Below the pieces are notes generated by a model. That model made no database searches, was not told the DNA's origin, and worked only from the letters and a program-made list of their open reading frames with translations. The translations under genes were made by a program, and so were the position numbers. 64,000 nucleotides of DNA from Leisingera sp. ANG-M7 (GTDB lineage Bacteria; Pseudomonadota; Alphaproteobacteria; Rhodobacterales; Rhodobacteraceae), in assembly GCF_000813965.1 (NCBI RefSeq), contig NZ_JWLI01000008.1, positions 62,001 through 126,000 on the forward strand, read 5' to 3'. Numbering within the stretch: position 1 is the stretch's first letter; the number at the start of each line of letters is the position of its first letter. Below are positions 1 to 64,000 of the stretch, one piece after another.

Positions 1-415
1 CGGAAATCGCTGATCGCCACTCCGGGAAGCGATCCGCCTTCTCAACGAACTCGGCAATTGCGTGAGTGAAGGGCTCGTTTTCCTTCCACGACACCGGAGC
101 GGCATGAGTACTGTAGATGTCGCCAGTCGGGATTTTGATCGTGGATGTCCCCCAGTTCCAGGTGGTCGACACGTTGCCGAATTCATCCTCTTCCGGCTCG
201 AACTCAGCCGGTGTCACCCTGATGATTGCGGGGCGGGGTGCCTTGGCGGATTCATCCTTTTGGATCAGCATGACGGTGCCGTTCGTGGCAACGATCCAGG
301 CGCCGCCGCCCTCAATCGGCTCCACCAAAGCGCCTGCCAAGTAGTAGCGAGCGCAATCAGTCGTCACCTTCATTGCGCGCATCAGACGCAGCATGGACAG
401 TTCAAAGTGGCTCAT
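1..415 (-). CDS. Phage hypothetical protein, possible sliding-clamp-like fold (3' end cut)
   Basis: The reverse frame is open for 138 codons from an ATG at 415 to the window edge and is too incomplete to appear as a closed ORF. A good Shine-Dalgarno (GGAGGAA) precedes the start and the gene follows the ASCH gene by 24 bases. The N-terminus reads YYLAGALVEP...GGAWIVATNGTVMLI, the kind of strand-turn pattern seen in DnaN/beta-clamp-related phage proteins. That resemblance is only a pattern and no motif proves it. The C-terminus is outside the window. Confidence 0.7.
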   Translation of the reverse strand, partial: MSHFELSMLRLMRAMKVTTDCARYYLAGALVEPIEGGGAWIVATNGTVMLIQKDESAKAPRPAIIRVTPAEFEPEEDEFGNVSTTWNWGTSTIKIPTGDIYSTHAAPVSWKENEPFTHAIAEFVEKADRFPEWRSAIS

Positions 416-439
416 TGGTTCCTCCGGCGGTTTCAGGAT

Positions 440-712
440 TCAGTTGACGCGGATCGCATAGACCTCGACGGGATCGGGGCCGAAATGCGGGTGCGTGATG
501 GTGGTTTTGCGATAGCCGAGCCAGGGGCGCGTGATACGGCGGCTGGTGTCGCCCTTTGGCGGGTAGCCCTTGGTCAGCTCAATGTCGAAGTACGAGCGGC
601 CCTCAAGGCGCTTAGCCCAGTAGGGGTTGGCCTTCCGGTATTCCTCGACTTTCTCGCCGCTCTTGATCTGGTCGAAGTAGATGCTTTTCAGAGGGAGGTG
701 CAGAGTGCTCAT
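440..712 (-). CDS. ASCH-domain protein (copy 1)
   Basis: This 90-residue protein is nearly all ASCH/PUA-like fold: N-terminal LPLKSIYFDQIKSGEKVEEYR carries the G-x-K-x-x-E-x-R signature of ASCH proteins, thought to bind RNA or modified nucleotides. ATG 712 is preferred over upstream in-frame starts because GGAGG lies just before it. It is strikingly similar to the protein at 11,864-12,136; the last 15 or so residues (THPHFGPDPVEVYAIRVN) are identical. Exact role in the phage is unknown; RNA or base-modification binding is inferred from the family. Confidence 0.85.
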   Translation of the reverse strand: MSTLHLPLKSIYFDQIKSGEKVEEYRKANPYWAKRLEGRSYFDIELTKGYPPKGDTSRRITRPWLGYRKTTITHPHFGPDPVEVYAIRVN

Positions 713-725
713 GTAGCCTCCTGGA

Positions 726-1301
726 TCAGTTGTCGGCTTGGCCGAGGTGAGCGCGCATTTCTTGAGGGGTGACGATCTGGCCATTGCGGGCCAGCCAACT
801 CAGCGCGCCTTGCTCCGGCCGGAAAAGCTCTGCCCTGTCGATCAGCGTTCCAGCCGGGTTTGCCAGGTACTCACCAATCAGATCGGGATTGGCGCTGAGG
901 GTCGAAATGATGTTTCCGGCCAGCTCACTGCCGCCGACACCGGCCAAGATGCCTGTTGTGGCGCTGTTGTTCGCGATGATGGCAACTACCTGCTTGGGCA
1001 TGAGCATGGCGGCATTCTCTGCGACCAGCTCCTGATAGTATTCGAGCCCCTTTTCGGTGATGCCATAGCCAGAGCCAGCTGGTTCGCCGTCGTCATTGAA
1101 CAGGCCGCGGTGAAAGTGGCAGAAGCCCCGGTCGGTCAGATCGCGCAGCAGAGCGCGCGCCAGATCCTTTGACACCCAGTCATTCATGAAGAAAGCCAGG
1201 CCATAAAATGTTTCCGTGGCGCCGAATGCGGCGTTCCCCTTCTCGACGATGCACTCGAGGATATGCCGGTCGAACATGCGGCGGGCGTTTTCGTAGCTCA
1301 T
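726..1301 (-). CDS. Phage hypothetical protein with winged-helix-like N-terminus
   Basis: A 191-residue protein whose start ATG (1,301) overlaps the stop of the methyltransferase gene (ATGA), with GAGGAA upstream, indicating translational coupling. Residues about 45-95 (SKDLARALLRDLTDRGFCHF...YGITEKGLEYYQEL) look like a winged helix-turn-helix with its wing. The rest is alpha-helical and Ala/Leu-rich. No catalytic motif is visible. It may be a DNA-binding partner of the methyltransferase or an independent early regulator. Confidence 0.75.
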   Translation of the reverse strand: MSYENARRMFDRHILECIVEKGNAAFGATETFYGLAFFMNDWVSKDLARALLRDLTDRGFCHFHRGLFNDDGEPAGSGYGITEKGLEYYQELVAENAAMLMPKQVVAIIANNSATTGILAGVGGSELAGNIISTLSANPDLIGEYLANPAGTLIDRAELFRPEQGALSWLARNGQIVTPQEMRAHLGQADN

Positions 1302-3034
1302 AATGCTGCATTCCTCTTCTGCTCGTGGGAGATTTTGATCCGGTCGAGGATCCAGCCGACGCAAGGCACCGCCATGCTGTTGCCAAGCGCTTTGTATTGG
1401 GGGCCGTCAGCGGCGGGTTTGCCGCGGTAGGTGATGGCGCAGTGATCGTCGGGGAAACCCTGAAGCCGGTGGCACTCTGTGGGCGTCAGACGGCGAACAG
1501 CCCAGGTATCAGCCAACGCCGGAGGATGCGCCCCGGCTGCAAGGGGATGGCATGGATCGCCGGGCTGCGGGTTTGAATAGTTCGCGGCGCTGGTGATCTG
1601 CGTGGTATCGAATGCAACGGCTTGGGCTGTGGTGCGCGCCTCCAGCGTGTAGGCGGCATCATCGGTGCGGAAGCCAGCGCCGTCAGGGCCCGCATCCGGG
1701 TTTTCGCAAACAGCCCGTTCTTGGATGGCAATCACCGCGTGACCGCCGGCGTTCTGGTGACTGCCCAGATGCCCCATCGATCGCAGCGGCGGCATCACGC
1801 CGGAAACATCGTTTTGAACCTCTGTGCCCTTGCAGTCGAAGGCGACAGGGACCAGCGCTCCTTGCTCGTGCGGAACCCGACTTGCGCTCTTGGCCATCCC
1901 TGCTGTCAAGGTGTGGGCAATCAACTGCGAATGGCCATGGTTTGCATCTTGGCCCGAAGCACCCTGAAGGCGCCCGTAGCTCGCATCCAGGGTTGCGCAT
2001 GTCTCCTGGATTAACCCTCCGTCGCAGTCGAATTCTGTTCCGAGCCCGCCACCGCCGTTGGTGCGCGCCGGGATGGTTCGAGAAACATCAGAAGGAGCCA
2101 GAACATGCGGTTTATCTCCGCCACCCTGTGAAGCCCGCAAAGCGGGGCTTATGGAACCGCTCAGCTCCGCGGTTCCTCCCTCATCGCGGCCACGGATTGC
2201 AACGCCCTGTGCAGCATGGGAGGCAGATCCTTGCCCCGTTTCTCGGCGCGGCGGAGAATCCCCGCGCAGGCGGTCGGGCTCAAGTAATACCGCCGCGGGA
2301 TCGACGCAGTTTCCAAAATCGATGACAACGAACACGCGACGGCGCCGCTGCGCCACTCCGAAGTATTGGGCGTCAAGAACGGCCCATGCTGCCCGTGCCC
2401 TTGGCCCCTGCACCATACCTTCACAAGGCCATTTGGGGCGGTGGTGGGGTTCCGCTGTTTCGAACTCTCCTGTGGGCTCGCCATCGTCTCCAAGGATTTC
2501 GATTTCGCCCCCCTTGTGCCATTTCCAGAAAGCGTTGGATTTTCCTCGCTTTGGCCGGGGGCTTGGTAGGAGGGCATCCACTGCGCCGACAAGCCCTCCC
2601 AAGAAGCACCCAAAGGCGTTTCCTTTGTCGGAGAGGACGCCGGGTACATTTTCCCAGAGGACAGCGAGTTTTCCATCAGGTCGAGCATCGACGATTGCAT
2701 GCAGTAGCTCCACAAACGTTAGGGTGAGGTTTCCTCGGTCGCCTTCCAGACCGGCGCGAAGGCCCGCGACCGAAAAATCCTGGCAGGGCGTGCCCGCGAC
2801 GACCAGCTCCGGTGCGGGTACGCCGCGCTGGCGCAGCAGCTCCGGGGTGATCTCGGTCATATCGCCCCACAGAAGCGGGTCACCCTGGTTGTGATCCTCC
2901 GGCAGCCGGTATCCGAAACGCTCCTGCAGAACCGCGCGGGGAAACGGCTCAATCTCCGACGCGAGGCGCCAATCCACCCACTGGGCAGCCATTTCAGGGG
3001 CGCCGATGCCGGAACAAAAAGTCATGCCAATCAA
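1298..3034 (-). CDS. Phage C5-cytosine DNA methyltransferase
   Basis: S-adenosylmethionine-dependent C5-cytosine methylation of DNA. The 578-residue protein shows motif I (FCSGIGAPE), motif IV with the catalytic Cys (GTPCQDFS, about residue 81-88), motif VI (ENVPG), motif VIII (QRRRRVFVV) and motif X (YKALGNSMAVP). Between VIII and X lies a long Gly/Ala-rich segment of about 270 residues with recurrent short units of the type TLxAxxGxxG...LV, as in some phage Dcm proteins. No partner endonuclease is evident, so it is probably for anti-restriction. The start is TTG 3,034 with GGAG ten bases upstream; ATG 3,025 is the alternative. Confidence 0.92.
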   Translation of the reverse strand: MIGMTFCSGIGAPEMAAQWVDWRLASEIEPFPRAVLQERFGYRLPEDHNQGDPLLWGDMTEITPELLRQRGVPAPELVVAGTPCQDFSVAGLRAGLEGDRGNLTLTFVELLHAIVDARPDGKLAVLWENVPGVLSDKGNAFGCFLGGLVGAVDALLPSPRPKRGKSNAFWKWHKGGEIEILGDDGEPTGEFETAEPHHRPKWPCEGMVQGPRARAAWAVLDAQYFGVAQRRRRVFVVIDFGNCVDPAAVLLEPDRLRGDSPPRRETGQGSASHAAQGVAIRGRDEGGTAELSGSISPALRASQGGGDKPHVLAPSDVSRTIPARTNGGGGLGTEFDCDGGLIQETCATLDASYGRLQGASGQDANHGHSQLIAHTLTAGMAKSASRVPHEQGALVPVAFDCKGTEVQNDVSGVMPPLRSMGHLGSHQNAGGHAVIAIQERAVCENPDAGPDGAGFRTDDAAYTLEARTTAQAVAFDTTQITSAANYSNPQPGDPCHPLAAGAHPPALADTWAVRRLTPTECHRLQGFPDDHCAITYRGKPAADGPQYKALGNSMAVPCVGWILDRIKISHEQKRNAAL

Positions 3035-3130
3035 GAGAGGGTGTCTCCAAAAATGCGGTTTCAGGGCGCGGCCGGTTGTCGTGAGTGGCGGCTGCCGCGC
3101 CCGGGCGGAGCGGGGGCCAGCCCGCGGGGA

Positions 3131-3550
3131 TCAAAGGGAGCCGGGGGAAGCACCCCCAGCCAGTTCAAGCGTCGGCGCCTCTTCAGCCTTCGCCTGGGGG
3201 AGTGTTTCGGGGGCAGGGGCCTGCCGCATCGCGTCTTCCGGCAGACCCTGCCCGTTATAGGGGCAGTCGACCCGGTGGTCGGTGGCGCGGCGGCTGAGAT
3301 CCATCTTGTGATGCCAGTCCGCCCAGCGAATCCAGTTATTCAGTGCCTCTTGGTGGCTCCACCCTTCACCGGTGATGCCGTGGATGGTTATCCGCCAGCG
3401 CTGGGCGTCCAAATCATTCCGGTCGCTGGGGTGTCGGCTGCCCTTGATCACGTGGGCACCGTTGGTGCGCAGCAGTGCCGCGCGCCAGAACGGGTTCCCA
3501 TTCTTGAGGCTTTGGGCGAGCGAATAGATTTCCTGGCTGGTCGCGGTCAT
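3131..3550 (-). CDS. Phage hypothetical protein
   Basis: A 139-residue protein whose ATG overlaps the stop of the preceding small gene by one base (TAATG). It contains a Trp-rich central part (GWSHQEALNNWIRWADWHHKMDLSRRA) and a Pro/Ala/Glu-rich tail that is probably disordered. No known domain recognised. It is the second gene of the leftward early operon after the presumed left operators. Confidence 0.65.
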   Translation of the reverse strand: MTATSQEIYSLAQSLKNGNPFWRAALLRTNGAHVIKGSRHPSDRNDLDAQRWRITIHGITGEGWSHQEALNNWIRWADWHHKMDLSRRATDHRVDCPYNGQGLPEDAMRQAPAPETLPQAKAEEAPTLELAGGASPGSL

Positions 3551-3777
3551 TAGGCGGCCCTTGCCGGATTGCGAAGGGTCGCCAGCTCTGCCCGGGCCGC
3601 GATCAGCTCGCCGCAGATATCCGGCAGGTACATGGACAGAATGGCCTGGTGCTCGTCGGAGATCTGGCCCATGGCCCGCAAAGGGTCGCTATGGGCCAGG
3701 TCGCGCAGAACGCTGTTCGGAACCGCCTCTGCCGGTGTGAGGGGCAGATTGATTGTCCTGGTCTGATCGTTCGTCAT
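3550..3777 (-). CDS. Phage hypothetical protein, first gene of left early operon
   Basis: A 75-residue, mostly helical, acidic protein without recognisable domain. Its ribosome-binding site (GGAGGAC) lies in the 3' arm of a perfect hairpin (3,783-3,804), and the palindromic operator-like sites at 3,812-3,869 lie immediately upstream, so it should be the first gene transcribed from the left early promoter. By position it corresponds to lambda N, but there is no arginine-rich antiterminator motif, so no such function is claimed. Confidence 0.65.
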   Translation of the reverse strand: MTNDQTRTINLPLTPAEAVPNSVLRDLAHSDPLRAMGQISDEHQAILSMYLPDICGELIAARAELATLRNPARAA

Positions 3778-3782
3778 ACTGT

Positions 3783-3804
3783 CCTCCGCAGCTTTCTACG
3801 GAGG
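3783..3804 (-). promoter_or_regulatory. Hairpin sequestering the ribosome-binding site of the 3,550-3,777 gene
   Basis: CCTCCG and CGGAGG form a perfect 6-bp stem around a 10-base loop. On the reverse strand the 3' arm is the Shine-Dalgarno GGAGG that lies four bases before the ATG, so the folded leader would hide it. Function inferred, not known. Confidence 0.5.
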
Positions 3805-3811
3805 TCACATT

Positions 3812-3869
3812 TCCACTTATAAAAGGATAAGTCAATCTATAAATGGACCACGGGCAATTTATAAATAGC
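3812..3869. promoter_or_regulatory. Putative left operator cluster (three sites)
   Basis: Three copies of a 16-bp motif spaced about 20 bp apart: TCCACTTATAAAAGGA (3,812), TCAATCTATAAATGGA (3,832) and a weaker GCAATTTATAAATAGC (3,854). Site 1 lies inside a perfect 18-bp palindrome, ACTTAT-N6-ATAAGT (3,815-3,832). They separate luxI from the left early operon and match sites near the repressor gene, so they resemble lambda OL. The third overlaps the 3' end of luxI. Confidence 0.65.
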
Positions 3870-4424
3870 CACCTTGCCGCTTCCCACACCTAAAAAGGGT
3901 GTTAACCGTTCGACCTGATAGCCAGCTGATCGGACGCCCAAGGATAGCTCGATTCCGCCAATTGCGATGTACTGATCTATTCTTGCGGCCCTTGCCTCTG
4001 CCATCATCCTTTCCACTGTGTATCGCAGGGCGGCCCGCTTCTCTAGCTTCGTAAGTGATGGACAGACCGTCAGCCTGGTTGCCTCCCAAACCCTTTCAGA
4101 AGAGGGTGGAACGAAACCGCTGCAAAGTTCTGGTGGAAGCGAAGGACTGAGACGGCCTAAGGCGGCGTCGAGAATCATGTAAGTTGAAGTGCCGAGGTTG
4201 GTGCTTGTCGGCAAGATCCTGGCACTTGCCGCAAGTTTTCCATTTCTCTCAGTCAGGCAGTATGAGGCATAAGGAGTGTCATATTGATCGGCTTCAAGTT
4301 CGCCGATTGTCGGTAATTGCCAGCGGTAGTTGTCAACAAAGAGCGCTTTTCTTAGCTGAAATTGTGCGCGCAAAAGTTGCTGCGGGATGCCGGTTGTCAG
4401 GCAGTTCGCCCAGTATGTATTCAT
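3837..4424 (-). CDS. luxI: LuxI-family acyl-homoserine-lactone synthase, phage-encoded
   Basis: Makes a diffusible N-acyl-homoserine lactone from S-adenosylmethionine and an acyl-ACP or acyl-CoA. The 195-residue length is typical. All invariant family residues occur at nearly canonical positions: R25, F29, W35, E44, D46, D49, R69, and E114/R117 in the WEATRL block. Residues 35-49 (WQLPTIGELEADQYD) and 67-73 (SARILPT) are diagnostic. The gene follows luxR by 75 bases on the same strand and its end overlaps an operator-like site. The start ATG is preceded by AGGGG, partly inside an inverted repeat. The acyl chain cannot be predicted from sequence alone. Confidence 0.93.
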   Translation of the reverse strand: MNTYWANCLTTGIPQQLLRAQFQLRKALFVDNYRWQLPTIGELEADQYDTPYASYCLTERNGKLAASARILPTSTNLGTSTYMILDAALGRLSPSLPPELCSGFVPPSSERVWEATRLTVCPSLTKLEKRAALRYTVERMMAEARAARIDQYIAIGGIELSLGVRSAGYQVERLTPFLGVGSGKVAIYKLPVVHL

Positions 4425-4431
4425 GATCGCC

Positions 4432-4452
4432 CCTTGCGTGTAGATAGCAAGG
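4432..4452. promoter_or_regulatory. 21-bp inverted repeat at the luxI ribosome-binding site
   Basis: CCTTGC-N9-GCAAGG is a perfect inverted repeat ending seven bases before the luxI start. On the reverse strand its 3' arm runs into the AGGGG Shine-Dalgarno. It could be an RNA hairpin controlling translation or a binding site for a dimeric regulator such as the adjacent LuxR. It does not match the classical lux-box CTG...CAG pattern. Confidence 0.4.
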
Positions 4453-4499
4453 TGACGATAGGAGCCGGACTAGCGGAATTCACTCATGTTTTAAATGGC

Positions 4500-5111
4500 C
4501 TAAATCACAGCCTTGCGGATCGCTGCAGACAGCAGGGCGGTGAAGTTCTTCGCGTGTTGGTGGTTTTTGCGAAGCGCTTCTCTTTTGTGAAAGTTGACCG
4601 TGCTAGTATCAATGTTCAATTCAAATGCGGCGTCTTCGGCAGTGGCACCATCTGCAATGAGGCGCAGGATTTCTTTCTGACGTTGCGTCAGTACAATCTG
4701 AGGTTCATCGGTTTTGGAAGCTTGAAGAGCTGCTAGGATAACTCTGGCTTCGTTGATTTCTGCATCAGAGGGGCGGCTGCTTGTTGCCAGCCCGGCAATG
4801 GCGCGTTCTCCGTCGACCTGTACAGAGATAACTATTCCATCGTTCATGCCGAAGTCGCGCGCTTGGGTTACGGCATTGTCTTCTGTGCTGCCTTCAACGT
4901 CCGACCATCTGACAGCGCCAAGATTCCGCACCCCAAAGCCTATGATCGGGTCATTGAAAATCAGCTTGTTAGCCCAATAGTGATCCTGCCAGGTTTGTTT
5001 GTAGGTGCAGAGGTGTTCTTTAGGTTGCCCGCTTTGATCGAACCCAAATCCGATAGCAACACCGTCGCCTGCAATCTCGTGCAGCCGAGCTATCAGTCTA
5101 TCTTGATCCAT
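4500..5111 (-). CDS. luxR: LuxR-family quorum-sensing receptor/regulator, phage-encoded
   Basis: An acyl-homoserine-lactone-responsive transcription factor. The N-terminal autoinducer-binding domain keeps the ligand-pocket residues W41, Y45, D54, P55 and W69, with spacings (13, 14) equal to TraR W57, Y61, D70, P71, W85. The C-terminal LuxR helix-turn-helix occupies about residues 139-203 (LTQRQKEILRLIADGATAEDAA...TSTVNFHKREALRK). At 203 residues it is somewhat shorter than most LuxR proteins, mainly at the N-terminus. It lies directly between the repressor and luxI genes on the same strand; two operator-like motifs lie upstream of its start. Confidence 0.92.
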   Translation of the reverse strand: MDQDRLIARLHEIAGDGVAIGFGFDQSGQPKEHLCTYKQTWQDHYWANKLIFNDPIIGFGVRNLGAVRWSDVEGSTEDNAVTQARDFGMNDGIVISVQVDGERAIAGLATSSRPSDAEINEARVILAALQASKTDEPQIVLTQRQKEILRLIADGATAEDAAFELNIDTSTVNFHKREALRKNHQHAKNFTALLSAAIRKAVI

Positions 5112-5133
5112 ACTCTACACTCTCTGGTTGATA

Positions 5134-5188
5134 TCGCTTTAAAACTGGACGATAGTCAGCGGAGCGAGGATATCAAGTTAAAAGTGGA
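5134..5188. promoter_or_regulatory. Two operator-like sites upstream of luxR
   Basis: TCGCTTTAAAACTGGA (5,134-5,149) and TCAAGTTAAAAGTGGA (5,173-5,188) each match the best immunity-region site, TCCATCTAAAAATGGA, at 12 of 16 positions. They lie 22-77 bases before the luxR start, in the 164-base gap behind the repressor gene, so luxR may have a repressor-controlled promoter of its own. No clear -35/-10 pair is visible. Confidence 0.5.
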
Positions 5189-5275
5189 TGGAACGAAACT
5201 TGTTTAGGAAATTTGAGCAGTTCAAGCGGCTAAACTCGAAGGATAGGCGAGCCGTACTTGATGAAATGGATCGAG

Positions 5276-5593
5276 CTATTGGTCAGGTTCAGGAAGAGCA
5301 GAAAGAGTGTCCATCAGAGCAAAGACAGCCCGCTGCCCACTTGCATCAAGGCGCTTAAACTTGTTGGCGAATTCCTCCATGTCGTTGTCTGGGGAGTCGC
5401 CGAACAAAAGAACAGCGAGGGATACTTCAAGCACCTCCGCCAATCCTTCAAGGGCGTCTATGGTTGGCGTGATCTTTCCATTGATCACGTCGGAGACGTA
5501 GTTTTTGTTCTTGCCTGCAGCTGTTCCAACGCGTGGCCGAGATAGGCCGCGCAGCTTGCAGTACTTGTCGAGTTGTTTCTGATACTCTGTCAT
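5276..5593 (-). CDS. CI-like phage repressor (helix-turn-helix only)
   Basis: A 105-residue XRE-type DNA-binding protein. Residues about 10-65 form the helix-turn-helix (LSRPRVGTAAGKNKNYVSDVINGKITPTIDALEGLAEVLEVS); the remaining 40 residues are probably a dimerisation helix. It is divergent from the Cro-like gene with operator-like sites between them, the standard immunity arrangement. It has no S24/LexA peptidase domain, so RecA-stimulated self-cleavage is not expected. No strong Shine-Dalgarno precedes ATG 5,593. Maintenance of lysogeny is inferred from position. Confidence 0.85.
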   Translation of the reverse strand: MTEYQKQLDKYCKLRGLSRPRVGTAAGKNKNYVSDVINGKITPTIDALEGLAEVLEVSLAVLLFGDSPDNDMEEFANKFKRLDASGQRAVFALMDTLSALPEPDQ

Positions 5594-5596
5594 GGC

Positions 5597-5723
5597 TCAT
5601 TTTATAAAAGGATAGCTGGAACTTGGAAACCCAGCAAATTTGATAGGTAGCAGTTAGCGTCGCTTTATAACTTGACAAGCATCCATCTAAAAATGGAAAA
5701 AGGTATCCATCTAGAGAGGTGGA
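5597..5723. promoter_or_regulatory. Putative right operator region between repressor and cro-like genes
   Basis: Sites: TCATTTTATAAAAGGA (5,597), TCGCTTTATAACTTGA (5,660), perfectly palindromic TCCAT-N6-ATGGA (5,682-5,697), and a related ATCCATCT-N4-AGGTGGAT (5,705-5,724, one mismatch) that abuts the cro-like ATG and covers its Shine-Dalgarno. The last three are spaced 22-24 bp like lambda OR1-3. A TTGACA at 5,672-5,677 is a candidate -35 element; no convincing -10 element was found. Confidence 0.65.
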
Positions 5724-5724
5724 T

Positions 5725-5997
5725 ATGGCCAAGCACTCAACCCCGTTTCCCGAGGAAGGAAAGTTTCCCTCCGGCGAAGAGTTCAGCGCGTATGTTAAGC
5801 GCTCTTTGAAAGAGCTTGGAATCAGTGCTTACAAGGTTGCCCAGCTGATACCTGGCAACACCAACAACAATATCGTCCGAGAGATTGCTACAGGCGCGCA
5901 GGTAAATCCCACTGCACGGACCATGAAGCAGATCTTCGACGCAATCGAAGGTGTGCGCAGGCAGCAGGCCGCGAAAGACACCGGGGCCCCGGAATGA
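5725..5997 (+). CDS. Cro-like small DNA-binding protein
   Basis: A 90-residue protein divergent from the repressor and first in the rightward operon. Residues about 30-65 (LGISAYKVAQLIPGNTNNNIVREIATGAQVNPTARTMKQI) resemble a helix-turn-helix of the Cro/XRE type. ATG 5,725 is chosen over GTG 5,719 because GAGAGG lies at the correct distance. Antagonism to the repressor is inferred from position only. Confidence 0.7.
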   Translation: MAKHSTPFPEEGKFPSGEEFSAYVKRSLKELGISAYKVAQLIPGNTNNNIVREIATGAQVNPTARTMKQIFDAIEGVRRQQAAKDTGAPE

Positions 5998-6278
5998 CGG
6001 GCCCACACCAGAAATTTCATCCTGCCTACACTCCACCCTGGGGCGGGATGATCGCGCGCGGCGGGGGGGCAGCCTTGCCGCGCGCCACGGAACACGCGCT
6101 GGGTAGACCTGACGCTGAACATCACGGGACAGCGGAACACCAAGACAGCACTGACAACCGGCCCCGGCGCGACCGCGAGGGACACATGGTAGCCGGTAAG
6201 TGCAGTCACCGGGGCGCAGGCAGGCGCCAGAGGCGGGCTTTCCCGTCACTGCCAGCTATTCAACAGAGGGCAGGGTGA
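5994..6278 (+). CDS. Possible small early protein
   Basis: A 94-residue frame joined to both neighbours: its ATG overlaps the upstream stop (ATGA) and its stop overlaps the next ATG (TGATG). The protein is His/Arg/Gly-rich with no recognisable domain, and its composition is unusual for a folded protein. The double overlap argues for translation; if it is not real, this 280-base stretch is a long leader for the methyltransferase-like gene. Confidence 0.4.
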   Translation: MTGPHQKFHPAYTPPWGGMIARGGGAALPRATEHALGRPDAEHHGTAEHQDSTDNRPRRDREGHMVAGKCSHRGAGRRQRRAFPSLPAIQQRAG

Positions 6279-6907
6279 TGGCAGCACCATCTGCAAAATC
6301 GCTTTTCCGCGCCACTGGCAATGTCTCAACAGACACGACACCGCGAGAAGAGCATGATTTCTACCCAACGCCTGCTGAGGTGACCCGGGCTTTCCTTGCC
6401 TATGAAGGTGACAAGCTGCGCCAGTTGGGCACCGTGTGGGAACCTGCCTGCGGCGATGGCGCGATGATGCGTGAATTCGAGGCCTACGGCTTGCCCTGCA
6501 TCGGAACTGACTTGATTGATAGGGGCTGTGATGGTGCAGAGCTTCGAAGCTTCTATGATTTCGACCAAACGCTTGCCCCTGCCATTGTCACCAATCCGCC
6601 CTATTGCGAGATCAACGCCAGAGACGGTCGCGGACGTTGGCTGAGCCACGCACTGTCCCTGGGCGCAGAGTATGTCGCGTTTTTCCTGAATGCTGACTGG
6701 CCCTATGCGGCCGGGCTCGCTGGGCTGTTGGCGCAGCATCCTATCAGCCGTGTTTATGGCTGCCGCTGGAAAGTCGACTTCACAGGAAAGGGCGCTCCGC
6801 CGCAGCGCAACGCTTGGTTCATATGGGATCGCGCCTGGACCGGGCAGGAAACCGCCTTTCGTTTGATGGACCGAAACGACGCCCGGCAGGGGGAACTGAC
6901 CCTATGA
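6278..6907 (+). CDS. N6-adenine DNA methyltransferase-like protein
   Basis: A 209-residue protein with the amino-methyltransferase fold pattern: DFYPTPAEVTRAFL near the start, SAM-binding motif I-like VWEPACGDGAMMREF (about residue 54), and catalytic motif IV TNPPYCE (about 110), the N/D-P-P-Y motif of N6-adenine or N4-cytosine methyltransferases. No separate target-recognition domain is visible, and related short phage proteins are often annotated only as SAM-dependent methyltransferases. AGAGGG precedes the ATG. Confidence 0.8.
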   Translation: MAAPSAKSLFRATGNVSTDTTPREEHDFYPTPAEVTRAFLAYEGDKLRQLGTVWEPACGDGAMMREFEAYGLPCIGTDLIDRGCDGAELRSFYDFDQTLAPAIVTNPPYCEINARDGRGRWLSHALSLGAEYVAFFLNADWPYAAGLAGLLAQHPISRVYGCRWKVDFTGKGAPPQRNAWFIWDRAWTGQETAFRLMDRNDARQGELTL

Positions 6908-7110
6908 CCGAGCTAATCGTCGATAAGGTCGAGCGGCTTTGCCTGCTCACAGACGCGCACAAGGCACGCAGAGCGCATCGCAGCACCGCCCGCATCATGA
7001 AACGCCTGAACACCGTCACGGCCCGCATAGCGGCTGCAGAGGGCGGAACAGGCACCACAGAGGCCGCCCAGCGCTGGGCGGGTAATTCGAGCAGCAGGAG
7101 CCAAGCATGA
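6904..7110 (+). CDS. Phage hypothetical protein
   Basis: A 68-residue basic helical protein (VERLCLLTDAHKARRAHRSTARIMKRLNTVTARI). Its ATG overlaps the methyltransferase stop (ATGA) and its stop overlaps the next gene, so it is part of a tightly coupled early operon. No domain recognised. Confidence 0.65.
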   Translation: MTELIVDKVERLCLLTDAHKARRAHRSTARIMKRLNTVTARIAAAEGGTGTTEAAQRWAGNSSSRSQA

Positions 7111-8015
7111 GCCACAAGGCAGTGAGCTGGGCACTGGATCAGAGGCATTTGAAGCCCGCCCCCTGGGTGGTGCTGATCCAGCTGGCAGACAGGCACAACA
7201 AAGACACCCTGCGGTGTGACCCTGACCAGGTCACCCTGGCGGCGGACTGCAATATGTCCCGCGCCACGGTGAACCGGCACCTTGAGACGCTGGAAGAACT
7301 CGAGCTGATCCGCCGGGTTCCGCGCATCGATCCGCGCACCGGCAAGCCTCTTTCGACCTTCTACATTTTGGGCCTCAATTTCGACCGGCCCCCACACGTT
7401 GAAAACGCCGTGTCTCAAAATGAGACACGTGGAAAGCGGGGGCAAAAAGAGAACAAAACGGCGGGCCGTGTCTCAAATTGCGACACGGTGCCGTGTCTCA
7501 AAAATGGCGAAAACCGTGTCTCAAAAAACGCCGAAACCGTGTCTCAAAATGAGACACTAACCATTGTAAGAGAACCAGTAAGAGAACCTTGCGCGGCTTC
7601 CGCCCCGCACAAATCCGAAATTGATTTTGATGGTTTCTTTGCTGAGTTCGTCAGCGTCTATCCCCGGATGGGTGACCAGGAGGCGACCGAGGAATCGCTG
7701 AGGGAAGCGCTGGGCGATGGTGCTGACCCGAAAGAGATCCTGGCCGGTGCCCGGGCCTATGCGGTCGAGCAGGTCGGCAACAAGCCGCGTTTCATCAAGT
7801 ATTCCGAGAACTGGATCGACGAAAAGCGCTGGCGCCAGCATGTGACCGCGCCGCGGGAAAGCGTTGATCCGCAGAAGGTGCTGGAAGCGCGGGCGCAGGA
7901 AATCAGGGATCGCAAGCCTTGGGCGCGGACCATCAAGCCCAGCCAAGCGGGCGAGTGCATTGCCGCGGGGCTGGTTACAGCGGCGGACTGCGAAGCCGCG
8001 GGGATCAACGTATGA
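7107..8015 (+). CDS. Phage replication initiator-like protein (winged helix, iterons inside gene)
   Basis: A 302-residue protein with an N-terminal winged helix (about residues 20-85: LADRHNKDTLRCDPDQVTLAADCNMSRATVNRHLETLEELELI), a low-complexity linker coded by repeated DNA (about 100-152, repeated VSQNET/VSKNAE units), and a C-terminal helical domain (160-302). This arrangement parallels lambda O, whose origin iterons lie in the middle of the gene. It overlaps both neighbours by four bases. Initiator function is inferred from architecture, the iterons and the adjacent DnaA-like and GapR-like genes. Confidence 0.75.
   Translation: MSHKAVSWALDQRHLKPAPWVVLIQLADRHNKDTLRCDPDQVTLAADCNMSRATVNRHLETLEELELIRRVPRIDPRTGKPLSTFYILGLNFDRPPHVENAVSQNETRGKRGQKENKTAGRVSNCDTVPCLKNGENRVSKNAETVSQNETLTIVREPVREPCAASAPHKSEIDFDGFFAEFVSVYPRMGDQEATEESLREALGDGADPKEILAGARAYAVEQVGNKPRFIKYSENWIDEKRWRQHVTAPRESVDPQKVLEARAQEIRDRKPWARTIKPSQAGECIAAGLVTAADCEAAGINV
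7410..7557. repeat. Iteron array, putative phage replication origin
   Basis: Five copies of CGTGTCTCAAA start (at GTGTC) at 7,410, 7,468, 7,493, 7,516 and 7,539; the last three have an exact 23-bp period. Copies 1 and 5 are the perfect palindrome GTGTCTCAAAATGAGACAC, copy 2 has one arm mismatch, and copies 3 and 4 are half-sites. All lie in the linker of the putative initiator gene. A tandem TAAGAGAACC pair follows at about 7,567-7,588. Confidence 0.75.
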
Positions 8016-8311
8016 CCAGCCCGCACCTCAGCCCGGAAACCCACGGCACCACCTTCGGCAAAATCACCGTGACGGTCGATGTGGAGCGCGGCGACTGCAT
8101 CATCCACGCGCCCGGCAAAGGGCTGGTCGGGCAAGAGGTGCCCACCCGCAAGCGGTTCAACAGCCTCGACGAGATCCGCGGCGCCTATGGCATTCAGCTG
8201 CAGCTGGCACGCACGGCCCCAGGGAAGCACCCGAACGCGCGGGATATGGCCCGGGCGCTCGAGTTCGCCGGAAAGGCTCTGAATGACCATCAGGAGGCAA
8301 AGAGGCAATGA
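8012..8311 (+). CDS. Phage hypothetical protein
   Basis: A 99-residue protein starting in an ATGA overlap with the initiator-like gene. A beta-rich N-terminal half (GTTFGKITVTVDVERGDCIIHAPGKGLVG) is followed by a helical half. No domain recognised; part of the replication operon by coupling. Confidence 0.65.
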   Translation: MTSPHLSPETHGTTFGKITVTVDVERGDCIIHAPGKGLVGQEVPTRKRFNSLDEIRGAYGIQLQLARTAPGKHPNARDMARALEFAGKALNDHQEAKRQ

Positions 8312-8691
8312 GCGAAACCGTGCGATCCGAGTCCTTGTTGGAAATGGAACTGCGCCACGCTCGCGAGCGCGCTGAACTGATTGAGCGCCTATGCGTGGAA
8401 CACTACACCGCGGGGCTGCATGACAGAACCCAGCCAGGCCACGCCGGAACACCCCGCAGCCTGATGGAACAGATCACCGAAAAGGTAGCCCAGCAACACC
8501 AAGTTTTGCCGAGCGAGCTGCGGGGGCCTTCCCGCCTGGCACACCTCATTGAGCCGCGTAGGCAGTGCTGGGTCGAGCTGAAACAACACAACTTCACCCT
8601 AATCGCTATCGCCCGGTTCTTTGGCCGTGATCATTCGACCATTTGCACCGGCATTCAGGACTACGAGAAACAGCAGCAGGAGGCAGTCTGA
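8308..8691 (+). CDS. DnaA domain IV-like protein
   Basis: A 127-residue protein whose C-terminal two-thirds resemble the DNA-binding domain IV of DnaA: VAQQHQVLPSELRGPSR...RRQCWVELKQHNFTLIAIARFFGRDHSTICTGIQDYE, with the diagnostic GRDHSTI signature that contacts DnaA boxes. There is no AAA+ ATPase domain. It probably binds DnaA-box-like sequences in phage or host DNA to recruit or compete with host DnaA (inference). It overlaps the genes before and after. Confidence 0.85.
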   Translation: MSETVRSESLLEMELRHARERAELIERLCVEHYTAGLHDRTQPGHAGTPRSLMEQITEKVAQQHQVLPSELRGPSRLAHLIEPRRQCWVELKQHNFTLIAIARFFGRDHSTICTGIQDYEKQQQEAV

Positions 8692-8960
8692 TGGCTATGG
8701 ACATGGCAAACGACGAGAAGAGCGAAAACTACCGCGTAACAGAGGCCGAGTTGCGCCAGTTCATCGAGCGGTTCGAGCGCTTGGACGAAGAAAAGAAGAC
8801 CATCGCGGAACAGCAGAAAGAGGTAATGGCTGAAGCCAAGGGCCGCGGGTACGACACAAAGGTCATGCGCAAGATCATCGCCCTGCGCAAGCGCGACGAG
8901 AACGATATCGCCGAGGAAGAGGCGGTGCTCGACATGTACAAAGAAGCGCTGGGCATGTGA
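8691..8960 (+). CDS. GapR-family (DUF2312) DNA-binding protein
   Basis: An 89-residue protein matching the GapR/DUF2312 family. Its hallmark C-terminus, AEAKGRGYDTKVMRKIIAL, RKRDENDIAEEEAVLDMYKEALG, is present in full, after an N-terminal coiled coil (RVTEAELRQFIERFERLDEEKKTIAEQQKEV). GapR binds over-twisted AT-rich DNA ahead of replication forks in alphaproteobacteria. The start overlaps the DnaA-like stop (TGATG). A role in phage replication or in mimicking host GapR is inferred. Confidence 0.9.
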   Translation: MAMDMANDEKSENYRVTEAELRQFIERFERLDEEKKTIAEQQKEVMAEAKGRGYDTKVMRKIIALRKRDENDIAEEEAVLDMYKEALGM

Positions 8961-8967
8961 GGGCGCC

Positions 8968-9378
8968 ATGACAGAACGTTTGACGGCAGAGCAGTACCGC
9001 CAGCAGCAAAGCACACAGGGGCAGGACAAGCGCCGTGTGCGGGGAACGCAGCGCACCACCACCCCAGACGGCATTACCCATGACAGCAAGACAGAGGCCC
9101 AGCGCTGGGCGGAATTGCTGCTCCTGCAGGAGGCAGGCGAGATCTGCGGTTTGCGCCGTCAGGTGGACATTCCCTTGCATGGCCGGGACGGGCCCATCAT
9201 GACCGACGGCGGGAAACAACAGCGCGTTTACCGGGCCGACTTCACCTATGTCGACAGGCGGCTTGGCTGCGCCGTGATCGAGGATCGCAAGGGGCATGAA
9301 ACCGACGTGTTCAAGCTGAAGCGTGCCATCCTGCTCGCCCAAGGCATGGAGATCCTTGTCACCAAGGCGAAGGGCTGA
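8968..9378 (+). CDS. DUF1064 endonuclease-like protein
   Basis: A 136-residue protein with the DUF1064 pattern: THDSKTEAQRWAELLLLQEAGEICGLRRQ, then YRADFTYVDRRLGCAVIEDRKG and DVFKLKRAILL. The E...D...E-x-K spacing suggests a PD-(D/E)xK nuclease fold, common in phage replication modules and possibly processing branched DNA. Catalysis is inferred. It follows the GapR-like gene by seven bases. Confidence 0.8.
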   Translation: MTERLTAEQYRQQQSTQGQDKRRVRGTQRTTTPDGITHDSKTEAQRWAELLLLQEAGEICGLRRQVDIPLHGRDGPIMTDGGKQQRVYRADFTYVDRRLGCAVIEDRKGHETDVFKLKRAILLAQGMEILVTKAKG

Positions 9379-9381
9379 CCC

Positions 9382-9957
9382 ATGGGTGTGATCGAGGATC
9401 TGAAAGCAGAGAACAAGCAGCTGCGGAGCCTCTTGGATCAGGCGCAACGCGCTGGGCGCCCAGCGCCTGCGAAACCAGCCCCAGCGTTGATAGCCCGCCA
9501 GCTCGAAATGCCCGACGTGGTGCGCTATCCGCTGGCGGAATTCGCAGCGGGCCGGGGGCACCGCGTAATGCTCCCTGACAGCGTGCAGGAGATCGCCGAG
9601 GTGGTCGGCCGTGAAAAGGCTGTGCGCCTGGTAGAAGGCACCAGGCCCAGCGGCAAACGCCGCTGGCGGCGCAGTTTGTACGTCCCGGCCGAAATGCCCG
9701 AGGGTCACCGGATCGCCACCCTTATCGGTTTTGAGGACGCTACCCGGCTGAGCTTCAGTCACGGGAACTGCATTCTCGAGCTTCCCGCCTGCCACGCGCT
9801 TCGCAAGGCCTATCTGGCTGACTATGTGATGCGGCTGCACGATCAGGGCGCGGAAGAGGCGGAGATCGCCAGGGAGATCGGAGTCGAGAAAAAGACCGTC
9901 GCGGCGCTGCTGGACTTGGCAGATTACTGGCGCCCACGTTTGCAGTCGCCGGAATAG
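9382..9957 (+). CDS. Mor-like transcription activator (tentative)
   Basis: A 191-residue protein: short N-terminal coiled coil (VIEDLKAENKQLRSLLDQAQRA), a central domain, and a C-terminal helix-turn-helix (HALRKAYLADYVMRLHDQGAEEAEIAREIGVEKKTVAALLDL) resembling the Mor/C activators of Mu-like phages. Last in the replication group, it is well placed to switch on later genes. The Mor relationship is a pattern match only. Confidence 0.6.
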   Translation: MGVIEDLKAENKQLRSLLDQAQRAGRPAPAKPAPALIARQLEMPDVVRYPLAEFAAGRGHRVMLPDSVQEIAEVVGREKAVRLVEGTRPSGKRRWRRSLYVPAEMPEGHRIATLIGFEDATRLSFSHGNCILELPACHALRKAYLADYVMRLHDQGAEEAEIAREIGVEKKTVAALLDLADYWRPRLQSPE

Positions 9958-10023
9958 TGCCAGAGGGCGGGCAGGGTGCAGGTTGAGACAATCGGCCCGC
10001 ACCTTGACTTTGCGGAGGCACGA

Positions 10024-10290
10024 ATGCCCACCACCCATTATGACCAGCTTTCGGAGACTTGGCAGGCGGGCAAGCGCCACACTGCTGCCGCTGATCAGGA
10101 CATTCTGCTGACCAATACCAGCAGTTACACCGTCTATTTCGAGATCACCACCACCGACGATTTGCCGGGCATCCATGTTCGCAAGGCGCATCCAGTCCAT
10201 GCCGGGCAGTCAACCCCGATGCAGCTGAAGGCGGGCGAGCGGCTTTGGCTGGCTGGTAAAGGCGCAAGCGCAAGCCTTCTGGTTCCCTGA
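10024..10290 (+). CDS. Phage hypothetical protein, beta-rich
   Basis: An 88-residue beta-rich protein (DILLTNTSSYTVYFEITTTDD...LKAGERLWLAGKG). ATG 10,024 is preceded by a strong GGAGG; an earlier in-frame start lacks one. The composition resembles small virion decoration or adaptor proteins, although it lies outside the structural region. Confidence 0.65.
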   Translation: MPTTHYDQLSETWQAGKRHTAAADQDILLTNTSSYTVYFEITTTDDLPGIHVRKAHPVHAGQSTPMQLKAGERLWLAGKGASASLLVP

Positions 10291-11126
10291 TGCAGTTTGG
10301 CGGGCGTTTTCACGCGGGCCGGTTCAGCAGTTCCCGGTTGGGCGCAGGGGCTGGGCTTCGCGCGCCGGGTGGTGCGGTGTTTTCGCCCGTCGACCTGTTC
10401 GCCGGTGGTGCGCAGGGTCTGTTTCTGGACTGGCGGGACACCTCGACCCTTTTTCAGGACGCAGCGGGCAGCACGCCGTCTGATCCATCAGGGGATCCGG
10501 TGAGGCTGGGCTTGGACAAGTCGAATGGCTTGGCGTTGGGTGGTGAAATAGCAGGCACGCTATCCGGCACGTTGTCTCTCGGCGGTCAGGTTTCCGCAGT
10601 CTCTTCTCCAAACGCGGGACGGACTTACGTTATAGAGTACACCATCACGGCATCGGATTTCACCGGGGACCTGTTTACCCCACCGGGCGCGGGACCTTTC
10701 CCATACCTGGTTCTGGCAAAAGCTGTCGGAACGCACCGCTACCGGGTGCCCGCAGACGACGCACAGACCGCGCTGCTGGCCTTGGGCGGTGGCGGCTCGC
10801 CTACCGGGTCAATCACGTTCAGCAGCATCTCTGTAAGAGAGCTGGCGGGTAACCACTGCCTCGCTCCGGGTGACGCTGCACGGCCCACCTATCAAGCGGA
10901 CAAGAAGCTTGCAGACGATGGCGACGATTCTCTGATTGCACCGCTGACCGGAATTTACTCTGCCTACATCGCCGCCGGTGGCAGCCTGATCGCGGATGAA
11001 AGCGTGGCGATGGCTGGGGACTATGATGTGCTTCGCGACAATATGGTGGGCGCGGTACTCGTATCCGGCACCCTTACAGCGGCGCAGCAGCAGCAGGTGG
11101 CGGCATACTTCGGGGTGGCGGTATGA
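10290..11126 (+). CDS. Phage hypothetical protein, probable virion-associated
   Basis: A 278-residue Gly/Ala/Ser-rich protein with many short beta segments (NGLALGGEIAGTLSGTLSLGGQ, TYVIEYTITASDFTGDLF, GSITFSSISVREL). The style recalls phage surface or fibre-related proteins with jelly-roll-like regions, but no domain is recognised. Its start overlaps the preceding stop (TGATG) and its end overlaps the next gene by four bases. Confidence 0.6.
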   Translation: MQFGGRFHAGRFSSSRLGAGAGLRAPGGAVFSPVDLFAGGAQGLFLDWRDTSTLFQDAAGSTPSDPSGDPVRLGLDKSNGLALGGEIAGTLSGTLSLGGQVSAVSSPNAGRTYVIEYTITASDFTGDLFTPPGAGPFPYLVLAKAVGTHRYRVPADDAQTALLALGGGGSPTGSITFSSISVRELAGNHCLAPGDAARPTYQADKKLADDGDDSLIAPLTGIYSAYIAAGGSLIADESVAMAGDYDVLRDNMVGAVLVSGTLTAAQQQQVAAYFGVAV

Positions 11127-11488
11127 CCCAGCACACCAATCGTATCGCCTTCATAGCGCCGAAAGAACACGCTGAGGCCTGCAACCGGGCCGCCAATGCC
11201 CTGGGCCGGAGCGGGCAAAACTTCATTGTCCAGCTTTCACAGTCCGGCGCGGAGCCTGCAACCCATGCCGCAGCCTCGACCGCGGAAACGGACGCCTTCC
11301 TGCATGTTCTGTCCTTTGCCCCAGATCTGCCACCGGGCATGGAGTGGCCGGAAGGCCTGACCCCCGCAGATTGGCAGGCCGTCGCTGATCACCTGGTTGT
11401 GGTGACCGGCCCAGCCAGCAGCACAGATCCCTCCGCACAGTTCGACGCCATGATTGCTGCGCACGGTCTGCGGCGGATCGAGCCATAA
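11123..11488 (+). CDS. Phage hypothetical protein
   Basis: A 121-residue protein translationally coupled to the previous gene (ATGA). It has a helical N-terminus (HAEACNRAANALGRSGQNFIVQL) and a Pro-rich middle (LPPGMEWPEGLTPADWQAVADHL). No function recognised. A strong terminator follows 25 bases downstream, so this is the end of the rightward operon. Confidence 0.6.
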   Translation: MTQHTNRIAFIAPKEHAEACNRAANALGRSGQNFIVQLSQSGAEPATHAAASTAETDAFLHVLSFAPDLPPGMEWPEGLTPADWQAVADHLVVVTGPASSTDPSAQFDAMIAAHGLRRIEP

Positions 11489-11512
11489 TCCAGCCGCAGC
11501 ACTGCAGGAAAG

Positions 11513-11540
11513 AAAGCCCCGGCGCTAACCGGGGCTTTTG
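11513..11540. terminator. Rho-independent terminator, probably bidirectional
   Basis: AAAGCCCCGG and CCGGGGCTTT form a perfect 10-bp stem around a 6-base loop, with T residues on the right and A residues on the left. It separates the rightward early operon from the convergent reverse-strand cassette. Confidence 0.85.
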
Positions 11541-11566
11541 TCGTTTCAGGGGCGGCATTTGTTGGA

Positions 11567-11827
11567 TTAGGGTTCTTTGGGGCTGGCAAGCGGTCGCCAG
11601 CCTACGACTTTGTAGCCTGCTGCCGAGGTCCAGCAGTCGTGGCTCATGTTCCAGCCCGCGACTTCCCACTGCATGTTGTCAGCGCGGATGTAGCCGATGG
11701 AAACGAACTCCTCACCTGCGCCGAAGTCACCAATCGAAACGGCTTCCGGCTCATTGTGCAGTTGTTCGCAAAGCACCTGCACCATTTCGTCGGTTGCCGG
11801 TGTTTCGTCTGGGTCAAGCTCCCACAT
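11567..11827 (-). CDS. Phage accessory hypothetical protein
   Basis: An 86-residue acidic protein (MWELDPDETPATDEMVQVLCEQL...WEVAGWNMSHDCWTSAAGYKVVGWRPL), the last gene of the reverse-strand cassette. GGAGGAA lies upstream within the repeated linker at 11,837-11,867. No domain recognised. Confidence 0.65.
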   Translation of the reverse strand: MWELDPDETPATDEMVQVLCEQLHNEPEAVSIGDFGAGEEFVSIGYIRADNMQWEVAGWNMSHDCWTSAAGYKVVGWRPLASPKEP

Positions 11828-11836
11828 AGGGCGGTT

Positions 11837-11867
11837 CCTCCTGCGGATGGGCGGTTTCTGGATTCAG
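11837..11867. repeat. 31-bp linker repeat, copy A
   Basis: An exact 31-base repeat of 12,621-12,651. It spans the stop codon of one reverse-strand gene (TGAATCC on that strand) and the Shine-Dalgarno of the next (GCAGGAGG). Confidence 0.8.
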
Positions 11868-12136
11868 TTGACGCGGATCGCATAGACCTCGACAGGATCG
11901 GGGCCGAAATGCGGATGCGTGATTACCGTCTTGCGATAACCGCGCCACATACGGGTAATGCGGCGCGTCTCGTCTGACTTCGGCGGATAGCCATCGGTCA
12001 GGATGATTGTTTCATACTGCCTGCCAACGATCCTGTTTGCCCAATAGTCATTCGCCAGGCGGAATTCCTCGGTCTTTTCACCGGATTTGATCTGCTGGAA
12101 GTATTCGCGCTTCAGGGGGAGATACAGGTCTGGCAT
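11864..12136 (-). CDS. ASCH-domain protein (copy 2)
   Basis: A 90-residue ASCH/PUA-like protein (LPLKREYFQQIKSGEKTEEFR signature at the N-terminus) closely related in length and sequence to the protein at 440-712. They share GYPPK...TRRITR-W-GYRKT and an identical C-terminal THPHFGPDPVEVYAIRVN. The downstream DNA (GTTGACGCGGATCG... on the plus strand) is also nearly identical, indicating duplication within the prophage or repeated acquisition of one module. ASCH proteins are thought to bind RNA or modified nucleotides; the phage role is unknown. Confidence 0.85.
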   Translation of the reverse strand: MPDLYLPLKREYFQQIKSGEKTEEFRLANDYWANRIVGRQYETIILTDGYPPKSDETRRITRMWRGYRKTVITHPHFGPDPVEVYAIRVN

Positions 12137-12157
12137 GTGGCCTCCGGGGGTGTTGGA

Positions 12158-12349
12158 TCAGTCGTAATCGGGGATGCGGCCAGGGTTATCCTGCCAGCGG
12201 TCATCGTCGTCTTCCGGCTCCGGTTCGCGCAGGATCTTCCCGGTTTGCAGGACCACGTACCCCCTGAAAGAGCATCCCGCCGCCGGGCACCAGCAGTGCA
12301 GAGAGTCGTCTTCCATTTGGGCGCCGCAGTCGGGGCAGTGTCTCGGCAT
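12158..12349 (-). CDS. Small zinc-ribbon-like protein
   Basis: A 63-residue protein with CPDCG and CWCPAAGC, two Cys pairs able to bind zinc as a ribbon, followed by an acidic tail (EPEPEDDDDRWQDN). GGAGGCC precedes the ATG in the cassette's usual linker. Likely nucleic-acid or protein binding (inference). Confidence 0.65.
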   Translation of the reverse strand: MPRHCPDCGAQMEDDSLHCWCPAAGCSFRGYVVLQTGKILREPEPEDDDDRWQDNPGRIPDYD

Positions 12350-12366
12350 GGTGGCCTCCGGCGGTT

Positions 12367-12615
12367 TTAGAATTGATCTTCGACGGGCGACAGGCGCCAG
12401 CCTGATAGGCTCTCATCTTCCCGGATCTGGATGCCACGGAACATCCAAACGTCATGGATGTGGTACAGGTGGTTCGTGTTAAAACCGGCCTCCAAGCAGG
12501 CGTCTTTACGCGTGTTCGGGTGCATCACAAATTCGAGGGTTGGCATTGGCTTGTCTGCGCCAGCGTATTTGACGGCTGTCGTGGCCAGCGCTTCAGTCAT
12601 TGATTTAAGGATCAT
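12367..12615 (-). CDS. Phage accessory hypothetical protein
   Basis: An 82-residue protein with no recognised domain (PTLEFVMHPNTRKDACLEAGFNTNHLYHIHDVWMFRGIQ). AGGAGG lies upstream of the ATG within the repeated linker. Third gene of the reverse cassette. Confidence 0.6.
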   Translation of the reverse strand: MILKSMTEALATTAVKYAGADKPMPTLEFVMHPNTRKDACLEAGFNTNHLYHIHDVWMFRGIQIREDESLSGWRLSPVEDQF

Positions 12616-12620
12616 GATTG

Positions 12621-12651
12621 CCTCCTGCGGATGGGCGGTTTCTGGATTCAG
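12621..12651. repeat. 31-bp linker repeat, copy B
   Basis: Identical to 11,837-11,867, again bridging a stop codon and the next Shine-Dalgarno on the reverse strand. Confidence 0.8.
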
Positions 12652-12905
12652 GGGATGTACGACGGGTGATCGGCCTTCGCCTGCTCAAGCGTCTTGGTGG
12701 TGCGGTAGATCGGCTCCAAGCCTACCCTGTCAAATTCGGCTATCCCGTCTTGCTCTGCTTTGTGCAGCATTTCGGCTGCCCAGATCATTTTCGGCTTGGT
12801 GGGTGCGCAGGCCCTCGCAACATCTTGAACCGTGCGCCAGCCCCCGCCGCCTTTCATTTCATCTTTGATGAGTGAGCGGGTCAGATATCCGTCAATCGTT
12901 TCCAA
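12648..12905 (-). CDS. Phage accessory hypothetical protein, first of reverse cassette
   Basis: An 85-residue protein (YLTRSLIKDEMKGGGGWRTVQDVARACAPTKPKMIWAAEMLHKAEQDGIAEFDRVGLEPIYRTTKTL) with a winged-helix-like centre. The start is TTG 12,905 behind GGAGG at good spacing. It lies just downstream of the palindromic operator array at 12,938-13,018, which probably controls it. Confidence 0.65.
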   Translation of the reverse strand: METIDGYLTRSLIKDEMKGGGGWRTVQDVARACAPTKPKMIWAAEMLHKAEQDGIAEFDRVGLEPIYRTTKTLEQAKADHPSYIP

Positions 12906-12937
12906 TTTGGCCTCCGGCGGTTTCTGTATCGTTGGGA

Positions 12938-13018
12938 TGTATGCTATTTTTGAGCATACAGTATGTCAATAATAGACATACATTATTGCGCTTGCTAGTA
13001 TGCGATTTATGGGCATAC
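12938..13018. promoter_or_regulatory. Three-site palindromic operator array in divergent promoter region
   Basis: Three 21-bp inverted repeats with 7-base spacers: GTATGCT-N7-AGCATAC (12,939-12,959), GTATGTC-N7-GACATAC (12,961-12,981) and GTATGCG-N7-GGCATAC (12,998-13,018, one arm mismatch). They occupy the gap between the reverse cassette and the rightward 13,027 gene; the third covers the alternative start of the latter. The motif differs from the immunity-region sites, so another regulator is implied. Confidence 0.75.
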
Positions 13019-13026
13019 AAACGCGA

Positions 13027-13215
13027 ATGGCGTGGCAGGACTTCCTAACTGACGAAGAGCGGCAAGAGCTTGAGGCCGCAGAGGCAGATTTTGCCGCTGC
13101 GAAAAGGGCTTTGGACCCGGTGAAGGCCCGTCGGGATGCCACGCGAAAGAAGCTCAAGATCCGTTGTGACATGCGTATGCACCGTGCCAAAGGTGAAAAC
13201 GGATCGAACGAATAA
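13027..13215 (+). CDS. Small coiled-coil phage protein
   Basis: A 62-residue charged, helical protein (WQDFLTDEERQELEAAEADFAAAKRALDPVKARRDATRKKLKIRCDMRMHRAKGE) able to form a coiled coil. In-frame ATGs at 13,000 and 13,009 would lengthen it to 71 residues but lie inside the third operator; none of the starts has a strong Shine-Dalgarno. Function unknown. Confidence 0.55.
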   Translation: MAWQDFLTDEERQELEAAEADFAAAKRALDPVKARRDATRKKLKIRCDMRMHRAKGENGSNE

Positions 13216-13241
13216 CGCACAGGTTGCCTTGTCCAGAAATT

Positions 13242-13258
13242 GTGTCCAGATTGGATAC
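13242..13258. promoter_or_regulatory. Imperfect inverted repeat upstream of the resolvase gene
   Basis: GTGTCCA-GAT-TGGATAC, with a further GTCCAG half-site at 13,231. Small serine recombinases bind such short dyads for recombination or autoregulation. Tentative. Confidence 0.35.
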
Positions 13259-13286
13259 GTGAGGCGGGATTTAGAGTAAGAAAGCG

Positions 13287-13931
13287 ATGTCCGAATCCGA
13301 AAAACGGCCGACACTCAAGATCGGATACGCTCGCGTTTCGACCGCTGAGCAAAACCCGGATATGCAGATCCAGGCGCTAAAGGATTATGGCGTCCCTGAG
13401 GGGCTGATCTTCGTGGATCGGGCCAGCGGCGGCAGCTTGGACCGCCCTAACTTCATTCGAGCGCTCAAGTTTGCACAGCACCCTGGCACTGAGTTTGTCG
13501 TATGGAAACTCGACCGGCTGGGCCGAACGCTGGAAGGCGTGATTATGGTGCTGAACCTGTTCGAGCGGCGTGGCCTGAAGTTCTTCAGCCTGACTGAGCG
13601 CGTGGATATGACCACGCCGATGGGCAAAGCGATGGTGCAGATCATGGGCGCTGTCGCTGAACTGGAGCGCAACCTGATCATTGAACGCACCAAGGCCGGG
13701 ATCGAGCGGGCCAAGGCGAGGGGCGAGAAGCCGGGCCGCCCTGTTGCCATGACGCCTGCCCGGGTCGAGGTGGCCGACATGATGTTGCGCAACGGCAAGC
13801 GCGGCCAGGAAGTCTTTGAGGCGGTCAAGCCGCTGTCAGAGGTCAAGTTGAGCCGTGCAGCGTACTATGCTTTTCAAAAGCGGTGGGACGCTGGCGAGAT
13901 AGAATCCGTCGAAGACGGTGGGGAACCCTAA
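13287..13931 (+). CDS. Small serine recombinase (resolvase/invertase family)
   Basis: Site-specific DNA recombinase of the Tn3 resolvase/Gin invertase type. The 214-residue protein has IGYARVST (catalytic Ser about residue 18), the VVWKLDRLGR helix, LFERRGLKFFSLTERVDMTTPMGKAMVQIMGAVAELERNLIIERTKAGI (E helix) and a C-terminal DNA-binding region after GRPVAMT. It is far shorter than large phage serine integrases, so it is unlikely to be the integrase, and the tRNA site suggests a tyrosine integrase elsewhere. It may resolve dimers or be a passenger gene. No inverted tail-fibre segment was found. Confidence 0.9.
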   Translation: MSESEKRPTLKIGYARVSTAEQNPDMQIQALKDYGVPEGLIFVDRASGGSLDRPNFIRALKFAQHPGTEFVVWKLDRLGRTLEGVIMVLNLFERRGLKFFSLTERVDMTTPMGKAMVQIMGAVAELERNLIIERTKAGIERAKARGEKPGRPVAMTPARVEVADMMLRNGKRGQEVFEAVKPLSEVKLSRAAYYAFQKRWDAGEIESVEDGGEP

Positions 13932-13943
13932 GAGGGGGCAGAA

Positions 13944-14108
13944 GTGCGAGAGACAATAATCGCAGCGATGATCATTGGCGCATGTATTTTGGTGGCTAAG
14001 GCCGCCGAAATCCACTTTGGCGAGTTTCAGTCCTGCATGAGGGCAGTGCAAGCGCAAAGCCAGGGAGTAGATAGCCATCGTGCGGCTCTGGTTTGTAAGT
14101 CCAACTGA
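13944..14108 (+). CDS. Small single-membrane-segment protein
   Basis: A 54-residue frame starting with GTG after AGAGGGGG. The N-terminus (TIIAAMIIGACILVAKAA) is one hydrophobic segment, followed by a soluble tail with two Cys. Codon usage fits its neighbours. Function unknown; possibly lysis or membrane-related. Confidence 0.55.
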   Translation: MRETIIAAMIIGACILVAKAAEIHFGEFQSCMRAVQAQSQGVDSHRAALVCKSN

Positions 14109-14118
14109 GGAGTAAAAA

Positions 14119-14322
14119 TTGACAATCACAGTTTATTTTCAGCCGGTTAATAAAATTGATGGCGTTCGCGAAGGCTCCTCTGAGTTTGATACAGCCCAAG
14201 AAGCTCTTGCGGCTGTGGAGGGTTTGGAGCGGAGCGACGAAAAGGTCCGCATAGTCGGAAACAGTGGCCGCGAGATTACTAAGAGCCACCTTGAAATGCT
14301 GGCTGAGGCCGAATCCAACTAA
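14119..14322 (+). CDS. Small phage protein
   Basis: A 67-residue protein (TITVYFQPVNKIDGVREGSS...RIVGNSGREITKSHLEML) with a beta-beta-alpha-like pattern. The start is TTG 14,119 behind GAGGAG. No family recognised. Confidence 0.55.
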   Translation: MTITVYFQPVNKIDGVREGSSEFDTAQEALAAVEGLERSDEKVRIVGNSGREITKSHLEMLAEAESN

Positions 14323-14333
14323 GGAGCGAGGCA

Positions 14334-14489
14334 ATGCGGTTGCGGGACAGAATTGCGCGACAAATGCTGTTTGCGGCCATCCTGGTTGCAAGTGATCGGT
14401 ATGTCGGTCGCATGATCCACGCGATCCGCACCGCGCCGATGGATGAAAAGACGCAAGCGCTGATCGAGCGTTCCATGCGTCCAGAGTAG
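14334..14489 (+). CDS. Small phage protein with hydrophobic segment
   Basis: A 51-residue frame with a strong AAGGAG upstream, 11 bases after the previous stop. It reads RLRDRIARQMLFAAILVASDRYVGRMIHAIRTAP...: a basic amphipathic start, a short hydrophobic core and a charged tail. Function unknown. Confidence 0.5.
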   Translation: MRLRDRIARQMLFAAILVASDRYVGRMIHAIRTAPMDEKTQALIERSMRPE

Positions 14490-14501
14490 GAGCGAGGGCG
14501 C

Positions 14502-14705
14502 ATGGCAGACTGGCCGCACACAATTCCTCATGACCTGAAGCGCATGCTCGAAACGAGGTCTGGCTTTCGTGACGCCCCAAGTGATCAGGATCTCTGGGGA
14601 GTGTTCAAGGAATGGCTCGAGCGGCACCAGGTTGAAGCTCCGCAGGGCTTGCCTGCCGCGCCTGAAGCCGCAACACCGAGCCTCGGCCACACGACGCCAT
14701 ACTGA
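14502..14705 (+). CDS. Small phage protein
   Basis: A 67-residue protein (ADWPHTIPHDLKRMLETRSGF...DLWGVFKEWLERHQVEAPQGL) with a GGAG upstream, in the same run of closely spaced small genes before the lysis genes. No domain recognised. Confidence 0.55.
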   Translation: MADWPHTIPHDLKRMLETRSGFRDAPSDQDLWGVFKEWLERHQVEAPQGLPAAPEAATPSLGHTTPY

Positions 14706-14738
14706 AAGCACCCAGTAGCCCAACAGGGGCCTATGGGT

Positions 14739-14755
14739 GGGAATTCCGCCAGAGG
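14739..14755 (+). repeat. Dispersed 17-bp motif, copy 1
   Basis: GGGAATTCCGCCAGAGG, in the gap before the first lysis gene. Same-strand copies at 18,848, 21,631, 25,504 and 29,475. Confidence 0.7.
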
Positions 14756-14808
14756 TTGAAGCACACTTATTGCGCGATCTTGTTCCAAAAGCGAGCAAGG
14801 GCGCCCGA

Positions 14809-15150
14809 ATGTCTCAACCAATCATCAACAAGAGCATATCGCTTGGCACAGTGCTGAGCCTTGCCACGATCCTTACTTCCCTGGCTTTCGCCTGGGGCCA
14901 ATTCAATACGCGCATGTCCGTGACCGAGGCGACGATCAAGCGGCTCGAGGGGCAGGTCGTTGCGTTGGATGATTTCCAGCGCCTTGAGGATCAGCTCGAC
15001 AGTATCGGCCCGCGTCTGCGGCAGGTGGAACAGCGCATCAGCGCGCAGGATGCCACGCTCGACCGCATTCTCGAAACCCTTGTCGATATCCGTGTGCGGC
15101 TTGATCGCCGAGCCGGTCCGGCGCCCGGCTATTTCCCTGAAAACCAATAG
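14809..15150 (+). CDS. Membrane-anchored coiled-coil lysis-region protein (spanin- or holin-like)
   Basis: A 113-residue protein with one N-terminal transmembrane segment (ISLGTVLSLATILTSLAFAWGQF) and a long coiled coil (TEATIKRLEGQVVALDDFQRLEDQL...RLRQVEQRISAQDATLDRILETL). This layout fits an inner-membrane spanin or a phage DUF-type accessory lysis protein. ATG 14,809 (AAGGGCG upstream) is preferred to an earlier in-frame start. It directly precedes the endolysin. Confidence 0.65.
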   Translation: MSQPIINKSISLGTVLSLATILTSLAFAWGQFNTRMSVTEATIKRLEGQVVALDDFQRLEDQLDSIGPRLRQVEQRISAQDATLDRILETLVDIRVRLDRRAGPAPGYFPENQ

Positions 15151-15159
15151 GAGGCGGAT

Positions 15160-15885
15160 ATGAAACTCATACCGAATTGGAAATCTGTTCTGGCCGGTTC
15201 GTGGTCGGTGCGGCTGATGGTGATTGCAGCGCTGGTGTCAATGGGTGGCGCATTCATCAGTATGGTGACCGCAGAGCAACTGGGTTGGGACCCGGTCTGG
15301 TTCGCGGCGGCTGCCGCGGTTCTGAACACGTTAGCCGTTCCCGCGCGCCTGATAGTTCAGACCAATCTCGAAGCCCTGAAGGACTTCAGAGCCGATACCA
15401 GCGGCGCAGTGCGACGGCGCGGGCTGGCCGGAATGACCGCGGGTGCCCTGGTGATCGCGATGGCAACGCCGTTTATTGCCAAATGGGAAGGTGTGCGGAC
15501 TGTGGCATATGTCGATATCGTCGGCGTGCCCACAATTTGCTTCGGGGACACTCACGGCGTGCAGATCGGTGACACGGCCACAATGGCTGAATGCGTCGAC
15601 CGGCTCGAGCAAGACGTTCATACCTTCTATGCCGAAATATCGCCGTGCATGACGAATAAGGGCATCCCTTTGGGTGTTCAGGCGTCCATGCTGGAACTTG
15701 CTTTCAATGTTGGCTCCGGGCCGGTGTGCCAGTCGACGATGATGCGAAAGGCCAACGCTGGCGATTATGTGGGTGCCTGCAATGAGTTGCGGCGTTGGGT
15801 TAAGGCGGGCGGCCAACGTATCCGCGGCCTCGAGAACCGGCGAGCGGACAGCAAGCACGCATTGTGCCTTAAAGGCCTTACCTGA
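15160..15885 (+). CDS. Holin-like membrane domain fused to GH24 lysozyme (endolysin)
   Basis: Cleaves peptidoglycan for host lysis. The 241-residue protein has two N-terminal hydrophobic segments (about residues 17-37 and 43-64), a basic loop, a third segment (GLAGMTAGALVIAMATPFIA, about 89-108), then a T4-type lysozyme domain. The catalytic triad spacing E-x8-D-x5-T is exact: WEGVRTVAYVDIVGVPT. The third segment resembles a signal-arrest-release anchor; the first two look like a small r1t/holin-like module. The stop overlaps the next gene (TGATG). Confidence 0.88.
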   Translation: MKLIPNWKSVLAGSWSVRLMVIAALVSMGGAFISMVTAEQLGWDPVWFAAAAAVLNTLAVPARLIVQTNLEALKDFRADTSGAVRRRGLAGMTAGALVIAMATPFIAKWEGVRTVAYVDIVGVPTICFGDTHGVQIGDTATMAECVDRLEQDVHTFYAEISPCMTNKGIPLGVQASMLELAFNVGSGPVCQSTMMRKANAGDYVGACNELRRWVKAGGQRIRGLENRRADSKHALCLKGLT

Positions 15886-16262
15886 TGTTCTGGCGTGTTT
15901 GTGCCCCCCTGTGCCTTGTTCTGGCGGCCTGCGGGTCGCCAGTGGGGCGCCTGGCCAGCCTTGCCACGGGGGCGCCCAATGTGGCCGCCAACGTGCAGGC
16001 TGGTCGCACGAATGCGCAGACCATTGGCCAGACGGTGGTAACCGAGCAAAGGCTGACCCGGCCGCAAGCCCGCACCATTGAACAAAGCGCTGGCCGTACC
16101 AGCGTGCGCAGCGAGGCGGTTCAGACCGTTGTGGTGAGGGAAGATCCGCCGCCATGGCTGCTGCTGGTCGCGTTGCTGGGTTGGCTGTTGCCGACGCCAG
16201 CACAGATCGGCGCAAGCGTTGTGGCAGGCTTCGGCAGGGTGATAAAAATGGGTCCCTCCTAG
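15885..16262 (+). CDS. Phage lipoprotein, probable outer-membrane spanin-like
   Basis: A 125-residue protein with a lipobox signal peptide (VCAPLCLVLAACGSP, lipidated Cys about residue 16), a Gln/Ala/Arg-rich middle and a C-terminal hydrophobic segment (WLLLVALLGWLLPTPAQIGASVVAGF). Coupled to the endolysin gene, so a role in outer-membrane disruption is likely, but the C-terminal membrane segment is unusual for a classical o-spanin. Confidence 0.7.
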   Translation: MFWRVCAPLCLVLAACGSPVGRLASLATGAPNVAANVQAGRTNAQTIGQTVVTEQRLTRPQARTIEQSAGRTSVRSEAVQTVVVREDPPPWLLLVALLGWLLPTPAQIGASVVAGFGRVIKMGPS

Positions 16263-16442
16263 GGCGGGGCGTCACGTGGGTAGCAGGATACGCAGAAAAT
16301 TATGTGTGCGTGCCGCCGGGGATAGGGGTTGTTTATTATTTAGCTCGCGCAAGCGGCTGAAAGAAAACACCTAATCCGGCTCAAGAAGTAAAAATGCGCG
16401 CCTGTGCGCAGTGGTACAGTTTTCTATTTGATTGGGGCGCAA

Positions 16443-17003
16443 GTGGCTGGAAAGAATAAGAAATCGCGCGGCAGAGAAGTAAACCGCGCCGAGCTTGCCG
16501 AATTCAACGGCGTCTCGCTGCCGACCATCGACGATTGGGTGCGGCGCGGCTGCCCGGTGGTGCAGCGCGGCGGGCGGGGGCGGGCCTGGATTTTCAACAC
16601 GGCTGAGGTTCGCAGCTGGCGGGACGACGATATCCGTGCCCAGTCGAGCCATACCACGAACGCAAACAAAGACGAACTGCAGCTGAGAAAACTGGCAGCG
16701 GAAACGGAACAAGCGGAACTCGATCTGGCCAAGGCCAAAGACGAGGTTGTCCCGGTCGAGCAATACGAGCGCGCGCTCACGAAAGCTTTTGGCGAGGTGC
16801 GGGCCAGCCTGCGAAACGTGCTGCCCCAGCGGGCGGCGCGCCGTCTCATGGGGGAAACTGACGAAACCCGCTTCAAGGACGTTATGCGCGAGGAAGTCGA
16901 TCATGCCCTTGCGGGACTGGCCGACCGGGACCTTGTCGAAGAAACGGATCTGTTTCTTGGCGAAAATGAAGACGGCGAAGGCGAGGGGGCGGAAGGTGAG
17001 TGA
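16443..17003 (+). CDS. Terminase small subunit (Nu1-type)
   Basis: Recognises phage DNA for packaging. The 186-residue protein begins at GTG 16,443 (GGGGCG upstream; an earlier GTG at 16,404 lacks a good Shine-Dalgarno). The N-terminal winged helix (VNRAELAEFNGVSLPTIDDWVRRGCPVVQRGGRGRAWIFNTAEVRSWR) is typical of lambda Nu1, followed by a coiled coil (LQLRKLAAETEQAELDLAKAKDEVV) and an acidic C-terminus that would contact the large subunit. The 180 bases before it hold no other gene. Confidence 0.9.
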   Translation: MAGKNKKSRGREVNRAELAEFNGVSLPTIDDWVRRGCPVVQRGGRGRAWIFNTAEVRSWRDDDIRAQSSHTTNANKDELQLRKLAAETEQAELDLAKAKDEVVPVEQYERALTKAFGEVRASLRNVLPQRAARRLMGETDETRFKDVMREEVDHALAGLADRDLVEETDLFLGENEDGEGEGAEGE

Positions 17004-18952
17004 ACGCCCGGGCTGATTTTTCCAACGCCCGCGCGGTTGTCCGCGCGACCCGCCGCGCGCGGGAATTCTTGCGGCCACCGCCGAATCTGAAACCCTCCGA
17101 ATGGGCTGAGGCGAATATCAATATCCCGGTCGGCAATGCCGTTCCGGGCAAAATGCGGTTTGATAATGCCCCGTATCAGAGGGAAGTGGTCGACATGACC
17201 GCGAACCCGCGGTGCGACCGTATCACGCTGATGTGGGGCGCCCAGGTCGGGAAGACACAAACCGCACTTGCCGCGCAGGCCTACCGGATCGGGTTCAACC
17301 CTGTTTCCCAAATGATGATGCAGCCCAGCCAGGGCGACCTGACAACCTGGCTCGAAACCAAGTTCAACCCGATGGTCGACGCGAACGAAGGACTGCAGAA
17401 TGTTTTGGCCAAACCGCGCGGCCGGGACGGGGTGAACAACCAGCGCATGAAGAGTTACCCGGGCGGGTTTCTCATGTTCAGCTGGGCAGGATCGCCGAGA
17501 ACGATGCGCGGCCGGTCGGCGCCGTTCATCGTGTGCGATGAGACAGACGGCTATGACCGCACAACCGAGGGGCACCCGGTCGGGCTTCTGTGGCAGCGTG
17601 CGGCTACCTTTGGTGATCAAAAGCTCCTGCTGGAAATCAGCACGCCGACCATCAAGGGTGAGAGCTGGATCGAGACCGCCTTTCTGGAAGGCGACCAGCG
17701 CTATTTCCATGTGGTCTGCCCACACTGCGGGCATATCCAAACCCTGAAATGGTCGCAGGTTACCTGGTGCAAAGACGAAAACGGCGAGCACCTGCCGGAG
17801 ACGGCCACCTATCTTTGCGAGGGAGAGGGCTGCGGCACCGCCTGGAATGACGGGCAGCGCTGCGCCGCGATCCGCAACGCGGAGAAACAGGGCGGCGGCT
17901 GGATTGCTAAGAAGCCATTTCGCGGCCACGCCTCCTATCACTTGTCCGAACTCTACAGCTGCTTTCGCTACCTGAAAGACATTGTGCAGTCCTTCCTGGA
18001 CAAGAAGGCAGCGAACGACCTGCAGACCTTTGTGAACGTGTCGCTGGCCGAGACCTGGGAAGAAGAGGGCGACCAGCTCGAGTCCTCTGTGCTGATGGCG
18101 CGGGCCAAGGAATTCACGGCGCCGGTCCCGATGGGGGCGGGCGTTTTGACGGCTGGCATTGACATGCAGAATGACCGGCTCGAGGTGGAAATCGTCGGCT
18201 GGGGGCTGGGCGACGAGTCCTGGTCTGTCGACTACAAGGTTCTGTGGGGCGATCCGCTGCAGCAGGACGTATGGGACGAACTGGACGAACTGCTTGCCGA
18301 TACCTGGGAGCATGAAAGCGGCGCCGAGCTTCGGATCTCCGCCGCATGCCTGGACACCGGCGGCGAGGGCGGGCGGACACAGGCAGCCTATGACTATGCC
18401 CGGAAACGTCTGGGGCGGAAGGTCTGGGCGATCAAGGGGGTTGGCGGCTGGGGGCGCCCGATTGTGACCCAGCCCAGCAAAGTAAAGCAGCGCGGGGTTC
18501 GTCCGGTTTGGCTGCATTCGATTGGCGTGGACGAGGCGAAAGTCGTAGTCGCCCAGAATGCGCGCATCCCTGAGCCCGGCCCGGGGCATTGCCATTTCCC
18601 GCTTGGCCGCGACCCGGCCTGGTATGACATGTTCACCGCGGAAACCCTGCGAACCAAATACATCAAGGGTTTCCCTATCCGGGAATGGCACAATGTCCGC
18701 CCCCGGAATGAAGCCTTCGACTGCCGTGTTTATGCATATGCCGCGCTGCGGATTCTGCGCCCTAACATCAAGCGCGTTTTGAAGGGGCTGGAAGAACAGG
18801 GCCAGGAGATTGAGCAGGAGGCCGAAACCGTTGCCGAGGCAGAGGCCGGGGAAAATCCGCCAGAGGAACTGCGCGCGCCCACGGAGGAAACTCCGAAAAA
18901 GCGCCGACGTTTGAAGACCAAGAAAAGAAGGCGGCGCCGCAGCGACGAATAG
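17000..18952 (+). CDS. Terminase large subunit (lambda GpA family)
   Basis: ATPase and endonuclease that packages DNA into the prohead. The 650-residue protein has Walker A-like MWGAQVGKTQTAL (about residue 79), Walker B FIVCDETD (about 176), a Cys-rich insert (CPHCG...CEGEGCG) and a C-terminal nuclease region (GIDMQNDRLEVEIVGWG with catalytic Asp). The very end is Lys/Arg-rich. Start is GTG overlapping the small-subunit stop. One copy of the 17-bp motif lies in its C-terminal linker. Confidence 0.95.
   Translation: MNARADFSNARAVVRATRRAREFLRPPPNLKPSEWAEANINIPVGNAVPGKMRFDNAPYQREVVDMTANPRCDRITLMWGAQVGKTQTALAAQAYRIGFNPVSQMMMQPSQGDLTTWLETKFNPMVDANEGLQNVLAKPRGRDGVNNQRMKSYPGGFLMFSWAGSPRTMRGRSAPFIVCDETDGYDRTTEGHPVGLLWQRAATFGDQKLLLEISTPTIKGESWIETAFLEGDQRYFHVVCPHCGHIQTLKWSQVTWCKDENGEHLPETATYLCEGEGCGTAWNDGQRCAAIRNAEKQGGGWIAKKPFRGHASYHLSELYSCFRYLKDIVQSFLDKKAANDLQTFVNVSLAETWEEEGDQLESSVLMARAKEFTAPVPMGAGVLTAGIDMQNDRLEVEIVGWGLGDESWSVDYKVLWGDPLQQDVWDELDELLADTWEHESGAELRISAACLDTGGEGGRTQAAYDYARKRLGRKVWAIKGVGGWGRPIVTQPSKVKQRGVRPVWLHSIGVDEAKVVVAQNARIPEPGPGHCHFPLGRDPAWYDMFTAETLRTKYIKGFPIREWHNVRPRNEAFDCRVYAYAALRILRPNIKRVLKGLEEQGQEIEQEAETVAEAEAGENPPEELRAPTEETPKKRRRLKTKKRRRRRSDE
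18848..18866 (+). repeat. Dispersed 17-bp motif, copy 2
   Basis: GGGGAAAATCCGCCAGAGG inside the acidic linker near the 3' end of the terminase large-subunit gene (encodes GENPPEE). Confidence 0.6.
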
Positions 18953-18961
18953 GGCGAAAAC

Positions 18962-19492
18962 GTGGGCGCAATTCCTGCCGAAATCGGTGCCGGGGTAACC
19001 TTCCGGCAAACAGTTTGCCTGCCGGTTCATCCGGCGCCGGATTGGTCGGTTACGCTGATCATGCGCGGCGCCAGTCAAATCGACTTGCCCGGAACAGGGC
19101 AGGCAGAGAACCACGAGCTGCACGCGCTCGCCAGCGTCACTAAGGATTGGTTGCCGGGACACTACCGGTATGAGCTGCGGGCCGTTTCGGGTGACGATGT
19201 GGTGACCGTGGAAACGGGCGAAGTGCGTGTCGCTCCTGATCTTATGGCCCAGGCCGCAGGCTATGACGGGCGCGACCATGTGCGCCGGGTTCTGGATGCT
19301 ATCGAGGCGGTGATCGAGAACCGCGCAACCATCGACCAGCAGAGTTACCAGATCAACAACCGCTCGCTGCAGCGAACCCCTCTGGGCGAGCTTCTAAAGC
19401 TGCGCACCCAGTACCGTGCCGAACTTGCTGGCAAGAAGGCCGCCAAGAACGGGCGCAGGTTCGGGCGCATGATCAAGGTGCGAATGACATGA
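18962..19492 (+). CDS. Phage head protein, probable head-tail joining (gpW-position)
   Basis: A 176-residue protein between terminase and portal, the position of lambda gpW. The N-terminal 100 residues are beta-rich (TVCLPVHPAPDWSVTLIMRG...HYRYELRAVSGDDVVTVETGEVRV); the C-terminus is helical (HVRRVLDAIEAVIENRATIDQQSYQINNRSLQRTPLGELLKLRTQYRAEL). Start GTG 18,962; its end overlaps the portal start by four bases. Confidence 0.75.
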   Translation: MGAIPAEIGAGVTFRQTVCLPVHPAPDWSVTLIMRGASQIDLPGTGQAENHELHALASVTKDWLPGHYRYELRAVSGDDVVTVETGEVRVAPDLMAQAAGYDGRDHVRRVLDAIEAVIENRATIDQQSYQINNRSLQRTPLGELLKLRTQYRAELAGKKAAKNGRRFGRMIKVRMT

Positions 19493-21102
19493 TCCTGAAT
19501 TGGTTCAGCAGATCGGCGCCAGCTGCCGACCCGGAACCGCAGCGCCGCGCTCCGCCAATGCTGTCGCCGCCCCGCCGCCGCGGCACGCGCATGTTTCAGG
19601 CAGCCGAAACCGACCGGCTTACAACCGGTTGGACAAGCAACCCAATGCCAGCGGATCAGATCATTCGCCGGAATTGGCGGGTGCTGGTCGCGCGTTCGCG
19701 GGAGCAGTCTGCCAATAACGACTATGCCAAAGCCTTCAAGCGCAGCGCCCGGCGCAACCTGATTGGCCAGCGCGGCTTTGTTCTGCAGGCCCAGGCACGT
19801 GACGGAAAGGGCAAGCTCGACAGCGGTGCGAATACAGCCTTGGAACGCGCTTGGGGTGACTGGTGCCGCGGGCGGAACTGCGATGTGAAAGGGCGTCGGT
19901 CTTTCCGGCAGATCCAGAAAACTCTGGTCAATGGCCTCTGCACTGACGGCGAGTTTATGGTGCGCTTTGTCTATGGGCGCGATGCCGGGCCGTGGGGATT
20001 TGCTTTGCAGGTTCTCGATCCGGTGCTCTGCCCGGTGGATTTTGACGAAGACCGGCGGCCAGGCGGCGGCTTCATCCGCGCTGGCATCGAATACACCAAG
20101 CTTGGCCGCCCAGTTGCCTACTACTTCACCACCTTGGACCAGTCCCAGGCCGACTATCATTATTCTGGCCGGGCCTTTGTCCGGGTGCCTGCAGACGAGA
20201 TCGTCCATTGGTTCGAAGAGGATTTTGTCGGCCAGAAACGCGGTTTGCCGTGGATGGCGACGGCACTGCTGCGCATGCGGCAGCTGGGGGATTTTGAAAA
20301 AAGCGCCCTGAACAATGCCCGGGAAAGCGCTAAGAAATTCGGCGTGATTGAATGGGCCGAAGGATACGGGCCCTCCGACGCCGATGAAGAAGACGAAGAA
20401 GACGGCGACGAGCTGCGCGAATTTGAGATCGAAAGCGAGGACGGCGTCTATCAGGAATTGCCTATGGGCGCGCGCCTGAAAGGCACGCAAACCGCATATC
20501 CAAATGGCGAAATGGCGGTGTTTTCCAAGCACCAGTTGCGCGGCATCGCAACCGGTTTGGGCGTAGCCTACAACGACCTGGCCAATGACCTTGAGGGAGT
20601 GAACCTTTCGAGCATCCGGCATGGTGTGCTGAGCGAGCGAGATCACTGGCAGGAACTGCAGGAAAGCCTGATCGAGGCCTTTGCCATCCCGGTATATGAG
20701 CGCTGGCTCGAGGTGGCCCTCCTGCGGCAGCGGATCACCCTGGATAACGGTTCAGCCCTTCCTGCGGCAAAGCGGTCGAAGTTCCTTACCGTGATGTTCC
20801 AAGCCCGCCGGTGGCAGTGGATCGACCCAGCAAAGGACGTGAAGGCCGACGCTGACGCGGTCGAAAACATGTTCAAGTCCCGTGGTCAGGTGATCCGGGA
20901 ACGCGGCCGGGACCCGCGGGAAGTCTATGCGGAGATCGCGGCAGATATCGAAGACATGCGCGCCGCCGGAATCTCCGAGGAAATCATCACGGCGCTAGTC
21001 ACAGCAAAATCAAAAGGAGGGCAGGGCAATGGCAAGCAAGCCAACCCAGCAGCCGGAAAAGCCGGTGAAGGGGCCGACGAAGGAAATCAGGACGGCAGCT
21101 GA
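19489..21102 (+). CDS. Portal protein (lambda family)
   Basis: Dodecameric portal through which DNA enters the head. A 537-residue lambda-B-type protein: characteristic RSREQSANNDYAKAFKRSARRNLIGQRGFVLQ (about residues 71-105), a DGEFMVRF segment, EIVHWFEEDFVGQKRGLPWMATAL, and IATGLGVAYNDLANDLEGVNLSSIRHGVLSERDHW. An acidic insertion (DADEEDEEDGDEL, about 300) is notable. Its last 74 bases overlap the protease-capsid gene in another frame. Confidence 0.93.
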   Translation: MILNWFSRSAPAADPEPQRRAPPMLSPPRRRGTRMFQAAETDRLTTGWTSNPMPADQIIRRNWRVLVARSREQSANNDYAKAFKRSARRNLIGQRGFVLQAQARDGKGKLDSGANTALERAWGDWCRGRNCDVKGRRSFRQIQKTLVNGLCTDGEFMVRFVYGRDAGPWGFALQVLDPVLCPVDFDEDRRPGGGFIRAGIEYTKLGRPVAYYFTTLDQSQADYHYSGRAFVRVPADEIVHWFEEDFVGQKRGLPWMATALLRMRQLGDFEKSALNNARESAKKFGVIEWAEGYGPSDADEEDEEDGDELREFEIESEDGVYQELPMGARLKGTQTAYPNGEMAVFSKHQLRGIATGLGVAYNDLANDLEGVNLSSIRHGVLSERDHWQELQESLIEAFAIPVYERWLEVALLRQRITLDNGSALPAAKRSKFLTVMFQARRWQWIDPAKDVKADADAVENMFKSRGQVIRERGRDPREVYAEIAADIEDMRAAGISEEIITALVTAKSKGGQGNGKQANPAAGKAGEGADEGNQDGS

Positions 21103-23149
21103 CCTGGTCGGCCGTTCGCTGACCCGGGAACTGACCGCGGAGCAGATCAACGCGCGCGGCGAAGGCGGCGGCCTGCGGCGCATGGGTGAAGTGCGCGAGA
21201 TCGACGAGGGCAAGCGCACGGTCGAACTCGCATTTTCCAGCACCCTGCCGGTACGCCGCTGGTTCGGAGAGGAAGTTCTTTCGCACGAAGCAGATGCCGT
21301 GAACCTTGAGCGGCTGAACGACGGTGGCGCGTTGCTGGTCAGCCATGACTGGGATGATCAGATCGGGGTGGTGGAAAGTGCGCGGGTTGACGCTGACGGC
21401 GTCGGCCGGGCGATGGTCCGGTTTGGTCAGAGCGTGCGGGCCCAGGAGATCTTTCAGGACGTGGTCGACGGTATCCGGCGCCATGTTTCGGTGGGTTACA
21501 AGGTTCACACCATCAAAGAGGAAATTCGCGAGGGCCAGCCCAACCTGGTCACCGTGACCCGGTGGGAGCCTTTCGAGATTTCAATCGTGGCTGTTCCGGC
21601 CGACCCAAGCGTCGGCGTGGGCCGCGAATTGGAAATTCCGCCAGAGGGCGGCGAGGCCGCAGGCGGGCAGACTGCGGGGGAAGATGCAGGCGCGGCGGAA
21701 CGGTCCGCGGGCAATCAGCAAAGGGAAAACGAGATGAAAACGATCATCACCCGCGATGCGCACGGCAACAAGGTCCGCGCAAAAGTGGATGAAAACGGCA
21801 ATATCGTCGAAGTGCTGGAAGTGCTGGAACGTGCCGATAGCGGCGCAGCTGGCGGCGCTGGCGGTAACGATGGCGGTCAGAGCGAGGCGGCGCTGGTAGA
21901 GCGTGGCCGTGAACAGGAGCGCACCCGTGTACGCGAGCTGAACGAACTGGGCGCCGAGTACGGTGCCCCGGAGCTGGCCCAGCGGATGATTGCGGAGGGG
22001 CGCGGCGTTCAGGAAATGCGCGACGGGCTGCTTGATCACCTGCATCAGCGCAGCACCGAAAACCGCCAGATTACCGAGCGCGCTGGCGTCGGTCTGACCG
22101 ATGGCGAAGCGGACCAGTTCTCGTTCCTGCGCGCTATCCGGGCTTTGGCCAACCCGACCGACCGGGCGGCCCAGGAAGCCGCAGCCTTTGAATTCGAGGC
22201 GTCCGACGCTGCTGCGGAAGCCCAGGGCCGGGACGCCCAGGGGATCATGGTGCCGATTGACGTGCTGATGCGTGCGCCGCTCAATACCGGCAGCGGCGGT
22301 GCGACGGCTGCAGACACCGGTGGCAACGCCATTGCAAACCCGCTGCTGACTCAGAGCTTTATCCAGATGCTGCGCAATCAGACAATTCTGCTGCGCTTGG
22401 CGACCCCGCTTATGGGGCTTGTCGGCAACCCGGATATTCCGACACAGGAAGGCGGAGCCACCGGCTACTGGATTGGTGAAGACGACGAGGCGGCCGAGGA
22501 TCTGCTGAGCCTGGGCCAGCGTCAGTTCTCTCCGAAGACCGTGGCGGCCTATTCGGAGATCACCCGGCGCACCCTGAAACAGACCAGCATGGATATCGAG
22601 GCGCTGGTCCGCAGTGACCTTGCCCTCGCGACTGGCACCTCCCTCGACTATGCCGGGTTCTACGGAACCGGCACCGGTGATCAGCCGTTGGGCATTGCCA
22701 ACACCAACGGTGTGAACGTGGTGGATTTCGGCGGCGCGGCCTCCGGCGGCGGGACCGCAATGCCCACCTGGAAAGAAGTGATCCAGATGGAAAGCGACAT
22801 TGCAGCTGCGAATGCAGATGTGAACCGCATGGCCTATGTCCAGAACGCCAAAATGCGCGGCCACTTCAAGAGCACCCAGAAGTTCGATGGCACCAACGGC
22901 TCGCCGATCTGGGAGAACGACAACACCGTGAACGGCTACCGCGGCGAGGTCACCAACCAGATCAAGGACGGCGACGTCTTCCACGGCGATTTCGGCAACG
23001 TCCTGGTCGGCATGTGGGGCGGGCTCGATATCACCGTCGACCCCTATACCCACAGCCGCCGCGGCCGCCTGCGGATCGTGTGCATGCAGGACGCTGACTA
23101 TGTTCTGCGCCACCCGGCGGGCCTCTGCTACGGCACCGACGCCAGCTAA
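21029..23149 (+). CDS. Prohead protease-major capsid fusion (HK97 family)
   Basis: One 706-residue frame holds both head maturation functions. Residues about 45-205 are an HK97-type prohead protease (VELAFSSTLPVRRWFGEEVLSHE, catalytic His in LVSHDW, Ser in RRHVSVGYKV). After a Gln/Gly-rich linker comes a scaffold-like coiled-coil region (285-370) and the HK97-fold capsid protein (about 395-706: IMVPIDVLMRAPL, GYWIGEDDEAAEDLLSLGQRQFSPKT). A strong AAGGAGGG precedes ATG 21,029. A possible internal start is ATG 21,733. In-frame fusion is known in some phages. Confidence 0.92.
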   Translation: MASKPTQQPEKPVKGPTKEIRTAADLVGRSLTRELTAEQINARGEGGGLRRMGEVREIDEGKRTVELAFSSTLPVRRWFGEEVLSHEADAVNLERLNDGGALLVSHDWDDQIGVVESARVDADGVGRAMVRFGQSVRAQEIFQDVVDGIRRHVSVGYKVHTIKEEIREGQPNLVTVTRWEPFEISIVAVPADPSVGVGRELEIPPEGGEAAGGQTAGEDAGAAERSAGNQQRENEMKTIITRDAHGNKVRAKVDENGNIVEVLEVLERADSGAAGGAGGNDGGQSEAALVERGREQERTRVRELNELGAEYGAPELAQRMIAEGRGVQEMRDGLLDHLHQRSTENRQITERAGVGLTDGEADQFSFLRAIRALANPTDRAAQEAAAFEFEASDAAAEAQGRDAQGIMVPIDVLMRAPLNTGSGGATAADTGGNAIANPLLTQSFIQMLRNQTILLRLATPLMGLVGNPDIPTQEGGATGYWIGEDDEAAEDLLSLGQRQFSPKTVAAYSEITRRTLKQTSMDIEALVRSDLALATGTSLDYAGFYGTGTGDQPLGIANTNGVNVVDFGGAASGGGTAMPTWKEVIQMESDIAAANADVNRMAYVQNAKMRGHFKSTQKFDGTNGSPIWENDNTVNGYRGEVTNQIKDGDVFHGDFGNVLVGMWGGLDITVDPYTHSRRGRLRIVCMQDADYVLRHPAGLCYGTDAS
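21631..21647 (+). repeat. Dispersed 17-bp motif, copy 3
   Basis: GGAAATTCCGCCAGAGG in the linker between the protease and capsid parts (encodes EIPPEGG). Confidence 0.6.
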
Positions 23150-23217
23150 CTGGCGCTAATCCTGCGCTCTGGCCCGAACCGGGCCGGAGGGTCTATTCCC
23201 CAATCGAGGATTGAAAA

Positions 23218-23409
23218 ATGAGCGACCAGAAAAAGGCTCCGAAATCGAAATACACCGTGACCAGTGCTTTCATCTGGGACGGCGGTATCAAGAAGCCCAA
23301 AGACACCGTCGAACTGACCAAGACTGAAGCGCATGGCCTGATCAAGCGCGGCAAGATCGAAGAGCCGAAACGCGGCCGGGGCAAACAGGCCGAAGCCAGC
23401 GACGACTGA
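23218..23409 (+). CDS. Small head-associated protein
   Basis: A 63-residue basic protein (KYTVTSAFIWDGGIKKPKDTVELTKTEAHGLIKRGKIEEPKRG) found behind capsid genes in many phages, possibly a cement or head-completion factor. A GGCCCG-AAC-CGGGCC stem lies in the 68-base gap upstream. GAGGA precedes the ATG. Confidence 0.7.
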   Translation: MSDQKKAPKSKYTVTSAFIWDGGIKKPKDTVELTKTEAHGLIKRGKIEEPKRGRGKQAEASDD

Positions 23410-23723
23410 TGGCCGGGCCTGCCTGGGAAACCCCCGACGCCTTCCTGCAGCTTGACGATTTTGCCACCTTGGCAACCGTCACGCCGCGGGAAGGCGTTTC
23501 CCGTGATATCAGGGGCATTTTTGACGAACCCTATTTCAACACGCAAATCGGGGAATACGAGGCCGACGCGGCCCAGCCGCGGCTGACCTGCAAGGCGTCG
23601 GACGTTGCCGATTTGTCGGCTAAGGATGGGGTCGAGATCGACGGCCGGTCCTATCTGCTGGTGACCGGGCCGCAGGCTGATGGAACTGGTTTTGCGGTGC
23701 TGATCCTGGCGGCGGTAGACTGA
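23409..23723 (+). CDS. Head-tail joining protein (FII-like position)
   Basis: A 104-residue protein of mixed alpha/beta character (AFLQLDDFATLATVTPREG...VEIDGRSYLLVTGPQADGTGFAVLILAAVD) resembling the head-tail connector encoded between capsid and gpZ-type genes in lambda-like phages. Start overlaps the preceding stop (TGATG). Confidence 0.75.
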   Translation: MAGPAWETPDAFLQLDDFATLATVTPREGVSRDIRGIFDEPYFNTQIGEYEADAAQPRLTCKASDVADLSAKDGVEIDGRSYLLVTGPQADGTGFAVLILAAVD

Positions 23724-23727
23724 AACC

Positions 23728-24276
23728 ATGCTGGCTTTTGATTTTGACGCCCGCGAGCTGAAGCGCATCGCCGATGAGTTCAAGGCCAGCGAAAAAGACC
23801 TGCAATATGCCTATTCGCGGGCATTGCGCAGGACCGCCCAGACCATGAAAACCCGCGCCCGCAAAGGCCTGCGCACAGAGCTGAAGTTGCGCACCGCCGC
23901 GGAGTTGCGCCGCCGCCTGCAGGGTTTCAGGTTCAAGCGTGGAAAAGGCCTGGGGGAAGTCAAAATGTGGTTTGGCCTGAACGATATGCGGGTGTCGGCT
24001 TTCAAGGGCCGGGCGTCCCTAACTGGCGCCGGTGCGGCCTTTGCGGGCCAAGATTTCCCCGGTGCGTTCATCGCCAGGAACGCCAAAGGCCGACCGACTG
24101 TCATGAGGCGCGCAACGCAAAAGGCCTACCCGATACGGGAGGAACGTATGGCCATCGAAGACAAGGCACAGATCTACATCGAGGACGAGGTTTTCGACGA
24201 GATCGAAGAGGTGTTTTTCAAGCACTTTCGGGCGGAGGTGCGGGCGCGCACGCTCTACAACGTGGGGAAAGGGTAA
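23728..24276 (+). CDS. Minor tail protein, gpZ-like (tail completion)
   Basis: A 182-residue basic, helical protein (DARELKRIADEFKASEKDLQYAYSRALRRTAQTMKTRARKGLRTELKLRTAAELRRRL) with a C-terminal helical acidic segment. The pattern and position match lambda gpZ family proteins, which help complete the head-proximal end of the tail. Confidence 0.8.
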   Translation: MLAFDFDARELKRIADEFKASEKDLQYAYSRALRRTAQTMKTRARKGLRTELKLRTAAELRRRLQGFRFKRGKGLGEVKMWFGLNDMRVSAFKGRASLTGAGAAFAGQDFPGAFIARNAKGRPTVMRRATQKAYPIREERMAIEDKAQIYIEDEVFDEIEEVFFKHFRAEVRARTLYNVGKG

Positions 24277-24279
24277 GGC

Positions 24280-24816
24280 ATGGCCAACAATCTCGACTTG
24301 GACGCATTGCACGAGGCTATCCTCGATAAGATACGAGATCAGTTCCCGGTACTTCTGACCGTCGAAGACTATGAAGCCGACCGCAAGAAACTGAACGTGC
24401 CAGCAGTTCTGCTCGAGCTGGTTGATATGGAAGCGTCTCCCGATGGTGATGGCGGCAGCGGGCAGCTGCCGGTGGTGAGCAAGTGGGCCGCACGGGTGGT
24501 GTTCGGTTTCGAGCAGGTGAACGTCAAGCGTGAGGTCCGCAAGCTGGCCGGTGCGCTGGGAGTTTTTGTGCATCAGAACCGCTGGGGGCAGCCGGTGAGC
24601 CCAGCTAGTGTCACAATCATCGGGCCGGATGCATTCGACCCTGATTTTGACCGGTTTGAAGTCTGGGCGGTTGAATGGGATCAAAAGCTTGATCTGGGCG
24701 AAAACGTCTGGACCGGCGAGGGTGTTACCCCGGGTGTGGTAAAGATCGGTTTCGCGCCCAAAATCGGGCCAGGCAACGAGGCAGATTATAGCGATCTGCC
24801 AGGCGGTGCCGCATGA
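24280..24816 (+). CDS. Tail terminator-like protein
   Basis: A 178-residue protein (LDALHEAILDKIRDQFPVLLTVEDYEADRKKLNVPAVLLELVDMEAS...WAARVVFGFEQVNVKREVRKLAGALGVFVHQNRWG) with the alpha/beta layout of tail-terminator proteins. It lies at the junction of head and tail genes. Assignment is by position and pattern. Confidence 0.65.
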   Translation: MANNLDLDALHEAILDKIRDQFPVLLTVEDYEADRKKLNVPAVLLELVDMEASPDGDGGSGQLPVVSKWAARVVFGFEQVNVKREVRKLAGALGVFVHQNRWGQPVSPASVTIIGPDAFDPDFDRFEVWAVEWDQKLDLGENVWTGEGVTPGVVKIGFAPKIGPGNEADYSDLPGGAA

Positions 24817-25238
24817 GCTACAGTGCGGCGCGTGGTGAGCAAATGCGCGAGGGGATCGTCCGTTTTGGCGTGGTGACCGCGGTTGATGCAGGGGCCGCTC
24901 GCGCAAAGGTGTCGTTTGGTGGCGATAGTGTGAGTGGCTGGCTGCCTTGGAAAGCGGAAAGGGCTGCCGCAATCTCAGTCTGGGCTCCGGTGAGCATTGG
25001 CGAACAGGTGATCGTCGTCTCCGAATCCGGCGACACTGCAAATGGCGTCATTCTCGGTTCGGTGTTCAGTGACGGCAACCCTGGCGCCGGATCGAGTGAG
25101 GCCATGCACAGGGTAAAAATCGGGCTGTCCTCGATCACGATCACAGCGAGCGCGATTACACTTTCGAGCAATGGATCGACGCTGGTACTGGATGCAGCGG
25201 GGATCTCGCTCAATGGTGCAGGGATTGACTTGAACTGA
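24813..25238 (+). CDS. Baseplate assembly protein V / spike
   Basis: A 141-residue P2 gpV-like protein: N-terminal OB-fold-like region (VRFGVVTAVDAGAARAKVSFGGDSVSGWLPW...GEQVIVVSESGDTANGVILGSVFS) and a C-terminal beta-helix of short repeats (SSITITASAITLSSNGSTLVLDAAGISLNGAGIDLN), as in a membrane-piercing spike. Overlaps both neighbours. Confidence 0.88.
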   Translation: MSYSAARGEQMREGIVRFGVVTAVDAGAARAKVSFGGDSVSGWLPWKAERAAAISVWAPVSIGEQVIVVSESGDTANGVILGSVFSDGNPGAGSSEAMHRVKIGLSSITITASAITLSSNGSTLVLDAAGISLNGAGIDLN

Positions 25239-25504
25239 TGCCGGGGATTTCTCGCATAGGGCAGGACGCCGCGGGCGGCACTATCGTCGAGGCTCTGGCG
25301 CCGACTGTTCGCGTAAATGGGAGCGCCGTTGCGGTGCTGGGCTGCGCGGTAGCCCCTCACGGGCTGGGTGCGCATGCAGGTCCGGTTATGGCCACTGCCA
25401 GCGGCACCGTCTTTGCCGAGGGCATCGCAGTTTGCAGGCAAGGTGACCTGGCGTCCTGCGGACATGCAGCAAGCGGCTCCGGCAACGTGTCGGCAGGAGG
25501 TTAG
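25238..25504 (+). CDS. PAAR-domain spike-tip protein
   Basis: An 88-residue PAAR-like protein: repeated beta turns with conserved His/Cys that can bind a metal at the tip (VLGCAVAPHGLGAHAGPVMATASGTVFAEGIAVCRQGDLASCGHAASGSGNV). It caps the gpV trimer. The start overlaps the gpV stop (TGATG). Confidence 0.88.
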   Translation: MPGISRIGQDAAGGTIVEALAPTVRVNGSAVAVLGCAVAPHGLGAHAGPVMATASGTVFAEGIAVCRQGDLASCGHAASGSGNVSAGG

Positions 25505-25520
25505 GGAAAACCGCCAGAGG
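25504..25520 (+). repeat. Dispersed 17-bp motif, copy 4
   Basis: GGGAAAACCGCCAGAGG in the 48-base gap between the PAAR and gp25-like genes. Confidence 0.7.
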
Positions 25521-25552
25521 TTTCGGGGGCGGTTCCGGGATGATGCTTGGGC

Positions 25553-25891
25553 ATGCTTGGAATCGACGCCACAACCGGGAAAAGCCTGTCTGGCCTTGAT
25601 CACCTGCGCCAGTCGGTGCGGGATATTCTGACCACGCCTATCGGAACCCGTGTAATGCGGCGGAACTACGGCAGCCGCCTGTACAGCCTGGTTGACGAAC
25701 CGATGAATGACGCAACCCGGCTGGAAATGATGGCTGCCACCTATGAGGCGTTGGAAACCTGGGAGCCGCGCCTTCAGCTGGATCAAATCAGCGTGGAAAT
25801 GCCAGAGCCGGGCAATGTTCTGGTGTCGCTGCAGGGGGTATATCTCCCGGACGGCCAGCCAATCACCCTTGACGGAATAGAGGTGCGCTGA
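25553..25891 (+). CDS. Baseplate protein, gpW/gp25-like lysozyme-fold wedge
   Basis: A 112-residue protein with the gp25/W signature: GIDATTGKSLSGLDHLRQSVRDILTTPIGTRVMRRNYGSRLYSLVDEPMND. It forms part of the baseplate wedge and nucleates the sheath in contractile tails. ATG 25,553 is chosen, although a TTG six bases earlier is in frame. Confidence 0.92.
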   Translation: MLGIDATTGKSLSGLDHLRQSVRDILTTPIGTRVMRRNYGSRLYSLVDEPMNDATRLEMMAATYEALETWEPRLQLDQISVEMPEPGNVLVSLQGVYLPDGQPITLDGIEVR

Positions 25892-26790
25892 TGGCTGGGG
25901 GATTTTCCGCTGTCGACCTTTCCCAATTGCCTGCCCCGGATGCGGTTCAGGTGGTGGACTATGAGGCAACGCTCGCTGAAATGCTGGCAGACCTTCGGGC
26001 GCGGGCGCCAGCCTTTGACGCCCTTGTAGAAAGTGACCCAGCTTACAAGCTCTTGGAGCTTGGAGCCTATTTCAAGGTTCTCCTGCTGCAGCGTGTGAAC
26101 GATGCCGCGCGGGCAGTTATGCCAGCCTATGCGATAGGTGCTGATTTGGACCAGATCGCAGCGCGCTACGGGGTTGCGCGGCTTGTGATCGATGCGGGTG
26201 ACCCGGAAGCGCTGCCGCCGGTTCCGTCGGTTCTTGAGAGTGACTCCGATTTTCGCCGCCGGATGCTGTTAGCCTTTGAAGGGCTGAGCGCCGCGGGGCC
26301 GATTGGGGCCTACATCTTTCACGCGCTGGGCGCCGACCCGGACGTCGCCGATGCCAGTGTCCAAAGCCCGGCACCCGGCGAAGTTCTGATTTCCGTTCTG
26401 TCCCGTACCGCCGATGGCGCCGCCGGTGCAGCGCTGGTTTCCGCCGTTGAGGCTGCGGTCAATGCGGATGATGTGCGGCCGCTCTGTGATCTGGTGACTG
26501 TTCAAGCTGCTGAAATCGTCACCTATTCGATCAGCGCCTCTCTGACCGTCTATCCTGGCCCGGATAGCGAGGTGGTGAGAGCCGCGGCTGAGAAGGCTGC
26601 CCAAGCCTACGCCGACGCCCAGCACCGGCTGGGCCGCGATGTGACGCTTTCGGGCCTGTACGCGGCGCTGCATCAGCCTGGGGTGCAAAACGTGGTCCTG
26701 GCATCCCCTGCCGCGGACGTAGCCGTTAATGACGGCCAGGCGACCTATTGCAATGGGGTTGCCGTAACCGTGGGGGGCACAGGTGTCTGA
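25891..26790 (+). CDS. Baseplate protein J
   Basis: A 299-residue P2 gpJ-like wedge protein: FDALVESDPAYKLLELGAYFKVLLLQRVNDAARAVMPAYAIGADLDQIAARYGVARL followed by a C-terminal domain with the family's repeating alpha/beta units. Coupled to gp25 (TGATG) and overlapping gpI by eight bases. Confidence 0.93.
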   Translation: MAGGFSAVDLSQLPAPDAVQVVDYEATLAEMLADLRARAPAFDALVESDPAYKLLELGAYFKVLLLQRVNDAARAVMPAYAIGADLDQIAARYGVARLVIDAGDPEALPPVPSVLESDSDFRRRMLLAFEGLSAAGPIGAYIFHALGADPDVADASVQSPAPGEVLISVLSRTADGAAGAALVSAVEAAVNADDVRPLCDLVTVQAAEIVTYSISASLTVYPGPDSEVVRAAAEKAAQAYADAQHRLGRDVTLSGLYAALHQPGVQNVVLASPAADVAVNDGQATYCNGVAVTVGGTGV

Positions 26791-27346
26791 CAGTCTGCTG
26801 CCCCATAATGCAACTGAGGAAGAGCGGGCGCTCGAGGCGGTTTTGCGTGAGGCCTTTGCTCTGCCTGTGCTTCTGCGGGAAGTCTGGAACCCGGACAATT
26901 GCCCGGCGGAGCTTCTTCCCTGGCTGGCCGGTGCGTTCTCTGTTGATGATTGGGACCCGGGCTGGTCGGACGAAGCGAAGCGAAACGCAATCCGCCAAGC
27001 CTTTTCAGTGCATCAAAAAAAGGGAACCGTAGGCGCGGTAAAACAGGCTGTGGCCGCAGCGGGATATGGTGACGCAACCGTAGTTGAGCGTCATGGCTGG
27101 GAGACCTATGACGGTTCCTTTTTGTTCGACGGTGCAATCACCTACGACGAGCCCGACCATTGGGCGGAATACCGCGTTTACCTGTCCCGGCCGATCACGG
27201 TGGAACAGGCCGCCCAGGTCAGGGAGATCCTGAAAAGCACCGCACCGGCCAGGTGCCACCTCAAAGGGCTGTTCTACGAGCAGGCCCTGAACCTTTATGA
27301 CGCCCGGATCACCTATGACGGGCAATTCACTCATGGAGTAGCATGA
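26783..27346 (+). CDS. Tail protein I
   Basis: A 187-residue P2 gpI-like baseplate protein (ERALEAVLREAFALPVLLREVWNPDNCPAELLPWLAGAFSVDDWDPGWSDEAKRNAIRQAFSVHQKKGTVGAV). The start is GTG 26,783. It connects wedge to tail fibre. Confidence 0.9.
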   Translation: MSDSLLPHNATEEERALEAVLREAFALPVLLREVWNPDNCPAELLPWLAGAFSVDDWDPGWSDEAKRNAIRQAFSVHQKKGTVGAVKQAVAAAGYGDATVVERHGWETYDGSFLFDGAITYDEPDHWAEYRVYLSRPITVEQAAQVREILKSTAPARCHLKGLFYEQALNLYDARITYDGQFTHGVA

Positions 27347-28725
27347 TGGCAGGACTGCCGGAGAACCCGAATTGGGAAGCCGAAATCTACCAGATTGAAA
27401 CGACCGACCCGGTTGTCGGCGGCCCGCCAAACCTTGCGCAGGGGCAGGGTATTGCCAATGCAGCGCAGCAGCAACTCGCCAACCGCACAGCCTGGCTGAA
27501 AGCGGAAGTTGAAGCGCTGGGCTTGAGTAAGGCAGACGTTGCTGAGCTCGATGCCCGGATTTCGGCCCTGCTGAACGGTGCCCCCGCTGCCTTGGATACG
27601 CTGAAAGAGCTTTCCGACGCCATCACCGGCAATGACGACGAAATCGCCGCAATGGTTGGCAATATTGCGGGAAAGCTGGATGCGTCAGCCTTTACCGGTG
27701 CCGCGGTTCTGGCGTTGCTGTTGGCTGAAAGCCATCCCTTTTTCCGAACCGATACCGCTTATCAATTCTCCAACTTTGGTGGCATCAAAAGAATTTTCGC
27801 CGGTTGGACTGATACCGGAAACCGGTTTTGGTTTGCGCCCCGAAGGGCTGACGACAGCGGTTGGGATGCGCCCGCTGAGTTCGGTTTTGACCGGGACAAT
27901 GACCGCTGGTACAGCAAGGCTCCATTCTCGGTTCCCTCGCTCGTGGGAAATCCGACCATCGACCGTTTTGCCCGTCTGGATGCCAAGCGTTCCGGTTCGG
28001 ACTATCAAAATGCCGCACTCGTTTTGGGTGCGCCAAGGGGTGACACTGCTGATGGTGCCACCACTCAAGGCCGGGGACTTCTGGCAGCCCTTGGTAAGAA
28101 CGCAGGCACGTCTGCGGGGCCTGTTTGGCTGGCGTCACGGTCTTCAGGGATCACCGAGGACCATACGGATGATGATATTAAGGGATACAATGGCTTTGGC
28201 ATCCGTCTGGACGATCAGGCTGTCGAGTTCTGGCGCAACGATGTGCTTGTACTGCGGGTTGGCAACGACGGCAGTTTGAAACTTACCGGGCAGGCCGGGG
28301 CAGTTCAGTCTTTTGCGATGGGCACACCGCCTGCTGGCTGGCTGGAATGCAACGGGGCCGCCATCTCCCGCACGGCCTATGCCGATTTGTTTGCCAAGAT
28401 CGGAACCCTTTACGGCGCGGGCGACGGTGCCACGACCTTCAACATTCCTGACTATCGCGGTGAATTCCTCAGGGGCTGGGACAATGGGCGAGGCATAGAC
28501 GGTGGCCGGGCGATGGGTAGCTTGCAGGATCACGCGTTGCAGCATCACGGCCACAGCTATTTGCGGCCGCGATTGAGCAGCGACACCGACCGTGGCACTG
28601 GGGGCGGGTCTCTCTGGTCGATTGACGAAAGCGAAACCGTAGCGACCGGCGGTATCGACAGCGGAAACGCCGCCAGCGAAACGCGCCCGCGCAACCGCGC
28701 GGTGCTGTACTGCATCAAATACTGA
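27343..28725 (+). CDS. Tail fibre with phage tail-collar domain
   Basis: A 460-residue receptor-binding fibre candidate. Its N-terminus (PENPNWEAEIYQIETTDPVVGGPPNLAQGQGIANAAQQQLANRTAWL) is a typical baseplate attachment, the middle is a variable shaft, and the C-terminus is a tail-collar domain (MGTPPAGWLECNGAAISRTAYADLFAKIGTLYGAGDGATTFNIPDYRGEFLRGWDNGRG) ending in RPRNRAVLYCIKY. ATG 27,346 is an equally possible start. No invertible alternative fibre was seen. Confidence 0.92.
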   Translation: MMAGLPENPNWEAEIYQIETTDPVVGGPPNLAQGQGIANAAQQQLANRTAWLKAEVEALGLSKADVAELDARISALLNGAPAALDTLKELSDAITGNDDEIAAMVGNIAGKLDASAFTGAAVLALLLAESHPFFRTDTAYQFSNFGGIKRIFAGWTDTGNRFWFAPRRADDSGWDAPAEFGFDRDNDRWYSKAPFSVPSLVGNPTIDRFARLDAKRSGSDYQNAALVLGAPRGDTADGATTQGRGLLAALGKNAGTSAGPVWLASRSSGITEDHTDDDIKGYNGFGIRLDDQAVEFWRNDVLVLRVGNDGSLKLTGQAGAVQSFAMGTPPAGWLECNGAAISRTAYADLFAKIGTLYGAGDGATTFNIPDYRGEFLRGWDNGRGIDGGRAMGSLQDHALQHHGHSYLRPRLSSDTDRGTGGGSLWSIDESETVATGGIDSGNAASETRPRNRAVLYCIKY

Positions 28726-28735
28726 GGGCATTCCC

Positions 28736-29464
28736 ATGACCAAGATTTTTCATTTCGACCCGGTGACTGGTGAATATGCAGGTGAAGAGGATGCCCGGCC
28801 TGATCCGATGGCCGGCCAACTGGACGGCGACGGCAATGAGCTGCTGTCTGCCGACGCGGTGCTTGTGCCGGGCTTTGCCACGCTGATTGAACCTATGGCC
28901 GCAAGAGTCGGGTTTGCCCGTGTCTTTGCCGATGCGGCTTGGAGCGAGGTTGAAGACCATCGCGGCAAGACCCTATGGACTGCCGAAGGCGAGGCACGGG
29001 AGATTTCCTCCCTGGGGCCGCTGCCCGGAGGCCTGCTGACGGAAAAACCAGTATTGCCGACCTATCCAGACTTAGAGGCCGCGATTGCAGCCATGCTGGG
29101 CTGGATCAACGATTTTGCAGCCACCCTTACTGCGGCCATGCCGGAGGCCGAGGTGCGTTCTCTGCCTGTCAAGGCTACCGCAGCTCGTGCTTACCTGGCG
29201 GGGGACGCAACTCCGGAGCAGCTGGCCATGCTGCAGGCGGAGGTTGATCTGACCAGTGAGGCCCTGGCAGATCTTGCTGCAGAGATCGTGGCGAACGCTG
29301 ACCGTGACGATCAGGTTAACGCCCGGATTTCGGGCCTGCGCCGCTCGCTGAAGTCGCAGCTCGAATCCGCAGCTGATGCGTTCGCCTATGAAACGATCCT
29401 TGAGGCGGGCAAGCAGCAAGCACTGACCATGGCCTCTGACCTGGGTATCGCACCTCCGTCCTAA
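28736..29464 (+). CDS. Tail fibre assembly chaperone-like protein
   Basis: A 242-residue protein directly after the fibre gene. The N-terminus (FHFDPVTGEYAGEEDARPDPMAGQLDGDGNELLSADAVLVPGFATLIEP) is the classic tail-fibre assembly pattern; the rest is long helices, probably coiled coil. Helps fold or attach the fibre (family knowledge). Confidence 0.8.
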   Translation: MTKIFHFDPVTGEYAGEEDARPDPMAGQLDGDGNELLSADAVLVPGFATLIEPMAARVGFARVFADAAWSEVEDHRGKTLWTAEGEAREISSLGPLPGGLLTEKPVLPTYPDLEAAIAAMLGWINDFAATLTAAMPEAEVRSLPVKATAARAYLAGDATPEQLAMLQAEVDLTSEALADLAAEIVANADRDDQVNARISGLRRSLKSQLESAADAFAYETILEAGKQQALTMASDLGIAPPS

Positions 29465-29474
29465 CCCCGCCTTT

Positions 29475-29491
29475 GGGAAATCCGCCAGAGG
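29475..29491 (+). repeat. Dispersed 17-bp motif, copy 5
   Basis: GGGAAATCCGCCAGAGG in the 85-base gap between the fibre-assembly and sheath genes. Confidence 0.7.
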
Positions 29492-29549
29492 GATCAGTTT
29501 GCCGCTCTGGGCATAGTTTTTGTCAAACGCAGATACAGCGAGGGCAAAA

Positions 29550-30767
29550 ATGTCTGGATTTCTCCACGGCGTCGAGGTGATCGAGATTGACACGGGCCCG
29601 CGCCCGATCCGTACAATCCGCACCGGCGTTATCGGTATTGTCGGCACGGCCCCGCAGGCTGATGCCGACGCTTTCCCGTTGAATACCCCGGTTCTGGTCG
29701 CTGGCAGCCGCACTGAAGCCGCCAAGCTCGACACTACCGCGGATGGCACCGGCGGCGGCACGCTGCCCGGCGCGATGGATGGTATTTTCGACCAGATCGG
29801 CGCGGTGGTTATCGTGGTCCGGGTCGACGAGGGGGCCGACGAAGCCGCCACTCTGGCCAATGTGATAGGTGGTGTGAACTCGGGCAATGGCCAGTTTGAG
29901 GGTGTGCATGCTCTGGCAGGTGCCGAAAGCGTTGTTGGTCATTCCCCGCGCATTCTTTGCGCGCCCGGCTGGACCCACCAGCGCCCGGAAGACACCGGCA
30001 ACCCGGGAACCTATCTGGCAAACCCGGTTGTTGCGGAGCTGGAAGGGATCGCCGACCGCATGGGGGCTGTGGTTGTCGCTGATGGCCCGAACACCACCGA
30101 TGCCGCTGCGCAGACCTATGCAGCCGACTGGGGAACCACAGGCCGTATTTACGTGGTCGACCCTTGGGTGAAGGTTGCGGCAAGCGACGGCAGTATTGTC
30201 GACGAACCTGCATCGGCCCGCGTGGCTGGCGTGATCGCCCGCACCGACAACGACAAAGGCTTCTGGAAATCGCCCTCGAATGAGGGGATCACCGGCATCA
30301 TCGGCACGTCACGGCCGGTTGATTTCAAACTGGGCGACCAGTCGAGCCGGGCCAACCTGCTGAACGAAAACAATGTCACCACGATCATTCGCCAGAACGG
30401 GTTCCGGCTCTGGGGTAACCGGGTGCCGACCGCAGACCCGAAATGGCAGTTTATCAGCGTGCGCCGCACGGCTGATGTTCTGAATGACAGCATCCAGCGC
30501 GCGCATCTGTGGGCCGTCGACCGGGCAATCACCAAAACCTACATCGAAGAGGTTGCCGAGGGCGTGAATGGCTACATCGCGGGGCTGGTTGCACAGGGGG
30601 CGCTGCTGGGAGGCAAGTGCTGGGGCGACCCGGACTTGAACACCGCGGCCAGCATTCAAAACGGTCAGGTGTGGTTCAACTTCGATTTCACGCCGCCCTA
30701 TCCGGCTGAGCGGGTCACCTTCCGCTCGCACCTCACCAACGACTATATCGCGGAGGCTCTGGCATAA
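29550..30767 (+). CDS. Contractile tail sheath protein (gpFI)
   Basis: A 405-residue P2 FI-type sheath protein: FLHGVEVIEIDTGPRPIRTIRTGVIGIVGTAPQAD, APGWTHQRPEDTGN, VWAVDRAITKTYIEEVAEGVNGYI-like C-terminus. ATG 29,550 has GAGGG upstream and gives the usual N-terminus; an earlier TTG is in frame. It establishes that the tail is contractile. Confidence 0.95.
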   Translation: MSGFLHGVEVIEIDTGPRPIRTIRTGVIGIVGTAPQADADAFPLNTPVLVAGSRTEAAKLDTTADGTGGGTLPGAMDGIFDQIGAVVIVVRVDEGADEAATLANVIGGVNSGNGQFEGVHALAGAESVVGHSPRILCAPGWTHQRPEDTGNPGTYLANPVVAELEGIADRMGAVVVADGPNTTDAAAQTYAADWGTTGRIYVVDPWVKVAASDGSIVDEPASARVAGVIARTDNDKGFWKSPSNEGITGIIGTSRPVDFKLGDQSSRANLLNENNVTTIIRQNGFRLWGNRVPTADPKWQFISVRRTADVLNDSIQRAHLWAVDRAITKTYIEEVAEGVNGYIAGLVAQGALLGGKCWGDPDLNTAASIQNGQVWFNFDFTPPYPAERVTFRSHLTNDYIAEALA

Positions 30768-31273
30768 TGGCTATCACCGACATTCTGAAGGCCTTTAACC
30801 TTTTCGTTGATGGCCACGGCCACGCGGGCAAGATGGGCGACTATACACCGCCCAGCCCTTCTATCGCCGCCGAGGAATACCGGGCAGGCGGGATGGATGG
30901 CCCCGTCGATATCGACATGGGACAGGAGAAAATGACCACCTCCTTTGTCCTGCGGAACTACAGCGCGACTGTGCTGTCCCTCTGGGGTGTTGCGCCGGGC
31001 CGCCTGATCCAAGTCACCGCGCGCGGCTCTCTGGAAAGCGAAGACGGCACCGTAAAGGCGGTGGTGCACAATATCCGGGGCAAGATCCTGCAGGGCGACC
31101 GGGGCACCTGGTCGCCGGGGCAGTCCGCCTCGCTGACCGTCAATATGTCGGTCGAATACTTCAAGGAAACCATCGACGGCCAGGTCACCACCGAGGTCGA
31201 CGTTATCAACATGGTGCGGATCGTGGGAGGCGTGGATCAGCTCGCCGAACGCCGGGCCGCGCTTGGCATCTAA
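30767..31273 (+). CDS. Tail tube protein (gpFII)
   Basis: A 168-residue P2 FII-type tube protein (FNLFVDGHGHAGKMGDYTPPSPSIAAEEYRAGGMDGPVDIDMGQEKMTTSFVLRNYSATVL). Its start overlaps the sheath stop (TAATG). Forms the inner tube. Confidence 0.93.
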   Translation: MAITDILKAFNLFVDGHGHAGKMGDYTPPSPSIAAEEYRAGGMDGPVDIDMGQEKMTTSFVLRNYSATVLSLWGVAPGRLIQVTARGSLESEDGTVKAVVHNIRGKILQGDRGTWSPGQSASLTVNMSVEYFKETIDGQVTTEVDVINMVRIVGGVDQLAERRAALGI

Positions 31274-31282
31274 GGAGAACCC

Positions 31283-31579
31283 ATGGAACGCAAACTGCCC
31301 GAATATTTGAAGCTGGACAGCAGCGGCGAGGAAGACCGTATCACGGTGACCCTTTTGAAGGGCGTTAAGGTGGATGGTGAAGCCCGCAAATCGCTGACCC
31401 TGCGGGAGCCGTCTGTCGGCGACAACATCGCCGCCCGGGATATGGCAAACAAGGACAATGCAATGTCCGAGGTGGTTCTGATCGCCAACCTGGCCGAGGT
31501 TCCGGCCGAGGCAATCCAAGCCGCCAAGATGCGCGATTACAGCCGCCTGCAGGAGGCGCTGGATTTTTTGAATGGCTGA
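31283..31579 (+). CDS. Tail assembly chaperone gpE
   Basis: A 98-residue P2 gpE-like protein (TVTLLKGVKVDGEARKSLTLREPSVGDNIAARDMANKDNAMSEVVLIANLAEVPAEAIQAAKMRDYSRLQEALDFL). Serves as a chaperone for the tape measure. A -1 frameshift near its end gives the longer E-E' protein (see 31,564-31,570). Confidence 0.9.
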   Translation: MERKLPEYLKLDSSGEEDRITVTLLKGVKVDGEARKSLTLREPSVGDNIAARDMANKDNAMSEVVLIANLAEVPAEAIQAAKMRDYSRLQEALDFLNG

Positions 31580-31713
31580 AGCCTGAAACCGCGCGCGCTG
31601 GTGTCTTGCTGCTGGCGCGTGCGACTGGCTGGTCACATGCCGAAATCACCGCAATGAGCGCAAGCCGTCTAACCTGGTGGCTGAGGGGGCTGGATGAAAA
31701 AGCAACGTCTTAG
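31564..31713 (+). CDS. E' extension made by programmed -1 frameshift
   Basis: Six T and a G in phase (GA-T TTT TTG) form a classic X-XXY-YYZ slippery heptamer at 31,564-31,570, just before the gpE stop. Slipping back one base opens 47 further codons ending at TAG 31,711-31,713, with the sequence FEWLKPETARAGVLLLARATGWSHAEITAMSASRLTWWL..., the conserved E' pattern of P2-like phages. The complete fusion spans 31,283-31,713 and overlaps the tape-measure start. Confidence 0.85.
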   Translation, partial: FFEWLKPETARAGVLLLARATGWSHAEITAMSASRLTWWLRGLDEKATS

Positions 31714-33946
31714 CGCCGATATCACCATTGGCGGCGTTCTCGAAAAATCCTTCAAGAAGAACATCGGCCTGATCCGCTCCGGCTTTGAGAGTGTCGGAGA
31801 CAGCATCAAGTCTGTGAAGGCGCGGCAGAAAGAACTGTCGCGCCAGCGCGCGGATCTGATCAAACAGGGCAAATCTGTTGATGCCCTGGATCGCGAATAC
31901 GAAGACCTTGAGCGTACCCTCGAGCAGCTGGTCAGAAAACAGCGCCGCTGGGAGCGTGCCATGAGGGACAGCAGGCGCGTCGGCGAATCCTTCGGGCGAA
32001 TGACCGAGAACGTGGGCCGCCTCAGCCGTCGGATGGCGCTGGGCGTTGCAGCCGCCGGTGCCGGGATCTTCACACTGGCGAGCTCAACCGCGAAGTACGG
32101 CGACGACGTAGCAAAGACGGCGGGCAAGCTTGGTATTGGCATCGAAGCGCTTCAGGAATACCGATATGCTGCTGAGCGGTCTGGGGTTTCGGTCAGCACC
32201 TTCGATAGCTCCCTTACGGCTATGCAAAAGCGGCTGGGGGAGGCTGCCAAGGGCACCGGTGCCGCAAAGAAGGCGCTGGATCAGATCGGACTGAGCGCAA
32301 ATGACCTTGTTCGCATGGGGCCAGAGCAGGCTTTGGCTGCCATTTCCGACAAGCTGAACAAGATCGAGAGCCCGGCCGAACGGGCCGCGCTGGCTGCGGC
32401 GCTGTTCAGCCGGTCGGGTATAGGCATGGTCAACATGCTGGGTAGCGGTTCTGAGGCGCTGGAACAGCTGCGCAAGGATGCCCGGCGCACCGGGTATGTG
32501 CTGAGCGAAGAGGCCGCACGGGATGCGGAGAAATTTGCGGATGCGCAGCTTGACGCGCAGCTGACCATTAAGGGGTTGAAGAACACCATCGGCGCTGAGC
32601 TGATGCCGGTAGTGACCCGGTCCATGAAGCAATTCAGTGCCTGGGCCATCGAAAACCGCGAAGACATTAAGGCGTTTGCCGAGACCGCGGCCAACAAGAT
32701 TGAGGCCGCGCTGCCGGTGATTGGCCAAATCGTCGAGGGGATGGGCAAAGTATCCAGCCAGGTCGGCGCTGTGGCATCCAGGGTTGCCCAGATGGTCGGC
32801 GGCTGGGAGAACTTCGGCGTGATCATCGGCGCGGTGCTCGCGGGCAAAACGATTGCCAGCATTGCGAGCTTCGGTATCGCTGTCGGGCGCCTGGGTGTGT
32901 CCCTGGTTAGTCTTACGGGTGTGCTGCCTCTTGTGGCTGGCGGCATCAAAGCCATAGGTGCTGCATTGCTGGCGAACCCGATTGGCCTGACCGTGGCGGC
33001 CATCGCCGGTTCAGCTGTCTTGATTTACCAGAACTGGGACAAAGTCGGCCCGTGGTTCGGCGAACTATGGGGCGGCGTGCGCGCCACCTTTGAAGGTGTC
33101 AGCGGATTCATTGGCGGGGTCTGGCGCGGGGATTGGGAAGCCGCGGCCGATGGTGCACGCAAAGCCTGGGGCGGGATCAAAGGCTACTATTCCACCCTAT
33201 GGGACGGCGTCGGCGCGGTGTTCAAGGCCACCTGGGAGAATGTGATCCGGCCGGTAACTGACGCCTTGGGCTGGACTGATGGCATTGTCTCCGCGTGGGA
33301 GAACGTCAAAACCGGCCTGAAAACGGTTCTGGATTGGCTGGGACAGAAATTCGACTGGCTGATGGGTAAGCTGCAGCCTGTCATTGAAAAACTGACTTGG
33401 CTTCGGGATAAGGGCGCTAGTGCTGTTAACGGCATAAAGGATATCGGTTCCAGTATTGGGGGTATCTTCAGCAGCGGAGACGACGCGCCAGAAACGCAAA
33501 GTGCTGCCAGAAACACTGTCAACGGCCGCGCCGCCCCCATGCATATCTCTGGATCGTTCCTGGGCGGTGATATCGGCCGCGGCTTTCGTCGTGTCGGAGA
33601 GCAAGGGCCGGAAACGATCTGGAACTCGAAAGGGGCATATGTCGCGCACGCTGGCGCCACTGAGCGGCTGGCGCAGCTGGCGGCGCGGGCAGAGCCCATG
33701 CTTGCCGCACTGGGCGGAGGGCTGCAGAGAGCGATGGAACAGGCGCAGGCCGCTGTTGCAGCGTCAGTTCCCCAGGCACCGGCCGCAGGGGGGCAGGCCG
33801 CGCCGGTAGTCCAGCATATCCAGATCCACGCGACGCACCTGACGGTTACCCAGATTGCCGATGAATTGGAACGCCGGGGGCGCATGGCCCGTTCCGGGGC
33901 ACTCTATGATGCGGCGCACGATTACGGCCAGTATGGGGGCGGGTGA
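31694..33946 (+). CDS. Tail tape measure protein
   Basis: A 750-residue P2 gpT-type protein setting tail length. Coiled coils at the N-terminus (about residues 25-105), a conserved block (LGIGIEALQEYRYAAERSGVSVSTFDSSLTAMQKRLGEA), hydrophobic helices around residues 370-445 (IASFGIAVGRLGVSLVSLTGVLPLVAGGIKAIGAALLANPIGLTVAAIAGSAVLIYQNWD) and an Ala/Gln-rich end. It starts inside the E' frame. Confidence 0.93.
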   Translation: MKKQRLSADITIGGVLEKSFKKNIGLIRSGFESVGDSIKSVKARQKELSRQRADLIKQGKSVDALDREYEDLERTLEQLVRKQRRWERAMRDSRRVGESFGRMTENVGRLSRRMALGVAAAGAGIFTLASSTAKYGDDVAKTAGKLGIGIEALQEYRYAAERSGVSVSTFDSSLTAMQKRLGEAAKGTGAAKKALDQIGLSANDLVRMGPEQALAAISDKLNKIESPAERAALAAALFSRSGIGMVNMLGSGSEALEQLRKDARRTGYVLSEEAARDAEKFADAQLDAQLTIKGLKNTIGAELMPVVTRSMKQFSAWAIENREDIKAFAETAANKIEAALPVIGQIVEGMGKVSSQVGAVASRVAQMVGGWENFGVIIGAVLAGKTIASIASFGIAVGRLGVSLVSLTGVLPLVAGGIKAIGAALLANPIGLTVAAIAGSAVLIYQNWDKVGPWFGELWGGVRATFEGVSGFIGGVWRGDWEAAADGARKAWGGIKGYYSTLWDGVGAVFKATWENVIRPVTDALGWTDGIVSAWENVKTGLKTVLDWLGQKFDWLMGKLQPVIEKLTWLRDKGASAVNGIKDIGSSIGGIFSSGDDAPETQSAARNTVNGRAAPMHISGSFLGGDIGRGFRRVGEQGPETIWNSKGAYVAHAGATERLAQLAARAEPMLAALGGGLQRAMEQAQAAVAASVPQAPAAGGQAAPVVQHIQIHATHLTVTQIADELERRGRMARSGALYDAAHDYGQYGGG

Positions 33947-34356
33947 TGGCAGGCAGAATGATGCAGCTGGGCGCCTATCAGTTCAGCCTGGACGATGCCG
34001 CATATCAGCGGCTCTATCGTTCCACGGAATACCGCTGGGGCGCCATTGAACGTATGGGCAAGCATGACGCCCTGCAGTTCACCGGGCTGGGCGCTGACAC
34101 AATGACATTGCAAGGTACCATTTACCCGCATTTCCGGGGAGGGTTGGGACAGGTCGACAAGATGCGGCTTTCGGCATCCCTTGGCATTCCTCTGCCGCTG
34201 ATCGCGGGCACCGGCAAAGTGCTGGGGCTGTGGGTGATCGAACGGGTGGGCGAAAGCCAGCGCACCTTTGCCGAACAGGGTGCGCCATTGCGGCAAGATT
34301 TCACGATCAGCATCAGGAGATATGATGGCGGACTCCGCAGTCTCTTACCGTTCTAA
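33946..34356 (+). CDS. Tail protein gpU
   Basis: A 136-residue P2 gpU-like protein (MQLGAYQFSLDDAAYQRLYRSTEYRWGAIERMGKHDALQFTGLGADTMTLQGTIYPHFRGG). ATG 33,946 overlaps the tape-measure stop (TGATG). Part of tail completion. Confidence 0.9.
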   Translation: MAGRMMQLGAYQFSLDDAAYQRLYRSTEYRWGAIERMGKHDALQFTGLGADTMTLQGTIYPHFRGGLGQVDKMRLSASLGIPLPLIAGTGKVLGLWVIERVGESQRTFAEQGAPLRQDFTISIRRYDGGLRSLLPF

Positions 34357-34546
34357 GGACGGCGACACGGTCGACGAAATTGTCTGGCGCTACTACGGAA
34401 ACCAGGTGCGTGGGGCTTTGGAGATTGTGCTCGAGGCAAACCCGGGCCTGGCGGATCTTGGACCGGTCCTACCGGTTGGTACATCTGTTCAGCTGCCGGA
34501 AATCGAAACCCCGAAAGAGGCGGAAAGCGTGAGCCTATGGGATTGA
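34325..34546 (+). CDS. Tail protein gpX (LysM-like)
   Basis: A 73-residue P2 gpX-like protein with a LysM-type fold (YRSKDGDTVDEIVWRYYGNQVRGALEIVLEANPGLADLGPVLPVGTSVQLPEI). ATG 34,325 is chosen because AGGAG sits at the correct distance; it overlaps gpU by 32 bases. Confidence 0.9.
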   Translation: MADSAVSYRSKDGDTVDEIVWRYYGNQVRGALEIVLEANPGLADLGPVLPVGTSVQLPEIETPKEAESVSLWD

Positions 34547-35544
34547 CGGATTTTCGCCCCCTCATGCGGGTAGAGGTCGACGGCAAGGATATCACCGGCA
34601 TTCTTGCACCACGCCTTTCGAGCCTGACGCTGACAGACGCCGCTGGGGTGCAGTCGGACCAGGTGCAGATTGTTCTGAGCGACACGGGGACGTTTGACCG
34701 GCTCAAAGAGCCGCGCCAGGGGGCCGAAATCAAGGTCTGGCTGGGGCACGCCTTCAATCTGAAGTTCATGGGCCTTTTCATCGCCGACGCCTTCGAACTG
34801 CATGGGCGGCCGGATACCATTGTGATCACCGGCAGCGCGTCAGTAAATGGGACCACCACAAGCGGCAAAACCGCTCTGACAGACCAGAAGAAACGCAGTT
34901 GGCCGCAGGGAACAACCATCGCGGCGATGGTCGGCAAAATCGCTGGCGAACACGGGTTGCAGGCGTTGGTTGCTCAGAGCCTGGGGAACATCGCACTGCC
35001 TCACATAGATCAGATCGACGAGAGTGACATAAACCTCTTGTCCCGGGTGGCCCGCGATCTGGACGCAATCGCAAAGCCTGGCAACGGCCGCCTGATCATG
35101 GCGCGGCGCGGGGAAAGCCTCACGGCATCCGGCAAGCCGATGCCCGTTCTGTCGATCACCGAACGCGGTGTAAGCCGCTGGGGCTATCGGAACACCCTGC
35201 GGGAAAAGATCGGTTCCGTAGTGGCGGCCTATCAAGATCTCGCTCAAGGCAGCCAGCAGGAATGCACGGCGGGCGAGGGCGCACCGGTGCAGCGTTTGAA
35301 ACGGCGTTTCCCTGACAAGGCAACGGCACAACGGGCGGCTGACACAGAGCTGCGCCGATTGCGCCGCGCTGGGCGCTCGCTATCGATCGATTTGAAAGGC
35401 GACCCGGATGCCAAGGCAGAGGCGGTGCTGCAGGCTGCTGGCTTCAGGTCTTACATCGACGGGCCCTGGCTGATTACCAGGGCCACGCATTCTCTGGACA
35501 GCGGCGGGTATCGCACCAGTATCGAGGCGGAGCCGCTGGAATAG
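34537..35544 (+). CDS. Baseplate hub / late control protein gpD
   Basis: A 335-residue P2 gpD-like protein (FRPLMRVEVDGKDITGILAPRLSSLTLTDAAGVQSDQVQIVLSDTGTFDRLKEPRQGAEIKVWLG; later LLSRVARDLDAIAKPGNGRLIMARRG). Structural hub protein with a VgrG-like fold. Last gene of the phage; overlaps gpX by ten bases. Confidence 0.93.
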   Translation: MGLTDFRPLMRVEVDGKDITGILAPRLSSLTLTDAAGVQSDQVQIVLSDTGTFDRLKEPRQGAEIKVWLGHAFNLKFMGLFIADAFELHGRPDTIVITGSASVNGTTTSGKTALTDQKKRSWPQGTTIAAMVGKIAGEHGLQALVAQSLGNIALPHIDQIDESDINLLSRVARDLDAIAKPGNGRLIMARRGESLTASGKPMPVLSITERGVSRWGYRNTLREKIGSVVAAYQDLAQGSQQECTAGEGAPVQRLKRRFPDKATAQRAADTELRRLRRAGRSLSIDLKGDPDAKAEAVLQAAGFRSYIDGPWLITRATHSLDSGGYRTSIEAEPLE

Positions 35545-35629
35545 CTGTTTCCCACGTTCTGCAGGTGTTTTCGCTTTGTCTTGGGAAATTTTTAGGCCAA
35601 GCGTTTGAAAACGCCTGGTTTCCATCAGC

Positions 35630-35687
35630 CTTGAAAACCGTTGAACGTGAGAGCGTTCCCAGGGTTCGAATCCCTGTCTCCCCGCCA
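35630..35687 (+). other. Right attachment site: 3' fragment of tRNA-Ser(UGA)
   Basis: Starting at the anticodon loop (CTTGAAA), the sequence gives half the anticodon stem (ACCGT), the serine-type long variable arm (GAACG-N-CGTTC), the T arm (CAGGGTTCGAATCCCTG), the acceptor 3' strand (TCTCCCC) and GCCA. No matching 5' half (GGGGAGA) precedes it, so this is a displaced fragment rather than a working tRNA. The intact gene should lie at the left end, beyond position 1. Confidence 0.85.
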
Positions 35688-36065
35688 CTAAATCACGAAA
35701 ACGGCAATTCTCTCCTGAGCCTGACCTGGCTTTTGAACCGGGCAGTTTGCTCTGCTTCGGGCTTTCCGCCTGATTGTTCCCGGATATTCCAAGGTGGCCT
35801 GAGCTCCAATTTTCCTTCACGCCTGAGGGATGCCTTGGGCCTGTTTCGACGGCGTTACCCGGCCAGTCTGTCACTCACCGCCTTCTGCGCAAGGTCTGCG
35901 GCGCCGGGTCTGGTGCAGTGCACAGGCCGGAGAAGCGCGGGTTAGAGGCAGGCGAAGCAGGGGTAAGCCATAGATTTCTTTCTCCTGCGCTGAGGATGTG
36001 AACATTCTCCCCTCTAGAGCCGGCAGGGCGATGGCGCCGGCGGAAGATGCAGGAAAGGTTTGGAC
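35688..36065. other. Non-coding junction, prophage to host genes
   Basis: About 380 bases without a convincing gene; small frames here have poor codon use and no Shine-Dalgarno. It contains the host flank of the tRNA-Ser site and the leader of the flavin monooxygenase-like gene. Confidence 0.6.
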
Positions 36066-37325
36066 ATGGCGATCGAAAAAACTGATACGCTGGTTGTCGG
36101 TGCTGGTCAGGCCGGGGTGGCCATGAGCGAACACCTGACCAGTCATGGCGTGCCGCATCTGGTGCTGGAAAAGAACCGGATTGCCGAGGCCTGGCGCACT
36201 GGCCGCTGGGACTCGCTGGTGGCGAACGGCCCGGCCTGGCACGACCGTTTTCCGAACCTTGAGTTCACGGATACCGATCCGGAAGCCTTTGCCGGGAAGG
36301 AACGTATTGCGGATTATTTCGTTGAATACGCCGGGCGTTTCAACGCCCCGATCCGGACCGGTGTCGAAGTGACCAGGGCCGAGCGTATCAAGGGCACCGG
36401 CGGTTTCCGGGTCGAGACCTCAAAGGGCGTGATCGAAGCGAAGCGCATTGTTGCCGCCACCGGCGCCTTTCAGCACCCCGTTATCCCGCCGCTGGTGCCG
36501 GAAGGCGCAGAGGTGAACCAGCTTCATTCCTTTCACTACCGCAATCCGGAACAGCTGCCCGAAGGCGCGGTGCTGGTGGTCGGCGCGGGGTCATCCGGTG
36601 CGCAGATCGCCGATGAGCTGAACCGGGCAGGCCGCAAGGTTTATCTTTCGGTGGGGCCGCACGATCGCCCGCCGCGGATGTACCGGGGACGCGACTTTGT
36701 CTGGTGGCTGGGGGTGCTGGGCCTGTGGGATCAGGCCGCGCTGGAGCCGGGCAAGGAGCATGTGACGATCTCCGTCAGCGGGGCCTATGGCGGTCAGACC
36801 ATGGATTTCCGCCGCCTGGCAGGCGAGGGGGTGACGCTGCTGGGTCTGACAGAGTCCTATGAAAACGGGGTCATGAATTTCGCCGGCGATCTGCAGGACA
36901 ATATTGCAGCAGGCGACGCGGACTACCTGAAGATGCTGGATCTTGCGGATGCCTATGCCGAACGCACCGGCATTGAGTTGCCTGAGGAGCCGGAAGCCCG
37001 CAAGGCCTTCCCCGATCCGGACAGTCTGACAAACCCGATCCGCGCACTCGACCTGGAAAACGAAGGTATCACAACCATTCTTTGGGCCACCGGGTTCCGT
37101 CAGGATTTCTCGTGGATGCACGTCGATGCCTTTGACGGGACCGGCCGCCCGCAGCATCAGCGCGGCGTGTCCGCGGAGCCGGGGATCTACTTCCTCGGCC
37201 TGCCCTGGCAGTCGCGCCGCGGCTCGACCTTCATCTGGGGGGTCTGGCATGATGCCAAGCATGTGGCCGACCAGATCGCCATCCAGCGCCATTACGAAGG
37301 CTACCGCGCGCCTGATGAGGCCTGA
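36066..37325 (+). CDS. FAD-dependent oxidoreductase, flavin monooxygenase-like (CzcO type)
   Basis: A 419-residue flavoprotein probably oxidising an N- or S-containing substrate with NAD(P)H and O2. FAD motif VVGAGQAGVAMSEHL (about residue 9), a second Rossmann motif VLVVGAGSSGAQIADEL (about 172), and the ATGFR motif near 345 are typical of flavin monooxygenases. ATG 36,066 with AGGAAAGG upstream is preferred to the upstream TTG. It heads a co-oriented catabolic group with RidA, DUF1028 and an aldehyde dehydrogenase. Confidence 0.85.
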   Translation: MAIEKTDTLVVGAGQAGVAMSEHLTSHGVPHLVLEKNRIAEAWRTGRWDSLVANGPAWHDRFPNLEFTDTDPEAFAGKERIADYFVEYAGRFNAPIRTGVEVTRAERIKGTGGFRVETSKGVIEAKRIVAATGAFQHPVIPPLVPEGAEVNQLHSFHYRNPEQLPEGAVLVVGAGSSGAQIADELNRAGRKVYLSVGPHDRPPRMYRGRDFVWWLGVLGLWDQAALEPGKEHVTISVSGAYGGQTMDFRRLAGEGVTLLGLTESYENGVMNFAGDLQDNIAAGDADYLKMLDLADAYAERTGIELPEEPEARKAFPDPDSLTNPIRALDLENEGITTILWATGFRQDFSWMHVDAFDGTGRPQHQRGVSAEPGIYFLGLPWQSRRGSTFIWGVWHDAKHVADQIAIQRHYEGYRAPDEA

Positions 37326-37413
37326 CCTTCCGGTTCGCAGCAGCACATGACAGTTGTGCCGGTCAGCACAGGTTTTGACCGGACACGCCATCCCGCCAGG
37401 CCAGGAGGACACC

Positions 37414-37830
37414 ATGGCTCATACCCGTATCCGCAAGTTCAACACCAAGATCACCTACCCGGAACAGAACCTCGACAACGACCTGTGCCAGGCGGTGGTA
37501 ACGCAGGGCGGCAAGACTGTCTATTTGCGCGGCCAATGCCCGCAGAACCTGGACGATGCGAAGAACATCGACAGCCACGATCCGGTGGAGCAGACCCATA
37601 AGGTGATGCAAAACATCAGGCAGCTGATCGAAGAGTGCGGCGGCACAATGGAGCATCTGGTGAAGGTGGTTGTTTACATCACCGATGTGCGCCACCGCGA
37701 GGCGGTTTACCGCACCATGGGCGAATACATCAAAGGGGTGCACCCGGTGTCGACCGGCCTGGTTGTGCAGGCGCTGGCACGGCCCGAGTGGCTGGTGGAG
37801 ATCGACGGCACCGCGGTTATTCCGGACTGA
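37414..37830 (+). CDS. RidA-family protein
   Basis: A 138-residue RidA/YjgF-like protein; the family hydrolyses reactive enamine/imine intermediates. Seen: DNDLCQAVVTQGGKTVYLRGQCPQNL, MQNIRQLIEECGGTMEHLVKVVVYITDVRHREAVYRTM, and C-terminal EWLVEIDGTAV. The residue normally Arg in RidA deaminases (near xxRxxV) is not in its standard place, so substrate is uncertain. GGAGG precedes the ATG. It probably protects the pathway from imines released by the adjacent oxidases. Confidence 0.85.
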   Translation: MAHTRIRKFNTKITYPEQNLDNDLCQAVVTQGGKTVYLRGQCPQNLDDAKNIDSHDPVEQTHKVMQNIRQLIEECGGTMEHLVKVVVYITDVRHREAVYRTMGEYIKGVHPVSTGLVVQALARPEWLVEIDGTAVIPD

Positions 37831-37844
37831 TCCGGAAGCGGGAA

Positions 37845-37913
37845 GGGGGCTGTCTGCCCCCTCTTGAGCCTGCGGCTCAATTCACCCCCGAGGATATTTC
37901 CGGCCAGATGAAG
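37845..37913. repeat. Terminator-like stem and roseobacter-type intergenic repeat
   Basis: GGGGGC-N5-GCCCCC followed by TCTT (37,845-37,864) is a terminator-like stem after ridA. TTGAGCC-N3-GGCTCAA and a CCCCCGAGGATATTTCC...CAGATGAAG segment follow. The latter is related to the segment at 60,398-60,440 and to repeats common between roseobacter genes (recollection, not searched). Confidence 0.55.
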
Positions 37914-37952
37914 AACGGGTCCGTTTCCAATGGCTGTTGAGGAGGAAAGACG

Positions 37953-38627
37953 ATGACATTTTCGCTTGTGGCGCGCTGCGCGGAAACGGGCATGTTCGGG
38001 GTGGCGATTTCGTCCTCCTCGCCGGCGGTGGCGGCGCGCTGTTCCTTTGCGCGGGCGGGTGTTGGTGCGGTCGCAAGCCAGAATGTGACCGACCCAAGTC
38101 TCGGTCCCCTGGCACTCGACCTGATGGAGCAGGGCTTGAGCGCGGCTGAGGCGGTGGCGGAGATTCAGCGGCGCGGCAGGTTCATTGAATACCGGCAAGT
38201 GCTGGCCGTAGACAAAAGCGGCGGCACTGCCATTCACTCCGGACCGAACTCTCTGGGCATCTGGACGCAGGCAGAAGGCCAGGATGTGGCCTCGGGCGGC
38301 AACTTGCTGGCCAACGATGGCGTCTGCCAGGCCATTGTGGACGGGTTCGCGGCTTCAACCGGCCATCTTGGCGACCGGCTGATTGCCTCCATGCGGGCCG
38401 GGCTGGCGGCAGGCGGCGAGGCCGGGCCGGTGCATTCGGCAGGCATGAAAATCGTCGACAAGGTGAGCTGGCCTGTGGCCGACCTGCGCTGCGATTGGTC
38501 TGAGGACTGCCCGATCGAGAACATTGCCATGGCCTGGGACATCTACAAGCCGCAGCTGGATGCCTACGTCCAGCGCGCGCTCGACCCGCGCGAGGCGCCG
38601 TCCTACGGCGTGCCGGGCGACGAATAA
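37953..38627 (+). CDS. DUF1028 protein, Ntn-hydrolase-like
   Basis: A 224-residue DUF1028 protein (TFSLVARCAETGMFGVAISSSSPAVAARCSFARAGVGAVASQNVTDPSLGPLALDLMEQGLSAAEAV...GGNLLANDGVCQAIVDGF). The family resembles Ntn hydrolases and often lies near RidA and amide-hydrolysing enzymes. AGGAGG precedes the start region. The substrate is unknown. Confidence 0.85.
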   Translation: MTFSLVARCAETGMFGVAISSSSPAVAARCSFARAGVGAVASQNVTDPSLGPLALDLMEQGLSAAEAVAEIQRRGRFIEYRQVLAVDKSGGTAIHSGPNSLGIWTQAEGQDVASGGNLLANDGVCQAIVDGFAASTGHLGDRLIASMRAGLAAGGEAGPVHSAGMKIVDKVSWPVADLRCDWSEDCPIENIAMAWDIYKPQLDAYVQRALDPREAPSYGVPGDE

Positions 38628-38641
38628 TCAGGAGAGAGACG

Positions 38642-40138
38642 ATGCTGGACTATACACTGGATGATTGGAAATCCCGGGCGGCGGCTCTTTCTTTCCGCAG
38701 TCAGGCCTTTATTGACGGCAAGTTCATAGATGCGGCCTCGGGCAGGACATTTGCCAGCGTGAATCCGGCAACGGGCGAGGTGCTGGCGCAGGTTGCCGAA
38801 TGCGATGAAGAGGACGTGAACAGCGCCGTTGCGGCGGGCCGCAGGGCGTTTGAGGATGGGCGCTGGTCGCGGATAGCGCCGGGGGCCCGCAAGGCAGTGA
38901 TGCTGAAACTGGCGGACCTGATCCGGGAAAATCTGGAGGAGATGGCGCTGCTGGACAGCCTGGACATGGGCAAGCTGGTGACCGATGCGGCCACCATCGA
39001 CGCGCCCGGGTCTGCGCATTTCTTCCAGTGGTACGCTGAGGCCATCGACAAGGTCTATGACGAGGTGGCGCCGACCGGGCCCGGCGATCTGGCGTTGGTC
39101 AGCCGCGTGCCGTTGGGCGTGGTCGGGGCTGTAACACCCTGGAACTTCCCGCTGGATATGGCGACCTGGAAAGCGGCTGCGGCATTGGCGGCCGGCAACT
39201 CGGTTGTTTTGAAACCGGCGGAACAGTCACCTTTGTCGGCGCTGCGGCTGGCGGAACTGGCGGCAGAGGCCGGTGTGCCGGACGGCGTCTTCAACGTGGT
39301 GCCGGGCTATGGCGCAACCGCGGGCAAGGCGCTGGGTCTTCATATGGATGTGGACTGCCTTGCCTTCACGGGTTCTACCGCAGTCGGCAAGATGTTCATG
39401 CAGTATTCCGGGCAGTCGAACCTGAAGCAGGTCTGGCCCGAAACCGGCGGCAAGAGCCCCAACCTGGTGTTTGCGGATTGCGAGGATCTGGACACGGCTG
39501 CCGACATGGCTGCCTTTGGAATCTTCTTCAATCAGGGGGAGGTCTGCTCGGCCAACTCGCGGCTCTATGTGGAGCGCTCGATCAAGGATGCCTTTGTCGA
39601 GAAGCTGATTGCCCGCGCCGAGGCGACCCAGCCGGGTGATCCGCTGGATCCGGCCTCGAAAATGGGTGCCATCGTAGATGAGAAGCAGACCGAGGGAATC
39701 ATGCGCTTTGTCGAGGCAGGCAAAGCCTCGGCCAATCTGGTGGCAGGCGGCGAGCGGGTGACCGTTGATGGCAAGGGCTGTTTCGTGCAGCCGACGATCT
39801 TTGACGACGTGAGCCACGACAACCCGCTGGCCAGGGATGAGATCTTTGGCCCGGTGCTGTCGGTCATTCCGTTCGACAGCGAGGAGGAGGCGGTCGCCAT
39901 GGCCAATGACTCGATCTATGGGCTGGCGGCGTCGGTCTGGACCGACAACCTCAGCCGCGCTTGCCGGGTGGCAGACAAGCTGCAGGTTGGCACCGTTTCG
40001 GTCAATACAGTAGACGCTTTGTCAGCTCAGACACCGTTTGGGGGCATGAAACAGTCGGGCTTCGGGCGCGACTTGTCGCTGCACAGCTTGGAAAAATACA
40101 CTGCACTGAAAACCACTTGGATCAAATACCGGGCTTGA
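38642..40138 (+). CDS. NAD(P)-dependent aldehyde dehydrogenase
   Basis: A 498-residue aldehyde dehydrogenase of the PuuC/betaine-aldehyde type. Catalytic Cys in FFNQGEVCSANSRLYVERS (about residue 302), catalytic Glu in KQVWPETGGKSPNLVF (about 268), cofactor-site Asn in VTPWNFPLDMATWKAAAALAAGN, and GFGRDLSLHSLEKYTALKTTW at the end. Probably oxidises an aldehyde from amine breakdown to the acid. AGGAGAGAG precedes the ATG; 14 bases after DUF1028. Confidence 0.9.
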   Translation: MLDYTLDDWKSRAAALSFRSQAFIDGKFIDAASGRTFASVNPATGEVLAQVAECDEEDVNSAVAAGRRAFEDGRWSRIAPGARKAVMLKLADLIRENLEEMALLDSLDMGKLVTDAATIDAPGSAHFFQWYAEAIDKVYDEVAPTGPGDLALVSRVPLGVVGAVTPWNFPLDMATWKAAAALAAGNSVVLKPAEQSPLSALRLAELAAEAGVPDGVFNVVPGYGATAGKALGLHMDVDCLAFTGSTAVGKMFMQYSGQSNLKQVWPETGGKSPNLVFADCEDLDTAADMAAFGIFFNQGEVCSANSRLYVERSIKDAFVEKLIARAEATQPGDPLDPASKMGAIVDEKQTEGIMRFVEAGKASANLVAGGERVTVDGKGCFVQPTIFDDVSHDNPLARDEIFGPVLSVIPFDSEEEAVAMANDSIYGLAASVWTDNLSRACRVADKLQVGTVSVNTVDALSAQTPFGGMKQSGFGRDLSLHSLEKYTALKTTWIKYRA

Positions 40139-40171
40139 TCGGGCCGGTCCTGCTCCGGCATAGTTGCTGAC

Positions 40172-41116
40172 ATGCCTTTGCGTTTCACCTTGCGCCAGCT
40201 GGAGTATTTCGTCGCCGTCGGCGAGGCCGGGTCCATTGCCCTGGCCTCGGAGAAGGTGAATGTGTCCTCGCCTTCGATCTCTGCAGCGGTGTCGCAGCTG
40301 GAAAATGAATTCGGCCTGCAGCTGTTTGTGCGCAAGCACGCGCAGGGCTTGTCGCTGACCCAGGCCGGGCATCAGTTCATGGATCAGGCACGCGCGGTTC
40401 TGTATGAGGCCGGGGCGCTCAGCCGGCTGGCGGACAATATCTCGGGCTTCGTGCAGGGGCCCTTGTCGGTGGGATGCCTGCTAACCTTTGCCCAGCTGAT
40501 TGTGCCGGGCCTGCGCCGCCAGTTCGAGGCGCTCTATCCCGCCGTCACCATAAGCCAGACGGAGCGCGATCAGGCCGGGCTGATCGACCTGATCCGCCAG
40601 GCGCGCATTGACGTGGCGCTGACCTATGACCTGAATATCCCTGCGGATCTGACATTCAACGCGCTGGCGGAACTGCCGCCCTATGCCTTGTTGAGCGAGG
40701 ATCACCCGTTGGCGGACCGCGCAAGTGTCACTGTGGACGACCTGGCTGCGCATCCGATGGTGCTGCTGGATCTGCCGCTGAGTGCCGAGTACTTCCTTTC
40801 GTTTTTTGAAGACGCCGGAGTTACACCGCAGATTGCCGAGCGCACCCGCGACATGGCGGTGATGCGCGGGCTGGTGGCAAACGGCTTTGGCTATTCCATT
40901 GCCAATATCCGTCCAGTGACAGACATGGCGCCGGACGGGCGCAAACTGAAGTTCGTGCCAATCGAAGGCAAGCTGCGCCCTATGCGGATGGGGCTGCTGA
41001 CGGCTGAAGGTGCTGAGAACGTTCTAACCGTCAAAACCTTCATCAACTACTGCCAGGAGCGGATCACTGACGGCAGCGTGCCTGGCATCCGCATCGGGGA
41101 CGGCGGCGGCGCTTAG
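40172..41116 (+). CDS. LysR-family regulator
   Basis: A 314-residue LysR-type transcription factor: N-terminal helix-turn-helix (TLRQLEYFVAVGEAGSIALASEKVNVSSPSISAAVSQLENEFGLQLFVRKHAQGLSLTQAG) and a periplasmic-binding-like effector domain (about residues 92-300). It lies between the aldehyde dehydrogenase and the flavoprotein and may regulate them. No clear TN11A operator stands out. Confidence 0.92.
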   Translation: MPLRFTLRQLEYFVAVGEAGSIALASEKVNVSSPSISAAVSQLENEFGLQLFVRKHAQGLSLTQAGHQFMDQARAVLYEAGALSRLADNISGFVQGPLSVGCLLTFAQLIVPGLRRQFEALYPAVTISQTERDQAGLIDLIRQARIDVALTYDLNIPADLTFNALAELPPYALLSEDHPLADRASVTVDDLAAHPMVLLDLPLSAEYFLSFFEDAGVTPQIAERTRDMAVMRGLVANGFGYSIANIRPVTDMAPDGRKLKFVPIEGKLRPMRMGLLTAEGAENVLTVKTFINYCQERITDGSVPGIRIGDGGGA

Positions 41117-41208
41117 GCGGCGGCTAATCAATGCTTCCGTAAGCGCAACTTTCGCCTTTGGGCCGGTCCTGTACCTTTGTGGGGCTCTTGCACCGAAGGA
41201 GATGGAAA

Positions 41209-43278
41209 TTGCGCGATCCCCGTTATGATATTCTGTTCGAGCCGATGAAGATCGGCCCGCTCACCGCCAAGAACCGCTTTTACCAGGTGCCCCACTGCAA
41301 CGGCGGCGGCTACCGGGACCCCTCTGCGGCGGCAGCGATGCGGGGCATCAAGGCCGAGGGCGGCTGGGGCGTGATCTTCACCGAACAGTGCGAGATGCAT
41401 CACACCTCGGAAATCACACCCTTCATCGAACTGCGCCTGTGGGAGGATAAAGACATCCCGCAGCTCAGGAAGATGTCGGAGCGGATGAAGACCCACGGCG
41501 CGCTGGCCGGGATCCAGCTGGCCTATTCCGGAATCAACGGCCCGAACCTTTACTCCAAGGAGGTGCCGCTGGCGCCCTCTGCGCTGCCGATCCGCACCTT
41601 CACCAATGACCCGGTGCAGGCCCGTGCGCTGGACAGGCAGGATATCAAGGACCTGCGCCGCTGGTTCGTGAATGCGGCGAAACGGTCAAAGGAAGCCGGG
41701 TTCGACCTGATCTGCCTGTATGGCGCGCATGGGTTCGGTATCTTCCAGCACTTCCTGAGCCGGGCGACGAACCAGCGGTCGGATGAATACGGCGGCAGTC
41801 TGGAGAACCGGGCGCGGTTCAGCCAGGAAGTGATTGCGGACATGCGCGACGCCGTGGGCGATACCATGGCAATCACCCTGCGGGTTTCGCTGGACGAGAC
41901 CATCGGGGAACTGGGTTTCTCCAACGCCGAGGTGCGCGATTACATCGAGATGAACAAAAACCTGCCGGACCTGTGGGACCTGGCGCAGGGCACTTGGGAG
42001 GATTGTTCCGGCCCGTCCCGTTTCAAGGAGGAAGCTGCGCAGGAACAGCTGGTGCGCGGCATTCATGAGCTGACCGATAAGCCCATCGTCGGTGTCGGCC
42101 GCTTCACCAGCCCGGATGTGATGGCCAAGATGGTTAAATCCGGCACGCTCGATTTCATCGGCTGTGCGCGGCCTTCGATTGCCGATCCTTTCTTGCCGAA
42201 GAAGATCGAGGAAGGCCGGATCGAGGATATCCGTGAATGCATCGGCTGCAACATCTGCATTACCGGCGACATGACCATGTCGATCAGCCGCTGCACCCAA
42301 AATCCGACCTTCATGGAGGAATGGCGCAAGGGCTGGCATCCGGAGAAGATGAACACCAAGGGCGAAAGCTCCAACGTGCTGGTTGTCGGCTCAGGCCCGG
42401 CAGGCCTGGAAGCCGCCTGGGCGCTGTGCCGCCGCGGCTATGACGTGGCGGTGGCCGAGGCGAAGGACGTGATCGGCGGTCGCGTGACCCGCGAACGCAC
42501 ATTGCCGGGCCTCAATGCCTGGGGCCGTGTGGTGGACTACCGCGACTACCAGCTGAGCCAGCGCCCGAATGTGGAGATCTACCGCGAAAGCCCGCTGGAT
42601 GCGGACAGCATTCTGGAGTTCGGCTTTGAGAACATCTGTATCGCCACCGGTTCCACCTGGCGCCGGGACGGGGTTTCCCGCCAGCATGTGGTGCCGATGC
42701 CGATTGGTGAGGGTGCAAAGGTCTATACCCCCGACGATCTGATGGATGGCACCATCCCCGAAGGCCGCGTGGTGGTCTATGACGACGACCACTATTACAT
42801 GGGCGGCGTTCTGGCCGAACTGCTGGCCTCCAAAGGTGCGCAGGTAACGCTGGTCACGCCCTCGGCTTTTGTCAGCGACTGGACCAACAACACGCTGGAA
42901 CAGGTTGCCATTCATCCGCGCCTTGTTGAGGCCGGGGTGGAGATCGTGCTGAACCGCGGGGTGACGGAAATCCACCCGGGCCATGTGGTCAGCAATTGCA
43001 CTTACACGGACCGCACCTGGAACATCGAGGCGGATGCGGTTGTGATGGTCGCCTCGCGCACCGGCAACGACAGCATCTACGAGGATCTGCGCGCCCGCGA
43101 GGCGGAATGGGCGGACGCCGGCATCAAGTCGGTCAAGATCATCGGCGACGCCAGTGCGCCGGGTCCGATTGCCTGGGCGACCTATGCAGGCCACCGCTAT
43201 GCGCGGGAGCTCGACGGCCCGGATATCGGCGATGCACTGCCTTTCCGCCGCGAGATCACCGAGCTGGCCGTGGACTGA
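41209..43278 (+). CDS. Dimethylamine/trimethylamine dehydrogenase-like FMN/4Fe-4S oxidoreductase
   Basis: A 689-residue member of the trimethylamine dehydrogenase family, which N-demethylates amines. N-terminal FMN barrel with Cys30 (FYQVPHC), the covalent flavin site of the family; Gln60 (FTEQCEM) where trimethylamine dehydrogenase has Tyr60 and dimethylamine dehydrogenase has Gln; CIGCNIC-N11-C for the 4Fe-4S cluster; GCARPSIADPF; then ADP- and FAD-like domains (VLVVGSGPAGLEAAWAL). The Trp355 equivalent is lost, so the substrate may differ. Start is TTG 41,209 with AAGGAG at good spacing. Confidence 0.85.
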   Translation: MRDPRYDILFEPMKIGPLTAKNRFYQVPHCNGGGYRDPSAAAAMRGIKAEGGWGVIFTEQCEMHHTSEITPFIELRLWEDKDIPQLRKMSERMKTHGALAGIQLAYSGINGPNLYSKEVPLAPSALPIRTFTNDPVQARALDRQDIKDLRRWFVNAAKRSKEAGFDLICLYGAHGFGIFQHFLSRATNQRSDEYGGSLENRARFSQEVIADMRDAVGDTMAITLRVSLDETIGELGFSNAEVRDYIEMNKNLPDLWDLAQGTWEDCSGPSRFKEEAAQEQLVRGIHELTDKPIVGVGRFTSPDVMAKMVKSGTLDFIGCARPSIADPFLPKKIEEGRIEDIRECIGCNICITGDMTMSISRCTQNPTFMEEWRKGWHPEKMNTKGESSNVLVVGSGPAGLEAAWALCRRGYDVAVAEAKDVIGGRVTRERTLPGLNAWGRVVDYRDYQLSQRPNVEIYRESPLDADSILEFGFENICIATGSTWRRDGVSRQHVVPMPIGEGAKVYTPDDLMDGTIPEGRVVVYDDDHYYMGGVLAELLASKGAQVTLVTPSAFVSDWTNNTLEQVAIHPRLVEAGVEIVLNRGVTEIHPGHVVSNCTYTDRTWNIEADAVVMVASRTGNDSIYEDLRAREAEWADAGIKSVKIIGDASAPGPIAWATYAGHRYARELDGPDIGDALPFRREITELAVD

Positions 43279-43280
43279 CA

Positions 43281-44420
43281 ATGACAGCGACGCTGGACAT
43301 ACTGGAGCGGCTGACCGGGTTCGACACGGTCAGCCGCAATTCCAATTTGGAGCTTGCCGCCTATGCGGAGGGTTTCCTGATTGAGCGCGGATTTGCTGTG
43401 ATGCGGCTGCCGTCGCCGGATGGCGCCAAGACCGGGCTTTACGCCGAGAAAGGCCCGGCGGGGCAGGGAGTCCTGCTGTCTGCCCACACCGATGTGGTGC
43501 CCGTGGATGGGCAGCATTGGACCCGCGACCCCTTCCGGCTGACCCGGGACGGAGACCGCGTCTATGGCCGCGGAACCACTGATATGAAGGGCTATGCCGC
43601 CAGTGCTTTGGCGTTGGCAGACCGGGCGGCGAAGGCAGATCTGAAAGAACCGCTGAAGATCGTGCTGTCCTACGACGAGGAGGTCGGCTGTGTCGGGATC
43701 CAAGAGATGCTGGAACGCCTGGCGCCGCTGATCGGCCAGCCGCGGGCCTGTTTCGTGGGGGAGCCAACAGGGATGGAAGTCGCCATCGGGCACAAGGGCA
43801 AGGCTGCCTTGCGTGCGGTGTGCCATGGTGAAGCCGGCCATTCTGCCCTGGCGCCGAATTTCACCAATGCATTGCACTTGGCCGGGGATTTCTTGGCTGA
43901 ACTGCGTGCGCTGCAACAGGATTTTGCCGCCAATGGCGCGCGGGATGCGGCGTATGCGGTGCCGTACTCCACCGTGCATGTTGGCAAGATGAACGGCGGC
44001 ACCGCGCTCAACATCGTGCCGGACCGTGCGGAACTGACATTTGAGTACCGGCATCTGGCGGCCGACCGCGGTGCGGACATTCTGGCCCGCATACAGGCCG
44101 CCGCCGAACAGATCAGCAGCCGTTACCCGGTTGAGGCCCGTATCGAGGTGGAGCAGTACAACGCTTATCCCGGCCTGGACGTGCCTGCAGACAGCCCAAT
44201 CGTCCCTTTTGCGCAGAAACTCGCCCAGAGCAATACCGCCGCCAAGGTCGCCTTTGGCACAGAGGCCGGGTTCTTTGACCAGCTGGGTGTGCCCACTGTG
44301 GTCTGCGGTCCGGGCTCGATGGAGGGGCAGGGGCACAAACCTGACGAATATCTGGAGCTGAGCCAGCTTGCCGCCTGCGACGCCATGATGGACCGGATTC
44401 TGGACGATTTGACAACTTGA
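43281..44420 (+). CDS. ArgE/DapE-like M20 metallo-amidohydrolase
   Basis: A 379-residue zinc hydrolase of the acetylornithine deacetylase type. Metal ligands and catalytic residues visible: SAHTDVVPVDGQHW, YGRGTTDMKGYAA, SYDEEVGCVG, GEPTGMEVAIGHKGKAAL, and GPGSMEGQGHKPDE. The ATG follows the flavoprotein stop by two bases, so they are cotranscribed. It more probably removes an acyl group in this catabolic pathway than makes arginine (inference). Confidence 0.85.
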   Translation: MTATLDILERLTGFDTVSRNSNLELAAYAEGFLIERGFAVMRLPSPDGAKTGLYAEKGPAGQGVLLSAHTDVVPVDGQHWTRDPFRLTRDGDRVYGRGTTDMKGYAASALALADRAAKADLKEPLKIVLSYDEEVGCVGIQEMLERLAPLIGQPRACFVGEPTGMEVAIGHKGKAALRAVCHGEAGHSALAPNFTNALHLAGDFLAELRALQQDFAANGARDAAYAVPYSTVHVGKMNGGTALNIVPDRAELTFEYRHLAADRGADILARIQAAAEQISSRYPVEARIEVEQYNAYPGLDVPADSPIVPFAQKLAQSNTAAKVAFGTEAGFFDQLGVPTVVCGPGSMEGQGHKPDEYLELSQLAACDAMMDRILDDLTT

Positions 44421-44794
44421 GAAACACGGCACGGCAATGGCCGCCTGACTTGATGCCCCCGGGCGGATCGGCGCGGTAACAATTGCCGAGGCCATTTACC
44501 TGGTCGCCCGGCCTGTGTCCGGCCGGCAAGTTTCCGTTCAGCGCGGGGAATTGCGTTGGTGGATAGCTGGTGGTGATCCGGCTGACCGCGTCCCTTGCCA
44601 TCTTGCGAAACCGGCAGGCCAGAGCTGGGGCAAACCAGCCGCAGCATCTTCTGAAGTTCTTTCTAAGGCACTGGCTGAGCTGCATTTTAAAAGGTTAGGC
44701 AGAGACTAACATTTGCTGAGGGAGTCAATTCTTAAAGCAGCCCTCCGCCCTTCTTATGCTGGATTTAACGAAACGCGGCAGAGGGGAGGCGCAA
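44421..44794. other. Non-coding region upstream of ABC importer genes
   Basis: About 374 bases without a supported gene; an in-frame ATG at 44,756 lies here but lacks a Shine-Dalgarno. Expected to hold the importer promoter; I see no clear operator. Confidence 0.5.
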
Positions 44795-45885
<1,091 letters not shown>

Positions 45886-45886
<1 letters not shown>

Positions 45887-46815
45887 TGGCAGCAGGCGCA
45901 GCAAGCGGCGGGTCAGCCCGCGCAGATACATACAAGGACGCCCGCGGCTGGCTGCTGCTGCCGTCCTGGGCGGTGCTCGGCATCTTTGTGCTTGGTCCCG
46001 TCTGCATGATGCTGATCTATTCCTTCCTGACCAAGGAATTCCGGGGCGGGGTGATTTGGGAGCCTTCTCTCGCGGCCTATGATCAGTTCTTCTTTGACCG
46101 CGGGCTGTTCGGGGATGAGCCGCCCACGATCGAATGGACCTATATCACCATCTTCTGGCGTTCGATCTGGCAGGCCGGCGCTGCGACGCTGCTCAGCCTT
46201 CTGATCGGCTTCCCGACCGCCTATTTCATCGCCACGCGGCCGGAACACGTGCGCCCCGTCTGGGTGTTCCTGATCACCATCCCCTATTGGGTGAACCTGC
46301 TGATCCGTACTGTCAGCATGAAGTTCCTGCTGCGCGACCAAGGGCCGCTGAATGATTTCCTGATCGGCACCGGGTTGATCGACAATCCCATTCACATCGT
46401 CAACACCAACTTTGCGGTGCAGCTGGGCCTGTTCTACTCCTACCTGCCGTTCATGGTACTGCCGGTCTATGCTGCGGTGGAACGCTACAACTTCTCGCTG
46501 TCTGAGGCAGCGGCGGATCTTTACGCCAGCAAATGGACCACCCTGCGCCGAATCGTGCTGCCCGCGGTGAAACCGGGTGTGGTGGCGGGCTGCATTCTGG
46601 TGTTCGTCCCCTCGATGGGCTCTTTCCTGGCGCCGGATCTGTTGGGCGGCGCCAAGAACTTCATGATCGGCTCCCTGATTGAGGAGCAGTTCAAGGGCAA
46701 CGCAGGCAACTGGCCGTTCGGTGCCGCCGCCTCGATGATCCTGCTGACCATGGTGCTGATCATCCTGATGTTCTCTGCCCGCCAGCAGGCCAAAGCAGAC
46801 AAGGCAGGGGGCTGA
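45886..46815 (+). CDS. ABC importer permease, PotB-type
   Basis: A 309-residue inner-membrane protein with about six membrane segments (SWAVLGIFVLGPVCMMLIYSFL; AGAATLLSLLIGFPTAYFIAT...) and the EAA loop SEAAADLYASKWTTLRRIVLPAVKPGVVAG that contacts the ATPase. Start overlaps potA stop (TGATG). Confidence 0.92.
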
Positions 46816-46818
46816 GCC

Positions 46819-47628
46819 ATGGCGCATGTGAATGAAAATATCAAATCCTACAGGGGCTTCCGCTCCATAACCCTGCTTTGCCTGGTGGTCCTGTACGCGC
46901 CGCTGGTGATTGTCACCATCTACAGCTTCAACGCTTCCCAATCGATCACCAACTGGGAGGGGATCAGCCTCCGCTGGTACGCCGATGTGTTCACCGGGCC
47001 GGAAAGCGAGAAGTTCAAGGTTGCTGCCTTCAACAGCTTCACCATCGCCATTATCGCGGCCACGGCGAGCACAGCAATTGCGACCCTCGCGGCAACCGCC
47101 ATGGTCCGGGGCGGCAATTTCAAACTGCGGACCGTGTCTTTCGGCCTGATCTCATTGCCACTGATGGTGCCGGAGATCGTGACCGCCGTTGCCACGCTGA
47201 TCTTTTTCAACGCGATCGGCTTCACCCGCGGCTACATGACCATTCTGGTGGCCCATATCGCCTTTTGCATCCCGTTTGCCTATCTGCCGATTTCTGCCCG
47301 GATGCAGGGGATCGAGGACAGTTTCGAGCAGGCGGCGATGGATCTGTATGCCACCCGGCGGCAGGCCTTCACCAGGATCCTTATGCCGCTGATGGCGCCG
47401 GGCATCATCTCCGGCTTCCTCTTGGCCTTCATCGTCAGCTTGGATGACTTCATCATCACCAATTTCGTCAAGGGTGCAGGTGTCGAGACCCTGCCCACCG
47501 CGATCTTCGGCTCGGTCAAGCAGGGCATCAAACCCAACATCATGGCGATCTCGACCATGTTGCTGAGCATCTCAATCGTGATGGTCACCATCAGCTACTT
47601 CGTCAGCAAATCCGATAACACAAAATGA
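46819..47628 (+). CDS. ABC importer permease, PotC-type
   Basis: A 269-residue membrane protein with six predicted segments and an EAA loop ([34 protein letters not shown]). It pairs with the PotB-type permease, three bases upstream. Confidence 0.92.
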
Positions 47629-47648
47629 TCCAACCTGGAGGGAAACAC

Positions 47649-48686
47649 ATGAAAAACCTGCTGAAATCCAGCTCCGCAGCCCTTGCACTGAGTGTTGCTG
47701 CCAACGCCGCCGCCGCCGAGGGCAAACTGGTGCTGTACCATTGGTTCGAATACATGCCGCAGGAGGTGCTGGACAAGTTCACTGCCGAGACCGGCATTGA
47801 GGTGACCATGGACACCTACGATTCCAATGAATCGATGCTGGCAACGCTGAAGGCCGGCGGTATTGGCACTTACGATGTGGCTGTACCGGGCGACTACATG
47901 GTCAACATCATGGCGGGTGAGGGCCTGCTGGACACCATCGCTGACGGCGAACTGGCAAATAAAGGCAACATCGCCCCGGAATGGGCCGACCCCAGCTTTG
48001 ACCCGGGCCGCGCCTCCTCGATCCCCTACCAGTGGGGATCCACCTCCTTCGCGGTCAACCGGGACGCCTACAGCGGCGATATCCAGACCACTGCCATTCT
48101 GTTTGAGCCCCCGGCAGAGCTGTCGGGCAAGATCAACATGCTGGACAGCCAGGGCGAAGTGATGGCGATGGCCTCTCTGCATATGGGCATCCCGCAGTGC
48201 TCCACCGACAGGGAGCAGCTGAAGGCGCTGAATGCCATGCTGCAGGACGCCAAGCAGCATTGGGCGTCTTTCAACTCGGACACCGCCAAAGAGGTTCTGG
48301 TGTCAGGCGATGCGGCTGTCGGGCAGATCTACGACGGTTTCGCTGCGAAGGCGCGTGAGGAAGGCGCCAATGTGGAATACGCCTATCCGACCCAGGGCTA
48401 TGTTGCCTGGATGGACAATGTTGTGCTGCTGAAAGACGCGCCAAACCGGGAAAACGCGCTGAAGTTCATGGATTTCCTGCTGGAGCCTGAAAACATCGCC
48501 GCAGTCACGAACTATGCGCAGTATAATGCCGGGGTGACCGGCGTGAGCGAACATCTCGATCCATCGCTGGCCGCGCAGCCGGAAAAGAACCCCCATGCAA
48601 ATGCGGGTGAGGGCGTGTTCATCGAGGTCTGCAACCAGGAAACCCAAGCGGTCTATGATCAGATCTGGACCAACCTGAAGAAGTGA
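47649..48686 (+). CDS. ABC importer periplasmic binding protein, PotD/PotF-type
   Basis: A 345-residue solute-binding protein with a signal peptide (MKNLLKSSSAALALSVAANAAAA) and the family start GKLVLYHWFEYMPQEVLDKFTAETGIEVTMDTYDSNESML. It resembles polyamine-binding proteins (AVPGDYMVNIM; QWGSTSFAVN); ligand may be a polyamine or related amine. ATG 47,649 is preceded by GGAGGG. A strong stem follows at 48,711. Confidence 0.9.
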   Translation: MKNLLKSSSAALALSVAANAAAAEGKLVLYHWFEYMPQEVLDKFTAETGIEVTMDTYDSNESMLATLKAGGIGTYDVAVPGDYMVNIMAGEGLLDTIADGELANKGNIAPEWADPSFDPGRASSIPYQWGSTSFAVNRDAYSGDIQTTAILFEPPAELSGKINMLDSQGEVMAMASLHMGIPQCSTDREQLKALNAMLQDAKQHWASFNSDTAKEVLVSGDAAVGQIYDGFAAKAREEGANVEYAYPTQGYVAWMDNVVLLKDAPNRENALKFMDFLLEPENIAAVTNYAQYNAGVTGVSEHLDPSLAAQPEKNPHANAGEGVFIEVCNQETQAVYDQIWTNLKK

Positions 48687-48710
48687 TGCCCCTGTTTACG
48701 GCCAAGACAA

Positions 48711-48739
48711 CTGCCCCGGGCCCTGAGTGCCCGGGGCAG
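48711..48739 (+). terminator. Stem-loop after the PotD-type gene
   Basis: CTGCCCCGGG-N9-CCCGGGGCAG is a perfect 10-bp stem 25 bases after the stop. No long T tract follows, so termination may be weak or rely on other factors. Confidence 0.6.
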
Positions 48740-48865
48740 CGTGAGCCGTAGATCCTAGCCTGAACCACTGCCTCCGGAGCTGTTTCGCAGACGCTTGGAA
48801 AGTGCCTGGCGCCATAGCCAGTCCTGCTCAAGATTTAAATACGACTTTACAATACTTATTTATTG

Positions 48866-48890
48866 ATACATGAATGCGGCGTGCATGTAT
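48866..48890. promoter_or_regulatory. Inverted repeat upstream of truncated haemoglobin gene
   Basis: ATACATG-N11-CATGTAT is a perfect inverted repeat ending just before the GGAGAGG Shine-Dalgarno. A CATGTAT unit also occurs at the NO-reductase promoter (54,255), so a shared NO-responsive or anaerobic regulator is possible. It is not a standard FNR site (TTGAT-N4-ATCAA). Confidence 0.4.
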
Positions 48891-48901
48891 GGAGAGGTGC
48901 C

Positions 48902-49321
48902 ATGAAGGATTCGCCGCACAAGCAGCCTTGGTTGTTCGAGGTGACAGCCGATGAGATCGCCTTGGTTGTCGCCCGTTTTTATTCCCGGGTCCGCGCGGAT
49001 GCTGTTCTGGGGCCGGTGTTCAATGCCGCGGTCACTGACTGGCCGGAACATGAGGTGCGCATCGCTGCCTTCTGGCGCGGGGCAATCCTGCGCGAGCCTG
49101 GATATTCGGGCAATCCGATGCAGGTTCACCTGGCCAATCCGGAGATCCGGCCGGAACATTTCACGATCTGGCTGGCCTTGTTCCGCGACACCGCGGAGCG
49201 GGAGCTGAAGCCGGAGACTGCCCAGGCCTTTGCCGCCTTGGCGGACAGGATTGGCAAGGGTTTGTCCTACGGGCTGGAAAACTTCCGGCGCGAGGCGGAT
49301 GCGCCGCCGGTGCTGACATGA
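48902..49321 (+). CDS. Group III truncated haemoglobin
   Basis: A 139-residue trHbP/group III globin thought to bind O2 or NO. Seen: LVVARFYSRVRADAVLGPVFNAAVTDWPEHEVRIAAFWRGAILREPGYSGNP, proximal His in MQVHLANPEIRPEHFTIWLALF. Neighbours are NO- and oxygen-related, which suggests NO detoxification or delivery. ATG 48,902 has GGAGAGG. Confidence 0.9.
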   Translation: MKDSPHKQPWLFEVTADEIALVVARFYSRVRADAVLGPVFNAAVTDWPEHEVRIAAFWRGAILREPGYSGNPMQVHLANPEIRPEHFTIWLALFRDTAERELKPETAQAFAALADRIGKGLSYGLENFRREADAPPVLT

Positions 49322-49354
49322 CCCGGGGTGCGTGTTGTGCAGAGGATAGCTGAC

Positions 49355-50101
49355 ATGCCGGAACCGCTGTACTCCAAGGCCCGGGTCATTTCAGAGCCGC
49401 CCGCCCGCGTGGTGCGGCGCTGGCTGGCGGCGGGCTGGACCGATTTGCGCCGCAGCCCCGGGTATTCACTGTTCTACGGCGGCGCTTTGGTGGTGTTGGG
49501 CTGGCTGGCAATCTGGCTGCTGGCTGCAACCGGCACCGGCTGGATGCTGCTGCCGCTGCTGGCGGGCGGGGTGCTGGTCGGGCCTGTCGCCACAGTCGGC
49601 CTGTTCACGGCGGCCCGCGGGCGGCGCGAGGTGGCCTCGAAAGGTCAGATCGCGCTGGTGGGTGCCATCCTGATGGTGTTTGCCCTGACCTGGATCAGGG
49701 CCGCGGCAGTGCTGTTCGCCATCGCCTACGGCCTCAGGCCATTTGCCGGCTTCGTGGAGACGCTGGTGCTGATGATCAGCACGCCGGCGGGCTGGGTGCT
49801 GCTGATTTCGGGGTCCTTGACCGGCGGGCTGTTTGCGGCACTGGGGTTTGCGGTCTCGGCCTTCTCCTTGCCGATGTTGGTGGAGCGCCGGATCGACGGT
49901 TTCTCTGCCATGGGGCTGAGCTTAAACGCCGCCACGCACAATTTCCGGCTGTCGGTCTGGTGGGGGGCGGCGATCACCCTGCTGACCGGGCTGGGGGTGC
50001 TGACAGGACTGCTGGGGCTGGCGGTGATTTTTCCGCTGCTTGGGTACGCAACCTGGCATGCCTACGCAGATCTGTTTCATGGAGGCGGGGATGAGAGCTG
50101 A
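49355..50101 (+). CDS. DUF2189 membrane protein
   Basis: A 248-residue DUF2189-like protein with a soluble N-terminus (VRRWLAAGWTDLRRSPGYSLFYGG) and about five to six membrane segments. The family often lies near cytochrome oxidase or nitrite/NO genes in Rhodobacteraceae; function unknown. ATG 49,355 has GAGGA at good spacing. Confidence 0.82.
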   Translation: MPEPLYSKARVISEPPARVVRRWLAAGWTDLRRSPGYSLFYGGALVVLGWLAIWLLAATGTGWMLLPLLAGGVLVGPVATVGLFTAARGRREVASKGQIALVGAILMVFALTWIRAAAVLFAIAYGLRPFAGFVETLVLMISTPAGWVLLISGSLTGGLFAALGFAVSAFSLPMLVERRIDGFSAMGLSLNAATHNFRLSVWWGAAITLLTGLGVLTGLLGLAVIFPLLGYATWHAYADLFHGGGDES

Positions 50102-50154
50102 CGCCATGAGACCGGGATGCCAGGACAGGTTCCCCTTGAAAATGGAGTGTTCCG

Positions 50155-51777
50155 ATGCTGCGTAGAGTTCCCTTGGAAGACACCGCCATCCTGTGCGCGC
50201 TGTGCCTGGTGCTGCTGGGCGGGCTGGCGATCCTGGGCTGGGGCGTGCTGGTTCCCTATGTGCTGCACGGCTGGCTGATCGCGCTGGCAGCGGGTTGGGG
50301 CATCCTGTGGATGGTAAACCGTCTGGCTGATGCCCCGGCTCAGGTGCCGCAGGCCTATAGTGACAAGGTGATCCGCTTTGGCGTGGTCGCAGCGCTGATC
50401 TGGGGCATCATCGGCTTTGCGGTGGGCGATATCCTGGCCTGGCAACTGGCCATCCCGGCGCTGAACGGCGATATGGCCTGGACCAACTTCGGGCGGCTGC
50501 GGCCGGTGCATACCTCTGGCGTGATTTTCGGCTTTGGCGGCAACGCACTGATTGCCACTTCGTTCTATGTGGTGCAGCGCACCTCAAGAGCGCGGCTGGC
50601 CAGTGAAACCCTGCCGTGGCTGGTGTTCTGGGGCTACAACCTTTTCCTGGTGCTGGCCGCCTCCGGCTATCCGCTCGGCATCACCCAGTCCAAGGAATAC
50701 GCCGAGCCCGAATGGTACGCGGACCTGCTCTTGCTGGTGGTGTGGCTGGGGTACCTGGCGCTGTACCTGAAAACACTGGCGCGGCGGGCGGAGCCGCATA
50801 TCTATGTCGCCAACTGGTACTATCTGGCGTTCATCGTGGTGATTGCGATGCTGCACACGGTGAACAACCTCTCGGTGCCGGTCTCGATCGCCTATCCCAA
50901 GAGCTATTCGCTGTTTGCGGGCACCCAGGATGCGATGACGCAGTGGTGGTACGGCCACAACGCGGTTGGCTTCCTGCTGACCGCCGGCTTCCTCGGCATG
51001 CTCTATTACTTTCTGCCCAAGGCGGTGAACCGGCCGGTTTATTCCTACCGGATGTCGATTGTCGGCTTTTGGGGAATTACCTTCCTCTATCTCTGGGCCG
51101 GGTCGCACCACCTGCATTATACGGCACTGCCGGACTGGGTGCAGTACCTCGGCATGACCATGTCGATCATCCTGCTGGTGCCGAGCTGGGCCTCGGTCTT
51201 TAACGGCATCCTGACCATCAACGGCGCCTGGGACAAGGTGCGCACCGATCCGGCAGTACGGTTCATGATGGTTGCGGTGCTGTTCTACGGGCTGGCAACG
51301 TTTGAAGGCTCGTTCATGGCGATCCGCCCGGTGAACTCACTCAGCCACTATACCGACTGGACAGTGGGCCATGTGCATGCAGGTGCCTTGGGCTGGGTCG
51401 CCTTCGTCACCTTTGGCGCGATGTACAAGATGGTGCCTTGGGTGTGGCAGCGCGAAGGCGTCTACTCCCTGAAGCTGGAGGCCTGGCACTTCTGGCTCGC
51501 CCTGTCCGGGACGCTGATCTACGTCGGCGCGATGTGGAACAGCGGCATAACCCAATCGCTGATGTGGCAGACCTATGACGCTGATGGGGCCTTCCTTTAC
51601 TCCTTCCTCGACAGCGTGGTGGAGATGCATCCCTACTATGCCGCGCGCGCTGTGGGCGGGCTGCTGTATCTGATCGGCGGTTGCATCGGCGCCTACAACA
51701 TCTGGATGACGGTGAGCGGACCGCGAAAGACTAAAACCCTGCAAGTGGGGCCAATCCCCCGCCAGCCCGCGGAGTGA
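50155..51777 (+). CDS. ccoN: cbb3-type cytochrome oxidase subunit I (CcoN)
   Basis: Catalytic heme-copper subunit of the high-affinity terminal oxidase. The 540-residue membrane protein has heme and CuB histidines in [44 protein letters not shown] and [20 protein letters not shown], with about 13 membrane helices. First of ccoNOQP; the O subunit follows by six bases. No ccoGHIS assembly genes lie adjacent. Confidence 0.95.
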
Positions 51778-51783
51778 TCAGCC

Positions 51784-52515
51784 ATGAGCACACAGCATCA
51801 GAAGCTTGAACGGAATTCCATCGGGTTCGCTTTAGCAATCCTGCTGATGGCCTCGATCGGCGGCATTGTCGAGATCGCGCCGCTGTTCACCATCGAGAAT
51901 ACGGTGGAGGAGGTGGAAGGGATGCGCCCCTATACACCGCTGGAGCTGGCGGGGCGCGACATCTATGTGCGGGAGGGGTGTTATGCCTGCCACAGTCAGA
52001 TGATCCGCACCCTACGCTCAGACGTGGAACGTTATGGTCATTACAGCCTCGCGGCCGAGAGCATGTACGATCATCCGTTCCAATGGGGTTCAAAGCGCAC
52101 CGGTCCGGATCTGGCGCGCATCGGCGGCAAGTATTCGGATGCCTGGCATGTGGCCCATTTGGAGGCCCCGCGGGAGCTGGTGGAGGGCTCGGTGATGCCG
52201 GGCTATGCCTTCCTGTCGGACACGCGGCTGGCGACCGGCCATCTGCCCGCAGCGTTGAAGGCGTTGAGCCGCGCCGGGGTGCCCTATACCGAAGCCCAGA
52301 TTGAAAACGCAGAGAAGGACGCGGTCTGGCAGGCGGATTTCGAGCAGACCTACGAAAGCGAGCTGCAAGAGAGCTATGGCGCGAAAGTGCAGGTGCGCGA
52401 TTTTGACGGCCAGCCCGGGCGGCTGACGGAAATGGATGCGCTGGTCGCCTATCTGCAGATGCTGGGAACGCTTGCAGAGCTGGACACACTGGACCCGGAG
52501 GAAAGCAGCCGATGA
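51784..52515 (+). CDS. ccoO: cbb3-type oxidase subunit II (CcoO)
   Basis: A 243-residue membrane-anchored monoheme cytochrome c: N-terminal membrane helix (SIGFALAILLMASIGGIVEIAPLF) and heme motif CYACHSQMIRTLRSDVERYGHYSLA, with Met ligand in EGSVMPGYAFL. Overlaps ccoQ by four bases. Confidence 0.95.
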   Translation: MSTQHQKLERNSIGFALAILLMASIGGIVEIAPLFTIENTVEEVEGMRPYTPLELAGRDIYVREGCYACHSQMIRTLRSDVERYGHYSLAAESMYDHPFQWGSKRTGPDLARIGGKYSDAWHVAHLEAPRELVEGSVMPGYAFLSDTRLATGHLPAALKALSRAGVPYTEAQIENAEKDAVWQADFEQTYESELQESYGAKVQVRDFDGQPGRLTEMDALVAYLQMLGTLAELDTLDPEESSR

Positions 52516-52679
52516 CCCATGATGCCGTTCTTGTGTTCTCCAAGACCTGGGGGGCGGTCTACCTGCTGGTGGTGTTTCTGGCCGCCGTGCTGTGGACCTA
52601 CTGGCCGTCGCGGCGGCGGATCTACGACGATGCGGCGCAGTCCCCGCTGGACGGGCGGGAGGACCAGCCATGGCAGTAA
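52512..52679 (+). CDS. ccoQ: cbb3-type oxidase subunit CcoQ
   Basis: A 55-residue single-helix protein (FSKTWGAVYLLVVFLAAVLWTYWPSRRRIYDDAAQSPLD), too short for many ORF calls. It overlaps ccoO (ATGA) and ccoP. CcoQ stabilises the complex. Confidence 0.88.
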   Translation: MTHDAVLVFSKTWGAVYLLVVFLAAVLWTYWPSRRRIYDDAAQSPLDGREDQPWQ

Positions 52680-53542
52680 GGGAAAAGGACCCGGTCTCTG
52701 GCACCGAGCTTACCGGCCACGAGTGGGACGGGATCAAGGAAATGGACACGCCGGTGCCCTGGGCCTCCCGCTGGGCGTTGTGGGCCAGCATTGCGGTTTC
52801 GGTGCTGTTCTGGCTGCTGTACCCGTCGTTTCCGCTGGTTTCCGGCTATGCCAAGGGGCTGCTGGGCTATTCCACGCGGGCGGAGGTAGCCGCAGCGGTG
52901 GATCTGGCTGAAGCAGAGCGGGCGCAGGCCTTTGCGCCGTTCCAATCCGCGGATATTGCGGTGCTTGCGGCGGACCCGGCGCTTGAAGCGCGATATGGTC
53001 AGGCGATCGGCAAGCTGTATGCCGACAACTGTGCCGCCTGCCACACGGCAGGGCTGACGGGCCAGGCCGGATTTCCCGATTTGACGGACGGGCATTGGCT
53101 GTGGTCCGGCAGTCCGGAGGAGATTGAATACAGCATCCGTTATGGCATTAATGCGGCCCATGATGACACCCGCAGTGCCCAGATGCTGGCCTTTGGCGCC
53201 GACGGGATGCTGGAAAAGGCAGAGGTCAAGGAGGCAGTGGATTTTGTGCTGTCGCTTTCGGCGCGCGCGCATGACGCTGAGCTGGCAGAAGCGGGCAGGG
53301 TGGTGTTTGAGGACAACTGCGCGGCCTGCCACGGTGATGACGGGCGTGGCGGCTATGAAAACGGTGCGCCTGACCTGGGGGATGACCGGTGGATCTATGG
53401 CGGCAGCCGGGACGATATTTACCGCAGTGTTTACTATGGCCGGATGGGCGTCATGCCGGCCTGGGAGGGACGGCTGAGCGATGCCCAAATCCGGATGCTG
53501 ACCCTGTATGTGCTGTGGAATGGCAATGATGCAGCGGACTGA
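52670..53542 (+). CDS. ccoP: cbb3-type oxidase diheme subunit III (CcoP)
   Basis: A 290-residue diheme cytochrome c passing electrons to CcoO/N. One N-terminal membrane helix (WALWASIAVSVLFWLLYPSFP) and two heme motifs, CAACHTAG and CAACHGDD, each with a downstream Met. ATG 52,670 lies within ccoQ, ten bases before its stop. Confidence 0.95.
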   Translation: MAVREKDPVSGTELTGHEWDGIKEMDTPVPWASRWALWASIAVSVLFWLLYPSFPLVSGYAKGLLGYSTRAEVAAAVDLAEAERAQAFAPFQSADIAVLAADPALEARYGQAIGKLYADNCAACHTAGLTGQAGFPDLTDGHWLWSGSPEEIEYSIRYGINAAHDDTRSAQMLAFGADGMLEKAEVKEAVDFVLSLSARAHDAELAEAGRVVFEDNCAACHGDDGRGGYENGAPDLGDDRWIYGGSRDDIYRSVYYGRMGVMPAWEGRLSDAQIRMLTLYVLWNGNDAAD

Positions 53543-53708
53543 GAACACACGGTCTGAAGAGAACCCGCGCTTCCGCAGGACGATGTACTTGCTGATACTG
53601 GCGCTGCTGGCAGGCTACGCCGGGTTCAAGGCCTGGCATCTGTCCGTGGCGTTTGAAGCCTGGGACGGGCAGGTGCTGGAGGGCTCTGCCTCTGGTGCTG
53701 CCAAGTAA
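53526..53708 (+). CDS. Small single-helix membrane protein after ccoP
   Basis: A 60-residue protein with one hydrophobic helix (MYLLILALLAGYAGFKAWHLSVAF). It overlaps ccoP by 17 bases; several in-frame ATGs exist (53,508-53,529) and 53,526 has GTGGA at a fair distance. It may be an accessory subunit; it does not match ccoH. Confidence 0.6.
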   Translation: MMQRTENTRSEENPRFRRTMYLLILALLAGYAGFKAWHLSVAFEAWDGQVLEGSASGAAK

Positions 53709-53749
53709 AGAGCGGCTGAAGCAGCAAAGGCAGTGCTGACTGCTGCAGC

Positions 53750-54205
53750 CTATTTCAAGGCTTGCTCCGCCTCCAGCTTTCGGATCAGGTTCTTCATGCC
53801 GCGGTTTCCTTCCAGAACATCCTTCAGGGTGCGGCTGTCCAGTGCGGCAAAGAAGGCTTCCTGCGCCTCAGACAGGGTCGGCAGCAGCCCGCAGGCCGGT
53901 GTCATCACACAGCAGCCGCCGTCCTCTTTCATGCATTCCACCAGCGGCGTGCCGTGTTCGGATTTTCGCAGCAGGGCGCCGATGGAGATTGCCTCGGGCC
54001 GCTTGGCCAGGCGCATGCCGCCGTTGCGGCCGCGGACTGATTCCACATAGCCTTCGTGGGTCAGCCACTGCGAAATCTTGGCAAGGTGATTGAACGGCAG
54101 CTGCTGCATCCCGGCAATTTCGCGGGTGGTCATCAGCCCGTCCTCGTGGGTGGCGAGGTGGATCAGGATGCGCAGGGCGTAATCGGAAAACTTGGTGATC
54201 TGCAT
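53750..54205 (-). CDS. NsrR-like Rrf2-family NO-sensing repressor
   Basis: A 151-residue Rrf2 regulator. Winged helix with NHLAKISQWLTHEGYVESVRGRNGGMRLAK, closer to NsrR than IscR, and cluster-binding Cys at about C91, C98/C99 and C105 (VECMKEDGGCCVMTPACGLL). It is divergent from the CuA/NO-reductase operon and an NsrR-type palindrome lies between. ATG 54,205 gives the canonical MQITKFSDYALR start. Releases DNA when its Fe-S cluster reacts with NO (family knowledge). Confidence 0.88.
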   Translation of the reverse strand: MQITKFSDYALRILIHLATHEDGLMTTREIAGMQQLPFNHLAKISQWLTHEGYVESVRGRNGGMRLAKRPEAISIGALLRKSEHGTPLVECMKEDGGCCVMTPACGLLPTLSEAQEAFFAALDSRTLKDVLEGNRGMKNLIRKLEAEQALK

Positions 54206-54250
54206 AAGCGTTGATCCCATAATTAATATGCACTGAAAAGACGTATTTTG

Positions 54251-54299
54251 TTGACATGTATTCGGGTGGCTCAATAATGGGTATTTGAAATACCTATTA
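54251..54299 (+). promoter_or_regulatory. Promoter with overlapping NsrR-type operator
   Basis: TTGACA (54,251-54,256), 16 bases, AATAAT (54,273-54,278) form a promoter reading toward the CuA subunit. A palindrome TAAT-N-GGTATTT-N-AAATACC-N-ATTA (54,275-54,299) overlaps the -10 and start region, an ideal repressor position; the AT-rich dyad resembles NsrR sites. Confidence 0.8.
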
Positions 54300-54313
54300 A
54301 GTGGAGGCGGCGC

Positions 54314-54823
54314 ATGCAGCCAGTTGTTCTAATTATCTCACTGATCCTGATGGCGGCGCTGTCAGCGGTCTTTGTTGCGGCGGCGCGGGCCTCGCGCGGT
54401 CCGGCGCCGGGGCCCGGCGCCAGCGCAAAACGCAGCGGGCTGATCTGGGTGATGACGATTTTGGGCGTGATCGTCTCCGTTGCCTCGCTGCGGGAGTGGC
54501 CGCATGCACTGGCCGGCACCGGTGATGCGCTGGAGGTGAATGTCAGCGGCGGCCAGTGGTGGTGGGACATCGACACCACGGAAATCCCGGCGGGCAAGCC
54601 GGTCAATTTCAACGTCACAACCGAGGACGTTACCCATGGAATGGGCATCTATGACAGCAGCCTCACGCTGCTGACCCAGGTGCAGGCGATCCCCGGCTAC
54701 ACCACGCAGATCACCTACACGTTCGAGGAGCCGGGCCGCTACCAGATCCTGTGCATGGAGTTCTGCGGCGTGGCGCATCACGACATGGTCAATGAATTCG
54801 AAGTCATCGCGGCGGAGAGATAA
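54314..54823 (+). CDS. CuA-containing subunit II of a heme-copper (NO) reductase
   Basis: A 169-residue protein with two N-terminal membrane segments (about residues 3-22 and 42-60) and a cupredoxin domain. CuA ligands H108 (THGMG), C147, E149, C151, H155 and M158 (CMEFCGVAHHDM) are all present. It takes electrons from cytochrome c for subunit I (next gene, same operon). GGAGG precedes ATG. Confidence 0.85.
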   Translation: MQPVVLIISLILMAALSAVFVAAARASRGPAPGPGASAKRSGLIWVMTILGVIVSVASLREWPHALAGTGDALEVNVSGGQWWWDIDTTEIPAGKPVNFNVTTEDVTHGMGIYDSSLTLLTQVQAIPGYTTQITYTFEEPGRYQILCMEFCGVAHHDMVNEFEVIAAER

Positions 54824-56284
54824 ATGAACACAATATCCGAAAATTACGTGCCCGGGCATGCGGCGGCTGCGCCGCAGGCGGGGGCGGTCAAGCTGACGAT
54901 GGTCCTGTCCGGCGCCGTGTTTGCGCTGATGATGGTCTTCGGCCTCCTCATGCGCGCGGCGCAGGGGCAGTGGATTGATTTGGACGCCGCGCTTTTCTAC
55001 CAGCTGCTGACGGCACATGGTGCGGGCATGGTGGGCACTGCGGCACTGTCTGGTGCGGCCATCATGTGGTACTTCTGCGGCCGCCATCTGGTGCTGTCAG
55101 GCGGCATTTTCTGGGCCTTCCTCGGCCTGTTCCTGCTGGGAGTGGTACTGATCCTTGGCGCCATCTTCATCGGTGGCTACGGTGGCGCCTGGACTTTCTT
55201 GTTCCCTCTGCCCGCTCTCTCCGGCGGTGCTTGGGAGGCGGGAGCAGCCGCGGCCTTCATGCTGGGCTATACCGCTATCGGGGTGGGCTTTCTGCTGTAT
55301 TACCTGGAGCTGGGCCGCCGGATCCATGCGCGCTATGGCAGCCTGGTACGGGCGCTGGGCTGGAATCTGATCCTGGGGCGCGAGGATAATGATCCGCCGC
55401 CGCCCGCAATCGTAGCTGCTGCCGCTGTGACCATTTTCAATTCGATCGGGATTATCCTGGGAGCGGCGGTTCTGGTGGCGAGCCTTGTGCATCTGCTGGT
55501 GCCGGGGTTTGAGGTTGATGCGCTCTTGGCCAAGAACCTGATCTACTTCTTCGGCCATGTCTTCATCAACGCCTCGATCTATATGGCAGTGACAGCTGTT
55601 TACGAGATCCTGCCGGAATACACCGGCAAGCCGTGGAAATCGAACCGGCTGTTTGCAATTGCCTGGAATGCGGTGCTGATCTTTGTGATGGCGGTCTACT
55701 GGCACCACCTGCTGCAGGATGTGGTGATGCCGCCCTGGATGCTGGTTGTGGGGCAGCTGGTCTCCTACTTCAGCGGCATTCCCCTGATTGCTGTCACCGC
55801 CTTTTCGACCTTTCTCTATGTGCGCGGCTCCAGGATGACCTGGGATCTGGCGTCGTCGCTTCTGGTTCTGTCAGTCGCAGGCTGGTCGGTGGGGTCGATT
55901 CCGGCCTCCATTGACGGGATGATCAGCGTCAACAAGGTGATGCACAACACCATGTGGGTGCCGGGGCATTTCCACACTTACCTTCTGCTGGGCGAGGTGG
56001 TGATGGCCTTTGGTTTCATGGCCTGGCTGGTGCGCGGCAAGACCATCTCGCAGATGGACGGTTTGGACCGGGCAGCCTTTGTGACCTACCTGGCGGGTGC
56101 CGCTGGGTTCGTGACGGTGTTCCTGTTCTCCGGTGCGGCCTCGATCCCGCGGCGCTGGGCGGTGCATTATGAGGAATGGCTGGCCCACGACCGCATTGGC
56201 ACCCTGTTCGGCGGGCTGGTTGTGCTGGGGACGCTGGTCTTTGTCCTGCGCTTTGCTGCGCGGCTCGGGCGGCGCGAAGGCTGA
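54824..56284 (+). CDS. Heme-copper catalytic subunit, probable NO reductase
   Basis: A 486-residue membrane protein with the six heme-copper histidines: H65 (TAHGAG), H245 (GHVFINAS), H294/H295 (YWHHLL), H382 and H384 (GHFHTYLL). The helix-VI position four residues after the first CuB His is N249, not the cross-linked Tyr of A- and B-type O2 reductases. Together with a CuA partner, NsrR-type operator, SCO and nitrite-channel genes, this suggests a CuA-type NO reductase branch rather than an oxidase. Substrate not proven. Confidence 0.8.
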   Translation: MNTISENYVPGHAAAAPQAGAVKLTMVLSGAVFALMMVFGLLMRAAQGQWIDLDAALFYQLLTAHGAGMVGTAALSGAAIMWYFCGRHLVLSGGIFWAFLGLFLLGVVLILGAIFIGGYGGAWTFLFPLPALSGGAWEAGAAAAFMLGYTAIGVGFLLYYLELGRRIHARYGSLVRALGWNLILGREDNDPPPPAIVAAAAVTIFNSIGIILGAAVLVASLVHLLVPGFEVDALLAKNLIYFFGHVFINASIYMAVTAVYEILPEYTGKPWKSNRLFAIAWNAVLIFVMAVYWHHLLQDVVMPPWMLVVGQLVSYFSGIPLIAVTAFSTFLYVRGSRMTWDLASSLLVLSVAGWSVGSIPASIDGMISVNKVMHNTMWVPGHFHTYLLLGEVVMAFGFMAWLVRGKTISQMDGLDRAAFVTYLAGAAGFVTVFLFSGAASIPRRWAVHYEEWLAHDRIGTLFGGLVVLGTLVFVLRFAARLGRREG

Positions 56285-56883
56285 TGGCGGCCCGCTTTCT
56301 CCCTTCGGTTCTCGCCGCCGTGGCCGGCGGCGGGATCCTGTGGCTGGCCACAGACGGGGCCCGGGCCTTTACTAGCGAAGCGGCGCGGCGGCTGGATGTT
56401 CTGCAGTCGCCTCGCAAAGTGCCCGAAGTGCTTCTGGAGGATATGGCCAGCAGGCCGGTGCCATTGCTGCCGCAAGCGGGAGAGGTTGTTCTGGTCGAAT
56501 TCATCTACACCGTCTGCGGCGACATCTGCCAGATCGCCGCAGCCGATTTTGCAGAGATCCGCGACCGCCTGCAGGGGCAAGGGGTGCAGGTCCGGCTGCT
56601 GTCAGTCAGCTTCGACCCGGAACGCGACACGCCGGAGCAGATGGCGATTTATGGCGATGCGCATGAGGCCGACGGCATTATGTGGACCATCGCACGGCCG
56701 GAGCAGAAGGATCTTTCAGGCTTATTGAAGCTGTTTGATGTGACGGTCATTCCGGACGAATGGGAAGGGTTTCAGCATAACGCAGCGATCCATGTGATCA
56801 GCAGCGATGGCCGGTTTTCAGCGGTCTATGACACGGATGCTGTGGAGGCAGTGGTTGCCTATCTTGGGGAGGCGCAGCCATGA
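56284..56883 (+). CDS. SCO1/SenC copper-delivery protein
   Basis: A 199-residue protein with a signal/anchor segment (FLPSVLAAVAGGGILWLATDGARA) and a thioredoxin-like domain with CGDIC copper Cys pair (FIYTVCGDICQIAA) and the distal His in EGFQHNAAIHVI. Supplies copper to the CuA site. Coupled to subunit I (TGATG). Confidence 0.9.
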   Translation: MAARFLPSVLAAVAGGGILWLATDGARAFTSEAARRLDVLQSPRKVPEVLLEDMASRPVPLLPQAGEVVLVEFIYTVCGDICQIAAADFAEIRDRLQGQGVQVRLLSVSFDPERDTPEQMAIYGDAHEADGIMWTIARPEQKDLSGLLKLFDVTVIPDEWEGFQHNAAIHVISSDGRFSAVYDTDAVEAVVAYLGEAQP

Positions 56884-57443
56884 AGATGACCGTCCTGGCC
56901 CTGCTTGCCGCAGCTGAGGCCATTGCCCTGCGTCAGGCAGCAGAGGCCAGCCCGGTCCAGCATGTGCTGGTCCAGATGCCCTTGCTGGTGCTGGCGGGTG
57001 TGCTCATCAGCTGGGATATGCGCGGGCGGCGGCGTGTTTGGGCGGTTCCGCTGCTGCTGACCGCACTGACGGCCTTTCTGTTCTGGATGCTGCCGCGCAG
57101 TGTGGACTGGGCGCTGACGCCAGCCGGCGAGACCGCCAAATACCTGAGCCTGCCTTTGCTGCTTGGCGTGCCGCTGCGGCTGAGCTGGCCGTGGCTGGCT
57201 CCCGTTCTGCGCGGCTTTCTCAAGGCCAATGTGCTGTCGATGCTGGGGGTTTTGGGGTTCCTTTACACTCATGCCCCCTTGCGGATCTGCAATTCCTACC
57301 TGGTGTCTGCCCAGCAGGATCTGGGATTTGCCTTTCTTCAGCTTGCCGTGGTGCTGGCCTGCATTTGGGCTGTCCCGGTTTTGTTCGGACATCCGCGCTG
57401 GCTGCCGTCAGGCAGCGCCGGATGTTCCAAATGCGGAGCATGA
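56880..57443 (+). CDS. Integral membrane protein of the NO-reductase operon
   Basis: A 187-residue protein with about five hydrophobic segments and an ending with Cys-x2-Cys (GCSKCGA). An RICNSYLVSAQQDLGFAFLQ segment recalls oxidase assembly proteins of the CtaG kind, but no firm family is recognised. Overlaps SCO by four bases. Confidence 0.65.
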   Translation: MKMTVLALLAAAEAIALRQAAEASPVQHVLVQMPLLVLAGVLISWDMRGRRRVWAVPLLLTALTAFLFWMLPRSVDWALTPAGETAKYLSLPLLLGVPLRLSWPWLAPVLRGFLKANVLSMLGVLGFLYTHAPLRICNSYLVSAQQDLGFAFLQLAVVLACIWAVPVLFGHPRWLPSGSAGCSKCGA

Positions 57444-57449
57444 CGTGAC

Positions 57450-58265
57450 ATGACCTATGCCGAGACGGTCCTGAACTTTGCATATCTGGCCCGGCAGAAA
57501 AGCCTCCACCTGCGCACGGATCCGCTGGCCTTCCTGATCCTGGCGCTGAAGGCAGGTGCCTTTGTCGGGGCCGGAATTCTCCTGATCTTTTCGGTGGGGC
57601 AGGGCGTGGAGGGGGCTTTCCGCCCGATTGTCATGGGCGCAAGTTTCGGTATCGCGCTGACGCTGGTGGTTTTCGCCGGTGCTGAGCTGTTCACCGGCCA
57701 CACCATGTACATGACGCAGGGCCTGCTGACCGGCCAGACTTGCCTCAGCGACCTGCTGCGCTGCTGGGCGGCCAGCTGGGGCGGCAACCTGGCCGGGGCG
57801 CTGCTGCTGGCGGCCGTGTTCACTGCAGGCGGCAGCGGGCTGATCCTGGGCGCAGGCGAGGATGCACTGCTGTACAAGGTGGCAGCGAAGAAAATGCATG
57901 GTTCTGCGCTGCAGCTGTTCGCCAAGGCTGTGCTTTGCAACTGGCTGGTGTGTCTGGCCTTGTGGTGTGCGGCACGGGCCAAAGACGACGTGAGCAAATG
58001 CATTATCGTCTTTTGGTGCCTCTATGCTTTCATCGCGGCCGGTTTCGAACACAGCATTGCCAATATGACGGTGTTCTCGGTGGCGCTGATGTCAGACCAT
58101 CCGGACAGCATCACAATTACCGGTGCTGCCCGCAATCTGACCTTCGTCACCCTTGGCAACACCTTTGCCGGGGCTGTGATTATGGGGTGGGGGTACTGGC
58201 GTGCAGCCTCTCGTCCGAAGGTCGAAGCCGCTGTTAGGTGCGGCTCTGCATCAAGCTCAGGCTGA
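57450..58265 (+). CDS. Formate/nitrite transporter (FocA/NirC family)
   Basis: A 271-residue channel with six segments and FNT hallmarks: FVGAGILLIFSVGQG, LVVFAGAELFTGHTMYMTQGLL, LCNWLVCLALWCA, and FEHSIANMTVFSVALM with the pore His. Placement with an NO-reductase points to nitrite uptake or export. It closes the operon. Confidence 0.92.
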   Translation: MTYAETVLNFAYLARQKSLHLRTDPLAFLILALKAGAFVGAGILLIFSVGQGVEGAFRPIVMGASFGIALTLVVFAGAELFTGHTMYMTQGLLTGQTCLSDLLRCWAASWGGNLAGALLLAAVFTAGGSGLILGAGEDALLYKVAAKKMHGSALQLFAKAVLCNWLVCLALWCAARAKDDVSKCIIVFWCLYAFIAAGFEHSIANMTVFSVALMSDHPDSITITGAARNLTFVTLGNTFAGAVIMGWGYWRAASRPKVEAAVRCGSASSSG

Positions 58266-58432
58266 ATTGGCAAAAGGTAAAAATTCTAAGCGCGTTCCGG
58301 CGTGAATACGGGAGCCTCTCAGACCTTTACCGGTGGTGGAAATCGGCAGAGAACGGGCTGGAGCTGTAAGGTAATGCTATTTCAAAAAGCATTCTGAATG
58401 ACGCTCAGTGGTGCATATCTTTTGGGGAAAAG

Positions 58433-58507
58433 TGGCAGCCCGTAGGGGAATCGAACCCCTCTTTCCAGGTTGAAAACCTGGCGTCCTAACCGATAGACGA
58501 ACGGGCC
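58433..58507 (-). tRNA. tRNA-Glu (UUC)
   Basis: On the reverse strand a full cloverleaf runs from GGCCCGT to GCCA: D arm TCTATCGGTTAGGA, anticodon stem-loop CCAGG-TTTTCAA-CCTGG with anticodon TTC, T arm AGGGGTTCGATTCCCCT, acceptor closing with ACGGGCT. CCA is encoded. Confidence 0.97.
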
Positions 58508-58611
58508 ACTCTGTGTGTGAGCGGGTATTTAGTTGTAAGCGCCGGAACCCGCAAGAGAAAAAATAAGCCTTTGTGAAATTTCTTATCCACAGGCGGCAAG
58601 CCTTTGAAAAA

Positions 58612-60351
58612 TCAGGCTTCAGCGGCATCTTCCAGGCGGAGCTGCGGGCTTTGGCGGCCGCCCCAGGTGTTGATTTCCAGCCGTCCGGCAAAGTGAAAGC
58701 GCGCACCGCCGTGGTCCAGCAGCCGCGGGCCCAATGCGGTGTCAAATGCGCCAAAGCAAATTGCGTCGACGCCGCCGCCCATACCGTCGCTAAGGGACAG
58801 TTTCAGGTGGCTTTCACCCACTTTCTTGGCAAAGCGCACCTGCAGGTCCGGCAGCGCATAGCGCGGGGCGGGGGCGCCGGCGCCGAACGGGCCTGCCTGC
58901 TCAATCTGTTCAATCAGATCCACGCTGGCAGCCCCTGGCATCAGGGCGCCGTCCAGTTTCAGATCTGCGGGGCCGCCTTCTCCTGCGCCCTGTTTTGCAA
59001 GGAGCTCGCTCAGACGCTTCATCGCGGGTTCCAGCTTGTCACGCATCACGGTGAGGCCCGCCGCCATCTTGTGGCCGCCGCCCTTGACCAGCAGCCCTTC
59101 TGCGACCAGCCGCTGGATGGAGGCGCCGAGGTCGACACCTGAAACCGATCGGCCAGAGCCCTTGCCCTCTTCACCGTCGAAGCCGATCACGACGGCAGGC
59201 CGGTTGGCGGCTTCTTTCAGGCGGGAGGCGACGATGCCGACCACGCCCGGGTGCCAGCCTTCGCCTGCCGCCCAAACCAGCGGGGCCTCCAGACCGCGCT
59301 CTTCCGCCTGCTCCAGCGCTGCGGCGCGCACGGCGTTCTCGATGTCGCGGCGTTCGGTGTTCAGCTGGTCCAGCCGTTCCGCCAGGGCGGCAGCTTCATG
59401 CGGATCGTTTGTGGACAGCAGCCGGGCACCCAAATCCGCCTTGCCGATGCGCCCGCCTGCATTCACCCGCGGTCCCAGCATGAACCCCAGGTGGTAGGTT
59501 GAGGGGGCCGAATCCATGCGCGACACATCTGCCAGCGCCACCAGGCCGGGCCGGTTGCGCGCACCCATCACCTTGAGGCCTTGGCGCACCAGCGCCCGGT
59601 TGGCGCCGATCAGCGGTGCAACATCCGCCACGGTGGCCAGTGCCACCAGATCCAGCAGCGACATCAAGTCCGGACCCTTGGCCCCTGCTTCGCGCAGCTG
59701 GCGGCCTGCTTCGACCAGCATCAGGAAGATCACGCCCGCTGCACAGAAATAACCCAGATCCCCGCTTTCGTCCTGCCGGTTGGGGTTCACCACTGCCACA
59801 CAGTCCGGCAGCGTCTCGCCGCCCAGGTGGTGGTCAAGCACGATCACGTCAGCGCCCTTGGCGGCCGCAATCGGCTCATGGCTCAAGGTGCCACAGTCCA
59901 CGCAGATAATCAGGTCATGCGCGGCGGCCAGTTCCTGCATTGCAGGCACATTGGGGCCATAGCCCTCGTCAATTCGGTCGGGGATATAGAGCGTCGCCTG
60001 CAGTCCCATCTGCCGCAGCCAGACCAGGAGCAGCGCGGCTGAGCTGCCGCCGTCGACGTCATAATCAGCAAAAACCGCAATCCGCTGCTTGTGCTGGACC
60101 GCTTCCAGGAACCGGGTAGCGGCGGCCTCCATGTCCTTCATCTCGCGCGGGTCGGGCAGCAGTTCTTTCAGCTTCGGTTCCAGAAAGCCCTTGGCCTCCA
60201 TCGCCGGCACGCCGCGCCGTGCCAGCACCTGGCATACAGAGCGGGGCAGGCCGGTCTGCTGCGCCATCATTTCGGAGGCACGGTCCACCTCAACCCCGGG
60301 GCCCACCCAGCGGCGTCCGGTCAAGGACTGCTCTACACCCAAAAAGTTCAT
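58612..60351 (-). CDS. recJ: Single-strand DNA exonuclease RecJ
   Basis: A 579-residue 5'-3' exonuclease for recombination and repair. DHH-family motifs: VFADYDVDGGSSAALLL (motif I), LIICVDCGT, VIVLDHHLGGETLPDCVAVVNPN (DHH), and GGGHKMAAGLT (DHHA1). ATG 60,351 is chosen to give the typical MNFLGVEQSLTGRRW start; the frame extends upstream without a better start. Follows glpX. Confidence 0.95.
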   Translation of the reverse strand: MNFLGVEQSLTGRRWVGPGVEVDRASEMMAQQTGLPRSVCQVLARRGVPAMEAKGFLEPKLKELLPDPREMKDMEAAATRFLEAVQHKQRIAVFADYDVDGGSSAALLLVWLRQMGLQATLYIPDRIDEGYGPNVPAMQELAAAHDLIICVDCGTLSHEPIAAAKGADVIVLDHHLGGETLPDCVAVVNPNRQDESGDLGYFCAAGVIFLMLVEAGRQLREAGAKGPDLMSLLDLVALATVADVAPLIGANRALVRQGLKVMGARNRPGLVALADVSRMDSAPSTYHLGFMLGPRVNAGGRIGKADLGARLLSTNDPHEAAALAERLDQLNTERRDIENAVRAAALEQAEERGLEAPLVWAAGEGWHPGVVGIVASRLKEAANRPAVVIGFDGEEGKGSGRSVSGVDLGASIQRLVAEGLLVKGGGHKMAAGLTVMRDKLEPAMKRLSELLAKQGAGEGGPADLKLDGALMPGAASVDLIEQIEQAGPFGAGAPAPRYALPDLQVRFAKKVGESHLKLSLSDGMGGGVDAICFGAFDTALGPRLLDHGGARFHFAGRLEINTWGGRQSPQLRLEDAAEA

Positions 60352-60368
60352 GTGTCTCACCCGTAAGC

Positions 60369-60399
60369 AAAGGCCGGACCCAATTGGATCCGGCCCTTT
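60369..60399 (-). terminator. Stem-loop between glpX and recJ
   Basis: GGCCGGATCC-AATT-GGGTCCGGCC (reverse strand, one mismatch) followed by TTT, in the glpX-recJ gap. It could terminate or attenuate transcription into recJ. Confidence 0.6.
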
Positions 60400-60440
60400 C
60401 ATCTTTCCTCAAATACTCCCGCCGGAGGCCGCGGCGCAAG
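60398..60440. repeat. Roseobacter-type intergenic repeat
   Basis: TTTCATCTTTCCTCAAATAC TCCCGCCGGAGGC is related to the reverse of 37,881-37,913 (shared TTCATCT...CC..AAATA...C.C..GG). Such repeats recur in roseobacter intergenic DNA by recollection. Confidence 0.5.
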
Positions 60441-60464
60441 CCGCTTCGCGGGCGCAGGGCACGC

Positions 60465-61451
60465 TCACTTCTGGTGCGGTTCCAGCGGCGTGCGGTAGGA
60501 CATGCGGCGCACCGAGCCGGTCTTGGAACGCATCAGGAGCGTAGTGGTCTCAACCCAGCCCGGGGTGCGTTTGATCGCAGGCAGCAGCGAGCCGCCGGTT
60601 ACGCCGGTGGCAGCAAAGATTACGTCCTGGGTGACCATTTCGTCGCGTGTGTAGATGCGGTCCAGATCGGTGATGCCGGCCTTGGCGGCGCGGCCCTTTT
60701 CATCGTCGTTGCGGAACAGCAGGCGGCCGAAGATCTGGCCGCCCATGCATTTCAGCGCGGCCGCGGCCAGAACACCCTCAGGAGCGCCGCCCTGGCCCAT
60801 GTACATATCGATGCCGGTGACATCGCTTTCGGCGCAATGCATGACGCCTGCCACGTCGCCGTCGGTGATCAGGCGGATGGCGGCACCGGTCTCACGCACT
60901 TCGGCGATCATCGCCTCGTGGCGCGGACGCTCCAAGATGCAGACGGTGATATCGGAGGGGGCGCAGCCCTTGGCGGCAGCCAGCGCCTCAACCCGCTCAC
61001 GCGGGGACATGTCCAGCGAGACGACGCCTTCGGCGTAACCCGGGCCGATTGCCAGCTTGTCCATATAAGTATCCGGCGCGTGCAGCATGGAGCCGCGCGG
61101 GCCCATGGCGATCACGGTCAGCGCGTTCGGCATGTCCTTGGCAGTCAGCGTGGTGCCTTCCAGCGGGTCCAGCGCGATGTCGACGCCGGGACCTTTGCCG
61201 GTGCCGACTTCCTCGCCGATGTACAGCATCGGTGCTTCGTCGCGCTCGCCTTCACCGATTACCACGACGCCTGCGATATCCAGCAGGTTCAGCTGCTCGC
61301 GCATCGCGTTGACCGCGGCCTGGTCGGCGGCCTTTTCGTCGCCGCGGCCGATCAGCGAGGCAGAGGCCAGCGCGGCTTGTTCAGCAACGCGGGCGAGGCC
61401 CAGCGACAGCATGCGGTCATGAAAAGGCGCGTCAGAGGTGTTCGAAGTCAT
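60465..61451 (-). CDS. glpX: Class II fructose-1,6-bisphosphatase GlpX
   Basis: A 328-residue gluconeogenic phosphatase. Metal and substrate motifs: GVVVIGEGERDEAPMLYIGEEVG, VDIALDPLEGTTLTAKDMPNAL and GGAPEGVLAAAALKCMGGQ. Adjacent hom upstream and recJ downstream is a common Rhodobacteraceae order. Confidence 0.95.
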   Translation of the reverse strand: MTSNTSDAPFHDRMLSLGLARVAEQAALASASLIGRGDEKAADQAAVNAMREQLNLLDIAGVVVIGEGERDEAPMLYIGEEVGTGKGPGVDIALDPLEGTTLTAKDMPNALTVIAMGPRGSMLHAPDTYMDKLAIGPGYAEGVVSLDMSPRERVEALAAAKGCAPSDITVCILERPRHEAMIAEVRETGAAIRLITDGDVAGVMHCAESDVTGIDMYMGQGGAPEGVLAAAALKCMGGQIFGRLLFRNDDEKGRAAKAGITDLDRIYTRDEMVTQDVIFAATGVTGGSLLPAIKRTPGWVETTTLLMRSKTGSVRRMSYRTPLEPHQK

Positions 61452-61607
61452 ACCGGAAATCCTGTCTCAACGGGTCAGAAGTGAATGGGCGTTTCAAGCC
61501 GAATAGCGCGGGGCGGGGCTGGCTCGCAAGAGGCGATAGGGGGCACGGCGGCAGGAAATCCCAGCCGCAGCGCTGTAAACTGCCATTTTTTGCCGGTTTC
61601 GGCCGGC

Positions 61608-62894
61608 TCAGACCTCTTCGATGCGCAGTGCAACGGGGGTGCCGTCGACCACGTCGGTGGCGGTGAGACCTTCCAGTGCAACGTCAAGAGTGGCGCGGGT
61701 GCATTTGTGGGTGACGAACAGCACCGGTGCCACCGGCGCCTTGTGGCTGTACTGGCGCATGCGGTCGATGGACACGCCGGCCTCGCCCAATATCGCGGCC
61801 ACTTTGGCAAGTGCACCCGGTTTGTCCAGCAGGCCCATGCGCAGATAGAAGGGGGCGGGCAGGCCGGTTTGGGCGGCGGGCACGTCCTGCAAGGTGCTGG
61901 CGGGCTGGCCAAAGGTGGCAATGCGCAGGCCGCGGGCGAGGTCTAGGATATCGCCCATTACCGCGCTGGCGGTCGGGCCTTCGCCGGCGCCGGGGCCGCG
62001 CAGCACAACCTGCTCAATCGAGTCGCCCTCGATCACCACCATGTTGGTACCGCCTTCCAGCTGGCCCAGCGGCGAATTGTCGGGCACCAGGCAGGGCGAC
62101 ATGCGCTGCTCCAAACCGCGGGCGGTGCGCTGAGCCACGCCCAGCAGTTTGATGCGGTAGCCCATGTCTGCAGCAGCGCGGATGTCGTCCAGCTGAATGC
62201 GCTGGATGCCTTCCAGCTCCACCTTTTCAAAGGCCGGCTTGGTGCCGAAAGCAATGGAGGCCAGCAGCGCCAGCTTGTGGCCCGCGTCGATGCCGCCCAC
62301 GTCCAGGTTCGGGTCGGCCTCCAGATAGCCCAGGCGGCCGCACTCCTCAAACAGGGCGTTGTAGCCCTGACCTGTGGCCTCCATCTGGGTAAGGATGTAA
62401 TTGCAGGTACCGTTCATCACCCCCATGACGCGGGTGATTTCGTTGCCGGCCAGCCCTTCGGTCAGGGATTTGATCACCGGGATGCCGCCCGCAACCGCAG
62501 CCTCGAAGCGGATTACCCGGTCTGCAGACTCAGCCTGTTCCGCCAGCTCCTGGCCGTGGATGGCCAGCAATGCTTTGTTCGCAGTGACCACATCCTTGCC
62601 GGCCGCCAGGGCGGCTTCGGTCGCAGCTTTGGCCGCACCTTCGTGGCCGCCCATCAGCTCGACAAACACGTCAACGTCGCCGCGCACGGCCAGCGCCACC
62701 GGATCGGTCTCCCAGGCGTAGTCCTTGAGCGCCACGCCGCGGTCCTTGTTCGGATCGCGGGCCGAAACGGCGGAGATGACGACAGGGCGCCCGGTACGCG
62801 CCTCCAGCAGCGCTGCGTGGCGGCGGATGATCTTCACCACGCCGATGCCGACGGTGCCCAAGCCTGCGATCCCTAGGCGTAGCGGTTCTGTCAT
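61608..62894 (-). CDS. hom: Homoserine dehydrogenase
   Basis: A 428-residue NAD(P)H enzyme in threonine/methionine synthesis. Rossmann start (LGIAGLGTVGIGVVKII), homoserine motif (GVMNGTCNYILTQMEATGQGYNALFEECGRLGYLEADPNLDVGGIDAGHKL), and a C-terminal ACT domain (YLRMGLLDKPGALAKVAAILGEAGVSIDRM) for feedback control. AGGACC upstream of ATG. Confidence 0.96.
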   Translation of the reverse strand: MTEPLRLGIAGLGTVGIGVVKIIRRHAALLEARTGRPVVISAVSARDPNKDRGVALKDYAWETDPVALAVRGDVDVFVELMGGHEGAAKAATEAALAAGKDVVTANKALLAIHGQELAEQAESADRVIRFEAAVAGGIPVIKSLTEGLAGNEITRVMGVMNGTCNYILTQMEATGQGYNALFEECGRLGYLEADPNLDVGGIDAGHKLALLASIAFGTKPAFEKVELEGIQRIQLDDIRAAADMGYRIKLLGVAQRTARGLEQRMSPCLVPDNSPLGQLEGGTNMVVIEGDSIEQVVLRGPGAGEGPTASAVMGDILDLARGLRIATFGQPASTLQDVPAAQTGLPAPFYLRMGLLDKPGALAKVAAILGEAGVSIDRMRQYSHKAPVAPVLFVTHKCTRATLDVALEGLTATDVVDGTPVALRIEEV

Positions 62895-63009
62895 GGCTGG
62901 AGGTCCTTTGTCCGAAACTTGTCCGCACCGCCTTAGCGGGTTCGGCGCAGGCGTGCAACGCCGCCGCGGAACAAGGCACGGCAGTGCGGGCAGGAATACC
63001 GCGGAGGGG

Positions 63010-63264
63010 TCAGAGTTCGGCGTTTTTGACGGCTTCAGCGCGGCGTTTCAGGCGGTCGCTTCGGGCATCCAGTTCTTCCTGCAGATCCTGGCTGGCCTGT
63101 TGCGGCGGATCCAGCGGTTCCAGCGCGTCATCCAGCGGCAGGAGGTCGGGGTAGTCCGCACCGCGCAGATCCGGGGTCAGCCGGTCCTCCAGCTCTGGCA
63201 CCCGGGTGCAGGCGGCTGCTGCCGTCACGGCCAGAAAAAATGCGATCCGTGTCCAAAACTGCAT
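63010..63264 (-). CDS. Small lipoprotein
   Basis: An 84-residue protein with a lipobox signal peptide (TRIAFFLAVTAAAACTRVPELEDRL; lipidated Cys about residue 18) and an acidic/helical tail. ATG 63,264 is preferred because upstream codons do not form a signal peptide. Function unknown. Confidence 0.7.
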   Translation of the reverse strand: MQFWTRIAFFLAVTAAAACTRVPELEDRLTPDLRGADYPDLLPLDDALEPLDPPQQASQDLQEELDARSDRLKRRAEAVKNAEL

Positions 63265-63402
63265 TGCCCAAACCCCATGCTCTGCTGGACCGGTTTTAGG
63301 AGGTCCGGCGGGCTGGCACAATTGAATTTCCGCGGCGGTTGGGGGATGTTCCTGCAGCCGCGGGCTGATAGAGGCTTGGGGCTGCGGCATTCGCTCTTTT
63401 TT

Positions 63403-63418
63403 CTGAACGTTCGTTCAG
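63403..63418. promoter_or_regulatory. TetR-type operator
   Basis: CTGAACG-TT-CGTTCAG is a perfect 16-bp inverted repeat 14 bases before the TetR start and upstream of the divergent lipoprotein, so it is the likely autoregulatory site. Confidence 0.8.
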
Positions 63419-63431
63419 TTATTGTCGCCAC

Positions 63432-64000
63432 ATGGCACGCACCCAAGGTTCCCACTCCGATATCACCGGCCCCCGCATCCGCGAGGCGGCCCTGCGGCTG
63501 TTTGCGCAGCATGGCTATGCCGCCGTCTCGATGCGCCAGATCGCCAAGGAGGTCGGCGTGCAGGCGGGCGCCCTGTACAATTACACGCCGGACAAGCAGA
63601 GCCTGCTATTCAACTTGATGGCGGGCCATATGGCAGAGCTGCAGGCGGCCTGGGATTCGGTGCCGCAGGCGGACAGTGCGCTGGAACGGCTGCGCGCCTT
63701 CACCGGCTTTCACATCCGCTTTCACCTGGAGCGTCCGGATGCGGTGTTCATCGCCTATATGGAGCTGCGCAACCTGACGGAGGAGAATTTCACCGTCATC
63801 GAATCGCTGCGCCGGGACTACGAGAACGGCGTGGAAGGGATCCTGAAACAAGGGGTCGAGCAGGGCGTGTTCGCCATTCCCGACACCAAGATCGCAACAC
63901 TGGCGGTGATTGCGATGCTGAACGGCGTCAACACTTGGTACCGCTCAGAGGGGCGGCTGTCGCTGGACGAGGTGGAGCGGGTCTATTGGGGCATGGTGCA
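63432..64000 (+). CDS. TetR-family regulator (3' end cut)
   Basis: The frame is open from ATG 63,432 to the window edge (189 codons). N-terminal helix-turn-helix: GPRIREAALRLFAQHGYAAVSMRQIAKEVGVQAGALYNYTPDKQSLLF, typical of TetR; then a helical ligand domain. A perfect dyad lies before the gene. Target genes are probably to the right of the window; related regulators often control acyl-CoA or aromatic breakdown. Confidence 0.9.
   Translation, partial: MARTQGSHSDITGPRIREAALRLFAQHGYAAVSMRQIAKEVGVQAGALYNYTPDKQSLLFNLMAGHMAELQAAWDSVPQADSALERLRAFTGFHIRFHLERPDAVFIAYMELRNLTEENFTVIESLRRDYENGVEGILKQGVEQGVFAIPDTKIATLAVIAMLNGVNTWYRSEGRLSLDEVERVYWGMV

Follow-up and report, generated by a model that had tools for sequence, protein, structure and literature searches.

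Does a complete quorum-sensing pair lodged in the immunity region of a prophage set the choice between lysis and lysogeny, or does it alter the host and stand outside the phage's decision? The locus analysed here raises this question. It lies in a 64-kb window, the whole stretch of DNA under study, which is part of contig C57 of a Rhodobacterales genome of 4.58 Mb. A contig stretch matches plasmids of Leisingera and Phaeobacter at 83-86% across roughly 30% of its length, too little to assign the host to a genus. On the minus strand of a prophage, the genes for an XRE repressor, LuxR and LuxI follow one another in this order, and all three ORFs are open (Table 1). We read the module as an xre-luxR-luxI switch by which the phage uses quorum sensing to choose between lysis and lysogeny, with a probability of about 80%.

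LuxI scored 33.2 bits against the Pfam family Autoind_synth (cut-off 24) and matched phrog_31881 over its full length (E 4e-70). Residues R25, F29, W35, D46, D49, R69, E114 and R117 align with LasI and make up the conserved LuxI set (R, F, W, D, D, R, E, R). The receptor scored 51.6 bits for Autoind_bind and 39.7 bits for GerE, and matched RhlR, SdiA and TraR. The residues W, Y, D and P that line the ligand pocket are present as W41, Y45, D54 and P55 in its alignment with RhlR. The initial annotation had stated that both proteins retain their key residues, and the alignments agree with this. The module stretch has a G+C content of 0.51, below that of the rest of the window. The divergent 92-aa ORF, a putative hth gene, found no match in Pfam or PHROG, but homologues lie at the matching place in two related records, L158 (54% identity) and L159 (60%). 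It is followed on its 3' side by an N-6-type DNA methyltransferase-like ORF and then by the gene for the replication initiation protein.

Table 1. Features of the prophage immunity region and its surroundings (window coordinates)
Feature	Position	Strand	Evidence
Leftward genes past luxI: two small ORFs and a cytosine methylase	1298..3777	-	Pfam DNA_methylase
Presumed leftward promoter, -35 TTGACT (3835-3830)	3807..3847	-	TTGAC and site conserved; site test p = 0.007
luxI, acyl-homoserine-lactone synthase, 195 aa	3837..4424	-	Autoind_synth (Pfam), phrog_31881, LasI alignment
luxR, autoinducer-binding activator, 203 aa	4500..5111	-	Autoind_bind and GerE (Pfam)
Presumed luxR promoter: TTGATA (5176-5171), 16 bp, TATCGT (5154-5149)	5134..5188	-	Hexamer conservation; site test
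xre, repressor-like HTH protein, 105 aa	5276..5593	-	HTH_3, 33.9 bits (Pfam)
XRE-type site over presumed xre transcript start, adjoining start codon	5597..5612		Site scan; kept in L158 and L159
Candidate lux box in xre promoter (PLysogeny)	5629..5648	-	Partly conserved in L158 and L159; dyad by eye
Two XRE-type sites (5660-5675, 5682-5697) at hth promoter	5660..5697		Site scan, alignment
Divergent ORF, hth in cro position, 92 aa	5719..5997	+	Position; homologues in L158 and L159
Replication initiation protein, first rightward operon	7107..8015	+	phrog_270, E 7e-23
Packaging and virion genes: terminase, head, sheath, tape measure, tail	16404..35544	+	Late-gene matches
attR, 59-bp tRNA-Ser 3'-end copy	35630..35688		Exact repeat; attL left of window

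The surrounding element is a prophage of about 37.2 kb, since the 3' end of a tRNA-Ser(TGA) gene recurs as an exact 59-bp repeat at C57:60402-60460 (attL) and at attR. The tRNA gene and a tyrosine integrase gene (L042:18540-19538) lie to the left of the window. The late genes include those for a 706-aa head protein and a gpD-like tail protein. Among phage records, vB_EcoM-ep3 and its kin are close to the backbone, with identities of 61.8% for the terminase and 65.1% for the sheath. Serratia phage MQ-4 and Pseudomonas phage ZRG1 rank highest and differ only slightly from vB_EcoM-ep3. IMG/VR contains the prophage as UViG_2690316282_000003, identical over 13885 of 13885 bases. Within the prophage there is also a DNA-invertase-like gene (13287-13931). 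An invertible segment there was considered and rejected, the inverted repeats nearby being weak (16-19 nt, 78-89% complementary). Two minus-strand ORFs, 440-784 and 11864-12136, encode proteins that look alike by eye.

The immunity region of lambda reads cI-rexA-rexB-OL, so that the slot after the repressor holds rexAB, and the lambda repressor has a self-cleaving S24 domain. The window shares with lambda a repressor followed by two genes, a leftward operator-promoter and a divergent cro-like gene. It differs in that LuxR and LuxI replace RexA and RexB, that XRE-type sites precede luxR and that the repressor matched HTH families only in Pfam, where no peptidase (S24) domain was found. The close likeness to lambda that had been proposed is not supported: the repressor shows no peptidase domain in Pfam, the slot has no rex genes, and the virion genes are those of a vB_EcoM-ep3-like myovirus. 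What does stand is the placing of the three genes, which ORFs and Pfam matches confirm as consecutive on one strand, and of the sender-receiver pair inside the immunity operon, between the repressor and the leftward promoter, as gene order and sites indicate.

A 16-bp near-palindrome, TCCA-N8-TGGA, occurs at 3812, 3832, 5134, 5173, 5597, 5660 and 5682. When the plus strand of the whole window was scanned for TCCANTTATAANTGGA with up to 3 mismatches, seven of the eight places found lay in 3812-5697 and the eighth at 50131, against an expectation of 0.05 sites in 3701-5800 by Markov resampling. Because this consensus was derived from the same sequence, the independent support is the conservation of the sites in L158 and L159. 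The operator-like sites noticed earlier at the end of luxI are thus real, being clustered and conserved in both records. At the hth promoter, a -35 hexamer TTGACA (5672-5677) is kept in L158 and L159; the -10 is not clear. The presumed luxR promoter is flanked by XRE-type sites (5173-5188 and 5134-5149; site test p < 1/300), and its two hexamers are identical in the window, L158 and L159, with spacers of 16, 16 and 17 bp. In the presumed leftward promoter, one XRE-type site lies in the spacer (3812-3827) and a second over the luxI stop codon (3832-3847); L158 and L159 keep TTGAC with a site directly behind it, and the -10 is not conserved. Both records have an additional site past the luxR stop codon, which appears degenerate in the window by eye.

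Relatives of the module were sought in genomes and viral records. LuxI found matches at E ≤ 1e-10 in 253 of 390 sampled genomes of the order, the best besides its own copy reaching 39% identity and 101 bits (own copy, 431). In IMG/VR, 13 loci matched the LuxI alignment query: the own copy, L158, L159 and ten at 29-39% identity. L158 is the nearest (xre 64%, luxR 72%, luxI 65%), and no LuxI found besides the own locus exceeds its 65%; L159, a metagenome relative, follows (xre 58%, luxR 69%, luxI 53%), with an in-frame stop after 100 codons of its luxI (L159:10001-10588). The pair is therefore not a chance insertion, since it has homologues in other prophage records, and these viral LuxI copies are closer to that of the window than are the three other LuxI of the host (25-38% identity over 97-177 residues). 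One of those three (contig C5; L045:9333-11213) belongs to a second xre-luxR-luxI set, which adjoins an integrase and a viral-type DNA polymerase; no operator copies were detected there in the site test described below.

Among 112 LuxI ORFs in the loci examined, a count that includes duplicate loci, LuxR lies upstream in 64 and both LuxR and XRE in 18, one of these being the copy in the window. The profiles for XRE and LuxR used in this search were built from seven of the same modules and are hence biased toward them. In one of the modules (L108:4806-10567, an uncultured Pelagimonas), the genes adjoin a Mu-type transposase (phrog_310). Another, in a single contig of Roseibium litorale (Hyphomicrobiales, Stappiaceae; L077:8265-10522), comprises an ORF in the hth position, xre, luxR and luxI, and has genes for terminase, tail and replication nearby. 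In a LuxI tree of 109 rows, the 17 marked module LuxI required 4 changes, compared with 16.0 in shuffles (0 of 500 as low). A single origin of the module LuxI is not supported, since the well-supported branches require at least 3 changes; several long branches meet in this tree and that of the window is among those flagged. L159 is absent from the tree because of its in-frame stop.

Module and backbone come in different combinations. In the L160 record, the backbone is close to that of the window (terminase 87% and sheath 84% identical), but its module is another one, with an XRE unrelated by BLAST, a LuxR of 26% and a LuxI of 36% identity. Conversely, L158 carries a module of the window type in a 40-kb record, possibly a fragment, without a terminase or sheath match, and L159 combines the module with a related backbone (terminase 64%). 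By these comparisons, the module behaves as an exchangeable cassette.

This mixing is consistent with the account of modules swapped as units given by Bunsick et al. in a July 2026 preprint (PMC13345283), and the window module is a new example of the system described there. Phage A and Phage B, two prophages of Phaeobacter inhibens T5, have hth|xre-luxR-luxI modules, and experiments on these showed that LuxR together with autoinducer drives lysogeny. The xre-luxR-luxI promoter is on in lysogens and requires both luxR and luxI; the cognate lactone switches it, and inhibition induces the prophage (PMC13345283). XRE is needed for PLysogeny in Phage A and modestly lowers it in Phage B. The preprint sorts LuxI into types A to J at 80% identity, describes the modules as cassettes that Roseobacter prophages exchange and that do not occur outside the Roseobacter clade, and discusses, as a model only, an idea related to the block on superinfection that had been suggested for the window. 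By its count, 53 of 93 Roseobacter prophages have luxI, which corrects our starting view of the arrangement as rare or undescribed. The window shares with Phages A and B the gene order and strands, the divergent hth, a Rhodobacterales prophage and cassette exchange, a likeness judged by gene order and description. An ep3-related backbone is common to the window prophage and Phage B, and the Pelagimonas module has a Mu-type transposase neighbour as Phage A does (PMC13345283).

Because the same gene order was tested in those prophages, we read the window module as a switch for lysogeny that responds to the number of lysogens, and by this analogy the suggestion of a phage-made density signal that sets lysis or lysogeny is probably right (PMC13345283). 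We infer the regulatory signs, the ligand, the promoter starts and XRE as the binder of the sites as follows. In lysogens, LuxI would make an acyl-homoserine lactone, and lactone-bound LuxR would activate the xre-luxR-luxI promoter. XRE would close two promoters, that of the divergent hth (lytic) gene and the leftward one past luxI; it would also hold the luxR promoter shut and perhaps limit its own. Abundant signal would mean many lysogens around and thus favour lysogeny, and loss of the signal would let the lytic genes start.

An alternative is that luxR and luxI are lysogenic-conversion genes, carried in a rex-like slot and altering the host outside the phage decision. The slot is indeed that of rexAB in lambda. 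A phage lactone could also reach the host's three further LuxI and five further LuxR-like matches, and cross-talk of the Phage A lactone has been shown (PMC13345283). We consider this reading unlikely, because the homologous gene order is kept on different backbones and hth and xre move together with the pair, a candidate lux box lies in the xre promoter, and both luxR and luxI were needed for the xre promoter in the tested prophages (PMC13345283). Somewhat less probable again is a circuit of the opposite sign, in which signal-bound LuxR would promote lysis. Phage VP882 uses such logic with a host signal, according to the introduction of the same preprint; the sender gene of the window, however, lies in the lysogeny operon, and both tested modules of this order promote lysogeny (PMC13345283). 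That the pair is a remnant no longer working in the prophage, as the LuxI score of just 33 bits against Pfam and the lack of a known product might suggest, is very improbable given three open ORFs, retained residues, exact att sites and the presence of late genes.

A lysis-lysogeny switch that counts lysogens has a counterpart in the arbitrium of Bacillus phages, in which a phage-made peptide signal is read through AimR. The window would likewise rely on a phage-made signal, with lactone and LuxR in place of peptide and AimR. Bunsick et al. compare arbitrium with the phage luxI-luxR modules (PMC13345283). LuxR-type receptors are also borne by other phages (Silpe and Bassler 2019, PMC6456758), the initial annotation naming those of Aeromonas and Pantoea, but there the phage has the receptor only and the host is the sender.

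An operon that needs its own product raises the question of where the first LuxR comes from, and the operator map makes this question testable. We examined whether the sites by luxR and after luxI recur in other modules. Near-palindromes of 16 bp were taken from the 200 bp before xre and sought elsewhere, with 300 Markov shuffles as reference; 17 of the 18 modules entered, L076 being left out. The gaps measure 156-293 bp between xre and luxR and 19-80 bp between luxR and luxI. In the xre-luxR gap, 11 of 17 modules have a site of their own type (p ≤ 0.01), and in 10 of these 11 it ends 12-29 bp before luxR. The luxR-proximal site was not significant in the other six (L163, p = 0.203; L168, 0.663; L045, 1.0; L074, 0.117; L077, 1.0; L108, 0.093), although L163 has a similar site at the position matching its sisters L162 and L164. 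Sites in the 150 bp after luxI were found in 13 of 17 modules (p ≤ 0.02), including the Roseibium module L077, which has none near luxR. As a control, luxR coding stretches of gap length gave 0 of 17 at p ≤ 0.01 and 2 of 17 at p ≤ 0.05 (L159 and L163).

The site differs between modules and takes three forms, TCCA..TGGA, TCACC..GGTGA and TCATA..TATGA. When gaps were swapped between modules, whose types were labelled by eye, sites reached p ≤ 1/60 in 11 of 17 own pairs and 17 of 30 pairs of one type, against 24 of 242 pairs of different types. A stricter initial test, loosened after those sequences had been seen, gave p = 0.050 for the gap of the window and left four modules with no candidate site. 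As a sample the modules are not independent, L162-L164 being sisters and several others of the same type, so the count amounts to about five types and not to 11 separate events.

These sites suggest a circuit in two stages. The gene luxR would have its own promoter between XRE sites, open in a newly infected cell without XRE and shut by XRE in lysogens. Receptor and synthase would then be made at once and the ambient signal read, and only afterwards would the LuxR-driven xre promoter be turned on and commit the cell to lysogeny. A separate luxR promoter would supply the first LuxR and so solve the start-up of such a self-dependent operon. In lambda, CII and PRE play this start-up part. We put forward the two-stage reading of the modules tentatively, at slightly under even odds. 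Unrelated XRE families with unrelated operators would then keep the same layout, which would amount to a general rule in the design of phage quorum sensing and fill the role of CII and PRE. In its main text, the preprint treats the three genes as one operon, mentions no second promoter and uses none of the terms 'operator', 'internal promoter' or 'lux box' (PMC13345283); the window has XRE-type sites both by luxR and after luxI.

In the literature covered, which takes in few subscription journals, luxI-luxR pairs in prophage switches are described only in PMC13345283. The present analysis adds the cassette exchange around this module, the operator map and the Roseibium prophage module, which extends the host range outside the Roseobacter clade. 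The window provides a second lineage-specific example of a phage whose lysis-lysogeny switch contains a complete sender-receiver circuit; its LuxI is at most 65% identical to the other copies found. Among 50,697 annotated phage records, tblastn gave 6 matches for LuxI and 18 for LuxR, all below 60% identity. One Acinetobacter 'phage' record with lasI and sdiA was set aside as bacterial DNA, since host metabolic genes surround it, and the human-gut record MT835580 has, by eye, no clear xre before its luxR-luxI stretch. In the isolated Rhodobacter phage RcCWillis (OP009268.1; L171:3938-4444), a gene for a 169-aa 'hypothetical protein' that scores 41 bits for Autoind_synth (cut-off 24) sits downstream of the annotated immunity repressor.
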